In this document: positions 1 to 64,000 of the stretch, one piece after another
Numbering within the stretch: the stretch's first letter is position 1
How the letters are laid out: every line of letters starts with the position of its first letter
Source: Hyphococcus flavus
GTDB taxonomy: Bacteria > Pseudomonadota > Alphaproteobacteria > Caulobacterales > Parvularculaceae
Direction: 5' to 3'
Assembly: GCF_028748065.1 (NCBI RefSeq)
Contig: NZ_CP118166.1
Location: forward strand, 1,503,501 to 1,567,500
Length of the DNA: 64,000 bases
Position numbers and translations under genes: made by a program
The notes under the pieces: model-generated
The model's input: only the letters and a program-made list of their open reading frames with translations
What the model was told of the DNA's origin: nothing
The model's database searches: none

Positions 1-717
1 CACCTGTCCCTGAAAGCCGAACAACAACACCACCGTCGCCAGAAGGCCAATGATGGAATACGGTTTTAACCGGGCGGTGAAGTTGTCAATTGCTTTTGCG
101 CCTCCGCGTTTGCTGAGCGCATTGCGAGTGGCGGCGCCGGCAATAAGCGGGATCACGACGTAAAGCCCCACGGAAAGAATAAGCGTTTCCCACGGCACCG
201 AAATCTCAACAATACCAAGCAGCAAAGCGACAAGGGGCGCAAAGGCAACGACCAGGATTGCATCATTCACGCTGACCTGCGCGAGCGTATATGTGGGGTC
301 CCCTCGGGTGAGTTGCGACCAGACGAACACCATCGCAGTACACGGTGCTGCGCCGAGCAGTATGAGTCCTGCGATGTAACCTTCGGCGTCTTGCGGTGGA
401 ATGAGGCCGGCGAACACATGCTTGAAGAAAATCACGCCAAGCGCTGCCATAGTGAAAGGTTTTATGAGCCAGTTTACAACAAGGGTGACGGCAAGCCCTT
501 TTGGCCGGCTTCCTATCCGTTTCAAGCTGGCGAAATCAACGCCGATCATCATCGGATAGACCATCGCCCAGATGAGTATCGCAACGGCGAAATTTACGTT
601 TGCGGCTTGCCAGGAAGCCAACAAACTAAACAGGCCAGGCATGAGCTTGCCGAGCGCAATGCCTGTCGCGATGCTCAGTGCAACCCACAGCGACAAATAT
701 CGTTCAAAGATGGGCAA
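1..717 (-). CDS. acr3: ACR3-family arsenite efflux permease (3' end cut by window edge)
   Basis: Reading the minus strand from 717 gives a hydrophobic protein of the ACR3 (BART superfamily) arsenite exporters. It has the typical opening ([15 protein letters not shown]), the Asn-rich membrane stretch VVNWLIKPF and the conserved [15 protein letters not shown] segment containing the Cys that is essential in ACR3 proteins. The family pumps As(III) thiolates out across the inner membrane using the proton gradient. I place the start at a TTG (715-717) because AGAGGG lies 7 nt upstream and homologues begin at this point; no ATG is available. It is the last visible gene of arsR-arsI-arsC-acr3. The C-terminal part lies beyond base 1. 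The family call is secure; the start is less so. Confidence 0.88.
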
Positions 718-739
718 GGCTTTTCCCTCTAAGCTGAGT

Positions 740-1180
740 TTAGGATTGCTTGAGATATGCGTCGATCTGTGTGCGGATATCATCGAAGACGGCAGCGAAC
801 GCTGCGCGTATTTCTTCGTTTGATCCTGTAGCCGCGGCCGGGTCTGGAAAACTCCAGTGGAGTTTCTTCAGCACCTCGCCGTCTCTTGTCGGCCAGATCG
901 GGCAAACCTCGCTCGCGGCATTATCGCAAACAGTGACGACGGCGTTCATGACGGGCGCGTCAGGCGCCGCGAACTCGTCCCAGGTTTTTGAGCGTGCGTC
1001 CTCTGGCGGTTCGATTCCATGAACGACGAGCGTTTCGATCGCGAAAGGGTTTACCTTGCCAGTTGGCGTTGAGCCGGCAGACCATGCGCGCCAGCGTCCG
1101 CGGCCGGCGTGGTTCATATAACCTTCGGCCATTATTGAGCGCGCCGAATTGCCGGTGCACAAAAACAGAATGTTTTTCAT
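740..1180 (-). CDS. arsC: Arsenate reductase, low-molecular-weight phosphatase type
   Basis: This 146-residue protein begins [20 protein letters not shown], whose CTGNSARS is the CX5R phosphate/arsenate-binding loop of the LMW-PTPase-like ArsC family. The fold ends with the expected acidic segment [11 protein letters not shown], holding the general acid Asp. Further Cys residues occur at [16 protein letters not shown], the position used for the thiol relay in thioredoxin-coupled ArsC enzymes. It reduces As(V) to As(III) in the cytoplasm, feeding the ACR3 pump encoded just downstream. The frame is open to 1198, but the internal ATG at 1180 matches the family N-terminus. Confidence 0.92.
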
Positions 1181-1198
1181 TTGTGGTGCTAGCGGCAA

Positions 1199-1636
1199 TT
1201 ATGAAGCTGGCGAGCAGCAAGCATTATTGCTTGATGCAGCATGTTCAGGATTTTCTCCGCTTTCTCCATAAGTGTCCGAGTCGCCAAATGTGTGAAATAG
1301 TTCCCAGACGGCACCTTGCGGATCGTGAGACCAGTATTTGTTGCTTTTGGCGTAGCAGCAGGTAGCGTCTTCCTGTGGCGTCAGCGGCGCCTCAGCCCCT
1401 TGCAGGCGGTTAGCGACAACATCCAGCTCTTCGCGGGAATTGAGCGAGATGCCCACATGATCGACGCCTGCTTTGCGCCTATGGTTTGAGATCGCCACAT
1501 TGGCGGCGGGATCGTCGAGTAGCCATTTAGCGTAGTCGGATTCGCGCCGGGTCGGTTCGGCGCCGAAAAGGGCGGTGTAATATTTGATCGATGCATCAAG
1601 GTCATCGACATTGATATGGATATGCATTTTTTTCAT
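1199..1636 (-). CDS. arsI: ArsI/CadI-like VOC-family protein, probable C-As lyase
   Basis: This 145-residue vicinal-oxygen-chelate (glyoxalase-fold) protein starts MKKMHIHINVDDLDASIKYY, with a first metal-ligand His. It continues through VDHVGISL and ends its core with VWELFHTF (Glu ligand). The motif ATCCYAKSNKYW carries the adjacent Cys pair that binds organoarsenicals in ArsI, which cleaves the C-As bond of trivalent methylated or aromatic arsenicals. Related CadI proteins share this pair, so the substrate is inferred from the arsenic operon. A further CC is present near the C-terminus. The ATG overlaps the arsR stop by one base, so the two are co-translated. The longer start at 1672 would lie inside arsR and is unlikely. 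Confidence 0.82.
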   Translation of the reverse strand: MKKMHIHINVDDLDASIKYYTALFGAEPTRRESDYAKWLLDDPAANVAISNHRRKAGVDHVGISLNSREELDVVANRLQGAEAPLTPQEDATCCYAKSNKYWSHDPQGAVWELFHTFGDSDTYGESGENPEHAASSNNACCSPAS

Positions 1637-1965
1637 CAGGCGCTCTCTTTCATGATGACGTAGGGGCCGCACAACCGCTTATCGCCGCCGCAGCAATCGG
1701 CGAGCAGGAAGTCGATGAGTTCGCGCAGGCCCCCATAGTCGGCGGCGTAGATAATTTTTCGGCCCTCGCGACGGGCATGGATCAGGCCGGCCCGCTCAAG
1801 CTCTTTCAGGTGGAAGGACATGGTCGGCGCGGGGACATCCAGGGCTTTGGCAACGTCCCCTGCCGGCGCGCCGCGCGGGCCGAGCTTGATCAGGTGTTTG
1901 ACCGTTGCCAGTCGCGACTCCTGCGAAAGGGCTGAAAATAGCTGTGTTGCCTCTTTAATTTCCAT
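1636..1965 (-). CDS. arsR: ArsR-family arsenic-responsive repressor
   Basis: This 109-residue winged-helix protein has a helix-turn-helix around residues 33-58 (GDVAKALDVPAPTMSFHLKEL) followed by the wing RREGRKIIYAAD. The As(III) sensor appears to be C-terminal: LADCCGGDKRLCGP offers three Cys (CC-x6-C), unlike the ELCVCDL site of the E. coli protein. It should repress the operon arsR-arsI-arsC-acr3 and release on binding As(III). The upstream AT-rich dyad at its own start codon is the likely operator. The gene is divergent from an unrelated membrane protein. Confidence 0.9.
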   Translation of the reverse strand: MEIKEATQLFSALSQESRLATVKHLIKLGPRGAPAGDVAKALDVPAPTMSFHLKELERAGLIHARREGRKIIYAADYGGLRELIDFLLADCCGGDKRLCGPYVIMKESA

Positions 1966-1987
1966 ATTTTCATATATATCGAAATAT
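1964..1987 (-). promoter_or_regulatory. Candidate ArsR operator
   Basis: An imperfect AT-rich dyad (ATATTT...AAATAT arms around an ATATATAT core) overlaps the arsR start codon and extends upstream. Its position suits autorepression by a dimeric ArsR. It is assigned by position and symmetry only, not by match to a defined consensus. Confidence 0.4.
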
Positions 1988-2124
1988 CAAATCATGTAAA
2001 GCGTTAATTTTTGCGTGCGCCAAATTGTAAGTGAGGGTTAGGCCGGACAATTAGGTGTGGCGGCCCGGAAGCGAACAGGCCTATCGGCGCATATCGACAT
2101 TCAGCTAACATTGGATCGCCGTTG

Positions 2125-2829
2125 ATGCCTTACCGTACGTTAAGCGCTGAGAAGGTCATTGAGACCATCGACAAGCTGGAAAAGCGGGTCCGCGAGCGTT
2201 TCCCGGAGGCCGGGTTGGTCGAGGTGGCGCAAGAGCTTTCCCAAACCGCCCGGCGCTGTGCTATCGATGCGGAACGCCTCAAAGAGACTTCGCCGAGGAT
2301 GAAGGCGGGGATATACGCTGTTTGGGCGCTCGGCGGCGCGGTGTTTCTTATGCTGATCTCGGGGCTGATCTCCGAAGGGCTCGAGTGGAAACCCGCCAGC
2401 CTTGTGCAGGTTCTGGAGCCGACCATGAATCTCGCCGTCCTGTTGGTCATTGGCCTAATGACCATCACCCGCCAGGAGCAGCATTGGAAACGCAACAAGG
2501 CGCTCGATTATCTCCATGAGTTACGGTCCATCGCCCATGTCATAGATATGCATCAACTGACCAAGGACCCATACCGTCACGCGCTCGCGGCAACGCCATC
2601 TTCACCGCCAAGAGTACTGACAGGCGTACTCCTTGAGCGATATCTCGATTATTGTTCGGAAATGCTGTCATTGACGGGCAAGCTCGCCGCGCTCTTTGCG
2701 CAGAGCGTTAAAGACCCGGAAGTAATCGCCGGCGCCGGCGACATTGAACAACTCGCCACGGCGCTGTCGCGTAAGATTTGGCAAAAGATAATGGCGTTCT
2801 CACGCTATGAAGAAGCGGCTGGCAAATAA
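2125..2829 (+). CDS. Membrane protein of unknown function with two TM helices
   Basis: This is about 234 residues. An N-terminal helical, charged region (residues 1-60) is followed by two membrane segments (about 64-84, AGIYAVWALGGAVFLMLISG, and about 97-115, TMNLAVLLVIGLMTI). A cytoplasmic C-terminal helical domain ends the protein. I do not recognise a family. It lies alone between the divergent arsR and a convergent membrane gene. TTG 2122 and ATG 2125 are adjacent possible starts; the ATG is preferred. Confidence 0.6.
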   Translation: MPYRTLSAEKVIETIDKLEKRVRERFPEAGLVEVAQELSQTARRCAIDAERLKETSPRMKAGIYAVWALGGAVFLMLISGLISEGLEWKPASLVQVLEPTMNLAVLLVIGLMTITRQEQHWKRNKALDYLHELRSIAHVIDMHQLTKDPYRHALAATPSSPPRVLTGVLLERYLDYCSEMLSLTGKLAALFAQSVKDPEVIAGAGDIEQLATALSRKIWQKIMAFSRYEEAAGK

Positions 2830-2869
2830 TCCGTATGCAACCCACAAATCAGATGGTCGCTTAAAACTT

Positions 2870-3784
2870 TTATCGATGTGATGCTCGTTGTTCATTGGCG
2901 CCTGCAAGCACAATAGCACAGGCGACAGCAATAATACTCATTAGGCAGATATGAGTGAATCTATACAAATGATATCCAAAGATGCTTACCCATAGCGGTA
3001 TATTAGGTCCTGCGGGTGTGCGAAAAATGAATAGAATGCTCCACTCCAAGATTTGCATCAGCGCGAAGTAGCCGAAAAATGCTGAAAAAACCGTTGCGTG
3101 AATTCTGGGTGTAGTTCGACCTGCAAAAATTATAGCGCCTAAAAAGCTGATAAATGCGCCAAATAATAAAACCCCGAAATTCGTAATCAACGCAGTTGGT
3201 TCTTCGAGCCATGACTCGACAAAGAGAAACAAGTTTGGGTGCAAGGATGTTGTGATGAGGTCAAAGCCCGTCAAACAAAGGCTAAATGCCGCCAGTAAAT
3301 AGAATGGTTGATACCCCGCCGCCGTCTCGTAGCTTTCCCCGCTTGCGCGTTGGAAGGCCAGCCAGCCGAACATCGCGTATCCGGCATAGCTAAGCACGAG
3401 CTTGGAATAGTGATGCTGCAAGTACAGCCTTTCTCTGGTCTCGTATCCATCAGCAAAATTCCCTGGATCTGGGGAAATGAAAGTTGAGACAATAAAACTG
3501 TCGTACCACCTCAGAAAATACTCAAACGCTATGAATGCAATGACAATAAATAGAAGGTCTCGTTGTTGTCGGAAAATCATGCCAAGCGCGGCATTCCAGC
3601 GAGACATGGTTGCGCTTTTATGGTTCGCTTTCATGTAAAGCTTGGAAACGCCTATAGTGCAGGATTTTAAGAGAGAAATTGCGCGCTGTCTCGGCCCGGG
3701 AAAGATCGCTAACAGCAGGAAAAGTCCAAAAGCCAGAATAAAGAATTCGCCGACCGGTCCGAAATGTTCGGAAAGGTCGGCCAC
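2870..3784 (-). CDS. Multi-pass membrane protein of unknown function
   Basis: This 304-residue, strongly hydrophobic protein has about seven TM segments, for example EFFILAFGLFLLLAIF near the N-terminus, LLFIVIAFIAFEYFL, LLAAFSLCLTGFDLI and ICLMSIIAVACAIVL at the end. It begins with GTG six bases after the sdhB stop, so it may be transcribed with sdhB. I recognise no family motif. Its base composition is visibly lower in G+C than sdhB or creD, which may mean a recent arrival. Confidence 0.6.
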   Translation of the reverse strand: MADLSEHFGPVGEFFILAFGLFLLLAIFPGPRQRAISLLKSCTIGVSKLYMKANHKSATMSRWNAALGMIFRQQRDLLFIVIAFIAFEYFLRWYDSFIVSTFISPDPGNFADGYETRERLYLQHHYSKLVLSYAGYAMFGWLAFQRASGESYETAAGYQPFYLLAAFSLCLTGFDLITTSLHPNLFLFVESWLEEPTALITNFGVLLFGAFISFLGAIIFAGRTTPRIHATVFSAFFGYFALMQILEWSILFIFRTPAGPNIPLWVSIFGYHLYRFTHICLMSIIAVACAIVLAGANEQRASHR

Positions 3785-3790
3785 TTAGTT

Positions 3791-4618
3791 TTATTCCGCC
3801 GCCTGTTTTTCAGGCGTCTTCTTGTCCGGCCGGTTCACCATCATGCGTTTGATGTCGGAGATAGCTTTTGCGGGGTTCAGATGTTTTGGGCAAACTTGCG
3901 TGCAGTTCATGATGGTATGGCAGCGATAAAGCTTGAACTCGTCTTCCAGCTTGTCGAGGCGTTCATTATCAAGCTGGTCGCGGCTGTCAGCGAGCCAGCG
4001 ATAAGCCTGCAGCAGGGCTGCCGGTCCCAAATATTCATCTTTGCCGTCCTTGTCTCCGTTCCACCAATAGGAAGGGCATGACGTCGAACAGCATGCGCAG
4101 AGAATGCATTCGTAAAGCCCGTCGAGTTTTGCGCGATCTTCAGGCGACTGACGCCATTCGGTTTCCGGGTCGTCTGTTTTCGCCTGCAGATAAGGCTCGA
4201 TATAGGCATGTTGCTCATAAAACTTAGAAAGATCGGTGACGAGGTCGCGCACCACCGGCTGGTGCGGCAGCGGATAGACGCTGACATCGCCGTTGCCCAG
4301 TTCATCCATGCCTTTTGTGCAGGCAAGCGTGTTCGCGCCGTTGATGTTCATGGCGCATGACCCGCACACGCCCTCCCGGCAGGAGCGCCGGAACGATAAT
4401 GTAGGATCCATCTCGTTTTTGATCTTGATCAGCGCATCAAGCACCATTGAGACATTGGAGACATCGACTTCGTATGTGTCGACGCTCGGGTTATCCGGCG
4501 TTGACGGATCGTAGCGGTAGACGCGGAAAGTGCGGGTGTTCTCCGCGCCATCCTTTGCGGCATAGGTCTTGCCGTTCCTGTTGACCTTGGAGTTTTTCGG
4601 GAGCGTCAGTTCGACCAT
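3791..4618 (-). CDS. sdhB: Succinate dehydrogenase iron-sulfur subunit
   Basis: This 275-residue SdhB carries all cluster ligands. The [2Fe-2S] motif is CREGVCGSC followed by a downstream Cys (NTLAC). The C-terminal ferredoxin-like domain has [12 protein letters not shown] for the [4Fe-4S] cluster and [12 protein letters not shown] for the [3Fe-4S] cluster. It passes electrons from SdhA flavin to quinone in complex II of the inner membrane. Unusually, it is separated by about 6 kb from sdhC-sdhD-sdhA. In between lie creD, a crotonase gene and others, including one gene on the opposite strand, so it must have its own promoter or be read with creD (40 bp upstream). Confidence 0.97.
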
Positions 4619-4657
4619 GTCTTGCGTTCGACCTTTTTGCGCTGGGACAGGCTTGCT

Positions 4658-6025
4658 TTACGCAGGTTTGCGCGCGCCGTACCAGTCCAGATGGCGGGTG
4701 ACGTACATGGTCAGCGCAATTGCGCCGAATGCCGTGACGGACCCGATTAGGAGGGCGTAATCCTCCGACTTCATGAGAAGATATATCAGCCCGTAAGCGC
4801 CTGAAAAGGCGATAAGCGCGATCAATCCCCGCAAAAAGCTGTGAAAGACCGTCGCAGCATAGGCGCTGGAGAGGAGTACTGTCGCGGCTGCAGACCCGAA
4901 AAAAGCCGCCTCGAAGCCGAAATGCTCGGAAAATGCAAGCACAAGAAGATAGAAAATCACCTGCGCAAGGCCGAGGAGAATATATTGCGCCGGATGCGCC
5001 CGGGCATTGGTCATGACCTCGAAGATGAAGAAGGTCAGGAAGACGGCGCCTAAAAACATGAGCGCGTATTTGAGCGCCCGGTTGACGCTTTGATAGGGGC
5101 TCGCCGCATCGATCAGGACGACGCCAAACCTGTTGCCTGCATCAAGCGCGGTCAGCCCGCCCTCGACGGCAAAGCTACGTGGCAGATTGCGTGCAAGATA
5201 GGGAATGCGCCACTCGGCAACAAAGCCCTCTGCGGTAATGTTATGCGTATCGGGCAAATAGGCGCCCTGAAAGCTTGGGTCCGGCCAGTTCGCACGCATG
5301 GTGACGCTTGTCTCTTCCCCGACGGGTGAAAAATATAAGCTCCCGCCGCCTGACATGGGCGCAACAAGTTGAAACTGAAATCCCTGCTCCGGCGCCGTAA
5401 TCGGCAAGCCCGTGCTGATGCCCGGCGCTGTTTGTGAAATCTCGCTGTTATATCGTCCCGTTGCGGTAAGCATGACGCCAGGTTCGAACGCGCCGTCATG
5501 TGGTTTGTTGTTAATGACAAGCGTTGGCGTGTTGCGGATGCCTTTCAGGGCGCTGTTGTCGCCAAGCTTGAGGGCTAGGATGGCGCAGTCCCAATGAATT
5601 TTCTGAATATCGTTCGGCCATGCTGGCGGCGCCAACGCTTCGAACTTTCCTGTCATGATAATATCGGCGTCATAGACGGTCGCTTCGTAAAGCGATCGCC
5701 GTCGCTGACTCGCGTCTATGGCGGCGTCGATGGACAACTCTTTTGGCGTGAAGGTGAAAAACACCGTTTCCAAAACAGGTTCGCCATCTGATTTGCGTTT
5801 GCCTGTTTCAACGGTTGCCGGCGCGATAATGACCGGGCCGCTGATGGATTGCTCGCCCCCGGCGCGTTCATAAATGTCGCGGCGAACTTCGTCCGCACGC
5901 GTCGAGCGCTCAAAGACAAGCCCGTAAACCAGCATTGCGGGCAGCCATAAAAGAAAAGCCAGCGCGCCAACAAGGATTAGTTTCAGTCCGAATGACCGGC
6001 CGCCGCCAGGCATTTTTATTTCCAT
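4658..6025 (-). CDS. creD: CreD-family inner membrane protein
   Basis: This 455-residue protein matches CreD/DUF4390-type envelope-stress proteins. It has an N-terminal TM (about residues 13-34), a long periplasmic domain beginning ERSTRADEVRRDIYERAGGEQSISGPVI, and a C-terminal bundle of TM helices. That bundle includes AQYILLGLAQVIFYLLVLAFSEH and the family signature around SSAYAATVF. E. coli CreD is the output of the CreBC response and affects beta-lactam and colicin tolerance; no creBC pair is visible here. It precedes sdhB on the same strand with a 39-bp gap. Confidence 0.9.
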   Translation of the reverse strand: MEIKMPGGGRSFGLKLILVGALAFLLWLPAMLVYGLVFERSTRADEVRRDIYERAGGEQSISGPVIIAPATVETGKRKSDGEPVLETVFFTFTPKELSIDAAIDASQRRRSLYEATVYDADIIMTGKFEALAPPAWPNDIQKIHWDCAILALKLGDNSALKGIRNTPTLVINNKPHDGAFEPGVMLTATGRYNSEISQTAPGISTGLPITAPEQGFQFQLVAPMSGGGSLYFSPVGEETSVTMRANWPDPSFQGAYLPDTHNITAEGFVAEWRIPYLARNLPRSFAVEGGLTALDAGNRFGVVLIDAASPYQSVNRALKYALMFLGAVFLTFFIFEVMTNARAHPAQYILLGLAQVIFYLLVLAFSEHFGFEAAFFGSAAATVLLSSAYAATVFHSFLRGLIALIAFSGAYGLIYLLMKSEDYALLIGSVTAFGAIALTMYVTRHLDWYGARKPA

Positions 6026-6131
6026 GGAATTCCCCTGTTGCGTTTCTCGCCCTTGCGCAGGGGAGGTGCCGCAGTTCCGTGTCGCTTTCGGGGCGTATCG
6101 GCGGCGTGCTCAGGGAAATTCCGGGGCCGGA

Positions 6132-6968
6132 TTAAAGCGACTTCTTGACCGGAGAGAGGTCGCTGAAGGAAGCCTTACGCTTTTCAGACTTTGCGATGTA
6201 GCTTTCCTTGATGTCTTCGGAGCGCAGCATGGCGGCGTTCCACAAGCCGATATAGTCAAGCGTGTCGGCGGTGGAGTGGTCGCGAGCGTAATTGATCATC
6301 TGTTTGCAGCCAGTGACAGCAAGGGGCGAATGGGCGGCGATCTTAGCTGCAATTTCCAGGACGCCCGCAAGCAGCGCTTCGTGGCTTTCGAACACTTCGT
6401 TGACGAGGCCGATTTCCTTTGCTTTCACTGCCGGCACGCGCTCGGCCGTATAGGCCATCTGCCGCGCCCAACCCTCGGAGATGACTTTCGCAAGCCGCGG
6501 GAACGTGCCCACATCGGCGGTCATGCCGATGGCGGTTTCCTGGACGCAGAAAAAAGCATCGGCGCTGGCGTATCGGCAGTCACACGCGGTGGCTAGATCG
6601 ACCCCGGCGCCAACCGCACCGCCCTGTATCGCGGCAAGCACTGGCTGGCGGGCCTTCTCAAGCGCTGTAAAGGTGTCCTGCAAGGCCCTCACGTGATAAC
6701 GAAAGGCTTCGGAGGCGACTTCTCGGTTTTCCGGCGGCGCATCCAGCGCGCCTGACATGAATACCGAAATATCCATGCCAGCCGTGAAGTGTTTTCCCTC
6801 CGCTGACAGAACAATTACGCGCGCCTTAGCGTTGTCTGAAATATCGTTAATGGCGTCTGGCAATTCCCGCCAGAATTCGGGAATGAATGAGTTGAATTTA
6901 TCGGGTCTGGAAAATCGCAAATGGGCGATTCCATCAGTGATTTCGAGATTGAAACAGTCATATCCCAT
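6132..6968 (-). CDS. Crotonase family, probable delta(3,5)-delta(2,4)-dienoyl-CoA isomerase
   Basis: This 278-residue crotonase-fold protein has the oxyanion-hole segments GKHFTAGMD and QGGAVGAGVDLATACD. The acidic residues typical of ECH1-type dienoyl-CoA isomerases are present: Asp in GVDLATACD, Glu in CVQETAIGM and Asp in TADVGTFPRL. Ordinary enoyl-CoA hydratases have a Glu pair at other positions, so an isomerase role in beta-oxidation of unsaturated fatty acids is the best call. The substrate is not provable from sequence. It is a single gene divergent from the RodZ/TonB fusion. Confidence 0.8.
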   Translation of the reverse strand: MGYDCFNLEITDGIAHLRFSRPDKFNSFIPEFWRELPDAINDISDNAKARVIVLSAEGKHFTAGMDISVFMSGALDAPPENREVASEAFRYHVRALQDTFTALEKARQPVLAAIQGGAVGAGVDLATACDCRYASADAFFCVQETAIGMTADVGTFPRLAKVISEGWARQMAYTAERVPAVKAKEIGLVNEVFESHEALLAGVLEIAAKIAAHSPLAVTGCKQMINYARDHSTADTLDYIGLWNAAMLRSEDIKESYIAKSEKRKASFSDLSPVKKSL

Positions 6969-7175
6969 AATAACCCGCTTCCTGCTGGATCAGACTCTGA
7001 CCTTCTGGTTTTCCGTGATATGCTGTTTAAAGCCAATAGCGAAGCGCAGTATAGATAGATAGGGCGTCGTTTTGGCGTGAAATATGCTTCGCAGTTGGCA
7101 AGGGTATGGAATGAATGCGCAAGCGCTGAACACGCATGAGCGCTGCCGCGGGAGTTGAGTAGAGAATAGTCATTC

Positions 7176-8321
7176 ATGGCGCAGGATAAGGCCGCAGAGA
7201 TTTTTAACTTCAACGCCCCAAGAGCGGCGGCGGCCAATGACGGCGAGACAACAGGCGATTTTCTGGCTTCGGCCAGAGCGGCGGCGGGCGTCAGCATTGA
7301 AGAGGCGAGCGACGCCACCAAGGTAAAGGTCGCACACCTTCAGGCGATAGAGGCGATGCGCGCTGACCTGTTGCCGCCGCTGCCCTACACAATCGGATTT
7401 GTCAAAGCCTACGCCCGATTTTTGCAGCTCGATGCGGAGACTGTTGCGAAACGCTTTCGCGAAGAGCTTGGATCGCCGACGTCGGGTGCGTTTTCGTCAA
7501 TCGCAGCTGAATCCAACTTGTCTGCGACGGGCGGAGAAGGGATCCGGGTCGTGTCGGCTTTTGCGGTGATCGCTATCCTTGCCTTTGCGATCTGGGTGAT
7601 GTTTCAGGTTACCGGCGGCGGGCGTGATGCTTCTGTAAATGCTGCACGTCAGGATGAGCCGCGGGTGCGCCTCGGTGACACGCCGGTGACAGCCCCGACG
7701 CCAAGACCTTCGGTCACCGCCTCGCCGGTCCAGGCTCAAGCCGAAGAGACTTCTGCTGAAACGGCAGTCATAAACGAGCCGCCCGATCGTCTAACTGTTC
7801 AAGAGGAAGAGGTCGCTCTTGCGGATGGCGCACCAGAAGCAATAAGCGAAGAGCCGGCAACGGGCGAGATAGAGCAAGCCGTTCAGAGTGCTGCGACTGG
7901 CGATGAACAAATAAATAACGCCCCATTGAGAAGCGAGCCGGAACCTGTTCCGCCTGAACAGACGCGAAGCTTACAGTCGGCAGAGACAGCACGCCCTTTA
8001 CCGCGCAGAACGCAGCCTGTTCCCGAACGTGAAGCGCCGGCAGAGCCCGTTGTCATCGAATCGAGGTTGTTAAGATCATTCGCCCCCGCCTATCCGGAAC
8101 GTTGCGCGCGCAGAGCCGCCCCGGTGGAAAGCGTCACCATACGTTTTGATATTACGCCGGCTGGCCGCCCCACAGCAGCGCGGGTCTCATCGACAACCAA
8201 TAGCTGCTTCAATCAGGAAGCAATCGATACGCTCTTGAGGTGGCGTTTCAATCCACGCACGATCAGCAACGCAGCTGTCATAGACGCTGGTAAAACAGCA
8301 ACGATCAATTTTCGAAAATAA
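7176..8321 (+). CDS. RodZ-like HTH / single TM / TonB C-terminal domain fusion protein
   Basis: This 381-residue protein joins three parts. Residues about 28-95 form a RodZ-type HTH_25 domain (FLASARAAAGVSIEEASDATKV... and LPPLPYTIGFVKAYARFLQLD). One TM helix follows at about 126-145 (VVSAFAVIAILAFAIWVMF). A 150-residue Pro/Glu/Ala-rich periplasmic linker then leads to a TonB_C-like domain in the last 90 residues (RSFAPAYPERCARRAAP...VTIRFDITPAGRPTAARVSSTT...NQEAIDTLLRWRFNP). RodZ proteins anchor MreB to the membrane; TonB C-termini contact outer-membrane proteins. The combination suggests a trans-envelope link, but no ExbB/ExbD lies nearby. It may be the organism's RodZ. Confidence 0.78.
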   Translation: MAQDKAAEIFNFNAPRAAAANDGETTGDFLASARAAAGVSIEEASDATKVKVAHLQAIEAMRADLLPPLPYTIGFVKAYARFLQLDAETVAKRFREELGSPTSGAFSSIAAESNLSATGGEGIRVVSAFAVIAILAFAIWVMFQVTGGGRDASVNAARQDEPRVRLGDTPVTAPTPRPSVTASPVQAQAEETSAETAVINEPPDRLTVQEEEVALADGAPEAISEEPATGEIEQAVQSAATGDEQINNAPLRSEPEPVPPEQTRSLQSAETARPLPRRTQPVPEREAPAEPVVIESRLLRSFAPAYPERCARRAAPVESVTIRFDITPAGRPTAARVSSTTNSCFNQEAIDTLLRWRFNPRTISNAAVIDAGKTATINFRK

Positions 8322-8330
8322 AACGTCTGC

Positions 8331-9296
8331 TTATCTGCTTTCGCGCGAAATCTTTGGCGATAGCCATCGCATCATGTTGATGAAGAGACTGGCGTTATCG
8401 TTATCTGGGCTCGTGATAGTGACATAAACCTTTTCGTTGGTGTCAAAAGTAAAAATGAAATTCCTGAACATGCCTTGATCAGCAGCGACGACAACTTTCC
8501 CTTTTCCAAATTCAAATCCGATCATGCCAGCGTAGTAACCCGACGCTTCGCTGAACGTATTATCCTTGTTATAGTTCTCGGAACCGGCCGGAAACTGCAG
8601 CACAACGTCTTCAGGATTACGAAAGATGGCTGCGCCGCAATGATAGTCGACTTTTCTGACGGGAAGACCGTGCCTGATCAGAGGGTGATCCACATTCAGC
8701 GTATTGTCGTCTTCTGACATGCCGAAATAATGCGAGCATCGGCCGTTTTCAGGATCTGTGAAGCTTGGATACTCTTTGCTGTAAAGGTATCCGTCGCGAA
8801 ACTTTACGGAAAAAGCTTCCAGCAAAGGCAGTGCGCCGCTGCCGTTAGGGAAGTGGCTGAGGCTAAGGTAAAGACCGCCGCCGCTATCGACAAACTTTAC
8901 GATGGAATCGATTTCACTATCGGAAAGCGGTGATTTCCAGAACACACCGCCATTTTCAAGCGCGATTTTGTCATTCGGTAGCCCGTGAATAATCAGGATA
9001 TCGGCCTGAGCCAAGATGTCTTGAGATAACGCTTCTTCCGCGTAGTCAACTGAAAACCTGTCACGATCCATGATTTCGAGCATGGCGTGTGCGCCCGTGG
9101 CGAAGCCTTCGTTCGTATAGATTGTTTTATGATATCGGTCGATCAGAACGCGCGTGTGATGCTGTTTTTGTAATGGTTCAAATTCATGACGATAATCGGT
9201 ATCGGCTATTGCGTCGATGACTTCTTTTTGTGCGAAGGCGGCTTCTAACGAGAGAGATAGTAGGAAACACACAAATCCGGCGTACCGTTTCTGCAT
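8331..9296 (-). CDS. Secreted DUF4350/GATase-like protein of unknown function
   Basis: About 321 residues with a cleavable signal peptide (MQKRYAGFVCFLLSLSLEAAFAQ). The mature part has a Rossmann-like pattern: HTRVLIDRYHKTIYTNEGF, then DILIIHGLPND, then DSGGGLYLSLSHFPNG, ending with GKGKVVVAADQGMFRN. This resembles the glutamine-amidotransferase-like DUF4350/ThuA group that binds ligands in the periplasm. I see no catalytic Cys triad. Start chosen at the internal ATG (9296), which gives a proper signal peptide; the frame is open to 9356. It converges on the RodZ/TonB gene with a 9-bp gap. Confidence 0.6.
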   Translation of the reverse strand: MQKRYAGFVCFLLSLSLEAAFAQKEVIDAIADTDYRHEFEPLQKQHHTRVLIDRYHKTIYTNEGFATGAHAMLEIMDRDRFSVDYAEEALSQDILAQADILIIHGLPNDKIALENGGVFWKSPLSDSEIDSIVKFVDSGGGLYLSLSHFPNGSGALPLLEAFSVKFRDGYLYSKEYPSFTDPENGRCSHYFGMSEDDNTLNVDHPLIRHGLPVRKVDYHCGAAIFRNPEDVVLQFPAGSENYNKDNTFSEASGYYAGMIGFEFGKGKVVVAADQGMFRNFIFTFDTNEKVYVTITSPDNDNASLFINMMRWLSPKISRESR

Positions 9297-9379
9297 GGCG
9301 GCCTCCACAATTGCGCAATAAAGGAAACTAACGCAGCCTGTGCGCCAGTTCCGCATTTAAGTCTTTTAGCATTAATGCA

Positions 9380-10462
9380 CTAATTGCCAAACACATCCCG
9401 GAACAGACGCATCCAGTTTTCTCCAAGAAGGCGCTCAAGATCGCGCGTTTTCCAGCCGCGACGGTCAAGAACCACAAGCAGATTTCGGAAGCGGTCGGGC
9501 GTATCGAGTTCTGGAATATAGGGCGGCCACTTCACGTCATAGCTAGGTTTGAAAGACTTAAGACGCGGCTCATACCAGTCTTCTTTGGTAGCCCAGCTTG
9601 CGATGCCGCGCACGGGGAAGTCGGTTGATAGCGCCACATGTTCAATGCCGGCGACATTTACAGCGTGCTCGATATGATCCGCATAAGTCTCGATGGTTGT
9701 TTCGCCGCCGGGGTCGGTGCCGATAAAATAACCGAGAGCAGCGACGCCGAAAACGCCGCCTTTGTCTGCAAGCGCTTTTATCTGCTCATCGACTTTAGCG
9801 CGCGGATGGCCGGGCCGGAACTTTTCGATCATCGAATGGGTGATTGCTACAGGCTTTTCTGAAAACTCAATCCCGTCGAGGGTCGTCTGCCGTCCGCAAT
9901 GGGAAAGATCGACAAGCACGCCGAGCTTGTTCATGCGTTCCACAACTTCGATGCCGAAATCGGAGAGGCCGACATTCGTGCGCTCCGTTGACCCGTCGCC
10001 GAGGCGGTTGCGCGAATTATAAGTAAGTTGAAAACAGCGCATGCCGAGTGCGTGGAGAGCGTCCACATTATCAACATCGCCCTCGAGCATAGTAGCGTTC
10101 TGGAAATTCATCATCACGGCGAGTTTTTTCTCGCGCTTCGCCCTTTCAAAATCGCGCGCCTCCAGTGCGATCATGTAACGGTCTGGGTATTCCTCAACGC
10201 GTGTCCGCCAGGTTACAAGCTCATCAATGGCTGTCTGTAAGTCGCGGCGGTTAAGGCTCGTAATAATGCCTGTGTAGCCCGATTGTTGTACGGCCTCATA
10301 TTCTACGTCATCCCAGTCCCTGGCGAAGGAAAGGGCGTCGATTACCAGCGCGTTGTCGTAAAGGCGCTTGAGTTTGCCCGGCAATTCCGCTGCTCTGGAA
10401 GTTGAGAATGTTACGGCTGCAGCCGCGCCAAGGCTGATGGCGTCGCGTCTTGTGTATTGCAT
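9380..10462 (-). CDS. Tat-exported M19 (membrane dipeptidase) family protein with altered metal site
   Basis: This 360-residue protein has a twin-arginine signal (MQYTRRDAISLGAAAAVTFS) and an amidohydrolase-fold domain of the renal dipeptidase family M19. The second-metal His residues are recognisable in VDLSHCGR and AITHSM, and the later Asp in ALSTDF. At the expected HxD site near the N-terminus the sequence is VIDALSF, and at the bridging Glu position it is MNFQNAT. Three ligands of the binuclear zinc site are therefore changed. It may be mononuclear, act on another substrate, or be inactive. It lies 72 bp downstream of sdhA, behind a terminator hairpin that ends at its start codon. Confidence 0.8.
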   Translation of the reverse strand: MQYTRRDAISLGAAAAVTFSTSRAAELPGKLKRLYDNALVIDALSFARDWDDVEYEAVQQSGYTGIITSLNRRDLQTAIDELVTWRTRVEEYPDRYMIALEARDFERAKREKKLAVMMNFQNATMLEGDVDNVDALHALGMRCFQLTYNSRNRLGDGSTERTNVGLSDFGIEVVERMNKLGVLVDLSHCGRQTTLDGIEFSEKPVAITHSMIEKFRPGHPRAKVDEQIKALADKGGVFGVAALGYFIGTDPGGETTIETYADHIEHAVNVAGIEHVALSTDFPVRGIASWATKEDWYEPRLKSFKPSYDVKWPPYIPELDTPDRFRNLLVVLDRRGWKTRDLERLLGENWMRLFRDVFGN

Positions 10463-10463
10463 G

Positions 10464-10494
10464 AAAAAGCCCCTCTGGTTTTGCCAGAGAGGCT
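10464..10494 (-). terminator. Rho-independent terminator after sdhA
   Basis: On the minus strand AGCCTCTCTGG and CCAGAGGGGCT form a stem with a CAAAA loop, followed by TTTTT. It lies 40 bp after the sdhA stop and should end the sdhCDA transcript. The 3' arm contains AGAGGGG, 6 nt before the ATG of the M19 gene, so the hairpin would also cover that gene's ribosome-binding site. Confidence 0.85.
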
Positions 10495-10534
10495 AATTAA
10501 TTTTGCCTTGATTGGCAAAAAGAGTGGTTTAGGC

Positions 10535-12322
10535 TCAATAAACCCGCTTTTTCGGCTCGATATATTTGATCTCGTCGGTGAGGGTGAAGTTGTGCACCGG
10601 GCGATAGTCGATGGTCGCCTTGCCTTGCGCGAACCACGCGGCGGTGTGTTTCATCCAGTTGGCGTCGTCGCGGTCGGGAAAGTCCTCGCGGGCGTGGGCG
10701 CCGCGGCTCTCTTTCCGGTTTGCAGCGCCTTCCATGGTGACGATCGCCTGGCCGATCATATTGTCGAATTCCAGCGTTTCGACGAGGTCTGTGTTCCAGA
10801 TCAGCGAGCGGTCGGTAACGCCGATATCCGGCATGGCGGAATGAACCTCGTTGATCTTCTCGCGGCCTTCCTCCAGCACATCGCCGGTGCGGAAGACGGC
10901 GCAGTTATTCTGCATGACAGATTGCATTTGCGCCCGCAAAGCCGCTGTTGGCGTGCCGCCTTTTGCGTGACGGAACTTGTCGAGGCGGGCCAGGGCTTCA
11001 TCAGTCGCTGCCTTGGGCAGGTCTGCATTGGCGCCGTCTGATTTAACGACTTCACCGCAGCGTAAGCCGGCTGCACGGCCAAAAACCACAAGATCAATCA
11101 GTGAGTTCGAACCGAGACGGTTGGCGCCGTGCACGGAAACGCACGCCGCTTCGCCGATCGCCATCAGGCCCGGCACAACTGCATCAGTATCATCGCCGCG
11201 CTTTGTGACCACTTCGCCGTGGTAGTTCGTCGGGATGCCGCCCATATTGTAATGGACGGTAGGCAGAACCGGAATTGGTTCTTTGGTCACGTCGACGCCA
11301 GCGAAAATTTTCGCGCTTTCCGAAATGCCGGGCAAACGCGCCGCCAGCACTTTCGGATCGAGGTGGTTGAGATTGAGATGGATATGGTCCTTGTTCGGAC
11401 CGACGCCGCGCCCCTCGCGAATTTCAATGGTCATGGAGCGCGAGACGACATCGCGAGAGGCGAGGTCTTTCGCTGACGGGGCGTAGCGTTCCATGAAACG
11501 CTCGCCTTCGGAATTGGTGAGGTATCCGCCTTCGCCGCGTGATCCTTCGGTGATCAACACGCCTGCGCCGTAAATGCCGGTGGGGTGGAACTGTACAAAT
11601 TCCATGTCCTGCAAGGGAAGGCCCGCGCGCAGGACCATAGCGTTGCCGTCGCCAGTGCAGGTATGCGCAGAGGTGCAGGAGAAATAGACGCGTCCGTAAC
11701 CGCCAGTCGCGAGCACCACCATCTTGGCCGAGAAGCGGTGAATGATTCCGGTATCGAGTTCCCAGCTCAAAAGCCCGCGGCATTCACCTTCATCGGACAT
11801 GATGAGGTCAAGTGCGAAATGCTCGATAAAGAACTTGGCGTTGTTTTTGACGGCCTGTCCATAAAGCGTGTGCAGGATCGCGTGGCCCGTACGGTCTGCG
11901 GCGGCGCAGGTGCGCTGCACCTGCCCTTCGCCATAGTTTTTCGTCATGCCGCCGAAAGCACGCTGATAGATTTTGCCTTCTTCAGTACGGCTGAAAGGAA
12001 CGCCCCAATGTTCAAGCTCGTAAACGGCTGCCGGCGCGTTCTTGCAGAGATATTCAATGGCGTCCTGGTCGCCGAGCCAGTCCGAACCCTTGACGGTGTC
12101 GTACATATGCCAGCGCCAATCGTCTTCTGACATATTGCCAAGCGCGGCGGAGATGCCGCCCTGCGCCGCAACAGTGTGTGAGCGGGTCGGGAAGACTTTC
12201 GTCACGCACGCGGTTTTTAGTCCGGCTTGCGCCGCGCCCAATGTCGCGCGAAGGCCCGCGCCGCCTGCGCCGACAACAACAACATCATATTCATGATCGA
12301 CGATTTCGTAACTGTCAGTCAT
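10535..12322 (-). CDS. sdhA: Succinate dehydrogenase flavoprotein subunit
   Basis: This 595-residue SdhA has the N-terminal FAD-binding motif [20 protein letters not shown] and the covalent-flavin His segment [15 protein letters not shown]. The substrate-binding segments [21 protein letters not shown] and the second flavin segment [19 protein letters not shown] are also present, with the expected Arg/His catalytic residues in the C-terminal half. It oxidises succinate to fumarate in complex II. It overlaps no gene but follows sdhD by 3 bp, so sdhC-sdhD-sdhA form one transcript that ends at the terminator at 10464-10494. sdhB is elsewhere (3791-4618). Confidence 0.98.
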
Positions 12323-12325
12323 TAC

Positions 12326-12661
12326 TCAGCCTGCAAATGAAATATTGTAAACGGACCAGAGCGCGCCGGCGATGACGCTGATGGCGATCAGCCAGTTCAG
12401 GGCCGAAAGCGTTTTTTTGATCCCGCCATGGATGTAGTCGGCGATAATCTCTTCAAGGCCGATGCGCATGTGCCACGCGCCGACCGAGACAAAAAGCGCC
12501 AGCAGCAAACCGTTCCACCATTGCCCGGCCCAGGCCCTGGCGGCGGCATAGTCTGCGCCAAGATGAGAAACAACGCTGATCAAAAACCAGATGGCGAGCG
12601 GGATCATCAGCGCCGCGGTAAAGCGCTGCATGATAAATGTGGATGTGCCTTTATGCGCCAT
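12326..12661 (-). CDS. sdhD: Succinate dehydrogenase membrane anchor subunit
   Basis: This 111-residue protein has three TM helices (about 15-35, 45-68 and 85-107). The middle helix region has SVGAWHMRIGLEEIIADYIHG, which matches the conserved heme/quinone-proximal motif of alphaproteobacterial SdhD. It anchors SdhAB and forms the quinone site with SdhC. It sits between sdhC (1-bp gap) and sdhA (3-bp gap). Confidence 0.95.
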   Translation of the reverse strand: MAHKGTSTFIMQRFTAALMIPLAIWFLISVVSHLGADYAAARAWAGQWWNGLLLALFVSVGAWHMRIGLEEIIADYIHGGIKKTLSALNWLIAISVIAGALWSVYNISFAG

Positions 12662-12662
12662 C

Positions 12663-13073
12663 TTACGCCGCTCCTATTGCGTTATATCCGATGAGCAGGA
12701 TGATCGCCGCAAGCAGGATCGAGGCGCCGTAGATCAGCCAGGCGGTCATGGTCGCCGTTTTGATGGCGAGGCCTCGACCGTAATCCCAATAAAGATGGCG
12801 GAGACCATTCATCAGGTGAAATGACAGCGCCCAGACATAACCGGCGACAATGATGAAGCCGATGGGCGTTGTCACGAAACCGGCGACGCTGGCGTAAAGC
12901 GACGGACTGAAGGCGAGGGCGTATAGCCAGACAAGGAGCAGGAGCGATCCGCCATAAAGGACCATGCCTGTCCCCCGGTGGGTGATCGACGCCGCCATGG
13001 TGACGGTAAAACGCCAGATTTGCAGGTGCGGAGAAACCGGGCGCTGGAGAGAGCCGGACGCGCTGTTAGCCAT
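12663..13073 (-). CDS. sdhC: Succinate dehydrogenase cytochrome b556 subunit
   Basis: This 136-residue SdhC starts RPVSPHLQIWRF near its N-terminus, the SdhC signature. It has three TM helices and the heme-ligand His in HLMNGLRHLYWDYG; Ser in ITHRGTGM lies at the quinone site. Start chosen at ATG 13073 because AGGGG precedes it by 6 nt and homologues begin here, although the frame is open to 13181. It is the first gene of sdhCDA. Confidence 0.95.
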   Translation of the reverse strand: MANSASGSLQRPVSPHLQIWRFTVTMAASITHRGTGMVLYGGSLLLLVWLYALAFSPSLYASVAGFVTTPIGFIIVAGYVWALSFHLMNGLRHLYWDYGRGLAIKTATMTAWLIYGASILLAAIILLIGYNAIGAA

Positions 13074-13240
13074 GAAAACCCCTGAAGTTTGAGGCGTTGA
13101 GACGATTTTGGCGAACATAGGCCGCGCCATTTTCAAGTCAACGCGACCAAGCGGCTTGGTTTCCGCCCGCGCCATTGCCAAAGCGGGGGCTTTTCGGTCA
13201 TGCTATTTAGTAACAAAACTACGTAAACAGGGGTTCGGGG

Positions 13241-13738
13241 ATGAAGCAGGCGATCATAGCGGGCATGGCGGCGGCGGTAATGATGACGGCGCCAGCCTCA
13301 GCACAACTGTTGGATTCGGTCACAGCCGATCAGCTTGAGAGCATTCTTAGCGACGCCGATCTCGGTCCCAGCATGATGAGTGATGCGCAAACCGGTGCGC
13401 CGGTCGCCACCGGGCGCGCCGGACAGTTTGATTTTTACGTGCGCGCGCTTTCCTGTTCAGGCTCGCCTGCTTCCTGCGAAACGCTGGTCTTCTTCGCGAA
13501 CTTCAAGCTTGGCCGCGATGTCGCTCCGTCTGATTATCGGATTGTCAACGGGTTTAACGACAGTCAGGTCTTCGGCCGCGCCTATGTGCTTCAGGGCACA
13601 AATGAAGTCGGCGTTGATTACGTGATCGAACTCAATGGCGGCGTCAGTGAAGATCACTTGTCAGAAAACATCTCGCGCTGGGCGGATGTAATTTCGGCAT
13701 TTGTTTCGAAATTCCAGGCAGGTGAGCCATCGAGCTAG
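13241..13738 (+). CDS. Secreted YbjN-domain protein
   Basis: This 165-residue protein has a signal peptide (MKQAIIAGMAAAVMMTAPASAQ). The mature domain matches the YbjN/DUF1790 group: a first strand-helix part (VTADQLESILSDADLG), then FDFYVRAL, then the conserved pattern NGFNDSQVFGRAYVLQGTNEVGVDYVIELNGGVSEDHLSENISRW. YbjN-type domains resemble type III secretion chaperones; periplasmic versions are common in alphaproteobacteria and uncharacterised. One Cys pair (SCSGSPASC) may form a disulfide. It overlaps the convergent gene by 4 bp. Confidence 0.75.
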   Translation: MKQAIIAGMAAAVMMTAPASAQLLDSVTADQLESILSDADLGPSMMSDAQTGAPVATGRAGQFDFYVRALSCSGSPASCETLVFFANFKLGRDVAPSDYRIVNGFNDSQVFGRAYVLQGTNEVGVDYVIELNGGVSEDHLSENISRWADVISAFVSKFQAGEPSS

Positions 13739-14193
13739 TTCAGATATGAGGCGCAATTGTCTCTGCTAGCTTCTGTGGACATGAACCTCGACCCGTCTGT
13801 GTGAAAGTAGCGAACCCTCAGCTTGAACGCAGTCTGTGTAAGAAGTTTGCGTTCGGTAAGCGTGCAGGAGGTTTTCAGGATCAACTTGCGAAACTTCTCG
13901 ATTTCACTCGACGGGACATTACGGAAATTCGGATCTTTTAGCTGTACGCTTATACTGACGAGATCATATTCAGCCTCAACATGGACTTTGGAAATTTCGG
14001 CTTTGCTGCCGGCTGTCAGCCTGAATCCACGTGAAAAGTTCTTTGCTTTGCGTTCAAGGTAAGCTTGCTTTTGATCTATGGTCGCCGTGGGGTAATCGAA
14101 GGCAGGGCCGCTAAAGGGTCCCCATAGATTCATTGCTACAAAGCCGCCGATGCCGGCAATAATAGCGACAACTATTTTGCCAACGCTTTCCAT
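13735..14193 (-). CDS. Hypothetical protein with N-terminal membrane anchor
   Basis: This 152-residue protein has an N-terminal hydrophobic helix (VGKIVVAIIAGIGGFVAMNLWG) that could be an uncleaved anchor. The soluble domain has two Cys (KTSCTLTERK and RDNCASYLN). No family recognised. It starts 6 bp after the upstream minus-strand gene at 14200, so the two are probably co-transcribed. Confidence 0.5.
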   Translation of the reverse strand: MESVGKIVVAIIAGIGGFVAMNLWGPFSGPAFDYPTATIDQKQAYLERKAKNFSRGFRLTAGSKAEISKVHVEAEYDLVSISVQLKDPNFRNVPSSEIEKFRKLILKTSCTLTERKLLTQTAFKLRVRYFHTDGSRFMSTEASRDNCASYLN

Positions 14194-14199
14194 GACACG

Positions 14200-15159
14200 C
14201 TAGGCCGCCCGCTCAAGTAGCGCTTTAAGTCCTTCCGGCAGCTCTTTTTCAAGATCCCGCATGCGCTCCAACAGCCGGCGTTCATTCACGTCAAAGGCGC
14301 CGTCGCGGCCGATACGCGCCGCGAGCCAATCGGCTTCGTTTTCCGTTACGTCTGCAGCGATAGCGGCGTCACGCTCTCTTGTTGCGTTATGTTCGCTCTG
14401 CACCGGCTTTTGCGAGTAGGCGTCGATGACTGCACCAACGCCGCCTGAAACCATTCGCTTAAAGAAGCCGCCGACATTCACGGACTGGTCCTTGGCCCAG
14501 GCGTTGCGGCGGAATGCTTCCTCGCGGCTTGGCGCTTTATATCCAAGATGCGCCATCAAGTGATTGATCACGCCTTGTACGAAAAGTTCCGTCCATGCGG
14601 GGTTGTTACGTGCGTTTTCGGTTGCATCGTTGATGTCGAACAGTAGTTCGGCTTCGCGCCTCGTGATGGCGACATTGCCGTCGCCGCCAGCCGCGAACAG
14701 ATAGCGGCGCAGCAAGACAGCATCCTGCTTAGAAACTACCGGGCCGTCTTCCTTGCCGAGAATATGGTTCTTGAATTGCTCGCCGACAAATGCCGACATT
14801 TCCGGCGGCGTCATTTCCGCCGTTTCCATCAGCTTGACCATCAACGCCAGTTCAAGCGGATTGGCGAAGCCGTTGCGGGTGACGCGGGCCTTCAAAGACT
14901 GAAATTCATCCGGCGTCAGATATCCCTGGGGTTCTTCCTCACGAAGATAAAAATCAGCAGCGGCTTCAGCGAAAAACTGGAACCATTCGGCATCGCCATC
15001 CTGCGCCCGATCGCCAAGGTCAAACAGCGCATCGAGTTCCTCAGGCGAGACAACGCCGTCTGAAAACACCGTGCGGCGCATGAAAAGCACCTCATCAGCG
15101 GAAACAAAACCGTCGGCGCCAATGGCGGCGAGGCGGGTTTGCAAAGACTGATCAGACAT
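14200..15159 (-). CDS. Hypothetical acidic protein with EF-hand-like segments
   Basis: This 319-residue, Asp/Glu-rich protein has no signal peptide or TM segment. It contains several short loops of EF-hand flavour spaced along it (for example ADGFVSADEVLFMRR, SDGVVSPEELDALF, RDGAFDVNERRLLERM), each followed by a helix. The loops lack some canonical Ca ligands. TerB-like helical proteins have a similar look. No firm function; the neighbour at 13735 is probably in the same transcript. Confidence 0.55.
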   Translation of the reverse strand: MSDQSLQTRLAAIGADGFVSADEVLFMRRTVFSDGVVSPEELDALFDLGDRAQDGDAEWFQFFAEAAADFYLREEEPQGYLTPDEFQSLKARVTRNGFANPLELALMVKLMETAEMTPPEMSAFVGEQFKNHILGKEDGPVVSKQDAVLLRRYLFAAGGDGNVAITRREAELLFDINDATENARNNPAWTELFVQGVINHLMAHLGYKAPSREEAFRRNAWAKDQSVNVGGFFKRMVSGGVGAVIDAYSQKPVQSEHNATRERDAAIAADVTENEADWLAARIGRDGAFDVNERRLLERMRDLEKELPEGLKALLERAA

Positions 15160-15279
15160 AACGATAAACTCCCAGCGTAATATCGGCGGGCACTGTGACA
15201 GGATGAGGTTAAAATCACGGAAAGGAATTTGCGCGGGATGGGCGTATTAACGCTTCGCTAACCAAAAAATTTGAGTGGA

Positions 15280-16290
15280 TCAGCGCGGCAGGTATCCCGA
15301 GAAAATGAACACGGCGGCGGTCGCAAAAGCAGCGAGCCACAAGGTCTGAAGGATCAGGGCGGTGATCGGTTTTGGCCCCACATCAATTAGCTTCTTTAAT
15401 GATGTTTTGACGCCGAGTGCGGCAACCGCAGTGATCAGGCAAAAGCGGGATGCGCCGGCAATGCTGTCGCTCCAATTTTCAGGGATCGCCCCAAAGCTGT
15501 TCGCCGCCATCAGGGCGGCAAAGCCCAGCAGGAATATCGGAAACGCGCGGCCTGTGGCGTCGGCATTCGCGGTGTTGCGAGCAAACAACATGGCGATAAT
15601 GAACACGGCTGGCGCGAGCAAAGTCACGCGCATCAGCTTTACGACGGCGGAGACAGCGCCGGCTTCGTCAGAAACGATGTAGCCTGCGCCAATCACCTGC
15701 GCGACGTCGTGGATGGTGGCGCCGAGAAAGACGCCCGCTTGCATGTCAGTGAATCCAAGCGTGTGTGTCAGGGGCGGGTACGCCACCATGGCGATGGTCG
15801 AAAGCGTTGTGACCCCGACGACAGTAAGGATAAGGTTTCGCTCGCTGTCTTTTGTTTGCGGCAGTACAGATGAAATCGCCATGGCTGCAGAAGCGCCGCA
15901 GATAGCGACGGCGCCGGCTGATAATGTTGCATGAGCATTCGTAAGTCCGTTCGCTCGGCCTATCATCCATCCGACGCTGATAGTTGTTGCAACACCGGCA
16001 ACAACAAGCAGCGCCGTCGCCCAGCCGAGTTCCGCAATCTCAGATAACGTCACTGATGCGCCGAGCAAAATGACGCCAAGCTGTAAAACCCGTTTGGACG
16101 CGAACTGGATGCCTGGCGCGCATTTTTCATCGTCGCTGAGAAAGTTAAACGCAATACCAAAGAGGATCGCGTAGAGCATGACTGGCCCGCCATAGCGTGA
16201 CGCGATGAAAAGCGACGCCATCGCAACAGTTGCAGCGATCAAAACGCCTGGCGCAAAACTGCGCGCCTTCTCCACAATTGCGCTTGTCAT
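15280..16290 (-). CDS. YeiH/UPF0324 family putative exporter
   Basis: This 336-residue polytopic protein has about ten TM helices. Family motifs include YAILFGIAFNFL, the glycine-rich ICGASAAMAISSVL, and the signature GVFLGATIHDVAQVIGAGY. The family is annotated as putative sulfate exporters on thin evidence; substrate here unknown. It is followed upstream by the DUF6356 gene (22 bp), and both face away from an Lrp/AsnC regulator that may control them. Confidence 0.88.
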   Translation of the reverse strand: MTSAIVEKARSFAPGVLIAATVAMASLFIASRYGGPVMLYAILFGIAFNFLSDDEKCAPGIQFASKRVLQLGVILLGASVTLSEIAELGWATALLVVAGVATTISVGWMIGRANGLTNAHATLSAGAVAICGASAAMAISSVLPQTKDSERNLILTVVGVTTLSTIAMVAYPPLTHTLGFTDMQAGVFLGATIHDVAQVIGAGYIVSDEAGAVSAVVKLMRVTLLAPAVFIIAMLFARNTANADATGRAFPIFLLGFAALMAANSFGAIPENWSDSIAGASRFCLITAVAALGVKTSLKKLIDVGPKPITALILQTLWLAAFATAAVFIFSGYLPR

Positions 16291-16311
16291 TGTTTGCGAA
16301 TGAAAGGTTGT

Positions 16312-16584
16312 CTATTCCGCAGCTTGTAGGTGTTTCTGCACGCCTTCAACTGCGGGCATGGTTTCGGCGCAATTGCGCTTGTCGCGGTGGGTCACCATGC
16401 GATTATGCAGCTCTTCAATGCAATTACGTCCCGTGCACTTGAATAAGAATGGAAAGATGCCGTGAAGAAGGCAGGCGAACCCCGCCGTCACCATCTTCGC
16501 GCCAAACCCGAACGCCATGCCCATGTGCTGGGTGTAGCTCTCTCCGACGCTAGCCGGGTGCTCGGTAAAGGCGCGTTTGATCAT
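16312..16584 (-). CDS. DUF6356 family protein
   Basis: This 90-residue protein opens MIKRAFTEHPASVGESYTQHM and continues with a hydrophobic segment (MVTAGFACLLHGIFPFLF) and ELHNRMVTHR, the pattern of the small DUF6356 family found in alphaproteobacteria. Function unknown. It is the first gene of a likely two-gene unit with the YeiH exporter, divergent from the Lrp-type regulator gene 134 bp away. Confidence 0.75.
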   Translation of the reverse strand: MIKRAFTEHPASVGESYTQHMGMAFGFGAKMVTAGFACLLHGIFPFLFKCTGRNCIEELHNRMVTHRDKRNCAETMPAVEGVQKHLQAAE

Positions 16585-16691
16585 GGTGGTGAAGTCCTCT
16601 TCAGGCTGTTGCCGCTCACAAATAGTTTACAGCCGGAAACGTGAAATATTTTTCTATACAGCCAGATAGAAAAACTAATCATTGAAAAAAT

Positions 16692-16719
16692 ATTCTAATA
16701 AATATAAATTTATTAGAAT
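16692..16719. promoter_or_regulatory. Perfect 11-bp inverted repeat over the lrp-type start codon
   Basis: ATTCTAATAAA (16692-16702) and TTTATTAGAAT (16709-16719) are exact reverse complements with a 6-bp spacer. The right arm includes the AT of the regulator's ATG. Position and symmetry fit an autoregulatory Lrp/AsnC operator that may also control the divergent DUF6356-YeiH unit. Confidence 0.6.
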
Positions 16720-17176
16720 GGACCGTATCGATAAAGCAATAATGGCGATATTACAGCGCGATTTTTCGACGCCTGTGAGTGAAATCGCCGAATCGGTCGG
16801 CTTATCACAGACGCCGTGCTGGCGGCGGATCAAGAAGCTGGAAGAGGACGGATTTATCCGCGCCCGGGTGGCCTTGGCCGAGCCTGAAACCTTGAACTTA
16901 CGCCTCACCGCCTTCGTCATGGTCAAGACGGCGCAGCACAATGAGGCTTGGCTGAAGAAATTCGCCGAGGCCGTTCGGCGCATACCCGAAGTGATCGAGT
17001 TGCACAGGATGAGCGGTGAAACCGACTACTTGATGAAGGTGGTTTGCCCCGACATGGAACGTTTCGACAAGGTCTACAAAAAGCTCATCTCAGCCGCAGA
17101 TTTTTCCGACGTTCGTTCGAGCTTTTCCATGGAAACGCTGAAGACGACTACCGAACTGCCGCTCGATTACGCCTGA
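16718..17176 (+). CDS. Lrp/AsnC family transcriptional regulator
   Basis: This 152-residue protein starts at ATG 16718 (MDRIDKAIMAILQRD), the normal family N-terminus; a TTG 36 bp upstream would add an atypical basic tail. The HTH is at about residues 22-45 (VSEIAESVGLSQTPCWRRIKKLEEDG). The RAM/AsnC ligand-binding domain follows, with the conserved IPEVIELHRMSGETDYLMKVVC. Family members respond to amino acids as octamers. Its own start codon lies in a perfect inverted repeat. Confidence 0.92.
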   Translation: MDRIDKAIMAILQRDFSTPVSEIAESVGLSQTPCWRRIKKLEEDGFIRARVALAEPETLNLRLTAFVMVKTAQHNEAWLKKFAEAVRRIPEVIELHRMSGETDYLMKVVCPDMERFDKVYKKLISAADFSDVRSSFSMETLKTTTELPLDYA

Positions 17177-17192
17177 AACGCTTTTTTCAGTT

Positions 17193-18512
17193 TCACGGCG
17201 TTTTATACGCGACGCCGTTCTTCATAACAAAATCGACATCTTCCAGCTCTCGAATATCCGTAAGCGGATCGCCGTCCACAGCCACCAGGTCGGCATATTT
17301 TCCAGGAGTGATTGCACCAAGGGTATCGGATTGGCCGAGATTGGCGGCGCCGATAACAGTTGCGGACCGGATAGCTTCCATCGGCGTCATGCCTGCTTGC
17401 ACCAGAAGGCTGAACTCACGGGCGTTCTCTCCATGTTTGGATACGCCGCTGTCCGTACCAAAGGCGATCTTGACGCCGCCTTCATGAGCGCGGCGCGCCA
17501 TGTCCAGCATTTTCGGGCCCACTTCAGCAGCTTTTGCCCTTTGTGGCGGTAAAAGGAACGAGTTCGGATCCTCAGCCCATTCGGCAACGGTAATGCCTGC
17601 AAGGATGGTAGGCACAAGGAAAGCGTCATTACGTTTGAACAAACGGATTGATTCATTGTCGAGATAGGTGCCGTGTTCAATCGAATCGACACCGGCGCGC
17701 AGCGCGGCATTGATGCCGTTGACGCCATGTGCGTGCGCGGTCGCCCGCCGCCCCATCGAATGGGCTGTATCCATGATAGCCTTTAGCTCATCGTCGAAAA
17801 ACTGCTGTTCAAGACCTGCGGCCGTGTTTGACATGACGCCGGCTGTCGCTGTGAGTTTGATCTGGTCAGCGCCGCGGCGGACCTGTTCGCGCACAGCCTT
17901 TCGGCATTCGGCGACGCCGTCGCAAACGCCAGTGGAATGAAGGATATGGGCAATCTCATCCGTATAACCTTGGGTGCCGTCGCCATGACCGCCCGTAACA
18001 GACATGCCTGAACCAGCCGCAAAAATACGCGGTCCCACAATATCGTTGCGGGCTATGCCGTCGCGCAGGGCAAAAACTGCATCAGTCGTGCCGGCGCCCA
18101 AATCTCTGACGCTGGTAAATCCCGCCATCAGAGTCTTTTTTGCAAAACCGGCGCTTCTAATGGCGACATCGGCGCCGGACATCTGAACCCGTTGCAGTCG
18201 GCTTTGCGGGTTGCTCTCGCTGGTGATATGCACGTGCCCATCGATGAAGCCGGGCATGACGAAGTAATCTCTCAAGTTATGAATTGTAACGGTGTCTTCT
18301 TCGCCAGAGTCAATTTCGGTTTCGCTCAGGTAACCATCGGCGACACGCTCAATAACGCCGCCATTGATAATGACTGTCTGTTCTTGCGCCACTTCGCCGC
18401 CAGGTACAGCAAGCAGCCGTCCAGCATGGACAATGACAATATCAGCGGCTTGCGCGGCTGTGCTCAAAAACAATGCGACGGCTGTGAAAAGTGCTTGCAG
18501 GTAATTTTTCAT
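17193..18512 (-). CDS. Secreted metal-dependent amidohydrolase, prolidase-like
   Basis: This 439-residue protein has a signal peptide (MKNYLQALFTAVALFLSTAAQA). The amidohydrolase metal site is complete: GFIDGHVHI (HxH), the Lys in DQIKLTATAGV, His in TAHAHGVNG and DSIEHGTY, and Asp in AFGTDSG. The pattern is that of the imidazolonepropionase-like group containing Xaa-Pro and L-Xaa-L-Lys/Arg dipeptidases from Caulobacter. It probably cleaves short peptides in the periplasm; the exact substrate is inferred. The next minus-strand genes upstream, two aspartic-protease-like lipoproteins, suggest a peptide-processing locus. Confidence 0.85.
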   Translation of the reverse strand: MKNYLQALFTAVALFLSTAAQAADIVIVHAGRLLAVPGGEVAQEQTVIINGGVIERVADGYLSETEIDSGEEDTVTIHNLRDYFVMPGFIDGHVHITSESNPQSRLQRVQMSGADVAIRSAGFAKKTLMAGFTSVRDLGAGTTDAVFALRDGIARNDIVGPRIFAAGSGMSVTGGHGDGTQGYTDEIAHILHSTGVCDGVAECRKAVREQVRRGADQIKLTATAGVMSNTAAGLEQQFFDDELKAIMDTAHSMGRRATAHAHGVNGINAALRAGVDSIEHGTYLDNESIRLFKRNDAFLVPTILAGITVAEWAEDPNSFLLPPQRAKAAEVGPKMLDMARRAHEGGVKIAFGTDSGVSKHGENAREFSLLVQAGMTPMEAIRSATVIGAANLGQSDTLGAITPGKYADLVAVDGDPLTDIRELEDVDFVMKNGVAYKTP

Positions 18513-18535
18513 TTCAAATGTCCTGTTGGCTGCCC

Positions 18536-19480
18536 CTAAGGTTCAACTTTTACATAAAAACCGAGGTTTTTAAAATCTATGGCAAAGGAGCGCGCGCCGA
18601 GCAGGTCAAATCCGATTAGAGCAAGCGGCCTGTCGCCATAACCAAGCGTTGGAAAAATTTGTGCATCAGTGATGTAAATGGAGCCGTAATCCCAGCGAAC
18701 GCCGCCTGCGCGCATATTGTAAAATCTGAGCTCCACGGTTTCTATTTGCTGATCGGCCATATCGGTGATGGCAGGAGCCTGGCGCTTTATGGTCGGGATC
18801 ATATCCAGCAGCGGGAAGTTGCCAAGGGATATTTCTGCACCCGTATCAAGAAGCAGAGGAAACGCATGACCCATCCCGACTTCTGCATTGAAATGAAAAA
18901 GAAAAAGGCCATCAAAATCAAAAGAGTTTTGTTTCAGCGGCGCATAGAACCATTGATCGGTTGAAATTTCTGCTGGCAACGCCCCAGAGTCATAAAAATG
19001 AAGCGTTTGCGAGTCCTCGTCGTAATGAATGAGAAATTCGCTCAGCACGTCTAAACCTAAAACACCTTGAGGCGTTTTTTCCTGCGTAGCCCAATCTTCA
19101 AAAACAACCACGGGCAAGAACGCGATTTCATGATTGGCGATAGCAAGGGAATCGATCTGAATAACCGGCTGCCGGTTGACTGCAGTCAGGCTGAAGACAT
19201 TCATGCAGCAGGAAGGCGTTGAAGGGAGCTCAGTCTTGCGCCTTAAGTTCTCGAATATGACGGTTTTTGTGGAGGCCGTATCCAGGATAAACTCATAAGG
19301 ACCGTCGCCATTAACAGATATGGGAATGACGGGCCGGCCATTATATCCATAAGAAACTTGAACAGATGCTATCGGATGGGTTGGGGTGACTGCCGCTGGT
19401 GTTGTCGCGCAGCCTGAAAGACCAAGCTGTGAGATCAATGACAGCAACATCAACACCCCGGTCAGGGGTATAGGTTGCAT
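18536..19480 (-). CDS. Retropepsin-like aspartic protease lipoprotein (paralogue A)
   Basis: This 314-residue protein has a lipoprotein signal ending in the lipobox LGLSGC. Two lobes each show an aspartic protease hallmark: EFILDTASTKT in the first (DTA rather than DTG) and PLLLDTGAEISL in the second (a normal DTGA). Each lobe ends with a hydrophobic G motif (GVLGLDVLSEF and ALIGFDLLGARS). It probably sits on the inner face of the outer membrane. It follows its paralogue at 19483 by 2 bp. The altered first motif may lower activity. Confidence 0.72.
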   Translation of the reverse strand: MQPIPLTGVLMLLSLISQLGLSGCATTPAAVTPTHPIASVQVSYGYNGRPVIPISVNGDGPYEFILDTASTKTVIFENLRRKTELPSTPSCCMNVFSLTAVNRQPVIQIDSLAIANHEIAFLPVVVFEDWATQEKTPQGVLGLDVLSEFLIHYDEDSQTLHFYDSGALPAEISTDQWFYAPLKQNSFDFDGLFLFHFNAEVGMGHAFPLLLDTGAEISLGNFPLLDMIPTIKRQAPAITDMADQQIETVELRFYNMRAGGVRWDYGSIYITDAQIFPTLGYGDRPLALIGFDLLGARSFAIDFKNLGFYVKVEP

Positions 19481-19482
19481 GG

Positions 19483-20460
19483 TTACCCCCGACGCCTTCG
19501 CTCAATAAATATTCGCTCGTTTTGAAAATCGAGCATTACGCTGCGATCCGCCAGGATATCGGCGCCCAGCAGGCAGAATGGGCCACGGTTTATGCCCATA
19601 TCCCTGAAAATTTGCGCGTCATATACAATGACCGTGCGGTCAAGCCATGACGCCTGTCCGATTTGTAGGCGTGCGATGTTAATACTCGCTGCAATATCGG
19701 GGTTGTCAAAAATTCCTTGAATGCGCGTTCCGGTACGGATGCCTCGCCGTCGAGAGCTATTGATATGAACACCCCCTGTCATTCGCCTCAGGGCGGAAAC
19801 ATTGAAGACTGTGCCGGAAGCGCCTAGATCAACAATGCAAGGTATTTCAGCGCCTCTAATATTGATAACGGTTTGGTAAAGCGGCCTCGACTCATCATCA
19901 GTATAAAGAGGAATTAGGGGCGCGCTGGTCCATCCTTCCATATTGTGGTCGGGAATAGCGGCTGGGTCATAGAGTTTAATGGTGCGTTCGTCATGGCTGA
20001 TCAGTGGTTTGTAACGCGAGAGCAGATCTAGCCCTAAAACACCTTGAGGCGGTCTGGCGGGCGGATCCCAGTCCGGCAAAATGACGCCGACATGATCTGT
20101 TAGAGAAACGCCGGACACTGAGATTTCGCCGATTTCATAAGCTGGCAGCGCGCGTGCGCCGGAAAGCCCTAGAATTTGAATGGGCTCACGATTTGCTGGC
20201 TGAAATTGCTGCGTGCCGGCAAGGTTTGCAAATGCGGCGGTGATGGTTGCGCCCGAATCAACAATGAAATCATGAGGGCCCTCGCCGTTGACGTACGCAT
20301 CAACAGTAAGCCAGCCTTGATAATCCATACGATAGGGGGCTTCAGCGACAGGCGCTTGGCTTGCCGGTCCGCCATAAATCGGGGCTTCGGTTGTCGCGCA
20401 AGATGTAAGGACGCACACGCCCAGAATCACGCCTGTTATACTGGTCGCCCAGTTCGCCAT
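19483..20460 (-). CDS. Retropepsin-like aspartic protease lipoprotein (paralogue B)
   Basis: About 325 residues from ATG 20460, chosen because a GGAGGG-type site precedes it and it yields a lipoprotein signal with lipobox VLTSC. The frame is open to 20631. The two lobes carry DFIVDSGATITA and PCIVDLGASGTV, so the catalytic Asp is kept but the DTG triads are DSG and DLG. Each lobe closes with GVLGLDLLSRY and CLLGADILADRS. It is paralogous to the next gene, with matching order of motifs, and the two are co-transcribed. Confidence 0.72.
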   Translation of the reverse strand: MANWATSITGVILGVCVLTSCATTEAPIYGGPASQAPVAEAPYRMDYQGWLTVDAYVNGEGPHDFIVDSGATITAAFANLAGTQQFQPANREPIQILGLSGARALPAYEIGEISVSGVSLTDHVGVILPDWDPPARPPQGVLGLDLLSRYKPLISHDERTIKLYDPAAIPDHNMEGWTSAPLIPLYTDDESRPLYQTVINIRGAEIPCIVDLGASGTVFNVSALRRMTGGVHINSSRRRGIRTGTRIQGIFDNPDIAASINIARLQIGQASWLDRTVIVYDAQIFRDMGINRGPFCLLGADILADRSVMLDFQNERIFIERRRRG

Positions 20461-20713
20461 GCCTAGCCGCCCTCCCTCGGTGCAGATTAAAGCTTCTGCT
20501 TCATCATGCTTATTTTGTCGTCCCAACCCAATGCTGTCACTAGCGGACGGTCCCTTGTCGTTGCCGGGTTTGCTTGTATCTCGCGAAAGTGAAGGGCTTT
20601 GACGGGTAGAAGACGGCCAGTCGTGGGCCAAAACAGAATTCCAGACGGTCTTCTGAAACGGTGAGGGCTGTGATTGGCGTTTAATTTCTTGGGCGGTCGT
20701 TTGTTAAAACCCC

Positions 20714-20741
20714 TTGTTTTATGGATCGCGCGGGGTATAAC
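20714..20741 (+). promoter_or_regulatory. Candidate rpmI-rplT promoter
   Basis: TTGTTT (20714-20719) and TATAAC (20736-20741) are 16 bp apart, a fair housekeeping promoter. GCGCGGG (20728-20734) and CCCGCGC (20741-20747) form an inverted repeat across the -10 box. The rest of the 396-bp gap between 20461 and rpmI holds no gene that I can support. The last 100 bp are a likely leader with a small CCCC/GGGG hairpin just before the ribosome-binding site. Confidence 0.5.
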
Positions 20742-20856
20742 CCGCGCCTTCGAACCAGCCGCCGGGCCCCGAATTCGGGAATGGCATGCCTTGGCGGTGT
20801 TGTTGCACGCCCGAAAGGGCCCCCAAATTTCATGGGGAATAAGTAGGAAAAACGAA

Positions 20857-21057
20857 ATGCCCAAGATGAAGACCAAATCAGGCGCGAAAAAGCGCTTTAA
20901 AATGACTGCCTCCGGCAAAGTCAAAGCCGGCGTCGCCGGCAAACGTCACGGCATGATCAAGCGCACGCCCAAGCAAATCCGCCAGAACCGGGGGATGGAC
21001 GTGCTTTCTGACCCTGACGCGAAAATCGTCAAAAAATACATGCCCTATAACCGGTAA
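20857..21057 (+). CDS. rpmI: 50S ribosomal protein L35
   Basis: This is a 66-residue, very basic protein ([20 protein letters not shown]...) with the L35 signature and ending KKYMPYNR. Start at ATG 20857 is fixed by the family N-terminus, although the frame is open upstream. It is followed by rplT 12 bp downstream. infC, often in the same operon, is not present immediately upstream, so rpmI-rplT has its own promoter here. Confidence 0.98.
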
Positions 21058-21069
21058 GGAGGCCTCGAT

Positions 21070-21423
21070 ATGTCACGTGTAAAACGGGGCGTTACCGCCC
21101 ACGCCCGTCACCGCAAGATCATCAAGAAAGCGAAAGGCTATTACGGCCGCCGCAAAAATACGTTCCGCGTCGCCAACCAGGCTGTGGAAAAAGCCGGCCA
21201 GTACGCCTATCGCGACCGCCGCGCTCGCAAGCGTAATTTCCGTTCTCTCTGGATTCAGCGGATCAACGCCGCTTGCCGCGAGCTGGACTTTACCTACGCC
21301 CGGTTTATCGACGGGCTCACCAAGGCTGGCATTGAAGTTGACCGCAAGGTTCTTGCCGATATTGCCGTAAAAGAGCCGGAAGCGTTCAAGGCGCTGACTG
21401 AAAAAGCCAAAGCAGCCCTGTAG
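21070..21423 (+). CDS. rplT: 50S ribosomal protein L20
   Basis: This 117-residue L20 shows the N-terminal RNA-binding extension [30 protein letters not shown] and the core [24 protein letters not shown]. In other bacteria L20 represses its own operon by binding the mRNA leader; the leader upstream of rpmI is the place to look. A strong terminator follows at 21449. Confidence 0.98.
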
Positions 21424-21448
21424 CAATCCATTGAAATCATTCAGTTTT

Positions 21449-21475
21449 AAAGCGCGCCTTTGTGGCGCGCTTTTT
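21449..21475 (+). terminator. Rho-independent terminator after rplT
   Basis: AAAGCGCGCC and GGCGCGCTTT form a 10-bp perfect stem with a TTTGT loop, followed by more T. It lies 25 bp after the rplT stop. Confidence 0.92.
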
Positions 21476-21622
21476 CGTGTTTGGGGATGAAAACCTATTA
21501 GAAAAACTACTATATTTTTTTAAAGTGTTTAGTATTTTTGACTATCATTTTGGGTAAACTTTTGCTAGAAAGACATGCGCCACGGCGAAAACGCCGGGCA
21601 AACCAACATTTAGGAGAGACCC

Positions 21623-21937
21623 ATGCTGAAACATACAATGATCGCCGCCGCCACACTGATTGCTGCATTAACCCCAGCGCTGGCTGGAGAATTGCGGATC
21701 GGGTTTGACCGGGCTGACCTTCAGAGCCCTACAGCCGTTGCCTCGCTTTATGAGCATATCGCAGGTGAGGCGCGCGATTTCTGCCGGGCGGAACTAAGGG
21801 ATTCAGAATTCCGTCGTTACCAAATAGAAGGTTGCGTGGATGACGTCGTCGCAGCAGCTATAGAGCAGATTGATGCGCCATTGCTGACGGCATACGCGGC
21901 CGTTGACAGGCCAAATACCAAGGTTGCCTCGCGCTAA
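21623..21937 (+). CDS. UrcA family protein
   Basis: This 104-residue protein has a signal peptide (MLKHTMIAAATLIAALTPALA). The mature part fits the UrcA family: RIGFDRADLQSPTAVASLYEHIAGEARDFCRAEL, then a second Cys in EGCVDDVVAAAIEQIDAPLLTAY. The two Cys probably form a disulfide. The family is periplasmic, common in alphaproteobacteria, and of unknown function. It is preceded by a GGAGAG site and followed by a strong terminator, so it is a single-gene unit. Confidence 0.82.
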   Translation: MLKHTMIAAATLIAALTPALAGELRIGFDRADLQSPTAVASLYEHIAGEARDFCRAELRDSEFRRYQIEGCVDDVVAAAIEQIDAPLLTAYAAVDRPNTKVASR

Positions 21938-21960
21938 CAGCTCATCTTACTCGAACATGA

Positions 21961-21997
21961 AGAGCGGGCCCCTCGACAAAGGGGCCCGCTCTTTATA
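21961..21997 (+). terminator. Rho-independent terminator after urcA-type gene
   Basis: AGAGCGGGCCCCT pairs fully with AGGGGCCCGCTCT across a CGACAA loop and is followed by TTATAT. Confidence 0.92.
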
Positions 21998-22066
21998 TGG
22001 AAGTCAGACGATTTCGGAGCCGCTTGATGTCAATATTCCTGTTCTTTTTTAGGAGCGCCGATTGAA

Positions 22067-22121
22067 CGGATGACCAAAGCGGTATCTGCCGGTAAGCGTC
22101 ATCCGAGGATGGCGCTTTTTT
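22067..22121 (+). promoter_or_regulatory. Candidate attenuator or riboswitch upstream of P1 peptidase gene
   Basis: Two mutually exclusive hairpins share one strand. CGGATGAC (22067-22074) pairs perfectly with GTCATCCG (22098-22105), enclosing a small CGG/CCG hairpin. GCGTCATC (22096-22103) instead pairs with GATGGCGC (22108-22115) to make a terminator with a CGAG loop and six T. It ends 10 bp before the peptidase start. I do not recognise a known riboswitch class. It could alternatively be the end of a short RNA. Confidence 0.5.
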
Positions 22122-22131
22122 ATTGCGAGCG

Positions 22132-23295
22132 ATGCTTATGCGGAGCCTTATGGTTGCCCTTGTAATCACTTTAGCCGCCGCGCTGAACGCCCAGGCGGAA
22201 GATCGCATGCGCGCCCGGGAGATGGGCGTTGCGCCGGGAATTCTCGACCCCGGTCCGCTGAACGCCATCACCGATGTGGCGGGTGTCGCGATGGGGCACG
22301 TCACGCATGTCAAAGGAGATGATATCCGCACCGGCGCCACAGTGATTTTACCGCATCAGGGTAATCTTTATCAGGACAAGGTTCCGGCCGCGATCGTCGT
22401 CGGCAATGGCTACGGCAAGCTTATGGGGTCGACGCAGGTTCATGAACTTGGCGAAATCGAGACGCCGATTGTCTTGACAAATACATTGAACGTCGCGGAA
22501 GGGGCGGCGGCGATCATCGAATGGAGCCTCGAGCAGCCGGGCAATGAACGCGTCGGATCGGTAAACGCTGTTGTCGGCGAAACCAATGACGGCGGTCTGA
22601 ACAATATTCGCAAACGAGCACTGACGCCGAAGATGATCCGCCGCGCGATTGAGAACGCGAAAGAAGGTCCGGTTGAGGAGGGCGCTGTCGGCGCAGGAAC
22701 CGGCACGCGCGCCTTCGGTTGGAAGGGCGGGATCGGCACAAGCTCCAGATTGCTACCGGACTCGCTTGGCGGTTACACGGTCGGTGTTCTTGTGCAGTCG
22801 AATTTCGGCGGTGTACTGACCATTGACGGCGCGCGTGTTGGCGAGGCGCTGGGGCAATACTTCCTCAAAAGCCATTTGGATAATGGCGACGCTGACGGCT
22901 CGATCATGATCGTTGTCGCCACTGACGCGCCATTGTCTGATCGCAATCTTGAACGGCTTGCCTCTCGCGCCCTTGGCGGTCTTGCGCGCACAGGCGCCGC
23001 CATGACCAACGGCTCCGGCGATTATGTCATCGCGTTTTCAACGGCGGAAGGGGTGCGGCGCACGCCCGAACGGCGTGAAGCAGTCTCCGCGATTGAAGAG
23101 CTGCCAAACAATTTGTTCTCGCCAATGTCGCAAGCCGTTATCGAAGCCACGGAAGAAGCGATATTGAATTCGCTGTTCATGGCGAAAACGATGGACGGTT
23201 ATAACACTTACACGGGTAAGCCTTCGACGGTCGAGGCGTTGCCGCTTGATAAGGTGCGTGAAATTCTGACTCTGGAATCAAACGATAAAGAATGA
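22132..23295 (+). CDS. P1 (DmpA/BapA-type) self-processing aminopeptidase
   Basis: About 387 residues with a signal peptide ([22 protein letters not shown]). The body follows the P1 peptidase family: [50 protein letters not shown], and [23 protein letters not shown]. The self-cleavage/nucleophile site is [12 protein letters not shown] (Gly-Ser). Family members cut D-amino-acid or beta-peptide N-termini after autoprocessing into two chains. Two ATGs (22132, 22138) and a TTG (22123) are possible starts. A possible attenuator precedes it. Confidence 0.88.
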
Positions 23296-23305
23296 GAGAG
23301 ACGAT

Positions 23306-24382
23306 ATGTCTGAATTGGAAGCTTTAGAAAGCGATCTGACGTCAAAAATCAACGACGCTTCATCCGAAGCCGCGCTTGAGGAAGTACGCGTCGCTGCTCT
23401 TGGCAAAAAAGGCGTCGTCTCCGAAAAGATGAAAACGCTGGGCAAGATGAGCCCTGAAGAGCGTAAAGAGATGGGTCCGGCGCTCAACGGCCTTAAAAAC
23501 CGTATCGCCGAAGCGATTGAAGCGAAAAAAGCTTCGCTGGAAGAAGCGGCGCTCGATGCGCGTCTGGCGACCGAAAAAGTCGATGTCACGCTTCCCATCC
23601 GGCCTGAGGCGAAAGGAAAAATTCACCCGATCAGCCAGGTGACGGAAGAAATTGTCGCTATCTTTTCAGCCATGGGCTTCGATGTCGCCGAGGGGCCGGA
23701 TATCGAAGACGACTTCCATAACTTTACAGCGTTGAACTTTCCGCCGGATCATCCGGCGCGCGAGATGCACGACACGTTTTTCTTTGAACCAAAGGAAGAC
23801 GGGCAACGCATGTTGCTCCGCACGCATACCTCGCCGGTTCAGATAAGAACCATGCTCAATCAAAAGCCGCCGATCCGGATTATCATCCCGGGGCGGACGT
23901 TCCGTTGCGACAGCGACCAAACCCATACGCCAATGTTCCATCAGGTCGAAGGGCTGGTAGTGGATAAAGAAGCGCATATGGGCCATCTCAAAGGAACGCT
24001 TGAAGCATTCGTCAAAACCTTTTTTGAAATTGATGATGTCAAAACACGTTTCCGGCCGCACTTCTTCCCGTTCACGGAGCCTTCTGCCGAAATGGATATC
24101 GGCTACGAAAGTGCCAGTAATGAAATCCGTTTCGGTCAAGGGTCTGACTGGATGGAGATCCTCGGTTGCGGCATGGTCCACCCAAATGTCTTGCGCAATT
24201 GCGGCCTTGATCCGGATGAGTATCAGGGCTTTGCCTGGGGCATGGGCGTCGACCGCCTTGCCATGCTGAAATATGGCATTCCCGATTTGCGCGATTTCTT
24301 CGCCGCCGACGCCCGCTGGCTCGAACATTACGGCTTCGATCCGGTCGATCAGCCGAATCTCGCAACGGGGCTTTCGCGATGA
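23306..24382 (+). CDS. pheS: Phenylalanine-tRNA ligase alpha subunit
   Basis: This 358-residue class II aminoacyl-tRNA synthetase subunit has an N-terminal coiled coil (residues 1-90). Motif 2 lies around [23 protein letters not shown] and motif 3 at [22 protein letters not shown]. It joins PheT as an alpha2-beta2 enzyme. The stop overlaps the next gene by 4 bp, and two small genes separate it from pheT. Confidence 0.98.
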
Positions 24383-25005
24383 GCGAGCAGGAGCGAAAAA
24401 TCTCGCTCAACTTCGAAACGATTGGTTCCATCGCGGCGATGGTCATCGGCGCCACAGCGCTTTTTGTTGCCTGGGATCAGGCGCAAGTCATGCGCAAGCA
24501 ACAGCATGCGAGCGTGTGGCCCTTGCTTAGCGACGACTTCACCATTGACAAAAACGAAGACGGTTATGTTGTCGAACTCACGCTCGCCAACAAAGGCGTC
24601 GGGCCGGCTTTAATCGAAAGCGCGTATGTCACCATTGACGGCGAACCGGCCTCGAGCCGCCCTGCTTTCATGCAAGGCGTATTTAAAAATCAGCAGCCAG
24701 CGGGATCAGCGCGCGTCAACGGATCGAGTATTGAAGGCTCGGCGCTTGGCGCAGGCGACGCCGTGAGTGTTTTTAAAGTCACCTGGCCTGACACTGAGGA
24801 CAATCGCCAATCGTTCTCGGCGTTGGCAAACCGGTATGTGGACGGCGAAGGGCCTCAGGTGTCGCTGGCGGTTTGTTTTTGTTCCGTATTCGAAAGATGT
24901 TTCCTGTCAGAAGACCAGTATCGCCCGCGGGGGGTGAAGGCCTGCCCTGAGCAAACGGATATGTTCACCAATCTGCTTCGCGACCAATCGGGAGCGGATC
25001 AATGA
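24379..25005 (+). CDS. Membrane-anchored protein of unknown function within the pheS-pheT operon
   Basis: This 208-residue protein has an N-terminal membrane segment (about 15-32, [19 protein letters not shown]). A periplasmic domain follows with beta pattern ([28 protein letters not shown]) and three clustered Cys ([10 protein letters not shown]), with another near the C-terminus. ATG overlaps the pheS stop and its own stop overlaps the next ATG, so it is translated within the operon. Not recognised by family; the role need not concern translation. Confidence 0.6.
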
Positions 25006-25400
25006 GCGAGCTCGATTACTGGACTTTGCGCCTGGAATTTCTCGGCGCAGCGGTAGAGATCATTGCGCTGTTCTTCACCATGGTGACGATCTATATCACC
25101 GGGCTTTATTTTTATCTTGCACGCGCATCGCTGCGTTTGCGCATGATGGGCTTTGGCGTTTTTACCATCGGCTGGGCGTGGACCGGCATGCTCGGCCTCA
25201 ACATGCGACAGATTTCGCAAGAAGCGCTTTATTGCGCGACCTGCATGCCGGAGCGACTGAACGATGCGCCGCTCAATGGCTGGGTTCCAGACGGCGCTGT
25301 TGCTGGCGTCGCCCTTGGCCTTGTTATCTATTTCGCGCTCGCCGCCATGACCTTCTCGACAGGCTGGCGCAAGGAAACCTTCCCGCAATCGGTGAGATAA
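25002..25400 (+). CDS. Small membrane protein of unknown function within the pheS-pheT operon
   Basis: This 132-residue protein has about three TM segments (AAVEIIALFFTMVTIYITGLYFY; MGFGVFTIGWAWTGMLGL; VAGVALGLVIYFALAAMTF). A loop carries YCATCMP. It begins in a 4-bp overlap with the preceding gene and ends 1 bp before pheT, so all four genes are tightly coupled. Unknown function; it likely partners the preceding anchored protein. Confidence 0.6.
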   Translation: MSELDYWTLRLEFLGAAVEIIALFFTMVTIYITGLYFYLARASLRLRMMGFGVFTIGWAWTGMLGLNMRQISQEALYCATCMPERLNDAPLNGWVPDGAVAGVALGLVIYFALAAMTFSTGWRKETFPQSVR

Positions 25401-25401
25401 G

Positions 25402-27810
25402 ATGAAGTTTAGCTTAAGTTGGCTCAAAGAGCATTTGGAAACAGACGCAAGCCTCGACGAGATCGTCGATACGATGGTCGCTGTCGGCCTTGAGGTGGAG
25501 AGCGTTGAAAACCCGGAGGAGCGTCTTGCCGCGTTCACCATCGGCGAAGTGCTGCATGCTGAAAAACATCCCGACGCCGACAAGTTGAAAGTCTGTAAAG
25601 TCGCGACGAAAGACGGCGAAATGCAGATTGTTTGCGGCGCGCCAAATGCACGCGAAGGAATCAAAGTCGCCTATGCGCCGGTCGGCGCCTATGTGCCGGG
25701 CATCGACGTCACGCTGTCTAAAGCGAAAATTCGTGGGCAGGAAAGTCACGGGATGATGTGTTCAGTGCGCGAGTTGGAACTGGGCGACGATCACGACGGC
25801 ATCATCGAAGCGCCGGCGGATGCAAAAGTCGGCGATCCGGTTTCCGCGTGGCTCGGCGCCAACGATCCGGTCATCGACTTTGAGGTGACGCCGAACCGGC
25901 CGGACACCAATGGCGTCAACGGCGTCGCGCGCGATCTCGCGGCCGCTGGCCTCGGCAAGCTGATCACGCCGGAACCCCAGCCGGTGAAAGGCGAATATGA
26001 GAGCCCGCAGAAGGTAGAATTGCGTTTTCCGGAAGATGCGAAAAACGCCTGCCCCGCCTTCGCTGGCCGATACATCAAAGGTGTGAAGAACGGCCCCAGT
26101 CCGAAATGGCTGCAGGACAAACTGCGCGCCATTGGGCTTCGCCCGATCAGCGCACTGGTCGATATCACCAACTATTTGTCTTACGACCGCGCTCGCCCGT
26201 TCCATGTTTATGACGCCGACAAACTGAAAGGCGTGATCCATGCGCGCCTGGGCGAGAAAGGCGAAACATTTCTGGCGCTCGACGGCAAGGAATATGAAGC
26301 CGACGAAACCATGACGGTCATCGCCGACGACAACGGTGTACTCGGTTTCGGCGGCGTCATCGGCGGCGAGGATACGGGCTGTTCAGATGAAACAGTGAAC
26401 GTCTTTGTCGAATGCGCCTATTTCGACCCCTTGCGCACGGCGAAAACCGGACGAAAGACCGGGTTGCATACAGATGCTCGCTATCGTTTCGAGCGGGGTG
26501 TCGATCCGGAATTCATCATTCCCGGCATAGAGATGGCGACGCGGTTGATCCTCGACATGTGTGGCGGAACGCCCAGTGAGATCGAGCTGGCGGGGGACAT
26601 TCCGTCATCGGATAAAACCGTACTTTTTCCGCCGTCCGAAGTAAAACGCCTTACAGGAATGGATGTCTCGCCGGAAGAATGCGAGCGAATTTTGACAGCG
26701 CTTGGGTTTAGCGTATCGAAGAGCGAGCCTTGGCAGGTTGATGTGCCGTCATGGCGTCCTGACGTCGAGGGTAAGGCGGATCTGGTGGAAGAAGTCGCGC
26801 GTATTGTTGGCTTCGATCACTTGCCGACCGCAACCTTGCCGCCTCTGAAGCCGGTCGAAACGCCAAAGCTGACACTGGGACAGGACCGGCGCCGTCTCGC
26901 GCGCCGGGCGCTTGCGGCGCGCGGCATGATGGAGGCTGTTACCTGGTCGTTCATGGATGAAACACACGCGGGGTTGTTCGCCAGCGGGAGCACGTTGCAT
27001 GCAACAGGTCTCGTTCTCGCCAATCCGATTTCGTCCGATCTCGCCGCCATGCGTCCGTCAATCCTGCCGAACCTGATTGCCGCGCTTCAGCGTAATGCCG
27101 ATCGCGGGCGAGCAGACCTAGCGCTGTTTGAAGTGGCGCCAGTTTACAAGAGCGACCAACCAGACGGACATGTCAACGCGGCGGCTGGCGTGCGCCTCTC
27201 CCATCCTGCCCGGCATTGGCAGGGGGCGGCGGAAAGCGCGGATGTATTCACCGTCAAAGCGGATGCAATTCATGCGCTTGAAGCTGCTGGCGCGCCAACA
27301 GTCAGCTTACAGACAAGTGCTGATGCGCCAAGCTACTTCCATCCGGGCCGGTCCGGCGTCTTACGCCTTGGTCCTAATGCACTGGCGCATTTCGGCGAGA
27401 TTCATCCGCGTGTTTTGAAGAAAATGGATGTGGGTGGGCCGGTTTTTGGCTTTGAGGTTTTCCTCGATGCGATCCCTGAATCGAAAAAGAAGCCGACCAA
27501 AACACGGCCTGCACTCGACGCATCGGAGCTTTTACCCTTGACGCGTGACTTCGCTTTCGTCGTCGATGAAGCCGTTGCGGCGGAGGCATTGTTGAAAGCC
27601 GTGCGCGGCGCCGAGAAAAAATTAATCACCGGGGTTTCGTTATTTGACATGTATCAGGGCAAAGGCGTGCCAGAGGGTAAAAAATCCCTTGCGGTGGAGG
27701 TGCTGATCCAGCCGCGTGAGCGGACGCTGACCGATGAAGAGATTGAGGCGATCGGCGCCAAAGTGGTCGCGCAAGTGGAAAAATCCACCGGCGGGACGTT
27801 ACGAACCTGA
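25402..27810 (+). CDS. pheT: Phenylalanine-tRNA ligase beta subunit
   Basis: This is an 802-residue PheT with the usual domain order. B1 comes at the start (MKFSLSWLKEHL), then the tRNA-binding OB fold (FTIGEVLHAEKHPDADKLKVCKV...VCGAPNAREG) and B3/B4 with the editing site. The B5 domain (SWRPDVEGKADLVEEVARIVGFD) follows, then the catalytic-like fold and a C-terminal anticodon-recognition FDX-ACB domain (LTRDFAFVVDEAV...ISLFDMY-type). Full length and normal. Confidence 0.98.
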   Translation: MKFSLSWLKEHLETDASLDEIVDTMVAVGLEVESVENPEERLAAFTIGEVLHAEKHPDADKLKVCKVATKDGEMQIVCGAPNAREGIKVAYAPVGAYVPGIDVTLSKAKIRGQESHGMMCSVRELELGDDHDGIIEAPADAKVGDPVSAWLGANDPVIDFEVTPNRPDTNGVNGVARDLAAAGLGKLITPEPQPVKGEYESPQKVELRFPEDAKNACPAFAGRYIKGVKNGPSPKWLQDKLRAIGLRPISALVDITNYLSYDRARPFHVYDADKLKGVIHARLGEKGETFLALDGKEYEADETMTVIADDNGVLGFGGVIGGEDTGCSDETVNVFVECAYFDPLRTAKTGRKTGLHTDARYRFERGVDPEFIIPGIEMATRLILDMCGGTPSEIELAGDIPSSDKTVLFPPSEVKRLTGMDVSPEECERILTALGFSVSKSEPWQVDVPSWRPDVEGKADLVEEVARIVGFDHLPTATLPPLKPVETPKLTLGQDRRRLARRALAARGMMEAVTWSFMDETHAGLFASGSTLHATGLVLANPISSDLAAMRPSILPNLIAALQRNADRGRADLALFEVAPVYKSDQPDGHVNAAAGVRLSHPARHWQGAAESADVFTVKADAIHALEAAGAPTVSLQTSADAPSYFHPGRSGVLRLGPNALAHFGEIHPRVLKKMDVGGPVFGFEVFLDAIPESKKKPTKTRPALDASELLPLTRDFAFVVDEAVAAEALLKAVRGAEKKLITGVSLFDMYQGKGVPEGKKSLAVEVLIQPRERTLTDEEIEAIGAKVVAQVEKSTGGTLRT

Positions 27811-27885
27811 TCGGGACGGGCGGCAATAAAAAACCTGCTTGCGGACGGCGCGCCGCCAAGCTATGACGCGCCCTCATTTTGGAAT

Positions 27886-27961
27886 GCCGCATTAGCTCAG
27901 CTGGTAGAGCACATCATTCGTAATGATGGGGTCGGGTGTTCAAGTCACCCATGCGGCACCA
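27886..27961 (+). tRNA. tRNA-Thr (anticodon CGU)
   Basis: A 76-nt cloverleaf: acceptor GCCGCAT/ATGCGGC, D-arm GCTC/GAGC, anticodon stem CATCA/TGATG with loop TTCGTAA (CGT anticodon, reads ACG), T-arm GGGTG/CACCC with TTCAAGT, and encoded CCA. It is the integration target of the island that follows; the tRNA itself is intact. Confidence 0.97.
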
Positions 27962-27962
27962 T
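27916..27962 (+). repeat. attL: 3' half of tRNA-Thr, 47-bp direct repeat
   Basis: These 47 bp, from the anticodon loop through CCA plus one base, occur again without mismatch at 46173-46219. This is the normal footprint of site-specific integration by a tyrosine recombinase into a tRNA gene. Confidence 0.93.
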
Positions 27963-28115
27963 AGGGCATTGTTTTATAAGAGCAAAATAGAGTTAACTTG
28001 ACGCTGCTGCGTATTATTCAATTCTGCACTACCGCTGCGCTACCAACAAGTTTGATTTCACCCCGAATTGTCGTTCCGCCAACATTGCTGAGCATGCTCA
28101 ACTGATGCAAAGGCC

Positions 28116-29900
28116 CTAAAAGCTTTTTGAAACCGAAAAGAAGCCGCGCCAATCATCGTCCAGCGTGAACGGTGTGGTGTCCAGCGGCTTGGCTGCTTCC
28201 ATTGTCACGGATATGGAGAGTGGCAGTGTAAGGCGCAGGCCGCCGCCTACGGAGGAAAGTGACAGTTCTTCAAAACCTGGCGCCGCGTTGTCGTTCCAGA
28301 CAACACCATAATCATAAAAACCATAGAACTGATAGAAATCCAGAAAGGCGAGGTTTGGATTGCGGCCATAGCGAAGCTCTATAATGGCGGCGGCTCCGTC
28401 ATCTCCGGTAAGTTCGCCATAATCATAAGCACGGCCAAATCGTGCGCCGCCGAGAGAAAACTCCTCCGATGCGAGGAGCGGATCTAGCGATGATTGTCCG
28501 GCTACTGACGCGTATACACCAAACACCTGTCCGATATTTTGATAACGGCTGATCTGAGCCTCGAATTTTGTGAACTCGCCGTTGGCGTCAGGCCTTGAGA
28601 GAGAGGTTGAATCAACAGTGGCGCCAAACATGTCCAGCCCGCGAGTGACTTTGCCAAAAACAGTCGTGTAACCGTTCCAATGCTCGCTACGGAAGTTCGT
28701 CCATGCTGATACAGTGCGTAGCTTGTCGTCAAAACTCGGAAGCCCGAGCTGCTCTTCTTCTATATTGCGCCCCTCAATACCAATGTTCGCCCACAAGGAT
28801 GTCTTGCGTTTCCGAATGATGGGATGAGACAGAGAGAACGAAAGGCGTTTAGTCTGGGTCTCAGTGTCGAGCGTCGCAAGAGATGCACCGGCGTTGAATT
28901 TGGAAAGCATACCAGAGAAGGTCGCGTAGGTTCCAGAATCGAGCAGCGGCAGATGATAGGAAAGTTCAGCGAGAGACAGCTCGTTCGGGTCGGTCGGTGT
29001 TGTAAACAGGCCGAGGCTTAGCTGGTCCCCGGTTCTGATCAGAGAATTTGCGGCGCCCCTTGCGTAAAGCTGTATTGGCCCTGCTGCATCTGTTCCGCGG
29101 TTATCAGCATATAGGCTGGCCTCGAAAGCATCGTGTTCAATCTCAACCATCAAACGATGGCGGGCGAAATCTATCGGATCGGGCTCGATCTGCGTTGATT
29201 TAATAGATACGCCCTTCAAGTCGCCAACAAGGGCCAGAGTGCGTTCGAGCGTTGTTAGTTTTAGCGGGCGCGCGTCCGTCAGCTTTTTCAGTCTGTTCCG
29301 GATTTGCGCATTGCCCCCTTTTACGGAAACATTGGCGAGATAGCCTTCAGAAACCTCAATATGTAAAACGCCGCTGTCGGCGCTTTGTGCGGGTGCGGTC
29401 GCCCGAGAAAGGAAATATCCTTCCGCACGATATGCGGCGGTGATCGCCTCCGTGATCCTTGCTACATCTTTTACGGAAACGGTTCTCGCCAGCATGTTGT
29501 CGTAAAGCGGCGCAAAAGTTTCAGGCGGGAATGCCGTGACGCCGCTTATCTCAACAGCCGTGAGAACAAACATGCTTGTTGGGCGTTCCCGCAAGGCTGG
29601 CGGCGGCGGTAAGGCAAGGGTGTCGGCTTTGTCTTGTTTCTTTGGCGTTTCAGCCGGCAAGCGTTTGTCGATTTCGGAGGGAGGAATTGAAATGTTGATT
29701 AATCCGCTGGCGTCAGTTGGAGTCTTGGTTTCTTGTGGATCGCTATTGTCATCCGGCTTGGCCAACTGAGAGTCAATGACAGGAATCCTGTCTTCAATGT
29801 TACCGGTGTCCTGGGCAAGCGCTACCCCTGCGTTTTCTGTCAAAAAAACGCCAAGCAGCATGGTCCCAAAAAATACCGCGCTTCTCCCCACGGAACTCAT
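28116..29900 (-). CDS. TpsB-type (ShlB/FhaC/HecB) outer membrane transporter
   Basis: This 594-residue protein has a signal peptide (ending GVALAQD), a Pro-rich linker (about 30-105), POTRA-like domains (about 108-260) and a C-terminal 16-strand barrel ending in Phe. The second POTRA-like part includes AYRAEGYFLSRATAPAQ. The family barrel signature is clear: FSLGGARFGRAYDYGELTGDDG. TpsB proteins secrete large TpsA exoproteins across the outer membrane. No TpsA gene is present on the island, so the partner is elsewhere or is the FecR-domain repeat protein divergently encoded at 30125 (inference). Confidence 0.88.
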   Translation of the reverse strand: MSSVGRSAVFFGTMLLGVFLTENAGVALAQDTGNIEDRIPVIDSQLAKPDDNSDPQETKTPTDASGLINISIPPSEIDKRLPAETPKKQDKADTLALPPPPALRERPTSMFVLTAVEISGVTAFPPETFAPLYDNMLARTVSVKDVARITEAITAAYRAEGYFLSRATAPAQSADSGVLHIEVSEGYLANVSVKGGNAQIRNRLKKLTDARPLKLTTLERTLALVGDLKGVSIKSTQIEPDPIDFARHRLMVEIEHDAFEASLYADNRGTDAAGPIQLYARGAANSLIRTGDQLSLGLFTTPTDPNELSLAELSYHLPLLDSGTYATFSGMLSKFNAGASLATLDTETQTKRLSFSLSHPIIRKRKTSLWANIGIEGRNIEEEQLGLPSFDDKLRTVSAWTNFRSEHWNGYTTVFGKVTRGLDMFGATVDSTSLSRPDANGEFTKFEAQISRYQNIGQVFGVYASVAGQSSLDPLLASEEFSLGGARFGRAYDYGELTGDDGAAAIIELRYGRNPNLAFLDFYQFYGFYDYGVVWNDNAAPGFEELSLSSVGGGLRLTLPLSISVTMEAAKPLDTTPFTLDDDWRGFFSVSKSF

Positions 29901-30124
29901 CTCTCACCGAAATTATTCGCCGCACGAAGCGGCTGCCTTGCCGTCACCTTTTCTCTTCCCGAATGAATATTGGAGAAACTCGCTTAAGGAACAATTAAGC
30001 GTATACGAACCATTAACCTTCAATCAAAAAAGCTTAAATCATTTTAAAGAAGACCAGTCGTATTTTCATCGAACTCGGGAGAGCGGCAGAATACGCCGCC
30101 CTCCTATGGGCGGGAGGCCTGGAT

Positions 30125-31384
30125 ATGACTGGTTTGATGAAAACTCTTGTAAGCTTTTTGTGCGCGGTGCTTGTCAGTATTGGCGCATCATTCGCGGAAA
30201 GCGGCGACTGGCAAGTCGTTGAAACCAACGGAACCGTTCGGACATCGCAAGCGATGGCTGGCGTTCAATTGGTTTCGACTGGCAATATTTTAGGCGCAGG
30301 TTCTGTGCTTTCTACCGGCGCAGATGGCCGCGCGGTTCTGGTGCGCGGAGAGCAGCAAATTGTCGTCGGACCGAACAGCCGCATGTCACTGCCAGCGGTA
30401 CAAGAAAAGGGCATGACCAAAATCGTTCAGGACCTTGGCACGCTTCTTTTCAAGGTAGACAAGAAAGAAAAACAACACTTTCAGGTCGAAACCCCAATTA
30501 TCGCGGCTGTGGTCAAAGGAACGACCTTTACGGTGACAGCTGGCGCAAGCGGCCATTCGGTGCACGTCGCGGAAGGTGCGGTTGAGGTATCAGCGCTGAA
30601 TGGCGGTGCAAGTCAAATGGTAACTGCTGGAATGACGGCTATGGTTTCAAAAGCGAACCCGCGCGCTATTGAAATGAGCAGCGGCGGTCAGAAATCCGGC
30701 GATGCAAGCTCTACCGAGCGCGGCGGCAATCCCAAAGGAAAAGAAGCCAGCAACCTTGTGGTGCCGTCCGATGTCGGTGCTGACCAGCTTGATTATTCCA
30801 ACCTCAGCGGCGGGCTCGTCCAGTCATCTGAAAATGCGTCCGGCAAAGCTAGGGCGAATGCATCCATGGGCAATGACGTTTCATCCAATGTTCGAGGACA
30901 AGGCGGCGGGGCGGCTATTGTTGAGCAGGTTCGTTTGAACTCTGTCGGCGATAGCGACAAGTCAAATCGTGGCGTAGGCAACGCATTTGGCTCAAGTAAC
31001 AACAATGGCAACGGCAATGCGAACGCCAACGCCAACGCAGGCGCTGGCAACAACAACGGCAACGGCAATGCGAACGCCAACGCCAACGCAGGCGCTGGCA
31101 ACAACAACGGCAACGGCAACGGCAATGCGAACGCCAACGCCAACGCAGGCGCTGGCAACAACAATGGCAACGGCAACGGCAATGCGAACGCCAACGCCAA
31201 CGCAGGCGCTGGCAACAACAATGGCAACGGCAATGCGAACGCCAACGCCAATGCAGGCGCTGGCAACAACAACGGCAATGCTGGTGTAAATGTTGGCGTC
31301 GGTGTTGGCGGTATTGATGTGGGCGTCGGCGTTGGGCAAGGCGGCGTTAATGTCGGCCTTGGGGGCGGAAATCCAAACAACTAA
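30125..31384 (+). CDS. Secreted FecR-domain protein with Asn/Gly/Ala repeat tail
   Basis: This 419-residue protein has a signal peptide (LMKTLVSFLCAVLVSIGASFAE). A FecR domain at about residues 35-170 (VVETNGTVRTS..., LVRGEQQIVVGPNSRMSLP, FQVETPIIAAVVKGTTFTV, HVAEGAVEVS) is followed by a disordered Ser/Gly stretch. Five near-perfect units of pattern NNNGNGNANANANAGAG (residues about 292-380) and a Gly/Val tail end the protein. Such FecR proteins, with no anti-sigma N-terminus, commonly neighbour CHASE2 sensors, as here (next gene 15 bp downstream). The tail is a candidate surface or secreted polymer-like segment. Confidence 0.82.
   Translation: MTGLMKTLVSFLCAVLVSIGASFAESGDWQVVETNGTVRTSQAMAGVQLVSTGNILGAGSVLSTGADGRAVLVRGEQQIVVGPNSRMSLPAVQEKGMTKIVQDLGTLLFKVDKKEKQHFQVETPIIAAVVKGTTFTVTAGASGHSVHVAEGAVEVSALNGGASQMVTAGMTAMVSKANPRAIEMSSGGQKSGDASSTERGGNPKGKEASNLVVPSDVGADQLDYSNLSGGLVQSSENASGKARANASMGNDVSSNVRGQGGGAAIVEQVRLNSVGDSDKSNRGVGNAFGSSNNNGNGNANANANAGAGNNNGNGNANANANAGAGNNNGNGNGNANANANAGAGNNNGNGNGNANANANAGAGNNNGNGNANANANAGAGNNNGNAGVNVGVGVGGIDVGVGVGQGGVNVGLGGGNPNN
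30998..31264 (+). repeat. Tandem repeat in FecR-domain gene
   Basis: Five in-frame units of 51 or 57 bp (units 3 and 4 have one additional Gly-Asn pair), nearly identical at DNA level. Low sequence divergence suggests recent expansion or slippage, so copy number may vary between strains. Confidence 0.92.
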
Positions 31385-31399
31385 CCAAATGATTATCTA

Positions 31400-33712
31400 A
31401 TGAGAGCGCTGTCCTTGGGGAAATGCGTGTCGAAAATAAACACCGAAATACCTGATGCAGTTGAATCGCAGCGCCCTATGGGCGCTGTGAAACGATTCTC
31501 ACCGTTTTTATTCCTGACAGTTCTGTTGTTCGCTTCCAGCATTTTGGGTTTTATAGAGCCCTTGAACACAGCATTGCTGGACTTGCGCTTCAGGGTTATT
31601 GACCACAAACCTAGCGACACGCTCGTTGTCGTCGAAATTGACCCGAAAAGTTTGAGAGCTGAAGAGCGCTGGCCCTGGCCGCGCGACCGATACGCAACGG
31701 CGGTGTCTAATCTGCAGGATGCCGGTGCAAATCTGATTGCCTTCGATGTGGATTTTTCGTCTCTGTCTGATGACCGCGGCGACGAAGCGTTTGTGGAAGC
31801 TTTGGCGCGCCGCCCTGGTGAAGTTGTTCTGCCCGTTTTCTGGCAATGGTCATCGCGTTCGGCGACGGGGGGCGAGATGATCAAGACACCGCCGCACGAT
31901 AGATTCCTAAATGATGTTACCGTAGCGAGCGTGACCTTGACGACGGAAGAGAACGGCGTTGTTCGCCGCGGATGGCGGGGTGTGAACGACGGCGATGTCT
32001 ATCGCGCTTCAATTGCCTCGGTGCTGGCGGGGGCGTCGCCTTCCGATCAAGCTACGTTCCTGATTGATTATTCGATTGATCCAAAAGAAATAACGCGCCT
32101 CTCGTTCCGTGACGTTTTAACAGGCAAGTTTTCGGCTGAGACTGTGCGCAGAAAGAACGTCCTTATCGGCGCAACAGCGCTGGAGCTCGGTGATGAATTT
32201 GCAGCGCCGGTCCATGGCGTGCTGCCCGGCGTAATGTTTCACGCCATGAGCTATGAAAGCATAATAGCCGACCGAACGCTTGTGCGCCCTCATAGCTTCT
32301 TGCCATTTGTTTTTGGTGTAGCATTGTTAATTTTACTCGTCCGGTGCGGTCGTTTCTGGACTTGGCGAAGACTTGCCACCGTTCATGTGACGCTACTCGT
32401 TGCGACAATTGGCGGTCCATTGATTATCCAGGCTTACTTTCCTCTAAGCATCGATGTCGCAGTGATTCTCGCTGCTCAGTTTCTGGGAGCAGTTTATGTT
32501 GTCGCCTTGCGATTACATCAATATGCGCGGCAGGTGATTCGCCAAAAGGCGGAGATGGCGCATTTCCAGGCGCTGACATCGTTGGTTGTGCAGGACAATA
32601 CGGATGGTGTTGTCGTTGTTGATGACAATGGTTGTGTAGAGCTTTGTAATAATCAAGCTTGCGCTTTGTTAGACATTAGCGACACCGTGATGACAGGCAT
32701 TGTAATCACGGAGCTGGTTCCTGACTTTCCGTTACTCGTTCATGATGACGCCGAGCATTTAGAGGATCAGGGCTACGCTGATATAGGGCCAGTGCTTCAA
32801 AGCGAGTATGTTACCGGCAAAAACAAGGAACGGATTCTTGAGATTGTGGCGAGCAGGCCGTTAACGCGGGGGGAAGTAGCCAAAAATGAAAAGCTGGGAA
32901 ACATCACAGTCTATACCTTGCGTGACGTTTCCGCACGGAAACGGATAGAGGTTGCTGAGAGAGAAGCAAAAGAAGCCGCGATTGCTGCCAATAGAGTCAA
33001 GTCGCAATTGATTTCTAATATGAGCCATGAATTACGCACGCCATTAAATGGCGTAATAGGCTTCGCTGACATACTCCAGAAAGAATCTTTCGGTCCGCTA
33101 GGCGTGCCGGAGTATAAGGAATATAGCGAGAGCATATATATCAGTGGCAAAAGACTACTCACCGTTGTGAATGATATGCTTCATATCGCCAAATTGGATT
33201 CTGGTGACTTCGAATTGTGCAAAACTGAAGTTGAGATTGATGAGCTTATTGAAAATGCGGTCTGTAAATTTGAGGCGCAGGCTGAGCAAGAACAAAAGAC
33301 GCTTACGGTGGAAATTGAGTCTGTCTCGCAAGCAGCAAATGCAGACGTAAGCGTAACTAAGGAAATAATTTCACACCTTCTATCTAATGCTTTCAAATAC
33401 ACCGACGCAGGTGGCGAAATTATCGTTCGCGCTATGCAAGAAAATGGAGACTTGATAATTGAAGTTGAAGACGATGGCTGTGGCGTTGAACCAGAAAACC
33501 TGCCGCGCCTGACCGAAGCGTTTTTTCAAGCTGATGCGGAATTTACCCGAAAATATGAAGGTGCTGGTCTGGGGCTTTATGTCGTGTCGCGTTTCGTAGA
33601 GCTGCATAACGGTCAATTATTTTTCGAAAGTTCGAAGGGCGACGGCTTTCTTGTATGCATTGTGCTTAGGAATGCTATTGTTGAAGACTCTGCGGAAAGT
33701 GTCGCTGCCTAG
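31400..33712 (+). CDS. CHASE2-PAS sensor histidine kinase
   Basis: This 770-residue kinase has an N-terminal TM and a periplasmic CHASE2 domain (about 45-290; ALLDLRFRVIDHKPSDTLVVVEIDPKSL, WPWPRDRYATAVSNL, NVLIGATA). Three TM helices (about 298-375) and a PAS domain (about 395-515) follow. HisKA (QLISNMSHELRTPLNGVIGF, phospho-His) and HATPase_c with N-box HLLSNAFKYT, G1 DDGCGV and G2 GAGLGL complete the protein. No receiver domain or response regulator is adjacent. It lies 15 bp after the FecR-domain gene, so the two are co-transcribed; the FecR protein may be its periplasmic partner. Confidence 0.9.
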   Translation: MRALSLGKCVSKINTEIPDAVESQRPMGAVKRFSPFLFLTVLLFASSILGFIEPLNTALLDLRFRVIDHKPSDTLVVVEIDPKSLRAEERWPWPRDRYATAVSNLQDAGANLIAFDVDFSSLSDDRGDEAFVEALARRPGEVVLPVFWQWSSRSATGGEMIKTPPHDRFLNDVTVASVTLTTEENGVVRRGWRGVNDGDVYRASIASVLAGASPSDQATFLIDYSIDPKEITRLSFRDVLTGKFSAETVRRKNVLIGATALELGDEFAAPVHGVLPGVMFHAMSYESIIADRTLVRPHSFLPFVFGVALLILLVRCGRFWTWRRLATVHVTLLVATIGGPLIIQAYFPLSIDVAVILAAQFLGAVYVVALRLHQYARQVIRQKAEMAHFQALTSLVVQDNTDGVVVVDDNGCVELCNNQACALLDISDTVMTGIVITELVPDFPLLVHDDAEHLEDQGYADIGPVLQSEYVTGKNKERILEIVASRPLTRGEVAKNEKLGNITVYTLRDVSARKRIEVAEREAKEAAIAANRVKSQLISNMSHELRTPLNGVIGFADILQKESFGPLGVPEYKEYSESIYISGKRLLTVVNDMLHIAKLDSGDFELCKTEVEIDELIENAVCKFEAQAEQEQKTLTVEIESVSQAANADVSVTKEIISHLLSNAFKYTDAGGEIIVRAMQENGDLIIEVEDDGCGVEPENLPRLTEAFFQADAEFTRKYEGAGLGLYVVSRFVELHNGQLFFESSKGDGFLVCIVLRNAIVEDSAESVAA

Positions 33713-33773
33713 AAGGCTGGTAGTTTCCTTCATTTACTGCAATCTCATCTGGACAAAAGCACTAAACCGCTGC

Positions 33774-34288
33774 TCAAGCATTCCAAATGTTGTCATGATA
33801 CTCACTTAGCATCGCCCAGAACATCGCGCTGGCATATTCTGCGCGTTCTCTAAGCAGTGGTAGGTTTTCCACCGCATCCATTTTGGTTTTCTTGGGAAAG
33901 GCTCGTCCATGCTGTCGGACGCCCCAAGCTTAATTCGCACGTCCTGAGCGCGTGTGCTCAACCGGTTTGGGTAATCTTCATGTTGGCTAGAGTAGGTTGC
34001 CCGATAGCATGTTCGACAACGGAATAGCTCCCCTACGAAAATTGCGCGGCAGCGGCGGCCGCAGGACAGGCAAATGAATCAATGCCGTGCCCCGCCGAAA
34101 TTCTTTGCTGTTCGAGCAAACGGAATTTCTTCGCGCCCTGGCCTCCACTCCCCACCGCGATTTCTCACCTTGGAGTCGAGAACAAGCGCGTGCGCCTTGT
34201 ATTCCATCTGAACCGCGGCGACGCGCTCGCCATTGCGAGACCAGTAAAACATGCGCTTTAACGCTGAAATAGTTGTCTTGGCAATCAT
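33774..34288 (-). pseudogene. Broken zinc-ribbon protein gene
   Basis: On the minus strand from ATG 34288 a family of small accessory-genome proteins is recognisable: YWSRNGERVAAV, then LDSKVRNRGGEW, then FGGARH. A TGA follows (34079-34081) where relatives have Trp, and the frame goes on with FICLSCGRRCRAIFVGELF and RCRTCYRATYSSQHEDYPNR. Near 33848 a one-base shift breaks PRKPKWMRWKTYH from its continuation LRERAEYASAMFWAMLSEYHDN. So it has one nonsense change and one frameshift. The four Cys form a zinc ribbon. Its ATG overlaps the stop of the 1311-residue gene, so it was once co-translated with it. The 61 bp between it and the kinase hold nothing. Confidence 0.72.
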
Positions 34289-37200
34289 ATCGCATGCATC
34301 TTATCCGGAGTAGGTTTCAATCTACCTCGGTCATTCTCAAAAACCTTCTTTTGCATGTCGACAAGCGTGTTCCAGATTTGCAGGTTTTGTCGTTTTGCCA
34401 GGCGCTCAAGTGAATCTAGATCATATTTCGCCAATCGGTGATAAGTCTGTGCCTTTACTGCGTCGGTATTTTCGAGCGCGATCGCGGCGCGGCGATAAAC
34501 CTTAATCCGTTCGAGCAAAAATCGCATGTGCGCCCGCGACGCGGGCGGCAAAGTCAGTACCAGCACCTCAGCTTCTCGAAGGAATGCAAGGCATCGCGCA
34601 AACGTACTTTCGTCGGAAGACAGCTCTGTGCGATTTGCGGACTCCGATGTTATGCGCAGGATTGAAGATTCCATAACAAGCATGCTCGCCCGCTCTCGAT
34701 CAAATCTGTACAAACCACGGCTCCAGAGATCAGCCATGCGTCGCGCCATGAGTTCAAACTTTCCTTGCATCGTTGCATCGCCGGTTGCTTGGTCGTTGCG
34801 GTCAGACAACGACCCCAGTTTCAAGCAGGTTCGGATCATTGTGCGCGCTGTATGACCGCTCAAAAAATAGTCGCCACCGAACGCATCCTGATCAAAAATG
34901 AACAAGCGAATCTGCTCCGCAATGGTGAAAGCGGCAAGTGCGTCTGAAAACTCTTCTCGAATACTCCGCTTGTCATCTGATGAGAGCTCTTTATTAGCCA
35001 GCCGCAATTCGCCGTGGCGCAAGTCAGCTTTGGTAGCTAGCAACTCTGCATGGCGGGCGACAATCGCGGAAATGTAGGATAGGCTCTTGCCGTCGATCTT
35101 ATTGTCATCCTTATCAAGAATGAACATGCTTGACGTCGAAGAAGACACATCGAGAGGCGAGCGATTGTTTTTGGAACGACTGTAGTTTTCACCGGCAGTC
35201 CAGTGCAGAAACTCATCTTTAAGATCGCGTTTCAGTTCAGAATACTTGTATCGCGTGAGATGTTCAAACCGAACGCGGCCGTCTATTTTCTCCGTGATTT
35301 TGTCTGCCAACGTCTCCGCAGCTTCAAAACTTGAGTTTGACATGAATATGTCGAGCATGCGCTTTGCGGTGCGAAGGTTCGCTAGCGACCATGAAAAATC
35401 GGATTCCTCCCTCGCTAACCCGTTTGGCGCTGGCTCTGTCTTGACCGACGCCGTCCACGGAAGTTTTGCTTTGACGAGCGCAGGGAAGTCTACAGTGCCT
35501 TCCGCATCATCTTCTGTCGCCTTTGGTCGTTGCCAGTGCGGCGACAGGCTGGAGGCTCCTCCCAACAGGAATTCCGTTTGCGCGATCGACAATACGTGTT
35601 CGTTTTGAATTGACCTCAATCGATCAGTGTTGGCGTTGTATTTGGACGCCGGCGAACCGTCATCGCGCAACAGTGACCTGAAAACAGTTGGGTTTTGATC
35701 CGCCGCGATAGGCATCGTCGAATCCGAAAAGTGAAACTGATCGATCCACGGTCGCTCAAGTTTGAGCAACAACTCATATTTAAGCCAGTCGGCGCTGAAT
35801 GATCGCGACAGTCGATATTCGGGGACCCGCTCAAGTAGACGGCGGAAGCAATAACCGGCTGTCCACACCCATGCATCCTTCGCCCCATGCGGTATTTGCG
35901 ACTCCGGTATAGCGCATGGAAATGGCATGAAGGCATCATAATCATCATTGAACGTCAGGCTGCTCAAGGTGTGATAGATGGTTGCCACAATGCGACGATA
36001 TACGCGAATGTCGTCGTCCTTTGCACAACGCGCAGAACGTAGCGCCACAGTTTGTTGCTCCAGATTTTCCTCTGCAAGCAAACGATGGGCGACCAGGCGA
36101 ATGGGGCCATATTCCGGCTTAAACGTCGTGTTTTGCTGAGTCGCTGACTTATTGGGCGGCGTGGTCAATTGGATAATGGTGTTCCGAAGTTCAGGAAAGA
36201 TGAAATTGACAGCGGTGGGCTCGTAACGAGACCTACAAGTATCGGCATCGACGCCGTCCGTTTGTGTCTGTAGCGGACGACCTGGCGAGTCGTCATAACC
36301 TTCGAAGAAATCCTCACTCCGCACCCGTATCAGCGCGGACAGAAGATCAAGAAATTTATCAATCTTCGTATCGACTGCAATGCCGCAATCACTACGATGA
36401 CGCGCCAAATATTCAAGTTGGATGACTGCTTCCTTCGACTGCGCTGCATCGGATCGTTTTTCGTTCCTGACTTTTAACTCACGCGCTTGGGAGAGTTGGC
36501 TATCTAGGTCGATGCTCCGCCACTTGACAAAGATTTTGCCCAGGGTTTCAGGCCGTACGCCGCCAGGGGCGAAAGCGATAACACACAACAGGAAAATATA
36601 TTCCTCATCGATTTTGGCGAGATTCTCCAGCAACCGGGAAAAGAGCCTGTCCAGTAACTGATCTTTTCGGTCGATACCGCGTAGAAATTCTCCTAGGCGG
36701 TCCTGGCATAACCTTGTCGGATTGTTTTTATCGCTGTTGACTGGTTCGGGGTCTTTTGTGCGGCAAACTTCGAGCTCGCACGCGAACACTGCTGACAACA
36801 GGCTAAAAACACCTTCCGATGTTGACTCGTGCAGCGAGGGCGAACTCGACCGCAAACCCAATATCTCATTGGCAAACGCCAGCCGCTGCCACTTGATGAT
36901 TTTCGGCATGGCAGACGCATCCGGTTGTGCGACGGGCAAGTCCGTAAAATCAAACCCTTTAAGAACCTCGTAACGACGGTCAGCAGATCGGTCGAACTTC
37001 AGACTATCGTCTGATAAAATAACAATCCGGTTCTGCGCGAATATGTCGAAATCGAACGTCTCATCGGGTTTGATGACAGGAGTTTCAAGCAAACGCGCAA
37101 CAAGTTCCAACGTATGATTGCCGCTAATGACGCGCCCTGTATTCGGCAGGTTTTGATCTGCATCAAAATAACCGTCAAATATCAATAGCGCCGGCGTGCG

Positions 37201-38220
37201 TGCCATGGAACGACGAATGAACGTAATAGCGTCGTTGATATCATCGGTCGATTGAGGTGATTCGAATCTGTGTCCGGACGGGTGTCCTTCAAAAAAAGAA
37301 CGCAAATGTGCTAGGATTTGTGGAAAGCTGAGACCGCCTCTGCCTCCGTCGCGGTGTAACAAGGGGACGTAGCAGCAATCAAGATCGGATTTGCGCCGCT
37401 TGTTTTCGTCGATAATATGGCCCGCAAGGGCACTTAATCCACCCCACATGCCTGAGCTCAGACTGTAACAATTTACGACTTGCGGTTTGTTTTTTCCGCC
37501 GACGGCGTCAGGCGCGAACAGCTCTTTGTTCAGATGATTAAGGAAACTGAAACGGACCGAATGGTCGTCAGGCTCCTGTTCAACGATGAATTCCGCGGCG
37601 CGATGACGGTCAAGCAGCTCGCAGCGATCATATAAGCGTTTGCGCCCATGTTTAAGCCAGAACTCAAACTGCCACGGAGCATCCGGTCCAATAAATGGCA
37701 AACGGAACAAGTCATCTTCGTGGATCGGCGGTTTTTCCGCGCAACGCAGCTTTTTGTTTATCTCTCCCGCCAGCCAGGCGATAAACGCTTCATCAATGAC
37801 ATGATAGGCTGATTTCTTTTTTGTCTTAAGCTTTTTACCAACTAAATTAGCGTTCAACCGATCTTCAAAATGTAGTGCCTGCACCTGATTTTCGGAATTT
37901 TGCTTGTCGGTTTTGTATTTCCGTGCGTCTTCGGGATGATATCGAGCTTCGGCGAGCTTCCCAATAGATGTATACCCAAGAACAGATTGAATAATGCGAA
38001 AACGAATGAGCGGTCCTAATGAAAGTTTTCTATTCTGTGCAATCTCGAAAAAATATGAACGCGGATGGTTTAACTGGTATTGCTCGTCCAATTCTTCATC
38101 GAATTCTGCAAGGCTTTCTTGATTGATCGATATTTCTTCACTATAGTGTTCTTCTTCTAATGAAACTGCTCTTAGCCATATTTTTTCTAGAATTTCCAGT
38201 CTTGTGCTCGACTGTGGCAT
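34285..38220 (-). CDS. Very large protein with degenerate NTPase core, unknown function
   Basis: This 1311-residue soluble protein has no signal or TM. Residues 1-240 are helical and unrecognised. About 245-430 resemble a P-loop NTPase of the STAND/AAA kind: VVNCYSLSSGMWGGLSALAGHI stands where Walker A is expected but lacks GKS/T. PALLIFDGYFD (343-353) looks like Walker B, and NRIVILSDD (397-405) like a sensor strand. Residues 430-1311 are mainly helical, possibly repeat-like. It starts at ATG after AAGGGGAAATAA and diverges from the PBP-like operon 229 bp away. Large NTPases with helical C-termini are common in defence and conflict systems, but the role here is not known. Confidence 0.7.
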   Translation of the reverse strand: MPQSSTRLEILEKIWLRAVSLEEEHYSEEISINQESLAEFDEELDEQYQLNHPRSYFFEIAQNRKLSLGPLIRFRIIQSVLGYTSIGKLAEARYHPEDARKYKTDKQNSENQVQALHFEDRLNANLVGKKLKTKKKSAYHVIDEAFIAWLAGEINKKLRCAEKPPIHEDDLFRLPFIGPDAPWQFEFWLKHGRKRLYDRCELLDRHRAAEFIVEQEPDDHSVRFSFLNHLNKELFAPDAVGGKNKPQVVNCYSLSSGMWGGLSALAGHIIDENKRRKSDLDCCYVPLLHRDGGRGGLSFPQILAHLRSFFEGHPSGHRFESPQSTDDINDAITFIRRSMARTPALLIFDGYFDADQNLPNTGRVISGNHTLELVARLLETPVIKPDETFDFDIFAQNRIVILSDDSLKFDRSADRRYEVLKGFDFTDLPVAQPDASAMPKIIKWQRLAFANEILGLRSSSPSLHESTSEGVFSLLSAVFACELEVCRTKDPEPVNSDKNNPTRLCQDRLGEFLRGIDRKDQLLDRLFSRLLENLAKIDEEYIFLLCVIAFAPGGVRPETLGKIFVKWRSIDLDSQLSQARELKVRNEKRSDAAQSKEAVIQLEYLARHRSDCGIAVDTKIDKFLDLLSALIRVRSEDFFEGYDDSPGRPLQTQTDGVDADTCRSRYEPTAVNFIFPELRNTIIQLTTPPNKSATQQNTTFKPEYGPIRLVAHRLLAEENLEQQTVALRSARCAKDDDIRVYRRIVATIYHTLSSLTFNDDYDAFMPFPCAIPESQIPHGAKDAWVWTAGYCFRRLLERVPEYRLSRSFSADWLKYELLLKLERPWIDQFHFSDSTMPIAADQNPTVFRSLLRDDGSPASKYNANTDRLRSIQNEHVLSIAQTEFLLGGASSLSPHWQRPKATEDDAEGTVDFPALVKAKLPWTASVKTEPAPNGLAREESDFSWSLANLRTAKRMLDIFMSNSSFEAAETLADKITEKIDGRVRFEHLTRYKYSELKRDLKDEFLHWTAGENYSRSKNNRSPLDVSSSTSSMFILDKDDNKIDGKSLSYISAIVARHAELLATKADLRHGELRLANKELSSDDKRSIREEFSDALAAFTIAEQIRLFIFDQDAFGGDYFLSGHTARTMIRTCLKLGSLSDRNDQATGDATMQGKFELMARRMADLWSRGLYRFDRERASMLVMESSILRITSESANRTELSSDESTFARCLAFLREAEVLVLTLPPASRAHMRFLLERIKVYRRAAIALENTDAVKAQTYHRLAKYDLDSLERLAKRQNLQIWNTLVDMQKKVFENDRGRLKPTPDKMHAI

Positions 38221-38449
38221 TTATTTCCCCTTAGGCGTCTTTTACTTTCACGATCATTATCGAAATCGATGACACGATCAAAGTGTTTTTTGGAAAAATG
38301 GCAAAATAGTCCAAGAGACGAATCGCGTTTTGGGGATAAGCTCCAAAACCTAGCAATAACTGATTTCTGTTTTTGGAACTTGACACGATTTATTACGGCA
38401 TAAGTGTCGCGCATCCTGCCCTCGGGAAATTGTATCCGGAGGGCCGACG

Positions 38450-41080
38450 ATGTCGATACAAACGCAGCACACTGAGCCTAGATCCTCCGCGGCAAACGCC
38501 GCTTCTGCTAAACTGACTGACGCCGCTGGCGCACCGTGTGAAGTATCTTACAATAAAAGTAACCGGTGCGCATTGCACGCAGCACTTGGCGATGCTTGCC
38601 AGCCGGAAAATCCTTTTGTTGCAGATGAGACGGGTATCCGGCCGCATTGCGCGCGCGTAGACGATCCTGGCAGCGGTGGGCGACCGCATGCGCAAGATGA
38701 CAGTGGCGGCGACGGCGTTGTCGATTCGGAGGTGGCGGATGTAACGCCCCAAGTGGAGCAAACCGGCAACGACGCTGATTGCGCTTCGACATCCGCACGA
38801 ACAAGCGGGGCTGATGCACGCTCAAACTGGGCGGGTTTCCAATTACGCGCGGCTGCCTCCGCAGAAGCGATGTTTAAAGTCAAGGTATCGCCCGGGAATA
38901 TCAGCGCGCTGATTCAGGGGTCGAAGGACGCCTTTATGGCGACGGTCGCTGAAATTCGCGACAGCAAGTCATGCGAAGCTACACACATGCCGGCAAAACC
39001 AGTGCGCCCGGCCGCGCACCGCCGCCGACCGCACGGCGCTCAAGTCGCGCAGAAGAAATGTCGACGGCGTCGGCCGTTGCTTGCAGCGGCCGTCGTCTGC
39101 GCGCTCGCGGTAAGCGGGGCGGCTGCCGCACAACTTGCCGCGCCGGAAACGACAGATCGTTTGTTTCGCGCCGTTATCGCCGCAGCGACCGACAAATCGG
39201 TAGTCGACGAAGTTCAGCAAAAACTGGACTGCGCGGAGGCATTTTCGATTGTGGCAGATAGTGGCGGCCCTGTGTTTCTTTCGAAACCAGGGTGTGCGGC
39301 GAATACGGGTTTTCTTTCGGCCCCATTTTCGGATGACCGCAAGTCGTCATTCATAGACGGTGCAAAAAAGGGCGAGGGCGATTATGCGCTGGCGTCGCCA
39401 GCCGCAATAGTAGGCGTCAATATTCCAGGCAAACGCCGGGTCATCACGTCAGGCTTTAACAGTGCCGGCACCGGCCTCGGGATGACAGCGTTTGAGGCAT
39501 TGCTGCGAGCACTGCGGCCATATTTGTCCGCTACGGAAAAACTGAACGGCTTTTTCAAATATATTGCGTTTGTCGCGCACCAGAAAGATGATGCGATGCT
39601 CGACGAAATCGTCGCGCTGGTTCCGACCTGCACTGGGCGCGGCGCACCGGTCGCCGGGGTATACGGCGGCGAGATCTGCCGGGCTATGCTCTTCCCGACG
39701 TCCGGTAATGAATCTATCACCATCGCCGAAACGTGCCTGCTTGCTGCTGGAATCAATGAACCGTTGCTGATCACCTCAAGCAAAGCGCCTGCGACGATCC
39801 AGTTGGAAGCGCAAAATAGGCTCGCCGAACGAAAGGTTCCGGCGCGGCGCTGCCTGAGAGACGCCTACGAGCGCGGTGAAATTGACCGCGACGGTTACAG
39901 GACGGCGAAGGTCTGGCTTGATAGTTACAAGGCGCCGACGATCGAGGATTTCGGGGGGCTTGGACCAAATCCGCAACGCTGGCTTGACAGGCGTCTGCCG
40001 ATGGCGCGCGAGGTGCTGAAGGACGGCGTTCGCTTGCTGGCCGGGCAACCGCGACGCCTAAAGACGTCGCTGATTCCGCCTGCGCAGCAGGCGCTCGACA
40101 CCGCCGTTCGTACGGAACTGGAAACAACTATTGGCGATCGATTGAGCGAAGATGTGTGTGTCGCCGGTTGCAGCACGCCAATTGACTTCATCGTCGCTGT
40201 CGCAGAGAGGCGTATTGATTCAAGATTAGAAATCTTAGCTGTGGCCGCCAGCGACGAAGGTCTATTGCATGGTCCGGTCGCAAACGACGGCACTGTCGGT
40301 AGGCCGCACCGTTCGGGCGGCAGCGCCGGTAAACAGGCGTCGAGTGTCTGTGGCGTGAAGCTGTCGAGCCAAATGCAGATATGCCGCAGCGATCGCTGGG
40401 GCCTTAAAGATCCTGGCGGTGTTGAAGCTACGAGCTGCAGCAATCCGTCAGACTTTGTGTCTCCCATGCAGATCATGGCGCGTTCATTAAACAGCGCTTT
40501 CGCTGAATGGTTGCGTGATATTCCGGACGAGCAGCTGCGGGCGTGTCTGAAAACCATGGGTGCAACCATTCATGACGGCCTTGATGCGGATCAACTGCGC
40601 CGCACAACTGCGGTCGGAACGAAGGTCGTTTATACACCTGCAGCGCTTATGCGCGCGTCGAGCGCGATTGCTTTCGGATCGGCCGCCCTGCCGACGCTGT
40701 TCGACCAGCAAGCCCATGAAGGCTCGGTCCTCGATCTACATGCGTTCTTGACCAATGAGCAGTACTCTGAGGTGCGCCGATTGGCGATCGGCTCAGCGGC
40801 GCCGGCTGGCGGCACTCTTGCCGGATTCAGCGTCGCAGATTGCACGACACGAGCGCTGAAAACAGGCACCGTTGACTCGTATAGCAATTATGAAGTTCGC
40901 GACAAGGTGCTGGTCTGGTCAGGCGTCTGTGATGATCGCGAACTCACCGCCTTTGTGATGATCGGCTCGCCATACATTGATCGACCGCTTGGTGATGTTC
41001 GATCCGTCGAAGCCGCAAGCCTTTTGCGCAGATCCATAACCGCCGTCGCTTCCGCAAAGGTCGAGGAGATTGAAAGATGA
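38450..41080 (+). CDS. Divergent class A PBP-like protein with dead glycosyltransferase domain
   Basis: This 876-residue protein has a 200-residue cytoplasmic part, one TM (about 208-228, LLAAAVVCALAVSGAAA) and a periplasmic region. Residues about 310-490 align with the GT51 glycosyltransferase in order (SPAAIVGVN..., FFKYIAFVAH, VYGGEICRAMLF...ITIAETCLLAAGINEP). The catalytic ExxF region reads VNIPGKRR, so the Glu is missing. Residues about 540-876 align with a transpeptidase: S625-A-G-K628 (SxxK), S679-L-N681 (SxN) and K804-T-G806 (KTG), with VVYTPAALMRASSAIAFG between. The region is Cys-rich. It is the first gene of the operon (GGAGGG 6 nt before ATG) and overlaps the next gene by 4 bp. 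Confidence 0.8.
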   Translation: MSIQTQHTEPRSSAANAASAKLTDAAGAPCEVSYNKSNRCALHAALGDACQPENPFVADETGIRPHCARVDDPGSGGRPHAQDDSGGDGVVDSEVADVTPQVEQTGNDADCASTSARTSGADARSNWAGFQLRAAASAEAMFKVKVSPGNISALIQGSKDAFMATVAEIRDSKSCEATHMPAKPVRPAAHRRRPHGAQVAQKKCRRRRPLLAAAVVCALAVSGAAAAQLAAPETTDRLFRAVIAAATDKSVVDEVQQKLDCAEAFSIVADSGGPVFLSKPGCAANTGFLSAPFSDDRKSSFIDGAKKGEGDYALASPAAIVGVNIPGKRRVITSGFNSAGTGLGMTAFEALLRALRPYLSATEKLNGFFKYIAFVAHQKDDAMLDEIVALVPTCTGRGAPVAGVYGGEICRAMLFPTSGNESITIAETCLLAAGINEPLLITSSKAPATIQLEAQNRLAERKVPARRCLRDAYERGEIDRDGYRTAKVWLDSYKAPTIEDFGGLGPNPQRWLDRRLPMAREVLKDGVRLLAGQPRRLKTSLIPPAQQALDTAVRTELETTIGDRLSEDVCVAGCSTPIDFIVAVAERRIDSRLEILAVAASDEGLLHGPVANDGTVGRPHRSGGSAGKQASSVCGVKLSSQMQICRSDRWGLKDPGGVEATSCSNPSDFVSPMQIMARSLNSAFAEWLRDIPDEQLRACLKTMGATIHDGLDADQLRRTTAVGTKVVYTPAALMRASSAIAFGSAALPTLFDQQAHEGSVLDLHAFLTNEQYSEVRRLAIGSAAPAGGTLAGFSVADCTTRALKTGTVDSYSNYEVRDKVLVWSGVCDDRELTAFVMIGSPYIDRPLGDVRSVEAASLLRRSITAVASAKVEEIER

Positions 41081-42834
41081 CCACTAAACCTGACACATCA
41101 AAAAATGCTTCGGACGCCAAAGCTCATTCAACGTCATCCGGGAAAGCCGACAGGAAGACCGCCAAGGAAACCGCTGACGCGGCCAGCGTCGCGACATCGC
41201 CAAATAACAAGGGTAGTCACGACAAATATAAAGGTCATGTTTCCGCCTTCTTTGTTGCGGCCGTTTTTGGCGGCTTTTCGCTGATTACAACTGGTTTTGG
41301 GATCGCGTCGCTCTTCGCCGATATGCCAACTGCATTCGCTGTGGCTTTTGGCATGCTCGGTAGTCTGGTTGTGTCAACAGCGGTATTCCGATTCTACACC
41401 GCGTGGTTCCGGCGTGAATATTGGAGCCGCTCGACGCTGGCGCTGATCGCTGTTTGTTCGTTGATGGCGTCGATATTATCCGCTGTTCTTGCAAGTGCGA
41501 CGATCAGTTTCGCTGCGCATCAGAGCGCCTTCCAGGCTGAACGCCAGCAACCGGCGATCGTGGAAATGACAGCACCTCTTATTGAGGTGCGGAATAAAGC
41601 GACTGCAAATGCGACGCGCCTTGAGCAATTCAGCAAACGCATGGCGAAATTGAGCGAAGTAGAGGCGACGCGCGGTAATACATGCGACGGCGCAAATTTC
41701 CCTGGCGAATGCGGGCCGAGATGCCGAATGCGCGCGCGGTTGAGCAAAGAAGCAAAAACGTATTCTGACAGCGCTAAAGCTGTCGCCGACGACGCATTGG
41801 CAACAACATCCAATACTGCAGCGATTTCGACTGACGCTGAATGGGCGCAACTCTATCAGACCGTGGCGAAGATCGCTGATGATCCGCGCATTGCCTCTAT
41901 TTCAGAATGGGCGGCGGCAACGGAATACGCTTTTGCAAATGGATTTACGGATCCGGAAACGAATAAGGCATTCACTTGCAGCGACCTGGAAACACAAAAT
42001 GAACTAGCCAGCCTCAAGGCGTTTCTTAGTGAGAAAGTAGGTATCGATAAGGCTCCGATGATTCGTCCGGAAGCGACGTTTTCATTTGTAATTTCGGAAA
42101 ATCTGAATGCGCTTTCATCAATGGCAATGCACCTTGCAGGCATTTCGCCAAGTTATGCTCGCGACGCGGCCGCACGTATGATCGGCCCGCTCTTCTTTGC
42201 ACTGATGGTAGAAACATTCATTGCATTGTCGATTTATCTGGTTTGGTATCGCCGTGACAAACGACCAGACAGTCCCCTCCGCAGTGCGCAAGAAGAATTT
42301 TCCGGCACAAAACACGCGAATGTGCGAATAAAAGGTCCAGCGCCCGCCTCCGCATCGCCTGTCAGAACCTCGATTGAGCGCGTTGGCGTCGATCGCCCAG
42401 CATTTGTTGAGGAAGATCGAAAAGCCCTCGAATTTCTGCATGCAGCATATGCTGAAAGCGTATTCGAGGAAGTCGCGGAAATCTCCCGACGCAACAAACC
42501 GATCTTCAAAACGTATTTCATTCAACCGCTTTCGGGCGTGGATGATGAAACGCGGCGCGCGCAGGACTGGGCTGTGTCAGAACTAAATCTAGAACTGTCT
42601 GATTGGCCTGCGGCCTATGTTGTAGACGAACTGCCCGCGAACTTCCGTGACCGGATCAGGATGCGTTTCCCAGGTGTCGAAGACATCAAGATCTGGACGG
42701 TGCCGACCACCGCTCAAAAGCGGATGAAGAACATCATCAAAGCGCTCGGCCCAACGGTCGATTTCGCATCTGCGCTTGCCAATACCCGAATCCGACAGCG
42801 TGAATTCGAATTTGAACCGCGTATCGTCAACTGA
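41077..42834 (+). CDS. Four-TM protein with periplasmic coiled domain, unknown function
   Basis: This 585-residue protein has a polar Lys/Ala/Ser N-terminus (1-50), three TM helices (about 55-80, 84-106, 119-144) and a helical extracytoplasmic domain (about 150-365). That domain carries a TCDGANFPGECGPRC motif with three Cys. A fourth TM (about 372-394, IGPLFFALMVETFIALSIYLVWY) and a 185-residue cytoplasmic C-terminal domain follow. It ends EPRIVN, and the next protein also ends RIVN. ATG overlaps the stop of the PBP-like gene. I recognise no named family; the layout fits a scaffold joining a cytoplasmic ATPase to the periplasm. Confidence 0.65.
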   Translation: MTTKPDTSKNASDAKAHSTSSGKADRKTAKETADAASVATSPNNKGSHDKYKGHVSAFFVAAVFGGFSLITTGFGIASLFADMPTAFAVAFGMLGSLVVSTAVFRFYTAWFRREYWSRSTLALIAVCSLMASILSAVLASATISFAAHQSAFQAERQQPAIVEMTAPLIEVRNKATANATRLEQFSKRMAKLSEVEATRGNTCDGANFPGECGPRCRMRARLSKEAKTYSDSAKAVADDALATTSNTAAISTDAEWAQLYQTVAKIADDPRIASISEWAAATEYAFANGFTDPETNKAFTCSDLETQNELASLKAFLSEKVGIDKAPMIRPEATFSFVISENLNALSSMAMHLAGISPSYARDAAARMIGPLFFALMVETFIALSIYLVWYRRDKRPDSPLRSAQEEFSGTKHANVRIKGPAPASASPVRTSIERVGVDRPAFVEEDRKALEFLHAAYAESVFEEVAEISRRNKPIFKTYFIQPLSGVDDETRRAQDWAVSELNLELSDWPAAYVVDELPANFRDRIRMRFPGVEDIKIWTVPTTAQKRMKNIIKALGPTVDFASALANTRIRQREFEFEPRIVN

Positions 42835-42870
42835 CCGAACCTTTCGTTCAAAAATCATGAAAAGGAGGGC

Positions 42871-43563
42871 ATGATGAAGTTTTTTCGGTCAAAAACATCT
42901 CGCTGTAAAATGCCAGAACAGCGCTCGCTTATCGTTACGCCTGCGCCTGATCAAAAAAATCGAGGCAAGAACGAGAAGTCCCTGGTTGAGACGCCCAGCG
43001 TGATTCCAAATATCAACCCGGCGGCGATTGAAAAGCGCGCCCTCAAAGCCGGTAAGAAAATAGCCAAAACAAAACTGATTGCCCTGATCATAGGTTTGTT
43101 TGGCGTAGTCGCGCCATATGAAATCATCGCTTTGTCGTTGCTATGCGGTGTTCCAATTATTGTAACGCTTGCCGCATTCATTCGCAGCCGTCTTGACAGG
43201 GACAAATGGGCGGGCCTCGTGGGAAAGGGTGCTGTCGCCATGCTTGTATGCGCCGTACTCGTTGTATTGCGCGGCATGTATGTATCGAGTGATCCCGTCG
43301 CGAAAGCCGGCGCTTTGGCTGGTCAGGTTATCACAGGCGTTCCGTCGGCGGTATGGGCCGGCGTTTTCACAGGCCGTGTTCCAAATATTCCTCTGTTACA
43401 TTTGGCGACGGCCATTGCGCTCACGCTGCTGGCGATCGTCGTCTTTTATCTGCAGTTGAACAATGCGCATCTTTCAAGACCGGCAAAGCCTAAAGACTAC
43501 TATCGCGCGCAAGCGCGCCGGCCTCGGCGGGCCAAACAAATTCCAAATCGAATCGTAAACTGA
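42871..43563 (+). CDS. Multi-pass membrane protein of the same operon, unknown function
   Basis: This 230-residue protein has a basic cytoplasmic N-terminus (1-70) and about four TM helices (LIALIIGLFGVVAPYEIIAL; VPIIVTLAAFI; GAVAMLVCAVLVVLRGMYV; LLHLATAIALTLLAIVVFYL). A short basic tail ends NRIVN. It has an excellent AGGAGG site. It may supply the membrane part that the VirD4-like ATPase downstream lacks (inference from architecture). It ends like the preceding protein. Confidence 0.6.
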   Translation: MMKFFRSKTSRCKMPEQRSLIVTPAPDQKNRGKNEKSLVETPSVIPNINPAAIEKRALKAGKKIAKTKLIALIIGLFGVVAPYEIIALSLLCGVPIIVTLAAFIRSRLDRDKWAGLVGKGAVAMLVCAVLVVLRGMYVSSDPVAKAGALAGQVITGVPSAVWAGVFTGRVPNIPLLHLATAIALTLLAIVVFYLQLNNAHLSRPAKPKDYYRAQARRPRRAKQIPNRIVN

Positions 43564-43721
43564 AGAAAGGAGGCGACTATTAGGTAACCGTCAGCAACAA
43601 GCGCGTGAGTTTTTATAACGTTTGTTGTGCAACCGATGCGAACTCTACAGCTTCATCAACGAGCAATATCGTCCGCATCGATTTTTCCAACGAAGTAAAA
43701 GCAATTGAAAGGACCTGTATC

Positions 43722-44426
43722 ATGGTAAAAGGCGTAAAAGCTGGAGGCGGAACATTCAAAATACCATCGGCATCAATGGCGACGAAAAGGTCGACCGCAA
43801 AGGCCGCTAAACCGCCCCTTACACCGAAGGAACCGCCAACAACACACTCGTCTAAGGCGAAACCCCCGAAATTATCAGGATTGAAACAATATCCCGGCGT
43901 TATCACTGCGGGCACGCGCAGTGGACTCAGGAAAAACGGGATCAACGTCAACGGGCCTCGCGGCGGCAGCGTTTTGAAGGGAAAAGATCAGCAAGGCCGA
44001 CCGGCCATTTTTGTCGATAAGGCCAAATCCGGCGTGCGAAAACTGGCTGAACGCTTTGGTATGAAAACTAAAGGCAAAGACGTTGATCATGTACAGGCTA
44101 AAACAACACTGAAACCTGGCGTCTTTACCCGCCTGCAGGCGATTGATCGGGGTGCAAATAGATCTGCTGGTGCGAGTGAGAGGCGTGCCGGACCGGTAAA
44201 GCTAGTCGACGGTGTCGCTGTTGCCGACAAAGCGACAATTCGAAAGATTAACGGGCACAAGGCTGAAGCGCCGATGCCAAGAAACGCCAAGAAGACCCCG
44301 GCAAACCTTGCTGACAGGTTTAGTGGATATGCAGGTCATGCCGAAGCTAAGCTAGGCCAGAATTCAAAGCCGCGACACTCGCTTAAACCGATCAAGCCGG
44401 TCAAGAAATCAATGAAGCTGTTCTGA
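43722..44426 (+). CDS. Very basic protein with HNH-like motif; possible T4CP substrate or nuclease
   Basis: About 234 residues, very rich in Lys, Arg, Gly and Pro. Residues 1-55 look disordered. Near residues 118-156 the pattern GKDVDHVQAK...TRLQAIDRGANRSAGASERR resembles HNH-type nuclease folds (D-H ... N), though a complete set of metal ligands is not shown. The last 20 residues (PRHSLKPIKPVKKSMKLF) are strongly positive, like signals on type IV secretion substrates. Start at ATG 43722 has GAAAGGACC upstream; the frame is open from a GTG at 43605, leaving a 158-bp gap after the preceding gene. Confidence 0.55.
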   Translation: MVKGVKAGGGTFKIPSASMATKRSTAKAAKPPLTPKEPPTTHSSKAKPPKLSGLKQYPGVITAGTRSGLRKNGINVNGPRGGSVLKGKDQQGRPAIFVDKAKSGVRKLAERFGMKTKGKDVDHVQAKTTLKPGVFTRLQAIDRGANRSAGASERRAGPVKLVDGVAVADKATIRKINGHKAEAPMPRNAKKTPANLADRFSGYAGHAEAKLGQNSKPRHSLKPIKPVKKSMKLF

Positions 44427-44430
44427 GATC

Positions 44431-46038
44431 GTGGTCAATAAAATGGTAAGTCAAAGCGACGAAGAGAACTCACTCACTCCAGTCAATAACTATCAGGAGG
44501 CGGACTTCCGCCTCCTGTCATCCGGCTGCGACATCAGGCCGTTACCGCCCATGCATTTTCCGATCGCGGCCGATCACTGCTTCATGGCAAAAGGATTAAG
44601 CAGAAAGGTTAGGGGGGCTGTAGCAACGCTTTGCCGCGTTTTCAGATCGGCTATGTTTCGAACGCCGTTCGATCCACAGCCTATCGTATCAGTAGAAGTC
44701 AATACACTGACGATGGTTTCTGGCAGTTCCGGGTCTGGCAAGAAAGCCCAGATAGTTACCCCGATGCTTACGCTAATAGATGAGCCGATGGTCTATATCG
44801 ATCCGCAACGCGAAGCTGAGGAGGATGTTCCATTACGAGCGGCGTTAGGTCGGTATGTCTATGTTTTCGATCCGCGACGCCGCGATTCTGCTTCCGTCAA
44901 TGTGTTAGCGGGTCTTTTGATTGATCAACCCGATTTCCTGGAGATTATCGAGTTGATTGTCGACGACCTTTGTCCAGAAGGCGGCGCTGAAGCGAGAACA
45001 GAAGAAGGGATAAAATATACGCGCCGAGCGCTTCGGGTCGCGATTGCGAACGAGGCCCAGCTGTCATTTATCGAAGGCAGACCGCCATCTCTTGTCGAAG
45101 TTGGCGAAGCCTTGGGAACTGACCGCATTGTTGAATCAATGCGTGCGTGGGCGGATTTCGGTCATAGAGACTTTAGACGACAAGCGGAGGATTTTCATTT
45201 TGATTTCAATAACGACCCGGAGGTTCGTGGTGGCGTCGCAAGCTTCATCCAGCGTGACCTCTCGTGGTTAAGTGATCAAAATTCGGCGCGCTTAGTAACC
45301 GGCGAAACTGGCGATGTCGCCGATCCACGCGATATGTTAGGTGATAGAATAAAATGCGACTGGTTTCTGCAACCGGGAGAAAACCTGGATGCGTCGGCTT
45401 CATTGTGGCGGATCTTACTGGGGACGGTCCGGCGCGAGCGTCGCAAATTGACGAAAGCGCAAGCACGTAGCATTGGTACACCAACATGGTTCATCGTTGA
45501 TGAATTTCCGCGCGTAGCCGGTGCCGGCGCCAAAACTTTTGATGCACTTGTCGTAACGGACCGACAAAAGCTTTGCCTGCCGGTCTATATTTACCAGCAT
45601 GATAAACAGATTGCGAAAGCCTTTGGTGAAGGAACCTTGAAATATTGGCGTGATTCGGCCTCACTCCGGATCTCACTGACCCCCGATCCTGAAACAGCTC
45701 GTGAGATCGCTGCAGAATGCGGCAAGGTTTATCATTGCGAAATGAACTATTCCGGCGAAGGGGACGGCGTCAGGGCTCATGCACAACGTCAATGGACGCC
45801 TATCGATGCCGTTTCGGAAAATGTTTTGGCGAGTATGAAGATGGGCGATGTTGTTTGCCGGTATGCAAGTCCGCACAAGGAGCGATTTACGATTGTCGAT
45901 ACAGGACCGCTATTTTTTAAAATGCCCTTGTTTAAATCATATGTTGAGGCATGCATGCGAAAATATCCCTTCCCGTTTAAGGCCGCTTACTACGACAAAA
46001 GCGAGATCGAAAGTTTTGGTCAACTTGAAGAAAAATAG
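44431..46038 (+). CDS. VirD4/TraG-like coupling-protein ATPase without TM anchor
   Basis: This 535-residue P-loop ATPase belongs to the VirD4/TraG/TraD family. It has Walker A VSGSSGSGKKAQIVTPML (98-105; Lys follows GK where Ser/Thr is usual), then VYIDPQREAEE and YVFDPRRRDSASVNVLAGL. Walker B is TWFIVDEFPRVAG (352-362). The glutamine-type motif is replaced by VYIYQHDKQIAKAFGEG, followed by SLRISLTPDPETAREIAAECGK. VirD4 proteins normally have two N-terminal TM helices; none is seen in the first 90 residues. It lies 4 bp after the basic protein gene and ends the operon. GTG 44431 or ATG 44443 may be the start. Confidence 0.85.
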   Translation: MVNKMVSQSDEENSLTPVNNYQEADFRLLSSGCDIRPLPPMHFPIAADHCFMAKGLSRKVRGAVATLCRVFRSAMFRTPFDPQPIVSVEVNTLTMVSGSSGSGKKAQIVTPMLTLIDEPMVYIDPQREAEEDVPLRAALGRYVYVFDPRRRDSASVNVLAGLLIDQPDFLEIIELIVDDLCPEGGAEARTEEGIKYTRRALRVAIANEAQLSFIEGRPPSLVEVGEALGTDRIVESMRAWADFGHRDFRRQAEDFHFDFNNDPEVRGGVASFIQRDLSWLSDQNSARLVTGETGDVADPRDMLGDRIKCDWFLQPGENLDASASLWRILLGTVRRERRKLTKAQARSIGTPTWFIVDEFPRVAGAGAKTFDALVVTDRQKLCLPVYIYQHDKQIAKAFGEGTLKYWRDSASLRISLTPDPETAREIAAECGKVYHCEMNYSGEGDGVRAHAQRQWTPIDAVSENVLASMKMGDVVCRYASPHKERFTIVDTGPLFFKMPLFKSYVEACMRKYPFPFKAAYYDKSEIESFGQLEEK

Positions 46039-46090
46039 ATGTAATTTGAAGCCTTAGAAAGTCACTTTCAGGTGCTACGACAATGCGGTA

Positions 46091-46113
46091 CGCGTTAGTT
46101 CATACCTAACGCG
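46091..46113 (+). terminator. Inverted repeat after the operon, possible terminator
   Basis: CGCGTTAG and CTAACGCG form a perfect 8-bp stem with a 7-nt loop 52 bp after the operon's last stop. The T-rich run (CCCCATTTTATT) begins a few bases after the stem, so termination is plausible but not canonical. Confidence 0.4.
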
Positions 46114-46172
46114 GCCCCATTTTATTCAGGCTAAGGTGCTGATTTATATTAGTTATTTATATACCGTATATT

Positions 46173-46219
46173 ATTCGTAATGATGGGGTCGGGTGTTCAA
46201 GTCACCCATGCGGCACCAT
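46173..46219 (+). repeat. attR: exact copy of the tRNA-Thr 3' half
   Basis: Identical for 47 bp to 27916-27962. The upstream 5' half of the tRNA is absent, so this is a junction and not a second tRNA gene. Just left of it ATATACCGTATAT is a near-palindrome of possible recombination relevance. Confidence 0.93.
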
Positions 46220-46347
46220 TTTCCTTTCTTATGCAAAATCGAGCTGTGCATGTCTTTGGCGCGGCGCTGTCTTGCGCTATGTGAATTGCCGTACTGCACA
46301 GGGAGCGGCCAATCTTTCGCGAATTCATCAAAACGACGCGTCCGCTC

Positions 46348-47904
46348 GTGTTCTGGCCGCCTGTCATACTCTTGAGCAGCGCGCTCGCCTTCAGCTTGAT
46401 AAATTTCGAGACGTTTCACAGTGTCGTCAGCAGCGCCAATAACTGGATTCTCACGCGGTTTGACTGGCTGTTCAGCTATGCTTCGTTTGGCGCTGTTTGC
46501 CTGATCTTGTGGGTTGCTTTGTCAAAGTTCGGTTCTGTACGGATTGGCGGGCCGGACGCGAAACCAATTCTCAGCCGCTGGAACTGGTTTTCCATTACTT
46601 TATGCACGACGATTGCGATCGGCATTCTGTTCTGGGGCGCGGCGGAGCCGATGTTCCATGTCAGCGCGCCGCCTGACTATGCTGGCGTCGCGCCGCATAC
46701 GGATGATGCGGCGCGTTTTGCGCTTTCGTCCATGTTCATGCATTGGACGATCACGCCATACGCCATTTATACGGTGCCGGCGCTCGCTTTTGCGTTGGCG
46801 CACTATAATTTCAAGCGCCCCTATTCGTTAAGCGGGCCGCTTTCGCTTGTGTTCGGGCGCGCGGCAACCGGCCGCGCCGGCGCCATCATAGATGCAGTTG
46901 GCCTCTATGCGCTTGTGGCTGGCGTTGCTGCATCGCTTGGTGCGGGCGTGATGACGCTGTCTGGCGGCATTGAGGCAAGCGCGGGCATTCACGACAGCGT
47001 CTTGCTGCGGCTGGCGATCACGGTCGTGATTGTTCTGGTGTTTGTCGCCTCTTCAATCAGCGGCGTTCAGCGCGGCATCAAATTCCTGTCGGATATCAAC
47101 ACCAGGTTCTTTATCCTGCTGGCGGTTTTTGTCCTAATCGCTGGGCCGACGACACAGATTCTGGCGCTTGGCGCTGAAAGCGCCGTTGAATACGTGACGA
47201 AATTCATTCCGCGCAGCCTGGCGCTAGGCGAGCGTTCCAGCGATCCATGGGTGCGCGATTGGACAGTCTTTTATTTTGCCAACTGGCTTGCTTGGGCGCC
47301 AGTGACGGCGTTGTTCTTAGGGCGCATTTCCATCGGCTACACCGTTCGCGAGTTCATCATGTTCAATCTTGCGGCGCCGGCGCTTTTCGGCGCTGTCTGG
47401 ATGACGGTCTTTGGAGGTGCAGCCATTGGCGTCGATGCGACCTCCGGCGCCTTGACCGCCGCGCTTGAATCGCGCGGTCCCGAAGCGGTGATCTACGCCA
47501 TGTTCGCCTCGTTTCCGTGCAGTCAGGTCATTATCGTTGTTTTCATTTTGCTGACGTTCATCTCATTCGCGACGGCGATGGATTCCAATACCCATTCGAT
47601 TGCAAGCGTCTGTCTTAAGCCTGCAAAGCAGGAGCAGCCAAAACCGTATGCTGAAAGATGGATAAAAATTTTCTGGGGAACGCTGGTGGGCGGCGTCGCT
47701 TTCATCATGACGTCTACAACCGGCATTGAGGGCGTCAGGATGTTGTCTAACCTTGGCGGTTTGCCTGGTTTGTTTATTTTGATCGCCATGGGGGCGGTTA
47801 TAATTGCGATGCGGGTTTCCTGGTTCGAAGAATTGCGCGCAGCGTCGCAGCCCGCGTCACCTGAGTTACAAGAAGCAGCTTCGCGGCACGAACCCCTCAA
47901 ATAG
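46348..47904 (+). CDS. BCCT-family betaine/choline/carnitine transporter
   Basis: This protein has at least 518 residues, 12 TM helices, and the BCCT hallmarks: FWGAAEPMFHVSAPP, the aromatic MHWTITPYAIYTVPAL, WTVFYFANWLAWAPVTALFLGRISIGYTVREFI and a C-terminal MDSNTHSIASVCL. It takes up trimethylamine-type osmolytes or related compounds with a cation. The frame extends upstream to a stop at 46282 with residues that look native (IFREFIKTTRPLVFW), yet there is no ATG; the GTG at 46348 may be late. Since the island's attR lies only 60-130 bp upstream, insertion could have replaced the promoter or start region. The 3' end overlaps pxpC by 39 bp, tail to tail. Confidence 0.87.
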   Translation: MFWPPVILLSSALAFSLINFETFHSVVSSANNWILTRFDWLFSYASFGAVCLILWVALSKFGSVRIGGPDAKPILSRWNWFSITLCTTIAIGILFWGAAEPMFHVSAPPDYAGVAPHTDDAARFALSSMFMHWTITPYAIYTVPALAFALAHYNFKRPYSLSGPLSLVFGRAATGRAGAIIDAVGLYALVAGVAASLGAGVMTLSGGIEASAGIHDSVLLRLAITVVIVLVFVASSISGVQRGIKFLSDINTRFFILLAVFVLIAGPTTQILALGAESAVEYVTKFIPRSLALGERSSDPWVRDWTVFYFANWLAWAPVTALFLGRISIGYTVREFIMFNLAAPALFGAVWMTVFGGAAIGVDATSGALTAALESRGPEAVIYAMFASFPCSQVIIVVFILLTFISFATAMDSNTHSIASVCLKPAKQEQPKPYAERWIKIFWGTLVGGVAFIMTSTTGIEGVRMLSNLGGLPGLFILIAMGAVIIAMRVSWFEELRAASQPASPELQEAASRHEPLK

Positions 47905-48807
47905 CACGGCTTTCTTGCGGCCGATCTCACGTGCTTCTGCATAGGTAGTTTTCCTGAACCAGATTGCATCGCCCGGTCTTATTTGCCCTGTCAGATGGAT
48001 ATCCGCGCCGATGACTTGCGCAATGCGTGGATACCCGCCGACCGTTTGCGCATCTGCAAGCAGTAAAAACGGCGTTCCCCCGGACGGGCATTGCACCGTG
48101 CCCGGGAACACCGGGCTGCTGGCCATTGATACATGTTTTTCAGCGATCATCTTCGTTCCCTCTAGTTGCACGCCCATTCGATCGGCACGCCGGCCGGCAG
48201 TCCACTTGCCTGCAAAAAAAAGCTGAAGATCGTTGGAAAAGAGCATGCTTTCCGGTCCGGCTGTAGCGCGAAGAACAAAAGCGTGCGCTAAAGACATGCG
48301 TAAGGCGTGAGGAATTTCCGTTCCCGCACCGGCTTTCAATGCAGCACTGAATAGGCGGTCATTTTCCATCACGGCGCGCCCGCCAATTCCGCCCAGTGAT
48401 GCGGGCGGATAGGTTGACCGGCTACCAAGAAATTCGTCGCCTTCAATGCCGCCTGCAAAGGCGATGTAACATCGTGCGCCTGTTTTTGCTGCGCTCAGCG
48501 AGAGAAGATCGCCTTTTTTTGCGTCAAAAGGCTGGTGCGAATGTAGGGCGCCATTGTTTAGCGTTGCGCTCATATCCGCGCCGCTGAGAGCGAACGTAAC
48601 GTTACGCTCGAACCTCAAAACCGGTCCTTTGAGCGTGCACTCCAGCGCTGGCGCATTCCACGGGTTTCCAGCCGCGACATTGGCAAGCACGTAAGACACG
48701 GGATCGGCGGCCCCGGATAAAGGCACGCCGAGATGGCGTTTCCCCGATCTGCCCAGATCCTGAATGGTCGTAAAAAGGCCGGGGTTTATGACAGTCGCGA
48801 CAGTCAC
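47866..48807 (-). CDS. pxpC: 5-oxoprolinase subunit C (biotin-dependent carboxyltransferase fold)
   Basis: This 313-residue PxpC/KipA/YbgK protein opens TVINPGLFTTIQDLGRSGKRHLGVPLSGAADPVSYVLAN, the family signature. It has GNPWNAPALECTLKGP and ends with the cyclophilin-like part AQVIGADIHLTGQIRPGD. PxpABC hydrolyse 5-oxoproline to glutamate with ATP. It overlaps pxpB by 4 bp and starts with GTG. Confidence 0.95.
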   Translation of the reverse strand: MTVATVINPGLFTTIQDLGRSGKRHLGVPLSGAADPVSYVLANVAAGNPWNAPALECTLKGPVLRFERNVTFALSGADMSATLNNGALHSHQPFDAKKGDLLSLSAAKTGARCYIAFAGGIEGDEFLGSRSTYPPASLGGIGGRAVMENDRLFSAALKAGAGTEIPHALRMSLAHAFVLRATAGPESMLFSNDLQLFFAGKWTAGRRADRMGVQLEGTKMIAEKHVSMASSPVFPGTVQCPSGGTPFLLLADAQTVGGYPRIAQVIGADIHLTGQIRPGDAIWFRKTTYAEAREIGRKKAVLFEGFVPRSCFL

Positions 48808-49499
48808 TGTTCGCCCTGCTCCATGGCATGGAAGCGGTCCTCATCAATAGGTGAAAACCTGATCTCATCGCCCGGCGAGAAAGTGAACGGATCATCATTG
48901 TCAGGATTGAATAGTTTTCGCGGCGTACGGCCAATGATGCGCCATCCGCCCGGTGAGGAAAGCGAATAAACGCCGGTCATGGCGCCAGCGATCCCGACCG
49001 ATCCTGCTGGCACGCGCACTCGCGGCGTTTCCAGCCGTTCCACATGCAATGCGGGATCAAGCGGTCCGAGATACATAAAGCCAGGCGCGAAACCAATTGT
49101 CAGTACACGATAAGAAGCAGACGCATGTTTTTTTATGATGTCATCGTTTGTGAATGAGAGGCGCTTGCTCAAACTCTCAAGGTCCGGACCGTATTCGCCG
49201 CCGTAACAGACGGGAATATCAATTCGCCTTTGTGGCGGTGTTAGAGTAAGAGAGGTGTTATTGAGCGTGTCCTCAAAGCATTTTCGCGCGGCGCTTGCGG
49301 CCATGACTGCCGGATCGAAGCGCAAGACAACGCTGTCCACGCCGGCAACAGCGTCGTTAATGCCTGGCAAGTGACGCAAGGCTCCAGCCACCGCGTTCAC
49401 AAAAAGCGCGGCGGCGACCAGATCATTTGCAGACTTGACCTGAGCGAGCCACCCATGTTCGCCAAACTCTGTAAGGTTGTAGGAAATGCGTCTGTTCAT
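48804..49499 (-). CDS. pxpB: 5-oxoprolinase subunit B
   Basis: This 231-residue PxpB/KipI/YbgJ protein has IDIPVCYGGEYGPDLESLSKRL and the conserved YRVLTIGFAPGFMYLGPLDP, RVPAGSVGIAGAMTGVYSLSSPGGWRIIGRTP. It forms a complex with PxpC. It overlaps pxpA and pxpC by 4 bp each. Confidence 0.95.
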   Translation of the reverse strand: MNRRISYNLTEFGEHGWLAQVKSANDLVAAALFVNAVAGALRHLPGINDAVAGVDSVVLRFDPAVMAASAARKCFEDTLNNTSLTLTPPQRRIDIPVCYGGEYGPDLESLSKRLSFTNDDIIKKHASASYRVLTIGFAPGFMYLGPLDPALHVERLETPRVRVPAGSVGIAGAMTGVYSLSSPGGWRIIGRTPRKLFNPDNDDPFTFSPGDEIRFSPIDEDRFHAMEQGEQ

Positions 49500-50239
49500 G
49501 AAAAGGCTTTTACTTCAAAGCCGTCCTGAGTGAGGCGCTGACGTACGGCTTTCGCCGTTTCGACGGCGCCGGGGGAGTCTGAATGAATGCACAGGGTTTG
49601 CACGATTAAAGACAGCGTTCCGTCTGCTGCACGAAAGGTCGCGCCACGCGCAATCGCTGAAGCCTGTTCTGCTCTTTGGGGGATGTCGCCGATAACAGCG
49701 CCTGCTTGCCCGCGAGGGGTTAAAGCGCCGGACTGTTGATATAGCCGGTCAACGAAACCTTCGGCGGCAAATTTTTTGTTTCTATCGTTCGCTGCCTTCT
49801 CAAGCATTGATCCGGGCGGACCGACGAGAATGGCGTCGCCTGCCACTTCTGCAATCATCTTTGCCAAGGATGCGTCTTTTGCAGCATCATTATAAAGCGC
49901 GCCATGGGGCTTGATGTGACGCAAAGGTGCGCCCTCGCGATTCAGAACAGCACGAAGAGAATCGATTTGCAAAACCAGCGACGCACGCAACTCTTCGGAA
50001 TCAAATTTAAGGCTGCGACGGCCAAACCCGACCCTGTCAGGGTATGACGGATGCGCGCCGATGCTGACGCGATGACGTTTTGCCATCTCCGCGATGTGGG
50101 TCATTGTCTCTTCGTCGCCCGCATGGCCGCCGCAAGCAATGGAGCAAGATGAGATCAGCGCCATCAGCGCTTCTTCATTATGACGTTGCGCGTCATCGGC
50201 GTATTCGCCCATGTCTGCGTTGAGGTCGATTGTACGCAC
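49496..50239 (-). CDS. pxpA: 5-oxoprolinase subunit A (LamB/YcsF family)
   Basis: This 247-residue YcsF-type protein begins IDLNADMGE and carries CSIACGGHAGDEETM, IGAHPSYPDRVGFGRRSL and HIKPHGALYN, the expected polysaccharide-deacetylase-like fold motifs. It is the third component of prokaryotic 5-oxoprolinase. It overlaps the NRAMP gene by one base, so all four genes form one operon. Confidence 0.95.
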   Translation of the reverse strand: MRTIDLNADMGEYADDAQRHNEEALMALISSCSIACGGHAGDEETMTHIAEMAKRHRVSIGAHPSYPDRVGFGRRSLKFDSEELRASLVLQIDSLRAVLNREGAPLRHIKPHGALYNDAAKDASLAKMIAEVAGDAILVGPPGSMLEKAANDRNKKFAAEGFVDRLYQQSGALTPRGQAGAVIGDIPQRAEQASAIARGATFRAADGTLSLIVQTLCIHSDSPGAVETAKAVRQRLTQDGFEVKAFS

Positions 50240-51456
50240 TACATCACTCCGAAAGCACGTAGTATACCGCGCAGGCCAAGCATAGCGGCGATCAGGGTGA
50301 CGACCACGCCGGCGGCATTGGCAAGTAAGCCATTCGCGTATTTACCGAGAAGTTTTTTGTTATTTGCTGCATAAAGCAGGAAGATAGCGACGACAGGCAA
50401 GAGAACGCCATTGGCGATTTGCGCGAAGAGAATGATTTCAATGGGCCGCGCGCCCGTCATGGCGACGATCGCTCCAATCAATAGAACAGCGCCCGAAACA
50501 ACGCGAAATTTCCTGTTTTTGGGGTCGCTATCAAACCCGAACAACTCAGCGGCGGCAAACCCAGTGGCGAGCGGCGCGGTTATGGCTGATGAAAGTCCGG
50601 CGGCGAAAAGGCCAGCGGCCATGAGATAAGTTGCGCTTACACCGAAAGCCGGTTCGAGCTGGCGGGCCATGTCGGCAGCATTGGATATAGACATGCCAAC
50701 GCCAAAAAGGCTGGCGGCGGCTGTCGACAAAACCAGAATGGAAACGACGCCGCCAACGCCGATTGATAGGCGCGCATCGAAACGCGCTTCGGCGAGGTCG
50801 TCTGGATTATTCCATCTTTTGCGTGCGGCGGCGGCGTGCAGAAACAGATTGTAAGGAACAATGGTGGTGCCGATCAGACCGAGCACGATTGGAAAAGCGC
50901 CGAGGGGAATAGTTGGAACAAACGCGCCTTTGAGCAGCTCGGGCCAGTCGGGGCCGATAATCAACAGCGCGGAAGCAAACGCGAAAGTCATGATCAAAAC
51001 AGCGACAATCAATACTTTTTCTATGATCCTGTAGCCGCCAAGCAGAAGTATTATGCCTGCGGCAAGGGCGATGACGCCGGCGATAAGCGGCCTTGACAGA
51101 AACTCGGGAAAGGCGGCTTCGACGCCTAATACGGCCCCGGCGATATTACCGCCTTCATAAGCCGCGTTTCCGATAAATAGCGCGGAAATAATCAGTGCGC
51201 CTGACACCCATCTCAGTACGCGATTGTCAGCAAACTGCTCCATAATCGCCTCGCCGAGACCACGGCGTCCGGCGACGCCAAGCCGTGCGGCGGTTTCCTG
51301 CAGGATTATGGCGGCGATGGTGGCGAAAACCAGCGCCCAAACGAGCGCGTAACCATACCCGGCGCCAGCCAGTGTTGCGGTGGTGACAGTGCCGGGGCCA
51401 ATAAAGGCTGCGGCGGTAAGGGCGCCGGGGCCAATCGCGCGGAAGCGTTTCATCAT
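50239..51456 (-). CDS. NRAMP-family transporter, YcsG-like
   Basis: This 405-residue protein has 11 TM segments and the NRAMP fold. The TM1 motif is AAAFIGPGTVTTATLAGAGYGY in place of the DPGN metal-binding motif of true Mn/Fe transporters, and the TM6 region also differs. Relatives such as Bacillus YcsG are encoded beside pxp genes. Lack of DPGN and operon context suggest it moves a non-metal substrate, perhaps 5-oxoproline (inference). Confidence 0.82.
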   Translation of the reverse strand: MMKRFRAIGPGALTAAAFIGPGTVTTATLAGAGYGYALVWALVFATIAAIILQETAARLGVAGRRGLGEAIMEQFADNRVLRWVSGALIISALFIGNAAYEGGNIAGAVLGVEAAFPEFLSRPLIAGVIALAAGIILLLGGYRIIEKVLIVAVLIMTFAFASALLIIGPDWPELLKGAFVPTIPLGAFPIVLGLIGTTIVPYNLFLHAAAARKRWNNPDDLAEARFDARLSIGVGGVVSILVLSTAAASLFGVGMSISNAADMARQLEPAFGVSATYLMAAGLFAAGLSSAITAPLATGFAAAELFGFDSDPKNRKFRVVSGAVLLIGAIVAMTGARPIEIILFAQIANGVLLPVVAIFLLYAANNKKLLGKYANGLLANAAGVVVTLIAAMLGLRGILRAFGVM

Positions 51457-51496
51457 GGCGAAAGGTTAGCGCGCGCTGGGCGAAATGCGAACCCAT

Positions 51497-51533
51497 GAAA
51501 AGAAAACCGCCCCGGCTGTTCGCACGGGGCGGC
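51497..51533 (-). terminator. Rho-independent terminator after the TPR lipoprotein gene
   Basis: On the minus strand CCGCCCCG and CGGGGCGG form an 8-bp stem around a 10-nt loop, followed by TTTTCTTTTC. It lies 40 bp after the stop of the gene at 51572 and before the NRAMP-pxp operon. Confidence 0.9.
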
Positions 51534-51571
51534 TAGACGTTAACGCAACAGCTTTTACGCAACCTGGAGCC

Positions 51572-52573
51572 TTATTCTTCGTCTTTTTTTAGCTCCACAC
51601 CCGCCGAAGCATTGGTGACCGGATTTACCGGCGCCACTTCGATCAGCGCTACAGGGGCGCCGTCAGAATTTTCGTCATTATCAGGCTGTTGTTCTTCACG
51701 CAGTTGAGGTTTTGGCGAAGGCGACAGCGGCGCAGCCGGAACATTATCGAAATCGGGCGTTTCAACATCGCCGCTTGCATATTCTTCCCAGTAAGCAGGC
51801 TGGTTCATTAGCTGACGGTAGACGTCGATATTGTTGTCGGCGACAATTGGCGGCAAGTCCGAGCGCGCTAGACGTTCCGCTTCCGCCATCTTGCCGGACA
51901 GCGCCATTACCAGCGCGAGATTTTGACGAACGCGTGAATCGGCGCCCGGCCGTGTGGCCGCCTGTCTAAGGGTTACCCGCGCCATGGAAAGATTGCCTTC
52001 AAGCGCGTAGGAAAGCCCTTTGTTGTTTGTCACCATGACTTCGCCCGGGGACATCGCGAGCGCTCTGTCATACTTTGATCGTGCGGCTTCATGTTCGCCG
52101 ATCTGATCAAGCGCCACGCCATAAGCAGATAACGCCCGCCAATCGCTTGGCGTTTTTGCAACGGCTGCTTCAAGAAAACGCACAGCTTCAAAAGCACGAC
52201 CGCTTTGCACAAGCACCTTGCCGTACTCCAGGTTCACGGCGGCATTCTCCGGATGCTGGGTGGTGATCTTTTGCATCACGCCGACAGCTTCATCGTTTGA
52301 GCCAATCTTTCGCAAAGATTTGGAAAAACGAACTGCTACATCCGGATTTGATTGATCCGTGTTATATCGCGTGCCCCAGAACGCCGCAGAGGCGATGGGG
52401 TCCATGCCCGCGTCAACCTGGGGGTCGGAAAATACGCCAATGGCCTCGCGATATTCGTCATTGCCGACATCAGCCGAACTGGACGATTTCGTACTCGCGC
52501 AGGCCGCCAGCATCAAAATCGCTGACGTGTTGATAATCGTGTGTTTTGCTGCAAGCTGTAATGCGTTAAGCAT
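51572..52573 (-). CDS. TadD-like TPR lipoprotein
   Basis: This 333-residue protein has a lipoprotein signal with lipobox LMLAAC. Start chosen at ATG 52573; the frame is open to 52633. At least four TPR units occur at about residues 70-215 (NAAVNLEYGKVLVQSGRAFEAVRFLEAA, DWRALSAYGVALDQIGEHEAARSKYDRAL, VMVTNNKGLSYALEGNLSMARV). A Pro/Glu-rich tail follows. It resembles TadD of Flp-pilus loci, but no other tad gene is in the window, so the tie to pili is unproven. Confidence 0.75.
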   Translation of the reverse strand: MLNALQLAAKHTIINTSAILMLAACASTKSSSSADVGNDEYREAIGVFSDPQVDAGMDPIASAAFWGTRYNTDQSNPDVAVRFSKSLRKIGSNDEAVGVMQKITTQHPENAAVNLEYGKVLVQSGRAFEAVRFLEAAVAKTPSDWRALSAYGVALDQIGEHEAARSKYDRALAMSPGEVMVTNNKGLSYALEGNLSMARVTLRQAATRPGADSRVRQNLALVMALSGKMAEAERLARSDLPPIVADNNIDVYRQLMNQPAYWEEYASGDVETPDFDNVPAAPLSPSPKPQLREEQQPDNDENSDGAPVALIEVAPVNPVTNASAGVELKKDEE

Positions 52574-52690
52574 GGGATAAGCCTTTAGTAAATTCCGCTT
52601 GAGTTCGACGCGATGTTGACGCAAGGAATTCAATAAAGGCTTAACCGTATGCTTAATGTGCGATCAAAATGGTAAGTTAACGGATTATTC

Positions 52691-54061
52691 ATGCGTGATG
52701 AAATGTTAAGCGACTATGAACAAAAAGCTGCGAATGCGGCAAAGAACATCTTCATGGTTGCTGAGGGCGGGCTCGATGAGATCGAAGCGCCGGAGACTTT
52801 AAAGAGGCTAGCTGGCGCGAATGGCTTCAATGGAGAGGCTGGCGCTGTTCTCGCCAATGACGAGGGCGTGCTGTTGGGCCTCGGCGATGGCGCTGATCCG
52901 TTCTTGTCCGCGGCGGCGGCGGAAAAGTTGCCGGAAGGTGACTATGTTTTCGCCGCTTCGCTTGATGAGCAGACGGCGACGCTCGCTGCGTTGGGTTGGC
53001 TCATGGGGGGCTACCGTTTTGACCGCTATAAACAGCAAAAACCTGCGAACGCTCGGCTGATTGCGCCTGAAAACGCTGATTGCAAGGCCGCGCGCCGAGC
53101 GATGGAAGCGGTTTGCCTGGTTCGCGATCTTGTAAACACGCCCGCAGGCGATATGGGGCCTGAAGCCCTTGAACATGCCGCGCGAAACCTTGCGGAAGAA
53201 TGTGGTGCGCAAATCAGCGTCATCGAGGGCGAAAACCTTCTCGCTGAAAACCTGCCCATGATCCATGCGGTGGGGCGCGCGGCCGCCAGTCCGCCTCGGC
53301 TTATTGATATGACATGGGGTGAGATTGACGCGCCAAAACTCACACTTGTTGGTAAGGGCGTTACATTTGACTCGGGTGGATTGAATATCAAGGGCGGCGC
53401 CGGTATGGCGCTGATGAAAAAAGACATGGGCGGCGGCGCACATACATTGGCCCTTGCCCGCATGATCATGAAGTCGAAACTCAAGGTGCGGTTGCGGGTG
53501 CTGGTGCCAGCAGTCGAAAACGCCATATCTGGAAATGCATTCCGGCCCGGAGATATCTTACCCAGCCGTAGAGGCCTTACCGTCGAAATTGGCAATACCG
53601 ATGCGGAAGGGCGCTTAATTCTGGCTGATGCTTTGACGTTGGGCGGTGAGGAAAAGCCTGAGTTGATGATATCCTTGGCGACTCTGACGGGGGCTGCACG
53701 CGTAGCGCTTGGTCCGGAACTCGCGCCATTTTATTGTGATGACGAAGGGCTCGTCAGCGCTCTTGAGCGTGCGGGCACAGCGGTATCCGATCCGGTGTGG
53801 CGCATGCCGTTATGGCGAAATTACGAGACTATGCTGTCTTCGCAGATCGCTGATGTGAACCATATTTCCGGCGGTTCCTTTGCCGGGTCGATAACAGCTG
53901 CGCTGTTTTTAAAGAAATTTGCGGATGGCGCCGGGGCGTGGATGCATTTTGATATTTATGCGTGGCGGCCAAAGGCGCTGCCCGGGCGGCCCGCAGGGGG
54001 CGAGGCGCAAGCGATCCGCGCCTTGTTTGAGGTATTGTCAGCTCGCTTCCCCGCCGAATAG
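52691..54061 (+). CDS. M17 leucyl aminopeptidase family protein
   Basis: This 456-residue M17 peptidase has the complete metal and catalytic set: VGKGVTFDSGGLNIKG (Lys, Asp, Lys), LMKKDMGGGAH (Asp) and the signature NTDAEGRLILADAL (Asp, Glu, Arg). The N-terminal domain is short, as in PepB-like members. It acts in cytoplasmic peptide turnover. It stands alone between the TPR gene (divergent) and a MarR gene. Confidence 0.93.
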   Translation: MRDEMLSDYEQKAANAAKNIFMVAEGGLDEIEAPETLKRLAGANGFNGEAGAVLANDEGVLLGLGDGADPFLSAAAAEKLPEGDYVFAASLDEQTATLAALGWLMGGYRFDRYKQQKPANARLIAPENADCKAARRAMEAVCLVRDLVNTPAGDMGPEALEHAARNLAEECGAQISVIEGENLLAENLPMIHAVGRAAASPPRLIDMTWGEIDAPKLTLVGKGVTFDSGGLNIKGGAGMALMKKDMGGGAHTLALARMIMKSKLKVRLRVLVPAVENAISGNAFRPGDILPSRRGLTVEIGNTDAEGRLILADALTLGGEEKPELMISLATLTGAARVALGPELAPFYCDDEGLVSALERAGTAVSDPVWRMPLWRNYETMLSSQIADVNHISGGSFAGSITAALFLKKFADGAGAWMHFDIYAWRPKALPGRPAGGEAQAIRALFEVLSARFPAE

Positions 54062-54132
54062 CTCTTGCGCTTTTGCGCCGAACAGGGGCAAGCATAGTGT
54101 TTGGCAATCAGGGTTTAGCGTAAGGCCGGACG

Positions 54133-54486
54133 ATGGCGGCGACAGATATTCTCACAAGCTGGCGGGAAGTAATGTGCGACGCGGTGCGCGCGGACAACCC
54201 CGATCTGTCCATGCGCCAGTGGTCTATTTTGTTGACGGTTTATCTCAAACCCGGACCGCATACGGTTCGTGCGCTTGCGCGAGACCTGAATGTGCCGAAA
54301 CCTGCGATATCGCGCGCCCTGGATGCGCTCTCTATTCTTGGCTTCATCAAACGCGTGCGTGACGATAATGACAAGCGTATCGTCATTGTACGGAAGACAG
54401 CCGAAGGCGCGATTTATCTTGATAACTTCGCGCGCCTCGTTGAGTCTTATTCCGGCGCTCCGACGCTAGAGGCGATGTACGGATAA
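54133..54486 (+). CDS. MarR-type winged helix regulator
   Basis: This 117-residue protein has MRQWSILLTVYLKPGPHTVRALARDLNVPKPAISRALDALSILGFIKRVRDDNDKRIVIVRKT, a MarR HTH with a wing. It lacks the long C-terminal dimer helix of large MarR proteins, so it is a compact member. The target is not evident; it follows the aminopeptidase gene by 71 bp and converges on the DUF2125 gene. Confidence 0.8.
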   Translation: MAATDILTSWREVMCDAVRADNPDLSMRQWSILLTVYLKPGPHTVRALARDLNVPKPAISRALDALSILGFIKRVRDDNDKRIVIVRKTAEGAIYLDNFARLVESYSGAPTLEAMYG

Positions 54487-55482
54487 TCAGTCAACCTTGG
54501 GCAGGCCGGCGAGCGTGACGCCGGCGATCTGCGCCGTCTTATCCTTTAAATGAATTGGTGCATTGATTTTGCCGCCGCCGGCGATGGCGGCGAGTGAAAG
54601 GGCGGCAGCCACGGATTGCGCTTCATTTCGGCTGATTGCGCCGCCTGTATGCAGCACTTCTGTGAAAACGGCCGGGTTGACGATCTCTGTATTTAGCTGG
54701 CCCGCCGGATAGTTTTCCGAGTCCAGGTTGATCTCCCCGGCGATCATGACATGGGCGTCGTCAATCTCGGCCGACAATCCCCTGATGATCAATCTTCCGC
54801 CTGCCTGGCGCCAGACTGAGACAGGGTCAGCGAAAGCGAACGCATCGGTATGAGTGAGGGCAAGCATTGTCCTGAAAGTATCTAGTTCAACAGCCTTCGC
54901 GCCGTTAATGGCGGAAAGGCCTGTGGCGGCGAGGTTTAGGGTCAGGGTCGTGTTTTCGGCGCTATCGGGGGCAAGGTCCAGTTTCAGATTTTCAATCTGG
55001 ATTGTTTCGTCTGTGTGCATTCTTGTCGCGGATCCCTCGCCAATTGTCGTGGCGAAAACCCACCCGCGCGTATCATCGGCTGAGATTGATGTTCTGAAGT
55101 CTTTTGCAATAACCCGCCACTCGCCATGATCTTCTGTCCATAGATATTGCTCGGTGCGAGTGGAGAAAATCAGTTTTCTCAGATCGTACGGAAGCGCATC
55201 CATCGTCAGGCGGCTTGTTCGCCAGCGCCAGAGGTCGGGCTGCGATATGTCAGGATTATCGACATGCACGCGCAGAAAAAAAGGAAATCCGTCTGACGTT
55301 ATCGGGCCATGTGTGATTTCGAGTCCTGCGCTGCGTTGATCCGCGACCCACGCTTCAACGCCCTTTTTCATTTCGGCGGCACCGGTGCGCCAGAGCATGT
55401 AATAGCCGATGAGAATGACGCCAGCGATGATAAAAGGAATATAGAGCCAGCGTCGGCTTAAACGATGGTGATGTTCAGCCAA
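54487..55482 (-). CDS. DUF2125 protein
   Basis: This 331-residue protein has an N-terminal TM (about 11-29, WLYIPFIIAGVILIGYYML). The periplasmic domain begins GAAEMKKGVEAWVADQRSAGLEITHGPITSDGFPFFLRVHVDNPDI, typical of the alphaproteobacterial DUF2125 family. Its later part includes ANRL-type repeats of beta strands, a possible lipid-binding fold (inference). It overlaps plsC by 8 bp. Confidence 0.85.
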   Translation of the reverse strand: MAEHHHRLSRRWLYIPFIIAGVILIGYYMLWRTGAAEMKKGVEAWVADQRSAGLEITHGPITSDGFPFFLRVHVDNPDISQPDLWRWRTSRLTMDALPYDLRKLIFSTRTEQYLWTEDHGEWRVIAKDFRTSISADDTRGWVFATTIGEGSATRMHTDETIQIENLKLDLAPDSAENTTLTLNLAATGLSAINGAKAVELDTFRTMLALTHTDAFAFADPVSVWRQAGGRLIIRGLSAEIDDAHVMIAGEINLDSENYPAGQLNTEIVNPAVFTEVLHTGGAISRNEAQSVAAALSLAAIAGGGKINAPIHLKDKTAQIAGVTLAGLPKVD

Positions 55483-56212
55483 CGGACTTCTCCTTTTCCA
55501 GCGGCGTATTTTCCAGATCGGGCCGCGCTGCTTCGATTTGGGCCTTTAGTTCCTTGAGAAAAGTCTTGCGATCAAGGCCGGGCGCTATCGGCGGCAGAAA
55601 CCGCAGCGTTACAACACCTGGCTTGCGTTCAATGCCTGGGTGCGTCCAGAAACGTCCGCTGTCATGGGCGGCTGGCGTGCATGGCGCATTGGCGGTCGTG
55701 TATATTCCTGCAGCGCCGGGCAAAAACCGCGACGTCTGTCCGGGTTGAATGCGGGTTCCTTCAGGGAAAACAATAACCTGATTACCCTCGTCAATTCGTT
55801 CCTTTGCAATGCGGGTGAACGCGCGCAATGCCTTGGCGCCTCCTTTCCGATCGATGGGAATATGGCCCGCCAGCTTTGCCCACCAACCGTAAACCGGGAC
55901 CCACAGCAACTCTTGTTTCAATGAAATTACCGGTCGCGGCAGGATGGCTACAAGTGCGATTGTTTCCCACATGGATTGATGATTTGCAGCGACGATTGCG
56001 CCGCCGGTGGGAATGTTTTCCGCCCCCTCAATCCTGTATGTCATGCCAGTGATAAGCTTGAGAGCATCAAGCCCCGTCTTTGACCAGGATTTGACTGTTG
56101 CTTGTGCGGCGCGTCGCCCGAACAGCGCTGCCGGCAAGCAAAAGAAACCTATAAACCCTACAAAGAATACTATAAACGCGGCAAAACAAATCGACCGTAT
56201 GCGTAGTAACAT
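55475..56212 (-). CDS. plsC: 1-acyl-sn-glycerol-3-phosphate acyltransferase
   Basis: This 245-residue acyltransferase has an N-terminal TM (about 7-31) and motif I NHQSMWE (HX4E, a known variant of HX4D). It also has motif III VIVFPEGTRIQPGQT and VPVYGWWAKLAGHIPIDRKGG. It makes phosphatidic acid from lysophosphatidic acid at the inner membrane. It is encoded between the YdcF and DUF2125 genes in one transcript. Confidence 0.92.
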   Translation of the reverse strand: MLLRIRSICFAAFIVFFVGFIGFFCLPAALFGRRAAQATVKSWSKTGLDALKLITGMTYRIEGAENIPTGGAIVAANHQSMWETIALVAILPRPVISLKQELLWVPVYGWWAKLAGHIPIDRKGGAKALRAFTRIAKERIDEGNQVIVFPEGTRIQPGQTSRFLPGAAGIYTTANAPCTPAAHDSGRFWTHPGIERKPGVVTLRFLPPIAPGLDRKTFLKELKAQIEAARPDLENTPLEKEKSVG

Positions 56213-56224
56213 GCTTATAGCGCC

Positions 56225-56797
56225 TTAAGCGAACAGCGCGGCCGCATACGCGAGCAAGAATTTCGAATATTCTCCAGCAAGATTGCCGGTCGCTTTGATT
56301 GAGGCCGGACGGCCTTTAGCGTCAAGATAGCCCGACGCAACGGGGTGTGGCGTGATGATGGCGTTTTTCATTTTCGCCCTCGTCGCGATGATGGCCCGCG
56401 GCATGTGATAGTCGGATGTGACGAGAATAATGGAACTGAATTTGTTGCTTGTCGCCCATGCAGCAAGCTCGTTGGCGTTGCCCTCTGTGGACAGGGCTTC
56501 ATGACCGAGATCGACGCAACACGAAAAGCGGTCAGCCTCGCCGCGCCACAGCTCGGACAGTCTCGCTAATGACGTATCGGGATGAACCCCGGAGATTAAA
56601 AGCCGCTCGCCAGCACCATCTGAGAAGACGGACATCGCCGCTGATATGCGTGCGCCGCCGCCGCCCGTAAATACGACCACGCCATCGGCTAGCTTCGGGT
56701 TTTCAGTAGTAGGCGCGGGCAATCGCCATACGAAAACGGCGAAACCCAGCACCCACAACAGCGCAATGCCGGTCAATACGGATAGAACGCTTTTCAC
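56225..56797 (-). CDS. YdcF/SanA-type DUF218 protein
   Basis: About 191 residues from a GTG at 56797, chosen because homologues start with the membrane anchor (VKSVLSVLTGIALLWVLGFAVFVW) and the 56959 start would lie in ftsX. The DUF218 fold follows: DGVVVFTGGGGARISAAMSVF, GERLLISGVHPD, EGNANELAAWA, IILVTSDYHMPRA. The family includes ElyC and SanA, which act on envelope lipid carriers or integrity. It lies between ftsX and plsC. Confidence 0.85.
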   Translation of the reverse strand: MKSVLSVLTGIALLWVLGFAVFVWRLPAPTTENPKLADGVVVFTGGGGARISAAMSVFSDGAGERLLISGVHPDTSLARLSELWRGEADRFSCCVDLGHEALSTEGNANELAAWATSNKFSSIILVTSDYHMPRAIIATRAKMKNAIITPHPVASGYLDAKGRPASIKATGNLAGEYSKFLLAYAAALFA

Positions 56798-56868
56798 AAT
56801 CGATACTGTCTCCGGAAGGCGGTTCTGAGGAAAAGTTACCCGATTGCGGGTAGGGCGGTCCAGCCGGA

Positions 56869-57819
56869 TTAATACTGGCGGCTTAATGTTTTCAAAACCG
56901 TAAGGCGGGCGGTGAGCGCCGTGACAAGGCAGGTGGCGACAGGGGCGGCGAGCAACCACAGAATCATGAAGCCGCCGACTGAAAATTCCGGCAGGAATGA
57001 ATCCGCCGCGAGCCCAGATCGCATGACCATGCCTGTAAGCCCTAGCGCCAGCAGTGCGGCGGCAAGCCCCAGAACCGCGCCGCGTAACCCCAGTATGAAA
57101 AATCGCCGCTGAACTTCCGTTGCAATGAAATCATCAGTTGCGCCCACCAGGTGAAGGACGGAGACAATCTCATGATTGGCGGCAAGCCCGGCGCGGGCCG
57201 CGAAAATTGAGATGGCGCACGCCGCCCCCATCACCAGCAGGAAAACGCCGAACGCCATGGCTTGACCAGATCGGGCAGCGTTTGAAAGTCGATCATGCCA
57301 GCGGGAATGATCGTCTAGACTGGCGCCCGGCGCCGCTGCCTCCAGACGGTTGCGCAATAGCTCAAGATTGTCGTGAAGCGTGGGCGTGGCTTTAACTTCG
57401 ATAATGGCGGGTATGTTCAAAAACGCGCTGGCGTTTCCTTGCCCCAGCCACGGTTCAAGCAGCGCTGCGGTCTCTTCGCGCCCACGTTCCTCGGCTTCAA
57501 TGACGCCCTCGGTTTCTTCCAGGACGCGTAATGCGGCGGATACCCCGGCGGCGATTTCGGTTTCATTCGCGCCTTTGATTTGGACGGTAATTTCAGACCG
57601 TAATTCGGATGTCCATTCGCTTGCTGCGCGATTGACCATCAGTAATGAAGCCATGGCGAGCACTGCAAGAAACGACATGACGGTGATAACCGCCACCAGC
57701 GGCGCGCCAGCGGCGCCAGCTTCGGGCAGCAAAGGCGCTGCGCGGTTGCGGAACAGTTGCCAGCGGGGTTGCGGCGCATCGCCTTCGGTTTCTGCCGCTT
57801 GCGATTCTTCCTGCGTCAT
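56869..57819 (-). CDS. ftsX: Cell division protein FtsX
   Basis: This 316-residue protein has a TM at about 43-64, a large periplasmic domain (about 70-180) and three C-terminal TM helices, the FtsX topology. EIVSVLHLVGATDDFIATEVQRRFFILGLRGAVLG is the typical cytoplasmic coupling region. With FtsE it forms the ABC-type complex that regulates septal peptidoglycan hydrolases. It overlaps ftsE by 4 bp. Confidence 0.93.
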   Translation of the reverse strand: MTQEESQAAETEGDAPQPRWQLFRNRAAPLLPEAGAAGAPLVAVITVMSFLAVLAMASLLMVNRAASEWTSELRSEITVQIKGANETEIAAGVSAALRVLEETEGVIEAEERGREETAALLEPWLGQGNASAFLNIPAIIEVKATPTLHDNLELLRNRLEAAAPGASLDDHSRWHDRLSNAARSGQAMAFGVFLLVMGAACAISIFAARAGLAANHEIVSVLHLVGATDDFIATEVQRRFFILGLRGAVLGLAAALLALGLTGMVMRSGLAADSFLPEFSVGGFMILWLLAAPVATCLVTALTARLTVLKTLSRQY

Positions 57820-58517
57820 GCAGCGCCTCCCACCCCGGCGCTGCGTGTGACTTTGCCGTCAGCGATTCTTAACACAGGCTTACCAATCGACTGGACAAGA
57901 TGCAGGTCATGGGTCGCGACAATAACGGCGGCGCCCAATTTATTAAGCTCTACGAACAATTTCATAATGCGCTCGCCCATGGCCGGATCGACATTGCCCG
58001 TGGGCTCGTCCGCAAGAATGAGGTCTGGCTTTGACACGAGCGCGCGCGCCAGCGCCACGCGTTGTTTCTCGCCACCGGACAAAGTGGCCGGTTTCGCGCC
58101 CATACGGTGTCCCAATCCTACCCAATTTAAGAGTTCGCTTACGTCTTCGCGGTATTGGTTTTGGTTAACGCCCGCGACTTTCATGGGGAGCGCGACATTT
58201 TCAAAGGCGGTGAGATGGTCGAGGAGTCGAAATTCCTGAAAGACGACGCCAATGCGTCTTCGCAAAGCCGGCAAGGCTTCGCGGGGCGCCTCCATGGCGT
58301 CCTCACCGAACAGGCGAAAGGCGCCGCGCGTCGGTCTGTGCGCAAGATAAATCATTTTAAGCAGCGTCGTCTTGCCGGCGCCAGATGGTCCGGTAAGAAA
58401 GCGGAATTCTCCTTCCTCAAGCCTCATGGAGACGTCGGAGAGGGTTTCCGGGGCATCCTCGTAAGCAAGGCCGGCGTTTTCGAAGCACACAATTTCTTTT
58501 CCGGATTCCATTCTCAT
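57816..58517 (-). CDS. ftsE: Cell division ATP-binding protein FtsE
   Basis: This 233-residue ABC ATPase has Walker A GPSGAGKTTLLKM, Q-loop VFQEFRLLDHLTAFENV, signature LSGGEKQRVALARAL, Walker B LILADEPTGNVD and H-loop ATHDLHLV. Start at ATG 58517 is preferred; the frame is open to 58568, and a second ATG (58511) is also possible. It pairs with FtsX. Confidence 0.94.
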   Translation of the reverse strand: MRMESGKEIVCFENAGLAYEDAPETLSDVSMRLEEGEFRFLTGPSGAGKTTLLKMIYLAHRPTRGAFRLFGEDAMEAPREALPALRRRIGVVFQEFRLLDHLTAFENVALPMKVAGVNQNQYREDVSELLNWVGLGHRMGAKPATLSGGEKQRVALARALVSKPDLILADEPTGNVDPAMGERIMKLFVELNKLGAAVIVATHDLHLVQSIGKPVLRIADGKVTRSAGVGGAA

Positions 58518-58588
58518 CCCGGTCTCAATAGAGCGCGCCGACGATTCGACGGCGCAATTCGCCAACACATAAACGATTCTGACCTGTC

Positions 58589-59959
58589 ATGATAATCACC
58601 TGTCCCGATTGCGCCACGCGCTATGACGTCGATGACGAACGGTTTTCCCCAAGCGGGCGTTCGGTGCGCTGCTCCTCCTGCGGAGAGAGCTGGTTTGTGC
58701 CAGCGCCGGAGCTCCTGGATATGGAGCCGCTTGACGATGACAAGCCGCGCAAAAAAGCCGCCCGCGAAGATAAAGACGAACGGAGTGCAGGTGAGCCTCG
58801 CCGTGACAAGCGTGTAAAAGTCGGTTTGGCTGAGGAAGAAGAACCTCGCAAGGGCCGCAAATCCAGAAAAGAGCGCGAAGATACCTCGTTTGACGACGAA
58901 GAAGATGATGATTCGTTGTTCGATTCGCCGTCGTCAAAAAAACATGATGCGCGCGACTTTGATGACGACGATGCTCGTCCGCACAGGAAAAAGTTCGAAG
59001 AAGATGACGATCCGGCGCCGAAGGGATGGCGCAAGGGCCGCCAGTTCATTGTCGAAGAGGATGAAGACGAGAGCGAACGCCGGCCATTCTTTGCGCGCCG
59101 TCGCAAGCACAAGGAAGAAGACGAAAAGGATCGGGCAAGCAAGCGCGAATCCTTGCGTTTTGCTGATGAAGAAGATGGCGATCGCTCGGACCTTGCCAGC
59201 GACGCCGATGAAGACGATCGCGACTATCGTGATGAAGAAGAATTTATCGATGTCGTCGATGCAGACTGGGAAGACGTCGAGGAAGAGGACGGGGAACGCC
59301 AACGCGGCTTCGGGCGCCGTATTCGCGCCGGACGCCGCCGTGCAACGGCTTTGGCGCGGATGGAAGATGTACGTCCTATTGATCCAGACGACCTTGATGA
59401 TGAATTCTTCGCCGCGCTTCGTGTGACGCCGCGCGAACTGGAGCGTGCAATCAGAAAGGCGCGTCGGCGAGCAGAGTCGCGTGAGAAAAACCGGCTGACG
59501 CCGCTGCGCGTATTCGGCTGGACCGCCTGGATCGCTGTTGTTGCTGGTCTAAGTTACGGCATTGTCGCGTATCGCGAAGATATTGTGAAAATGGCGCCGA
59601 AAGCAGCCGACGCCTATGCGGTGATCGGTATTGAGGCGAACCCATACGGTCTTTCCATCGAGGACGTGCGGCATCGGCTCGCGATCTCGACCGCTGGCCC
59701 GACAATAGAAATTACTGGCAATCTCCGAAATGAAAGCGATGAAATGGTTGTTGCGCCGCTGCTTCAGGCTGAAGCCCTGGGCCCGCGCGGAGAGCTGTTG
59801 GCGCGCTGGACTTTCACCGCCCTTGAAAACGAAGTCGCCACCGGCGCGTCCATAGATTTTATGACGCGCGTACCAGCGCCAGAAGGCGTCACCGAGGTCG
59901 CGCTTTCCTTTGCGCCGTCAAGAAGCGTGCTGGATAGCCTGTTGTCGCCGGACGACTGA
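58589..59959 (+). CDS. MJ0042-type zinc-ribbon membrane protein with highly charged linker
   Basis: This 456-residue protein begins with the zinc ribbon ITCPDCATRYDVDDERFSPSGRSVRCSSCGESW (CxxC...CxxC). About 250 residues of alternating Asp/Glu and Lys/Arg follow, then one TM (about 310-328, VFGWTAWIAVVAGLSYGIVAY). A C-terminal DUF3426-like beta domain ends it (TIEITGNLRNESDEMVVAPLLQAEALGPRGELLARWTF). The family is standard next to ftsEX in alphaproteobacteria, with unknown function. The polyampholyte linker is unusually long. Confidence 0.85.
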   Translation: MIITCPDCATRYDVDDERFSPSGRSVRCSSCGESWFVPAPELLDMEPLDDDKPRKKAAREDKDERSAGEPRRDKRVKVGLAEEEEPRKGRKSRKEREDTSFDDEEDDDSLFDSPSSKKHDARDFDDDDARPHRKKFEEDDDPAPKGWRKGRQFIVEEDEDESERRPFFARRRKHKEEDEKDRASKRESLRFADEEDGDRSDLASDADEDDRDYRDEEEFIDVVDADWEDVEEEDGERQRGFGRRIRAGRRRATALARMEDVRPIDPDDLDDEFFAALRVTPRELERAIRKARRRAESREKNRLTPLRVFGWTAWIAVVAGLSYGIVAYREDIVKMAPKAADAYAVIGIEANPYGLSIEDVRHRLAISTAGPTIEITGNLRNESDEMVVAPLLQAEALGPRGELLARWTFTALENEVATGASIDFMTRVPAPEGVTEVALSFAPSRSVLDSLLSPDD

Positions 59960-60046
59960 TTTTTCCACAAGCAATTTCGGGTGGCGGAAAGGCGTTCTTG
60001 CCCCTATGACCCTTCATCACCTAGATGAATGCGGACGGGGAATTCA

Positions 60047-60562
60047 ATGCGCACGCTTTATACCGAACAACAGATCGCTGAACGCGTTGATGAGATGGCG
60101 CGTCAGATGGCGGAAGATTTGCCGAAAGACTTTCTCCTGGCGCCGGTTCTGACAGGCGCTTTTATTTTTGCGGCTGATTTATTGCGCGCGCTTTATAAAT
60201 ACGGAAGCGATCCTTATGTGGATTTTGTTCAGCTTTCCTCCTATGCGGGCGCGCGATCTTCTTCGGGCGTCGTGACGCTGCTGAAAGACTTTTCAGTAGA
60301 TGTCGAAGGCAAAACAGTCTTGTTGCTGGATGATGTTCTCGACACTGGCCGATCACTTCATTTCGGTAAAGGCATGGTCGAGGATCGCGGCGCCGCTGAA
60401 GTGAAAACTTGTGTCTTCGTCAAAAAACTTACGGGGCATGCGGAAGATATTCATTGCGACTATATCGGATTCGAGGCGAACGCCGATGATTTCCTTGTTG
60501 GTTATGGCATGGACGATGGCGGGCGCATGCGCGGCGTGCCGCTTCTCGGTGCGGTGAATTAG
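60047..60562 (+). CDS. hpt: Hypoxanthine phosphoribosyltransferase
   Basis: This 171-residue type I phosphoribosyltransferase has the PRPP loop VLLLDDVLDTGRSL, the PP loop VLTGAFIF, and the purine-site Lys in CVFVKKLTGHAEDIHCDYIGFEA. DFLVGYGMD is the family ending. It salvages hypoxanthine/guanine. Start at ATG 60047 follows a G-rich site; the frame is open to 60029. It overlaps the convergent gene by 4 bp. Confidence 0.93.
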   Translation: MRTLYTEQQIAERVDEMARQMAEDLPKDFLLAPVLTGAFIFAADLLRALYKYGSDPYVDFVQLSSYAGARSSSGVVTLLKDFSVDVEGKTVLLLDDVLDTGRSLHFGKGMVEDRGAAEVKTCVFVKKLTGHAEDIHCDYIGFEANADDFLVGYGMDDGGRMRGVPLLGAVN

Positions 60563-63009
60563 AACCGTTCTAACAGCCGTTCCAGATATTCTTTTTCTTC
60601 ATCATCACGTCCGGGCTGACCAAGACGCCGTCGTAATTCTTCAATGACCGCGCGTGTGCGGCCGGCTTCGCCTTCGCCGGGGACTTCAACACCTTCACCC
60701 GGCGCATCACCGGCGGGGCGGCCTAGCGGGTCAACTCCAGGCCCGCGCTCACCTTCTTGACCTTGTCCTTGCTGCGCCTGACGCATTTGTTCGCGAGCGA
60801 GCGCTTCTGCACCGTCGCGAAGATTGTCGATAGCGCGTTCCATAGCGTCACTGGCGCCGCCGAACTGTTCGGCGTCTAATGCGCCTTCTGCTTCACGCAT
60901 GGCGCTGCGGGCGCGGCCAAGCGCGCGGGCGGCGTCGCCATTCGGGTCAAGACTTGGATCAGCGGCTAGCCCATCCATGAGTTCATCAAGGTCGCCGCCA
61001 AGGGCGCCTTCACGATTGGCAAGATCGTCACCCGTTGCTTCCGGATTTCGCCCGCGTTCAAAGGCTTCGTCTGCAAGTTCCCGCTGCCTTCCGATCAATT
61101 CTCCTGCTTGCCCGGCCGCCTGGCCTTCCTGGCTTTGCCCAGCCTCGCCCTGACCGGACCCGCTGCCCTGACCGCTCTGTGACAGGCGCAGATTGTTCAG
61201 CAGATTTTCAAGGTCAGACAACATTTGCCGCGCGGCGTTATCGGCGCCCTGCTGGGAAAGGTCGCGAATAGAATTGAGCATCTCGTCGAGATCGGATTGG
61301 TCGAGCTGCTGCGCATTACGTTGCGTCTCGCCATCCATAGGCTGGCCTGATTGTGCAAGCGCGTTCAGGTAATCGTTCATGGCCTGACGCATTTCTTCCA
61401 CGAGGCGATTGATTTCCTCATCACTCGCACCGCGTTCTAGCGCCTGTCGCAACGCTTCCTGCGCGGCTTCAAGGCGTTGTCTGGCCAGTTCAAGGGCCTC
61501 ATCTTCAAGCTGAAGGGCGAGAGGCCAAAACTTTTCGACTGCATCATCGAAATTTTCGCCGTCCTGTCGCATGACCCGCCAGAACGCCGCGCGCAGCATC
61601 AGATAGTTTTTCGGCTTTTCGTCATAAAAAATGTCCGGCGCTAGCGTGACGGCGTCGAACGCGCGGGCAACGCGTGGCCAGTCAGCGGAAGCAACCGCTA
61701 AATGTTGACGCTGCTCAATGACGGCCTTTGCAACTGGATTGTAAAATATGCGTTCCGGCAAGGTCGCCGCGACGGTTTCGGTTTCGCCGGATTGCCCGGC
61801 CCCGTCGGTGACAACGACTTTGGCGAGAACGCGAAGCCCGGCCCATGGGTCAGCCTGCAGATCAAGCGTGGCGGCGCGTTCTCCGCTGGCGCCGGTGACT
61901 CCCTCAAGCGGGATGCGGCGGCGTTCGTCGAGCGAGCCCGGCGTGAACGCTGGCGAGTCAATCGGACGCTCCTGTTCCGGATCGAGTCGCAATACGAGTT
62001 CCGCAGAGGCGACGGCGTAATCATCTTCAATCGTTATGGCTAAATGCAACCGCCCATCATCCGTGCGCGCCGGTGGGGTTGTGTAGGCGACACTTGGCGC
62101 CTCATCGGCGATGACGCCAATCGGCCAAGCGGCAGTCCGTCCGCCTAAGGAGAGCTTCAAAAGTCCACTAGCATCAATGGGCAGTTCTGCTTTGGCGGCT
62201 GAGCCATTGCGAACAAATTCCGCATCAGTGGAATTCATTTCCGTCTGAAATGACAGCGATGCATGGCCACGACCGTTGAGTTGCGCCTTCAGAACAGACC
62301 CTTCAGGCGCATTCACTTGTGCTGACTGTTCGCTTAGCTCTTGTCCGGACTGTAACAGATAGATCGGCGCCTTGTTGGCGTAATCGGGCGGTTCTATCCA
62401 GAGATCGGCGACAAGTTTCGCAGAACCGGTGTTGTGTGGTTGCATGCCCGCGAGGAGGCGTTCGTGCGTTTCGCCGCCGCTCGCAACCAAGGCGACGACC
62501 AGAACGCCGAGCCCCGTGTAGCGCAAGCCCCAGGGGTCGCTAGCCTCAGCGGTTGCTCTTACGTTTTTCAGTCTGGCTTTTTTTGCTCGTTCGCGCATGT
62601 CAGCGAGATGCGCCTGCCATAAGGGTGAGGAAGCATCGCCACTGGCGGAAGGTTTGTCATCAAGCGCCTGCAATGCTGCGTGATCGACCTTGCCGTCTTC
62701 CTCAAGGCGTGTTTGCGCTTCGCGCCGCGAGGGAAACCTGAGTGAGCGAAGATCGCGAAACAGGAGAGCCGCGAAGCCGGCGCCGCTTAATGTTAACGCA
62801 GCCCAATGCAGCCAGACCGGGAGAACAGCCCACAAATCGAACAGGCTGACGATTGCGAGGATCAGCGGAATAAAAAGCGCGGGCAGAATTGCCGGCCACA
62901 GCCGTTCCCAAAACAGGACAAGGCGGGTCAAAGAAACGGCCGCCCTGCCGGGAAGACGTCTTCGCGCGCGGCGCGCTTTGGGTTGTGTCTGGCTCAACTC
63001 GCTCGTCAT
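60559..63009 (-). CDS. TIGR02302 (DUF4175) membrane protein
   Basis: This 816-residue protein has two N-terminal TM helices (about 35-60 and 64-83), a periplasmic beta-rich region and a helical Gln/Glu-rich part (about 500-700, with GQGSGSGQGEAGQSQEGQ). A C-terminal Arg/Glu-rich helix ends it. This is the TIGR02302 family, restricted to alphaproteobacteria and next to lysA. Function unknown. Low-complexity Gln/Gly stretches are normal for the family. Confidence 0.9.
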   Translation of the reverse strand: MTSELSQTQPKARRARRRLPGRAAVSLTRLVLFWERLWPAILPALFIPLILAIVSLFDLWAVLPVWLHWAALTLSGAGFAALLFRDLRSLRFPSRREAQTRLEEDGKVDHAALQALDDKPSASGDASSPLWQAHLADMRERAKKARLKNVRATAEASDPWGLRYTGLGVLVVALVASGGETHERLLAGMQPHNTGSAKLVADLWIEPPDYANKAPIYLLQSGQELSEQSAQVNAPEGSVLKAQLNGRGHASLSFQTEMNSTDAEFVRNGSAAKAELPIDASGLLKLSLGGRTAAWPIGVIADEAPSVAYTTPPARTDDGRLHLAITIEDDYAVASAELVLRLDPEQERPIDSPAFTPGSLDERRRIPLEGVTGASGERAATLDLQADPWAGLRVLAKVVVTDGAGQSGETETVAATLPERIFYNPVAKAVIEQRQHLAVASADWPRVARAFDAVTLAPDIFYDEKPKNYLMLRAAFWRVMRQDGENFDDAVEKFWPLALQLEDEALELARQRLEAAQEALRQALERGASDEEINRLVEEMRQAMNDYLNALAQSGQPMDGETQRNAQQLDQSDLDEMLNSIRDLSQQGADNAARQMLSDLENLLNNLRLSQSGQGSGSGQGEAGQSQEGQAAGQAGELIGRQRELADEAFERGRNPEATGDDLANREGALGGDLDELMDGLAADPSLDPNGDAARALGRARSAMREAEGALDAEQFGGASDAMERAIDNLRDGAEALAREQMRQAQQGQGQEGERGPGVDPLGRPAGDAPGEGVEVPGEGEAGRTRAVIEELRRRLGQPGRDDEEKEYLERLLERF

Positions 63010-63154
63010 ACTTCTTGCAGTCTACATGGGGTAGTGGCGCTCGTCGATGTTGTTCGCCTCATGCATTGGTCATTCTGACCGGTTCGGCAAGCCCGGTTGG
63101 ACATGATGAAGTCATTGGGGCGAGAATAGGTTAACGAAACGGAGATTGTCAGGC

Positions 63155-63529
63155 TTGGTTTTTACGCTCGCTTCATCGAAACGCCGCCAGAAGCTCTCCG
63201 AAGAGGCTGCGCATTCGCGCGCTTCTCAATTGCGGCGCATTACGGCCTGTACGTTCGTCATTATCTACAACTTTGTGGGGATCGCGGACATCGTTTCAAC
63301 GGTAATCGCGCTAGAAGCAGGGGCCGGGGTCGAGGCCAATCCTATCCTCAATGCGATGATGACGCATATGGGCGAGGGGTGGATACTCGCCAAGCTTGCG
63401 CTGCAAGGATTGATCAGTTTCATGGTTCTGTGGTTTCCGCACTGGATCGTGCTTGCTTTTTTTGGCGTTGCGACCGCCGGAAACGCCTGGATCGTGTGGA
63501 ACAATTTTTCGATCGCTGGCGTGGTTTAA
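63155..63529 (+). CDS. DUF5658 membrane protein
   Basis: About 124 residues. A basic N-terminus is followed by three or four TM helices. NFVGIADIVSTVIALEAGAGVEANPILNAMM is the DUF5658 signature (D..T...L..G..E.NP). Starts are non-ATG: TTG 63155 has GGAG 10 nt upstream; TTG 63146 is too near that site. It converges on lysA (4-bp overlap). Confidence 0.75.
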   Translation: MVFTLASSKRRQKLSEEAAHSRASQLRRITACTFVIIYNFVGIADIVSTVIALEAGAGVEANPILNAMMTHMGEGWILAKLALQGLISFMVLWFPHWIVLAFFGVATAGNAWIVWNNFSIAGVV

Positions 63530-64000
63530 TCAAGCCACTCGGGATTTGATTCCAGGGACAACATATCTTCAAGCGACGGGCGCCGGCGGATCAGAGCGTA
63601 TTTGTCGCCGTTGACCAGCACCTCCGGCACAAGCGGGCGCGAATTATATTGCGAGGCCTGAACCGCGCCGTATGCGCCTGCGGACATGATCGCAACGTAT
63701 TCGCCGGGTGCGACTTCCGGTAGCTTGCGCGCCTTGGCGAAAAAGTCGCTGGACTCGCAAACTGGTCCGACGACGTCATAAGTTACGTCAGACGCCTCGG
63801 CATGTTTTGCCACGGGCAGGATATCGTGATGTGCGTCATAAAGCGCCGGACGAATAAGGTCGTTCATCGCAGCGTCCACAATCAGAAACCGGCGTGCTTC
63901 GCCTTTTTTGTCATAGATTACCCGTGTGACAAGAATGCCTGCGTTGCCGGCGATCATGCGGCCAGGCTCAAAGATCAACTGAACATTTAATGGCGCCGTG
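63526..64000 (-). CDS. lysA: Diaminopimelate decarboxylase (N-terminal part beyond window)
   Basis: The last 157 residues of LysA are visible, and the frame runs open to the window edge. They hold FEPGRMIAGNAGILVTRV (substrate-binding Arg), FLIVDAAMNDLIRPALYDAHH, DVVGPVCESSDFF (active-site Cys donated across the dimer) and AGAYGAVQASQYNSRPLVPEVLV (Tyr near PLP). It makes L-lysine from meso-DAP, a PLP enzyme. The DUF4175 gene next to lysA is normal for the class. Confidence 0.96.
   Translation of the reverse strand, partial: TAPLNVQLIFEPGRMIAGNAGILVTRVIYDKKGEARRFLIVDAAMNDLIRPALYDAHHDILPVAKHAEASDVTYDVVGPVCESSDFFAKARKLPEVAPGEYVAIMSAGAYGAVQASQYNSRPLVPEVLVNGDKYALIRRRPSLEDMLSLESNPEWLD

Follow-up and report, generated by a model that had tools for sequence, protein, structure and literature searches.

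A possible conflict system with a giant regulator-like gene and a divergent envelope operon on a tRNA-Thr island of Hyphococcus flavus

The iSTAND systems of Gram-negative bacteria include peptidoglycan-associating effectors (Kaur et al., 2020; PMC7159879), and Zorya type II consists of ZorA, ZorB, and ZorE (PMC11890865). Here we describe a six-gene cluster (34285–46038) from a 64,000-nucleotide stretch of the Hyphococcus flavus genome (hereafter the window) that has partial likenesses to both. Literature searches turned up no account of such a set of genes, PADLOC matched no system, and a PDB sequence search gave nothing useful. Only P0006 has meaningful matches in Pfam, NCBIfam, PHROGs, or PADLOC, while P0001–P0005 returned nothing above noise. 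The first-pass annotation had proposed an undescribed system, which these results support; the cluster is not recognizable as the known tail of a described conjugation element.

The tRNA-Thr island and its cargo

The cluster is one of the cargo modules of a genomic island of 18.3 kb (27962–46218) and occupies its right-hand part; the island lies between a tRNA-Thr(CGT) gene and an exact 47-bp duplicate of the 3' end of this tRNA (Table 1). The free-standing operon implied at first, for which this border was missed, is thus replaced by a cluster that rides as island cargo. In two congeners the site is empty, with pheT and tRNA-Thr followed directly by the BCCT gene of the right flank. A tRNA site, direct repeats on either side, and relatives in which the site is unoccupied, as expected of a genomic island, were all found. 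Tyrosine integrases are present at the same tRNA in two other congeners, and a third has an integrase-looking fragment. Within the island (27962–46218), ORF and family scans found no integrase ORF, relaxase gene, or VirB/Trb gene, which extends the initially reported absence of relaxase, VirB, and integrase to the entire island. Rfam identified no RNA families other than tRNA. The island also carries TpsB, FecR, and CHASE2-kinase genes, which have no obvious defense role and sit uneasily with a conflict reading.

Table 1. Coordinates of features of the island within the window.
Feature	Position	Strand	Evidence
tRNA-Thr (CGT), integration site, left island end	27886..27961	+	ARAGORN; Rfam RF00005
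Left 47-bp direct repeat, att-like, tRNA 3' end	27916..27962	+	Exact repeat, chance expectation 0
TpsB-type two-partner secretion outer-membrane protein (ShlB/FhaC), island cargo	28116..29900	-	PF03865 E=2e-23, POTRA_2
FecR-domain secreted protein, Gly/Asn/Ala repeat tail, island cargo	30125..31384	+	PF04773 E=1e-10
CHASE2-PAS-histidine kinase, island cargo	31400..33712	+	PF05226, PF00512, PF02518
P0001, regulator-like giant of 1311 aa, a probable STAND derivative that has lost Walker A, divergent from operon	34285..38220	-	Relatives, profile links
Divergent intergenic region, 229 bp, candidate shared control region	38221..38449	.	Sequence; GC 0.43
P0002, bitopic protein of 876 aa, probable derivative of class A PBPs	38450..41080	+	Rhizobium relative, profile evidence
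P0003, 585-aa, 4 TM, large Cys-containing loop 150-340, soluble tail	41077..42834	+	Rhizobium relative; hydropathy
P0004, 230-aa, 4 TM, basic tails, net charge +25	42871..43563	+	Hydropathy
P0005, 234-aa, very basic	43722..44426	+	RBS; alternative GTG start 43605 = 273 aa
P0006, 535-aa VirD4/TraG-type ATPase	44431..46038	+	PF02534, PF12696
Right 47-bp direct repeat	46173..46219	+	Exact repeat; second-best copy in own genome

The giant and the components of the divergent operon

All six ORFs were found at the coordinates listed and have good ribosome-binding sites, except for a weak one at P0006. As annotated previously, five plus-strand genes (38450–46038) with overlaps or short gaps are divergent from a gene of 1311 residues; P0002 and P0003 overlap by 4 bases, and the later gaps are 36, 41, and 4 bases. 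Promoter-like matches in the intergenic region were not above chance.

P0001 belongs to a rare family with variable neighbors, either TIR and TPR-S genes or membrane/secreted operons. Profile search and phmmer recovered five relatives in five genomes. The relative in G048 is accompanied by genes for TIR (ThsB_TIR, E=5e-10) and TPR-S (E=2e-8) proteins. That in G128 is paired with a divergent membrane/secreted operon and lies on a tRNA-Ser island that lacks an integrase, and that in G025 adjoins a tyrosine integrase. No P0001 relatives were found in phages, and hhalign detected no homology to P0002 or P0003 among the divergent partners at L008, L156, and L158. The Walker A P-loop is missing in P0001 and in all five of its closest relatives; therefore P0001 is not an intact NTPase, and the earlier label of a giant NTPase-like gene is abandoned. 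A distant link, confined to the C-terminal 184 columns, connects the P0001 family to the P-loop-bearing Rhizobium giants L007/L009 (hhalign probability 96, E=3e-9); it is positive only with a six-member profile, the direct two-sequence hhalign being negative. The L009 giant has a weak AAA_16 match (E=2e-4, below the cut-off). Read from weak motifs and this profile link, which covers only the C terminus, P0001 probably originated as a STAND protein with a decayed nucleotide site.

P0002 has a single TM segment (209–227, hydropathy) and the transpeptidase motifs S625xxK628, S679xN681, and K804TGT (K804–T807), with spacings of 54 and 125 residues. Its Rhizobium relative (29% identity, E=3e-25) keeps SxxK, SxN, and KTG. 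In addition, hhalign aligns the SxN region with 29 class A PBPs (E=0.0017), and a putative GT51-tail-like remnant (approximately 420–455) scores above 98.6% of shuffles, compared with 99.3% for the Rhizobium relative. P0002 resembles class A PBPs in having one N-terminal TM, a putative GT51-tail-like segment, and SxxK/SxN/KTG in order, whereas it differs by the absence of a Pfam match, by a GT51 catalytic Glu motif (E[D]xxFxxHxG) that is not recognizable, and by a long N-terminal extension. The motifs and weak profile evidence favor the original description as a transpeptidase-like protein, and P0002 is probably a penicillin-binding protein. Among 299 same-order genomes, the P0002 search returned nothing beyond FtsI (E=8e-4) and a single short match; the A1 profile had no match in 385 same-class genomes, and a degenerate-peptide scan for the PBP across genome contigs confirmed none. 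The single-sequence AlphaFold2 model was too poor for use (pLDDT 38), and Foldseek gave no match at E<=0.001.

P0003 and P0004 are the two multi-pass membrane proteins recognized at the outset, each with four TM segments by hydropathy. P0003 has four conserved cysteines (C203, C212, C216, and C301), and its Rhizobium relative (E=3e-15) is encoded next to that of the PBP; a DNA pattern of the Cys motif produced 62 matches across genome contigs and no confirmed relative. For P0004, family scans found no relatives and plasmids gave nothing significant. For P0005, the ATG at 43722 (AAAGGACC upstream; 234 aa) is a more likely start than the GTG at 43605. P0005 lacks TM segments (hydropathy) and is basic, as annotated (net charge +37 in the 273-aa reading), but the HNH-like part of that annotation traces to a stretch seen by eye (DVDHVQ...ANRSAG), with no family match and no profile or structure support. 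Its single-sequence AlphaFold2 model was also too poor for use (pLDDT 52), and plasmids contained nothing significant.

P0006 is a genuine VirD4/TraG ATPase, albeit a divergent one, and lacks a membrane anchor. The VirD4-like coupling-protein assignment is confirmed by two Pfam domains above curated cut-offs, namely PF02534 (T4SS-DNA_transf; E=6e-11, 42.2 bits vs. 20.1) and PF12696 (TraG-D_C; E=2e-6, 27.9 bits vs. 22), and an NCBIfam TraG match (E=2e-10) is below cut-off. These domains, together with Walker A (GSSGSGKK) and Walker B (IVDEFP), are shared with VirD4/TraG coupling ATPases. In contrast to those proteins, P0006 has no N-terminal TM anchor (no hydrophobic segment by hydropathy), no relaxase/VirB neighbors, and no close relative in the collections searched; the 299 same-order and 385 same-class genomes yielded only ordinary T4SS/mobilization TraG proteins (E~1e-5). 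A separate Trb cluster with its own TraG is present in the same genome (about C1:268–281 kb).

Recurrence of a three-gene core in Rhizobium

A plasmid locus of Rhizobium leguminosarum Gr 12/7 (NZ_CP090091.1, 154–162 kb) has a giant, a distant relative of P0001, divergent from PBP-like and P0003-like genes, the same layout as in H. flavus, and its neighbors are RES, AbiE, IetAS, and GASH genes. In this locus the PBP is split across two annotated ORFs and the giant retains its P-loop. P0004, P0005, and P0006 are absent, and thus there is no VirD4 ATPase, which weighs against a conflict reading; the third gene encodes an unrelated exported protein of 394 aa. Co-occurrence holds for three of the six genes: the giant, PBP, and P0003 recur divergently in a distant genus, but the five-gene set grouped by the first-pass annotation was found nowhere else. 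Because of this, the membership of P0004, P0005, and P0006 is assigned solely from operon layout. No relative of these three was found in an equivalent locus in the collections searched, and degenerate-peptide scans of viral contigs (P0006, PBP, giant, and P0003) confirmed none.

Possible function and comparison with known systems

Because the core is also found next to anti-phage genes in a distantly related bacterium, the set may be an undescribed defense or competition system. Our preferred explanation, given somewhat less than even confidence, is a mobile, undescribed conflict system (anti-phage or anti-competitor) in which P0001 controls the divergent envelope module. In its favor are the island borders, the empty site, and the integrases at this tRNA; the Rhizobium core among defense genes; the settings of the P0001 relatives in G048, G128, and G025; and the precedents of iSTAND systems and Zorya II. 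P0001 would act as a large cytoplasmic regulator of this divergently transcribed module. P0002 would be an inner-membrane protein whose PBP domain faces the periplasm and may sense or cross-link the wall there, and P0003 and P0004 may form the inner-membrane scaffold. P0006 would dock on the cytoplasmic tails of P0003/P0004 and drive ATP-dependent movement of DNA or of P0005, which is a candidate effector that would bind, and perhaps cut, DNA. From the compact envelope-spanning machine for secretion, uptake, or defense suggested initially, an envelope-located multi-protein module is retained; a secretion or uptake machine is not directly supported.

Several other explanations were considered. 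The VirD4 domain of P0006, the basic candidate substrate whose gene immediately precedes that of P0006, and the genomic Trb cluster are consistent with secretion or contact-dependent killing, in which P0006 energizes the export of a toxin-like P0005 via P0002–P0004 or passes it to the separate Trb-type T4SS. However, that cluster already owns a coupling protein, P0006 lacks a TM anchor, the operon has no outer-membrane or pilus component and no recognized immunity gene, and the Rhizobium relative keeps the PBP and P0003 without a VirD4 ATPase; we regard this explanation as unlikely. More improbable still is an integrative-element remnant or mobilization module, with P0006 as the coupling protein that connects the island with a conjugation system and the other genes as degraded accessories. 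Although the VirD4/TraG domain and a tRNA island with att-like repeats at an integrase hotspot agree with it, relaxase and integrase genes are not in the island, the genes are intact with good RBSs, and the coupling protein is outside the recurring core.

The dense defense neighborhood of the Rhizobium core and the pairing of a giant relative with TIR and TPR-S argue against a non-conflict envelope role, such as cell-wall remodeling or envelope-stress sensing, with the giant as a transcriptional or assembly regulator. The extreme rarity and fast divergence are also unusual for housekeeping functions. The retention of PBP active-site motifs in a 29%-identical relative and the adjacent CHASE2 kinase and FecR signaling genes favor such a role, to which we assign a low probability.

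The conflict explanation may be extended, doubtfully, to a mobile defense class in which a giant lacking a P-loop would control an inner-membrane machine that is anchored to the wall and powered by a VirD4-type ATPase with no membrane anchor. The PBP would provide the contact with the wall or sense damage, a nuclease-like basic protein would be the effector, and the giant would be a hub that swaps outputs (envelope operons, or TIR and TPR-S). If true, immunity would be tied to DNA/protein pumps of the conjugation type and to a transpeptidase of the cell wall, and rare giant regulators without a P-loop would form a family that exchanges partner genes between islands. Modules of this kind spread on tRNA islands that have no integrase of their own; therefore mobile borders show which genes move as a unit.

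Among described systems, MADS (the Mad1-8 set) was rejected, the sole match being a weak one between mad8 and P0006 (PADLOC, E=8e-4). The iSTAND MoxR-vWA ternary system was also rejected, as MoxR AAA+ and vWA families were not found among the island genes. Compared with iSTAND systems (PMC7159879) more generally, the locus is alike in its large, catalytically inactive and probably STAND-like core, in the concentration in Gram-negatives, and in variable partner or effector genes that include TIR, caspase-like, and peptidoglycan-associated parts. It differs in that no MoxR/vWA lies beside P0001, the output is a separate divergent operon, and the giants are too divergent for a profile match. Zorya was rejected because Pfam, NCBIfam, and PADLOC gave no MotA/ExbB or OmpA-like match. 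Relative to Zorya type II, the locus has no MotA/MotB homology, a PBP in place of the OmpA-like domain, and an extra VirD4-like ATPase and giant regulator. The likeness is by analogy only, in a peptidoglycan-contacting membrane complex and a nuclease-like protein, the nuclease fold of P0005 being putative. Although the parts are unrelated, the outline of the proposed system resembles that of Zorya II, in which a wall-anchored membrane complex recruits an HNH nickase.

Genomic island and integration site

The P0001–P0006 cluster forms the right-hand part of an 18.3-kb genomic island. The left border of the island is tRNA-Thr(CGT), and an exact 47-bp copy of the 3' end of this tRNA gene lies to the right of the cluster. 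In two congeneric genomes (G099 and G189), the BCCT transporter gene that forms the right flank of the island in the window lies within about 100 bases downstream of the pheT-tRNA-Thr pair, indicating that these genomes have empty sites. The same tRNA-Thr is followed by a tyrosine integrase in genomes G149 and G278, the two integrases being different, and by an integrase-like fragment without a Pfam match in G243. These integrases and the fragment mark the tRNA-Thr(CGT) gene after pheT as a hotspot for integration in the genus. No relaxase, VirB, or integrase gene is present in the island; the first-pass annotation had noted their absence from the gene set. Other cargo includes TpsB, FecR, and CHASE2-kinase genes. 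Tandem NNGNGNANANANAGAG repeats make up a long C-terminal stretch of the FecR protein, a repeat tail that may be exported by way of the neighbouring TpsB.

Coordinates of the features discussed (plain numbers refer to the window; L-handles are loci with their own coordinates; G000 is the source genome)
Feature	Coordinates	Strand
tRNA-Thr(CGT)	27886-27961	
Island	27962-46218	
FecR C-terminal repeat	30986-31290	
P0001 (1311 aa)	34285-38220	-
P0002–P0006 operon	38450-46038	+
47-bp tRNA-Thr copy	46173-46219	
tRNA-Thr hotspot loci (two integrases, one unconfirmed integrase-like fragment)	L092:4113-5420; L104:2-1258; L105:1-381	
Trb-type type IV secretion cluster	G000:C1:266236-280539 (L141:4236-18539)	
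Rhizobium plasmid defence neighbourhood	L007:7539-33351	
Small secreted repeat protein	L156:8123-8521	
TIR-TPR/TPR-S cluster	L157:11243-18781	
tRNA-Ser(CGA) island	L158:5572-13944	

Components of the cluster

An ORF check recovered the six genes at the positions and on the strands first annotated. A clear Shine-Dalgarno sequence precedes each of these genes except P0006. P0002 and P0003 overlap by ATGA, and the spacing is 36 bases between P0003 and P0004, 41 bases between P0004 and P0005 (158 if P0005 starts at the ATG at 43722), and 4 bases between P0005 and P0006. Searches of Pfam, NCBIfam, PHROGs, and PADLOC returned no meaningful match for P0001–P0005, and P0006 is the only one of the six proteins with above-cut-off matches to curated families. 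The initial description of P0006 as a VirD4-like ATPase agrees with its matches to PF02534 (6e-11) and PF12696 (2e-6), both above the curated cut-offs. The protein has a Walker A motif (GSSGSGKK) and a Walker B motif (IVDEFP); a search for a membrane anchor found none. A separate Trb cluster with its own TraG is located elsewhere in the genome (C1, about 268–281 kb), and a tyrosine-integrase-like ORF is found near this type IV secretion cluster.

P0002 has a single transmembrane segment (209–227) and carries motifs in the order typical of PBPs (S625xxK628, S679xN681, and K804TGT, spaced by 54 and 125 residues); the part bearing these motifs is probably periplasmic. Its relative on the Rhizobium leguminosarum plasmid NZ_CP090091.1 (29% identity, E=3e-25) retains SxxK, SxN, and KTG (3/3), in an alignment of two members. 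Against a profile of 29 class A PBP sequences from relatives, residues 670–752 align with SxN in register (hhalign, E=0.0017), and in both P0002 and the Rhizobium relative the GT51-tail and transpeptidase segments outscore 98.6–99.4% of shuffles. The best match to P0002 in another genome is FtsI (E=8e-4 in one of 299 genomes searched). Judging from its sequence, P0002 is likely a PBP derivative, the glycosyltransferase part of which is probably dead. P0003 has four transmembrane segments, and the four cysteines in one of its loops are all present in the Rhizobium relative too (likewise a two-member alignment). P0004 has basic ends and four transmembrane segments. P0005 had been described as a basic, HNH-like protein; it is indeed very basic, but the HNH likeness of 'DVDHVQ...RLQAIDRGANRSAG' is apparent only by eye.

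Relatives and their neighbourhoods

Equivalents of P0002 and P0006 were not found in the approximately 300 same-order and 385 same-class genomes searched. Judging from its best hits, the source organism probably belongs to the Alphaproteobacteria. The genes had been proposed to constitute a single system, and this co-occurrence is partial. Relatives of the giant, P0002, and P0003 occur together on the Rhizobium plasmid, but P0004, P0005, and P0006 were not found at this locus. The P0002 and P0003 relatives adjoin in the same order as in the window, divergent from a 1138-aa giant. Pairwise comparison of this giant with P0001 found no link. A profile of six P0001-family members matched, over 184 C-terminal columns, a profile built from the 1138-aa giant and another Rhizobium giant (probability 96%, E=3e-9). 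Genes encoding RES, AbiE, IetAS, and GASH surround the locus, in a plasmid defence neighbourhood that also has a metallophosphoesterase gene.

Relatives of P0001 were found on a Rhodovulum P5 plasmid and in four genomes of the same order. No P-loop was found at the expected place in the family relatives (e.g., GMWGGLSALAGH). The relative in genome G048 is accompanied by TIR and TPR-S genes. The G025 relative lies next to a tyrosine integrase, and its other neighbours encode small secreted proteins as well as a lipoprotein whose TonB_C match is borderline. In G128, the relative faces three divergent genes, whose products are a five-TM protein, a basic protein that is secreted, and a third, small protein; this locus is bounded by a 17-bp repeat of a tRNA-Ser 3' end, and an integrase is again absent. 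The Rhodovulum relative is neighboured by membrane and exported proteins, and a distant giant of Rhizobium RCAM1365 is near a weakly caspase-like protein. Given this variation in neighbours, the giant resembles a mobile hub whose outputs can be exchanged.

Several of these loci have further features. At L157, genes for a TIR-TPR protein, a protein of 208 aa, and a TPR-S protein come after the P0001 relative, and together they are possibly an unlisted TIR defence cluster. At tRNA-Ser(CGA), L158 spans an island of 8.3 kb that lacks an integrase, is bounded by a 17-bp repeat, and consists of a P0001 relative and a divergent operon of three genes for membrane/secreted proteins. At L156, a small secreted protein divergent from a P0001 relative has three copies of a SEDTIIAGIGGGDVNIGINT-like repeat.

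Proposed function

From the defence neighbours, the TIR/TPR-S partners, the island location, the rarity, and the fast divergence, we infer a conflict function for the P0001–P0006 cluster. P0001 and/or the PBP domain of P0002 would sense a trigger, P0003/P0004 would serve as a scaffold, P0006 would work as the ATPase, and P0005 may act on DNA as the effector. Alternatively, the cluster may serve in secretion, represent a mobilisation remnant, or take part in wall remodelling. Membership in iSTAND or Zorya II was rejected because defining components of each are missing here, and the iSTAND systems (PMC7159879) and Zorya II (PMC11890865) are the two closest published themes.
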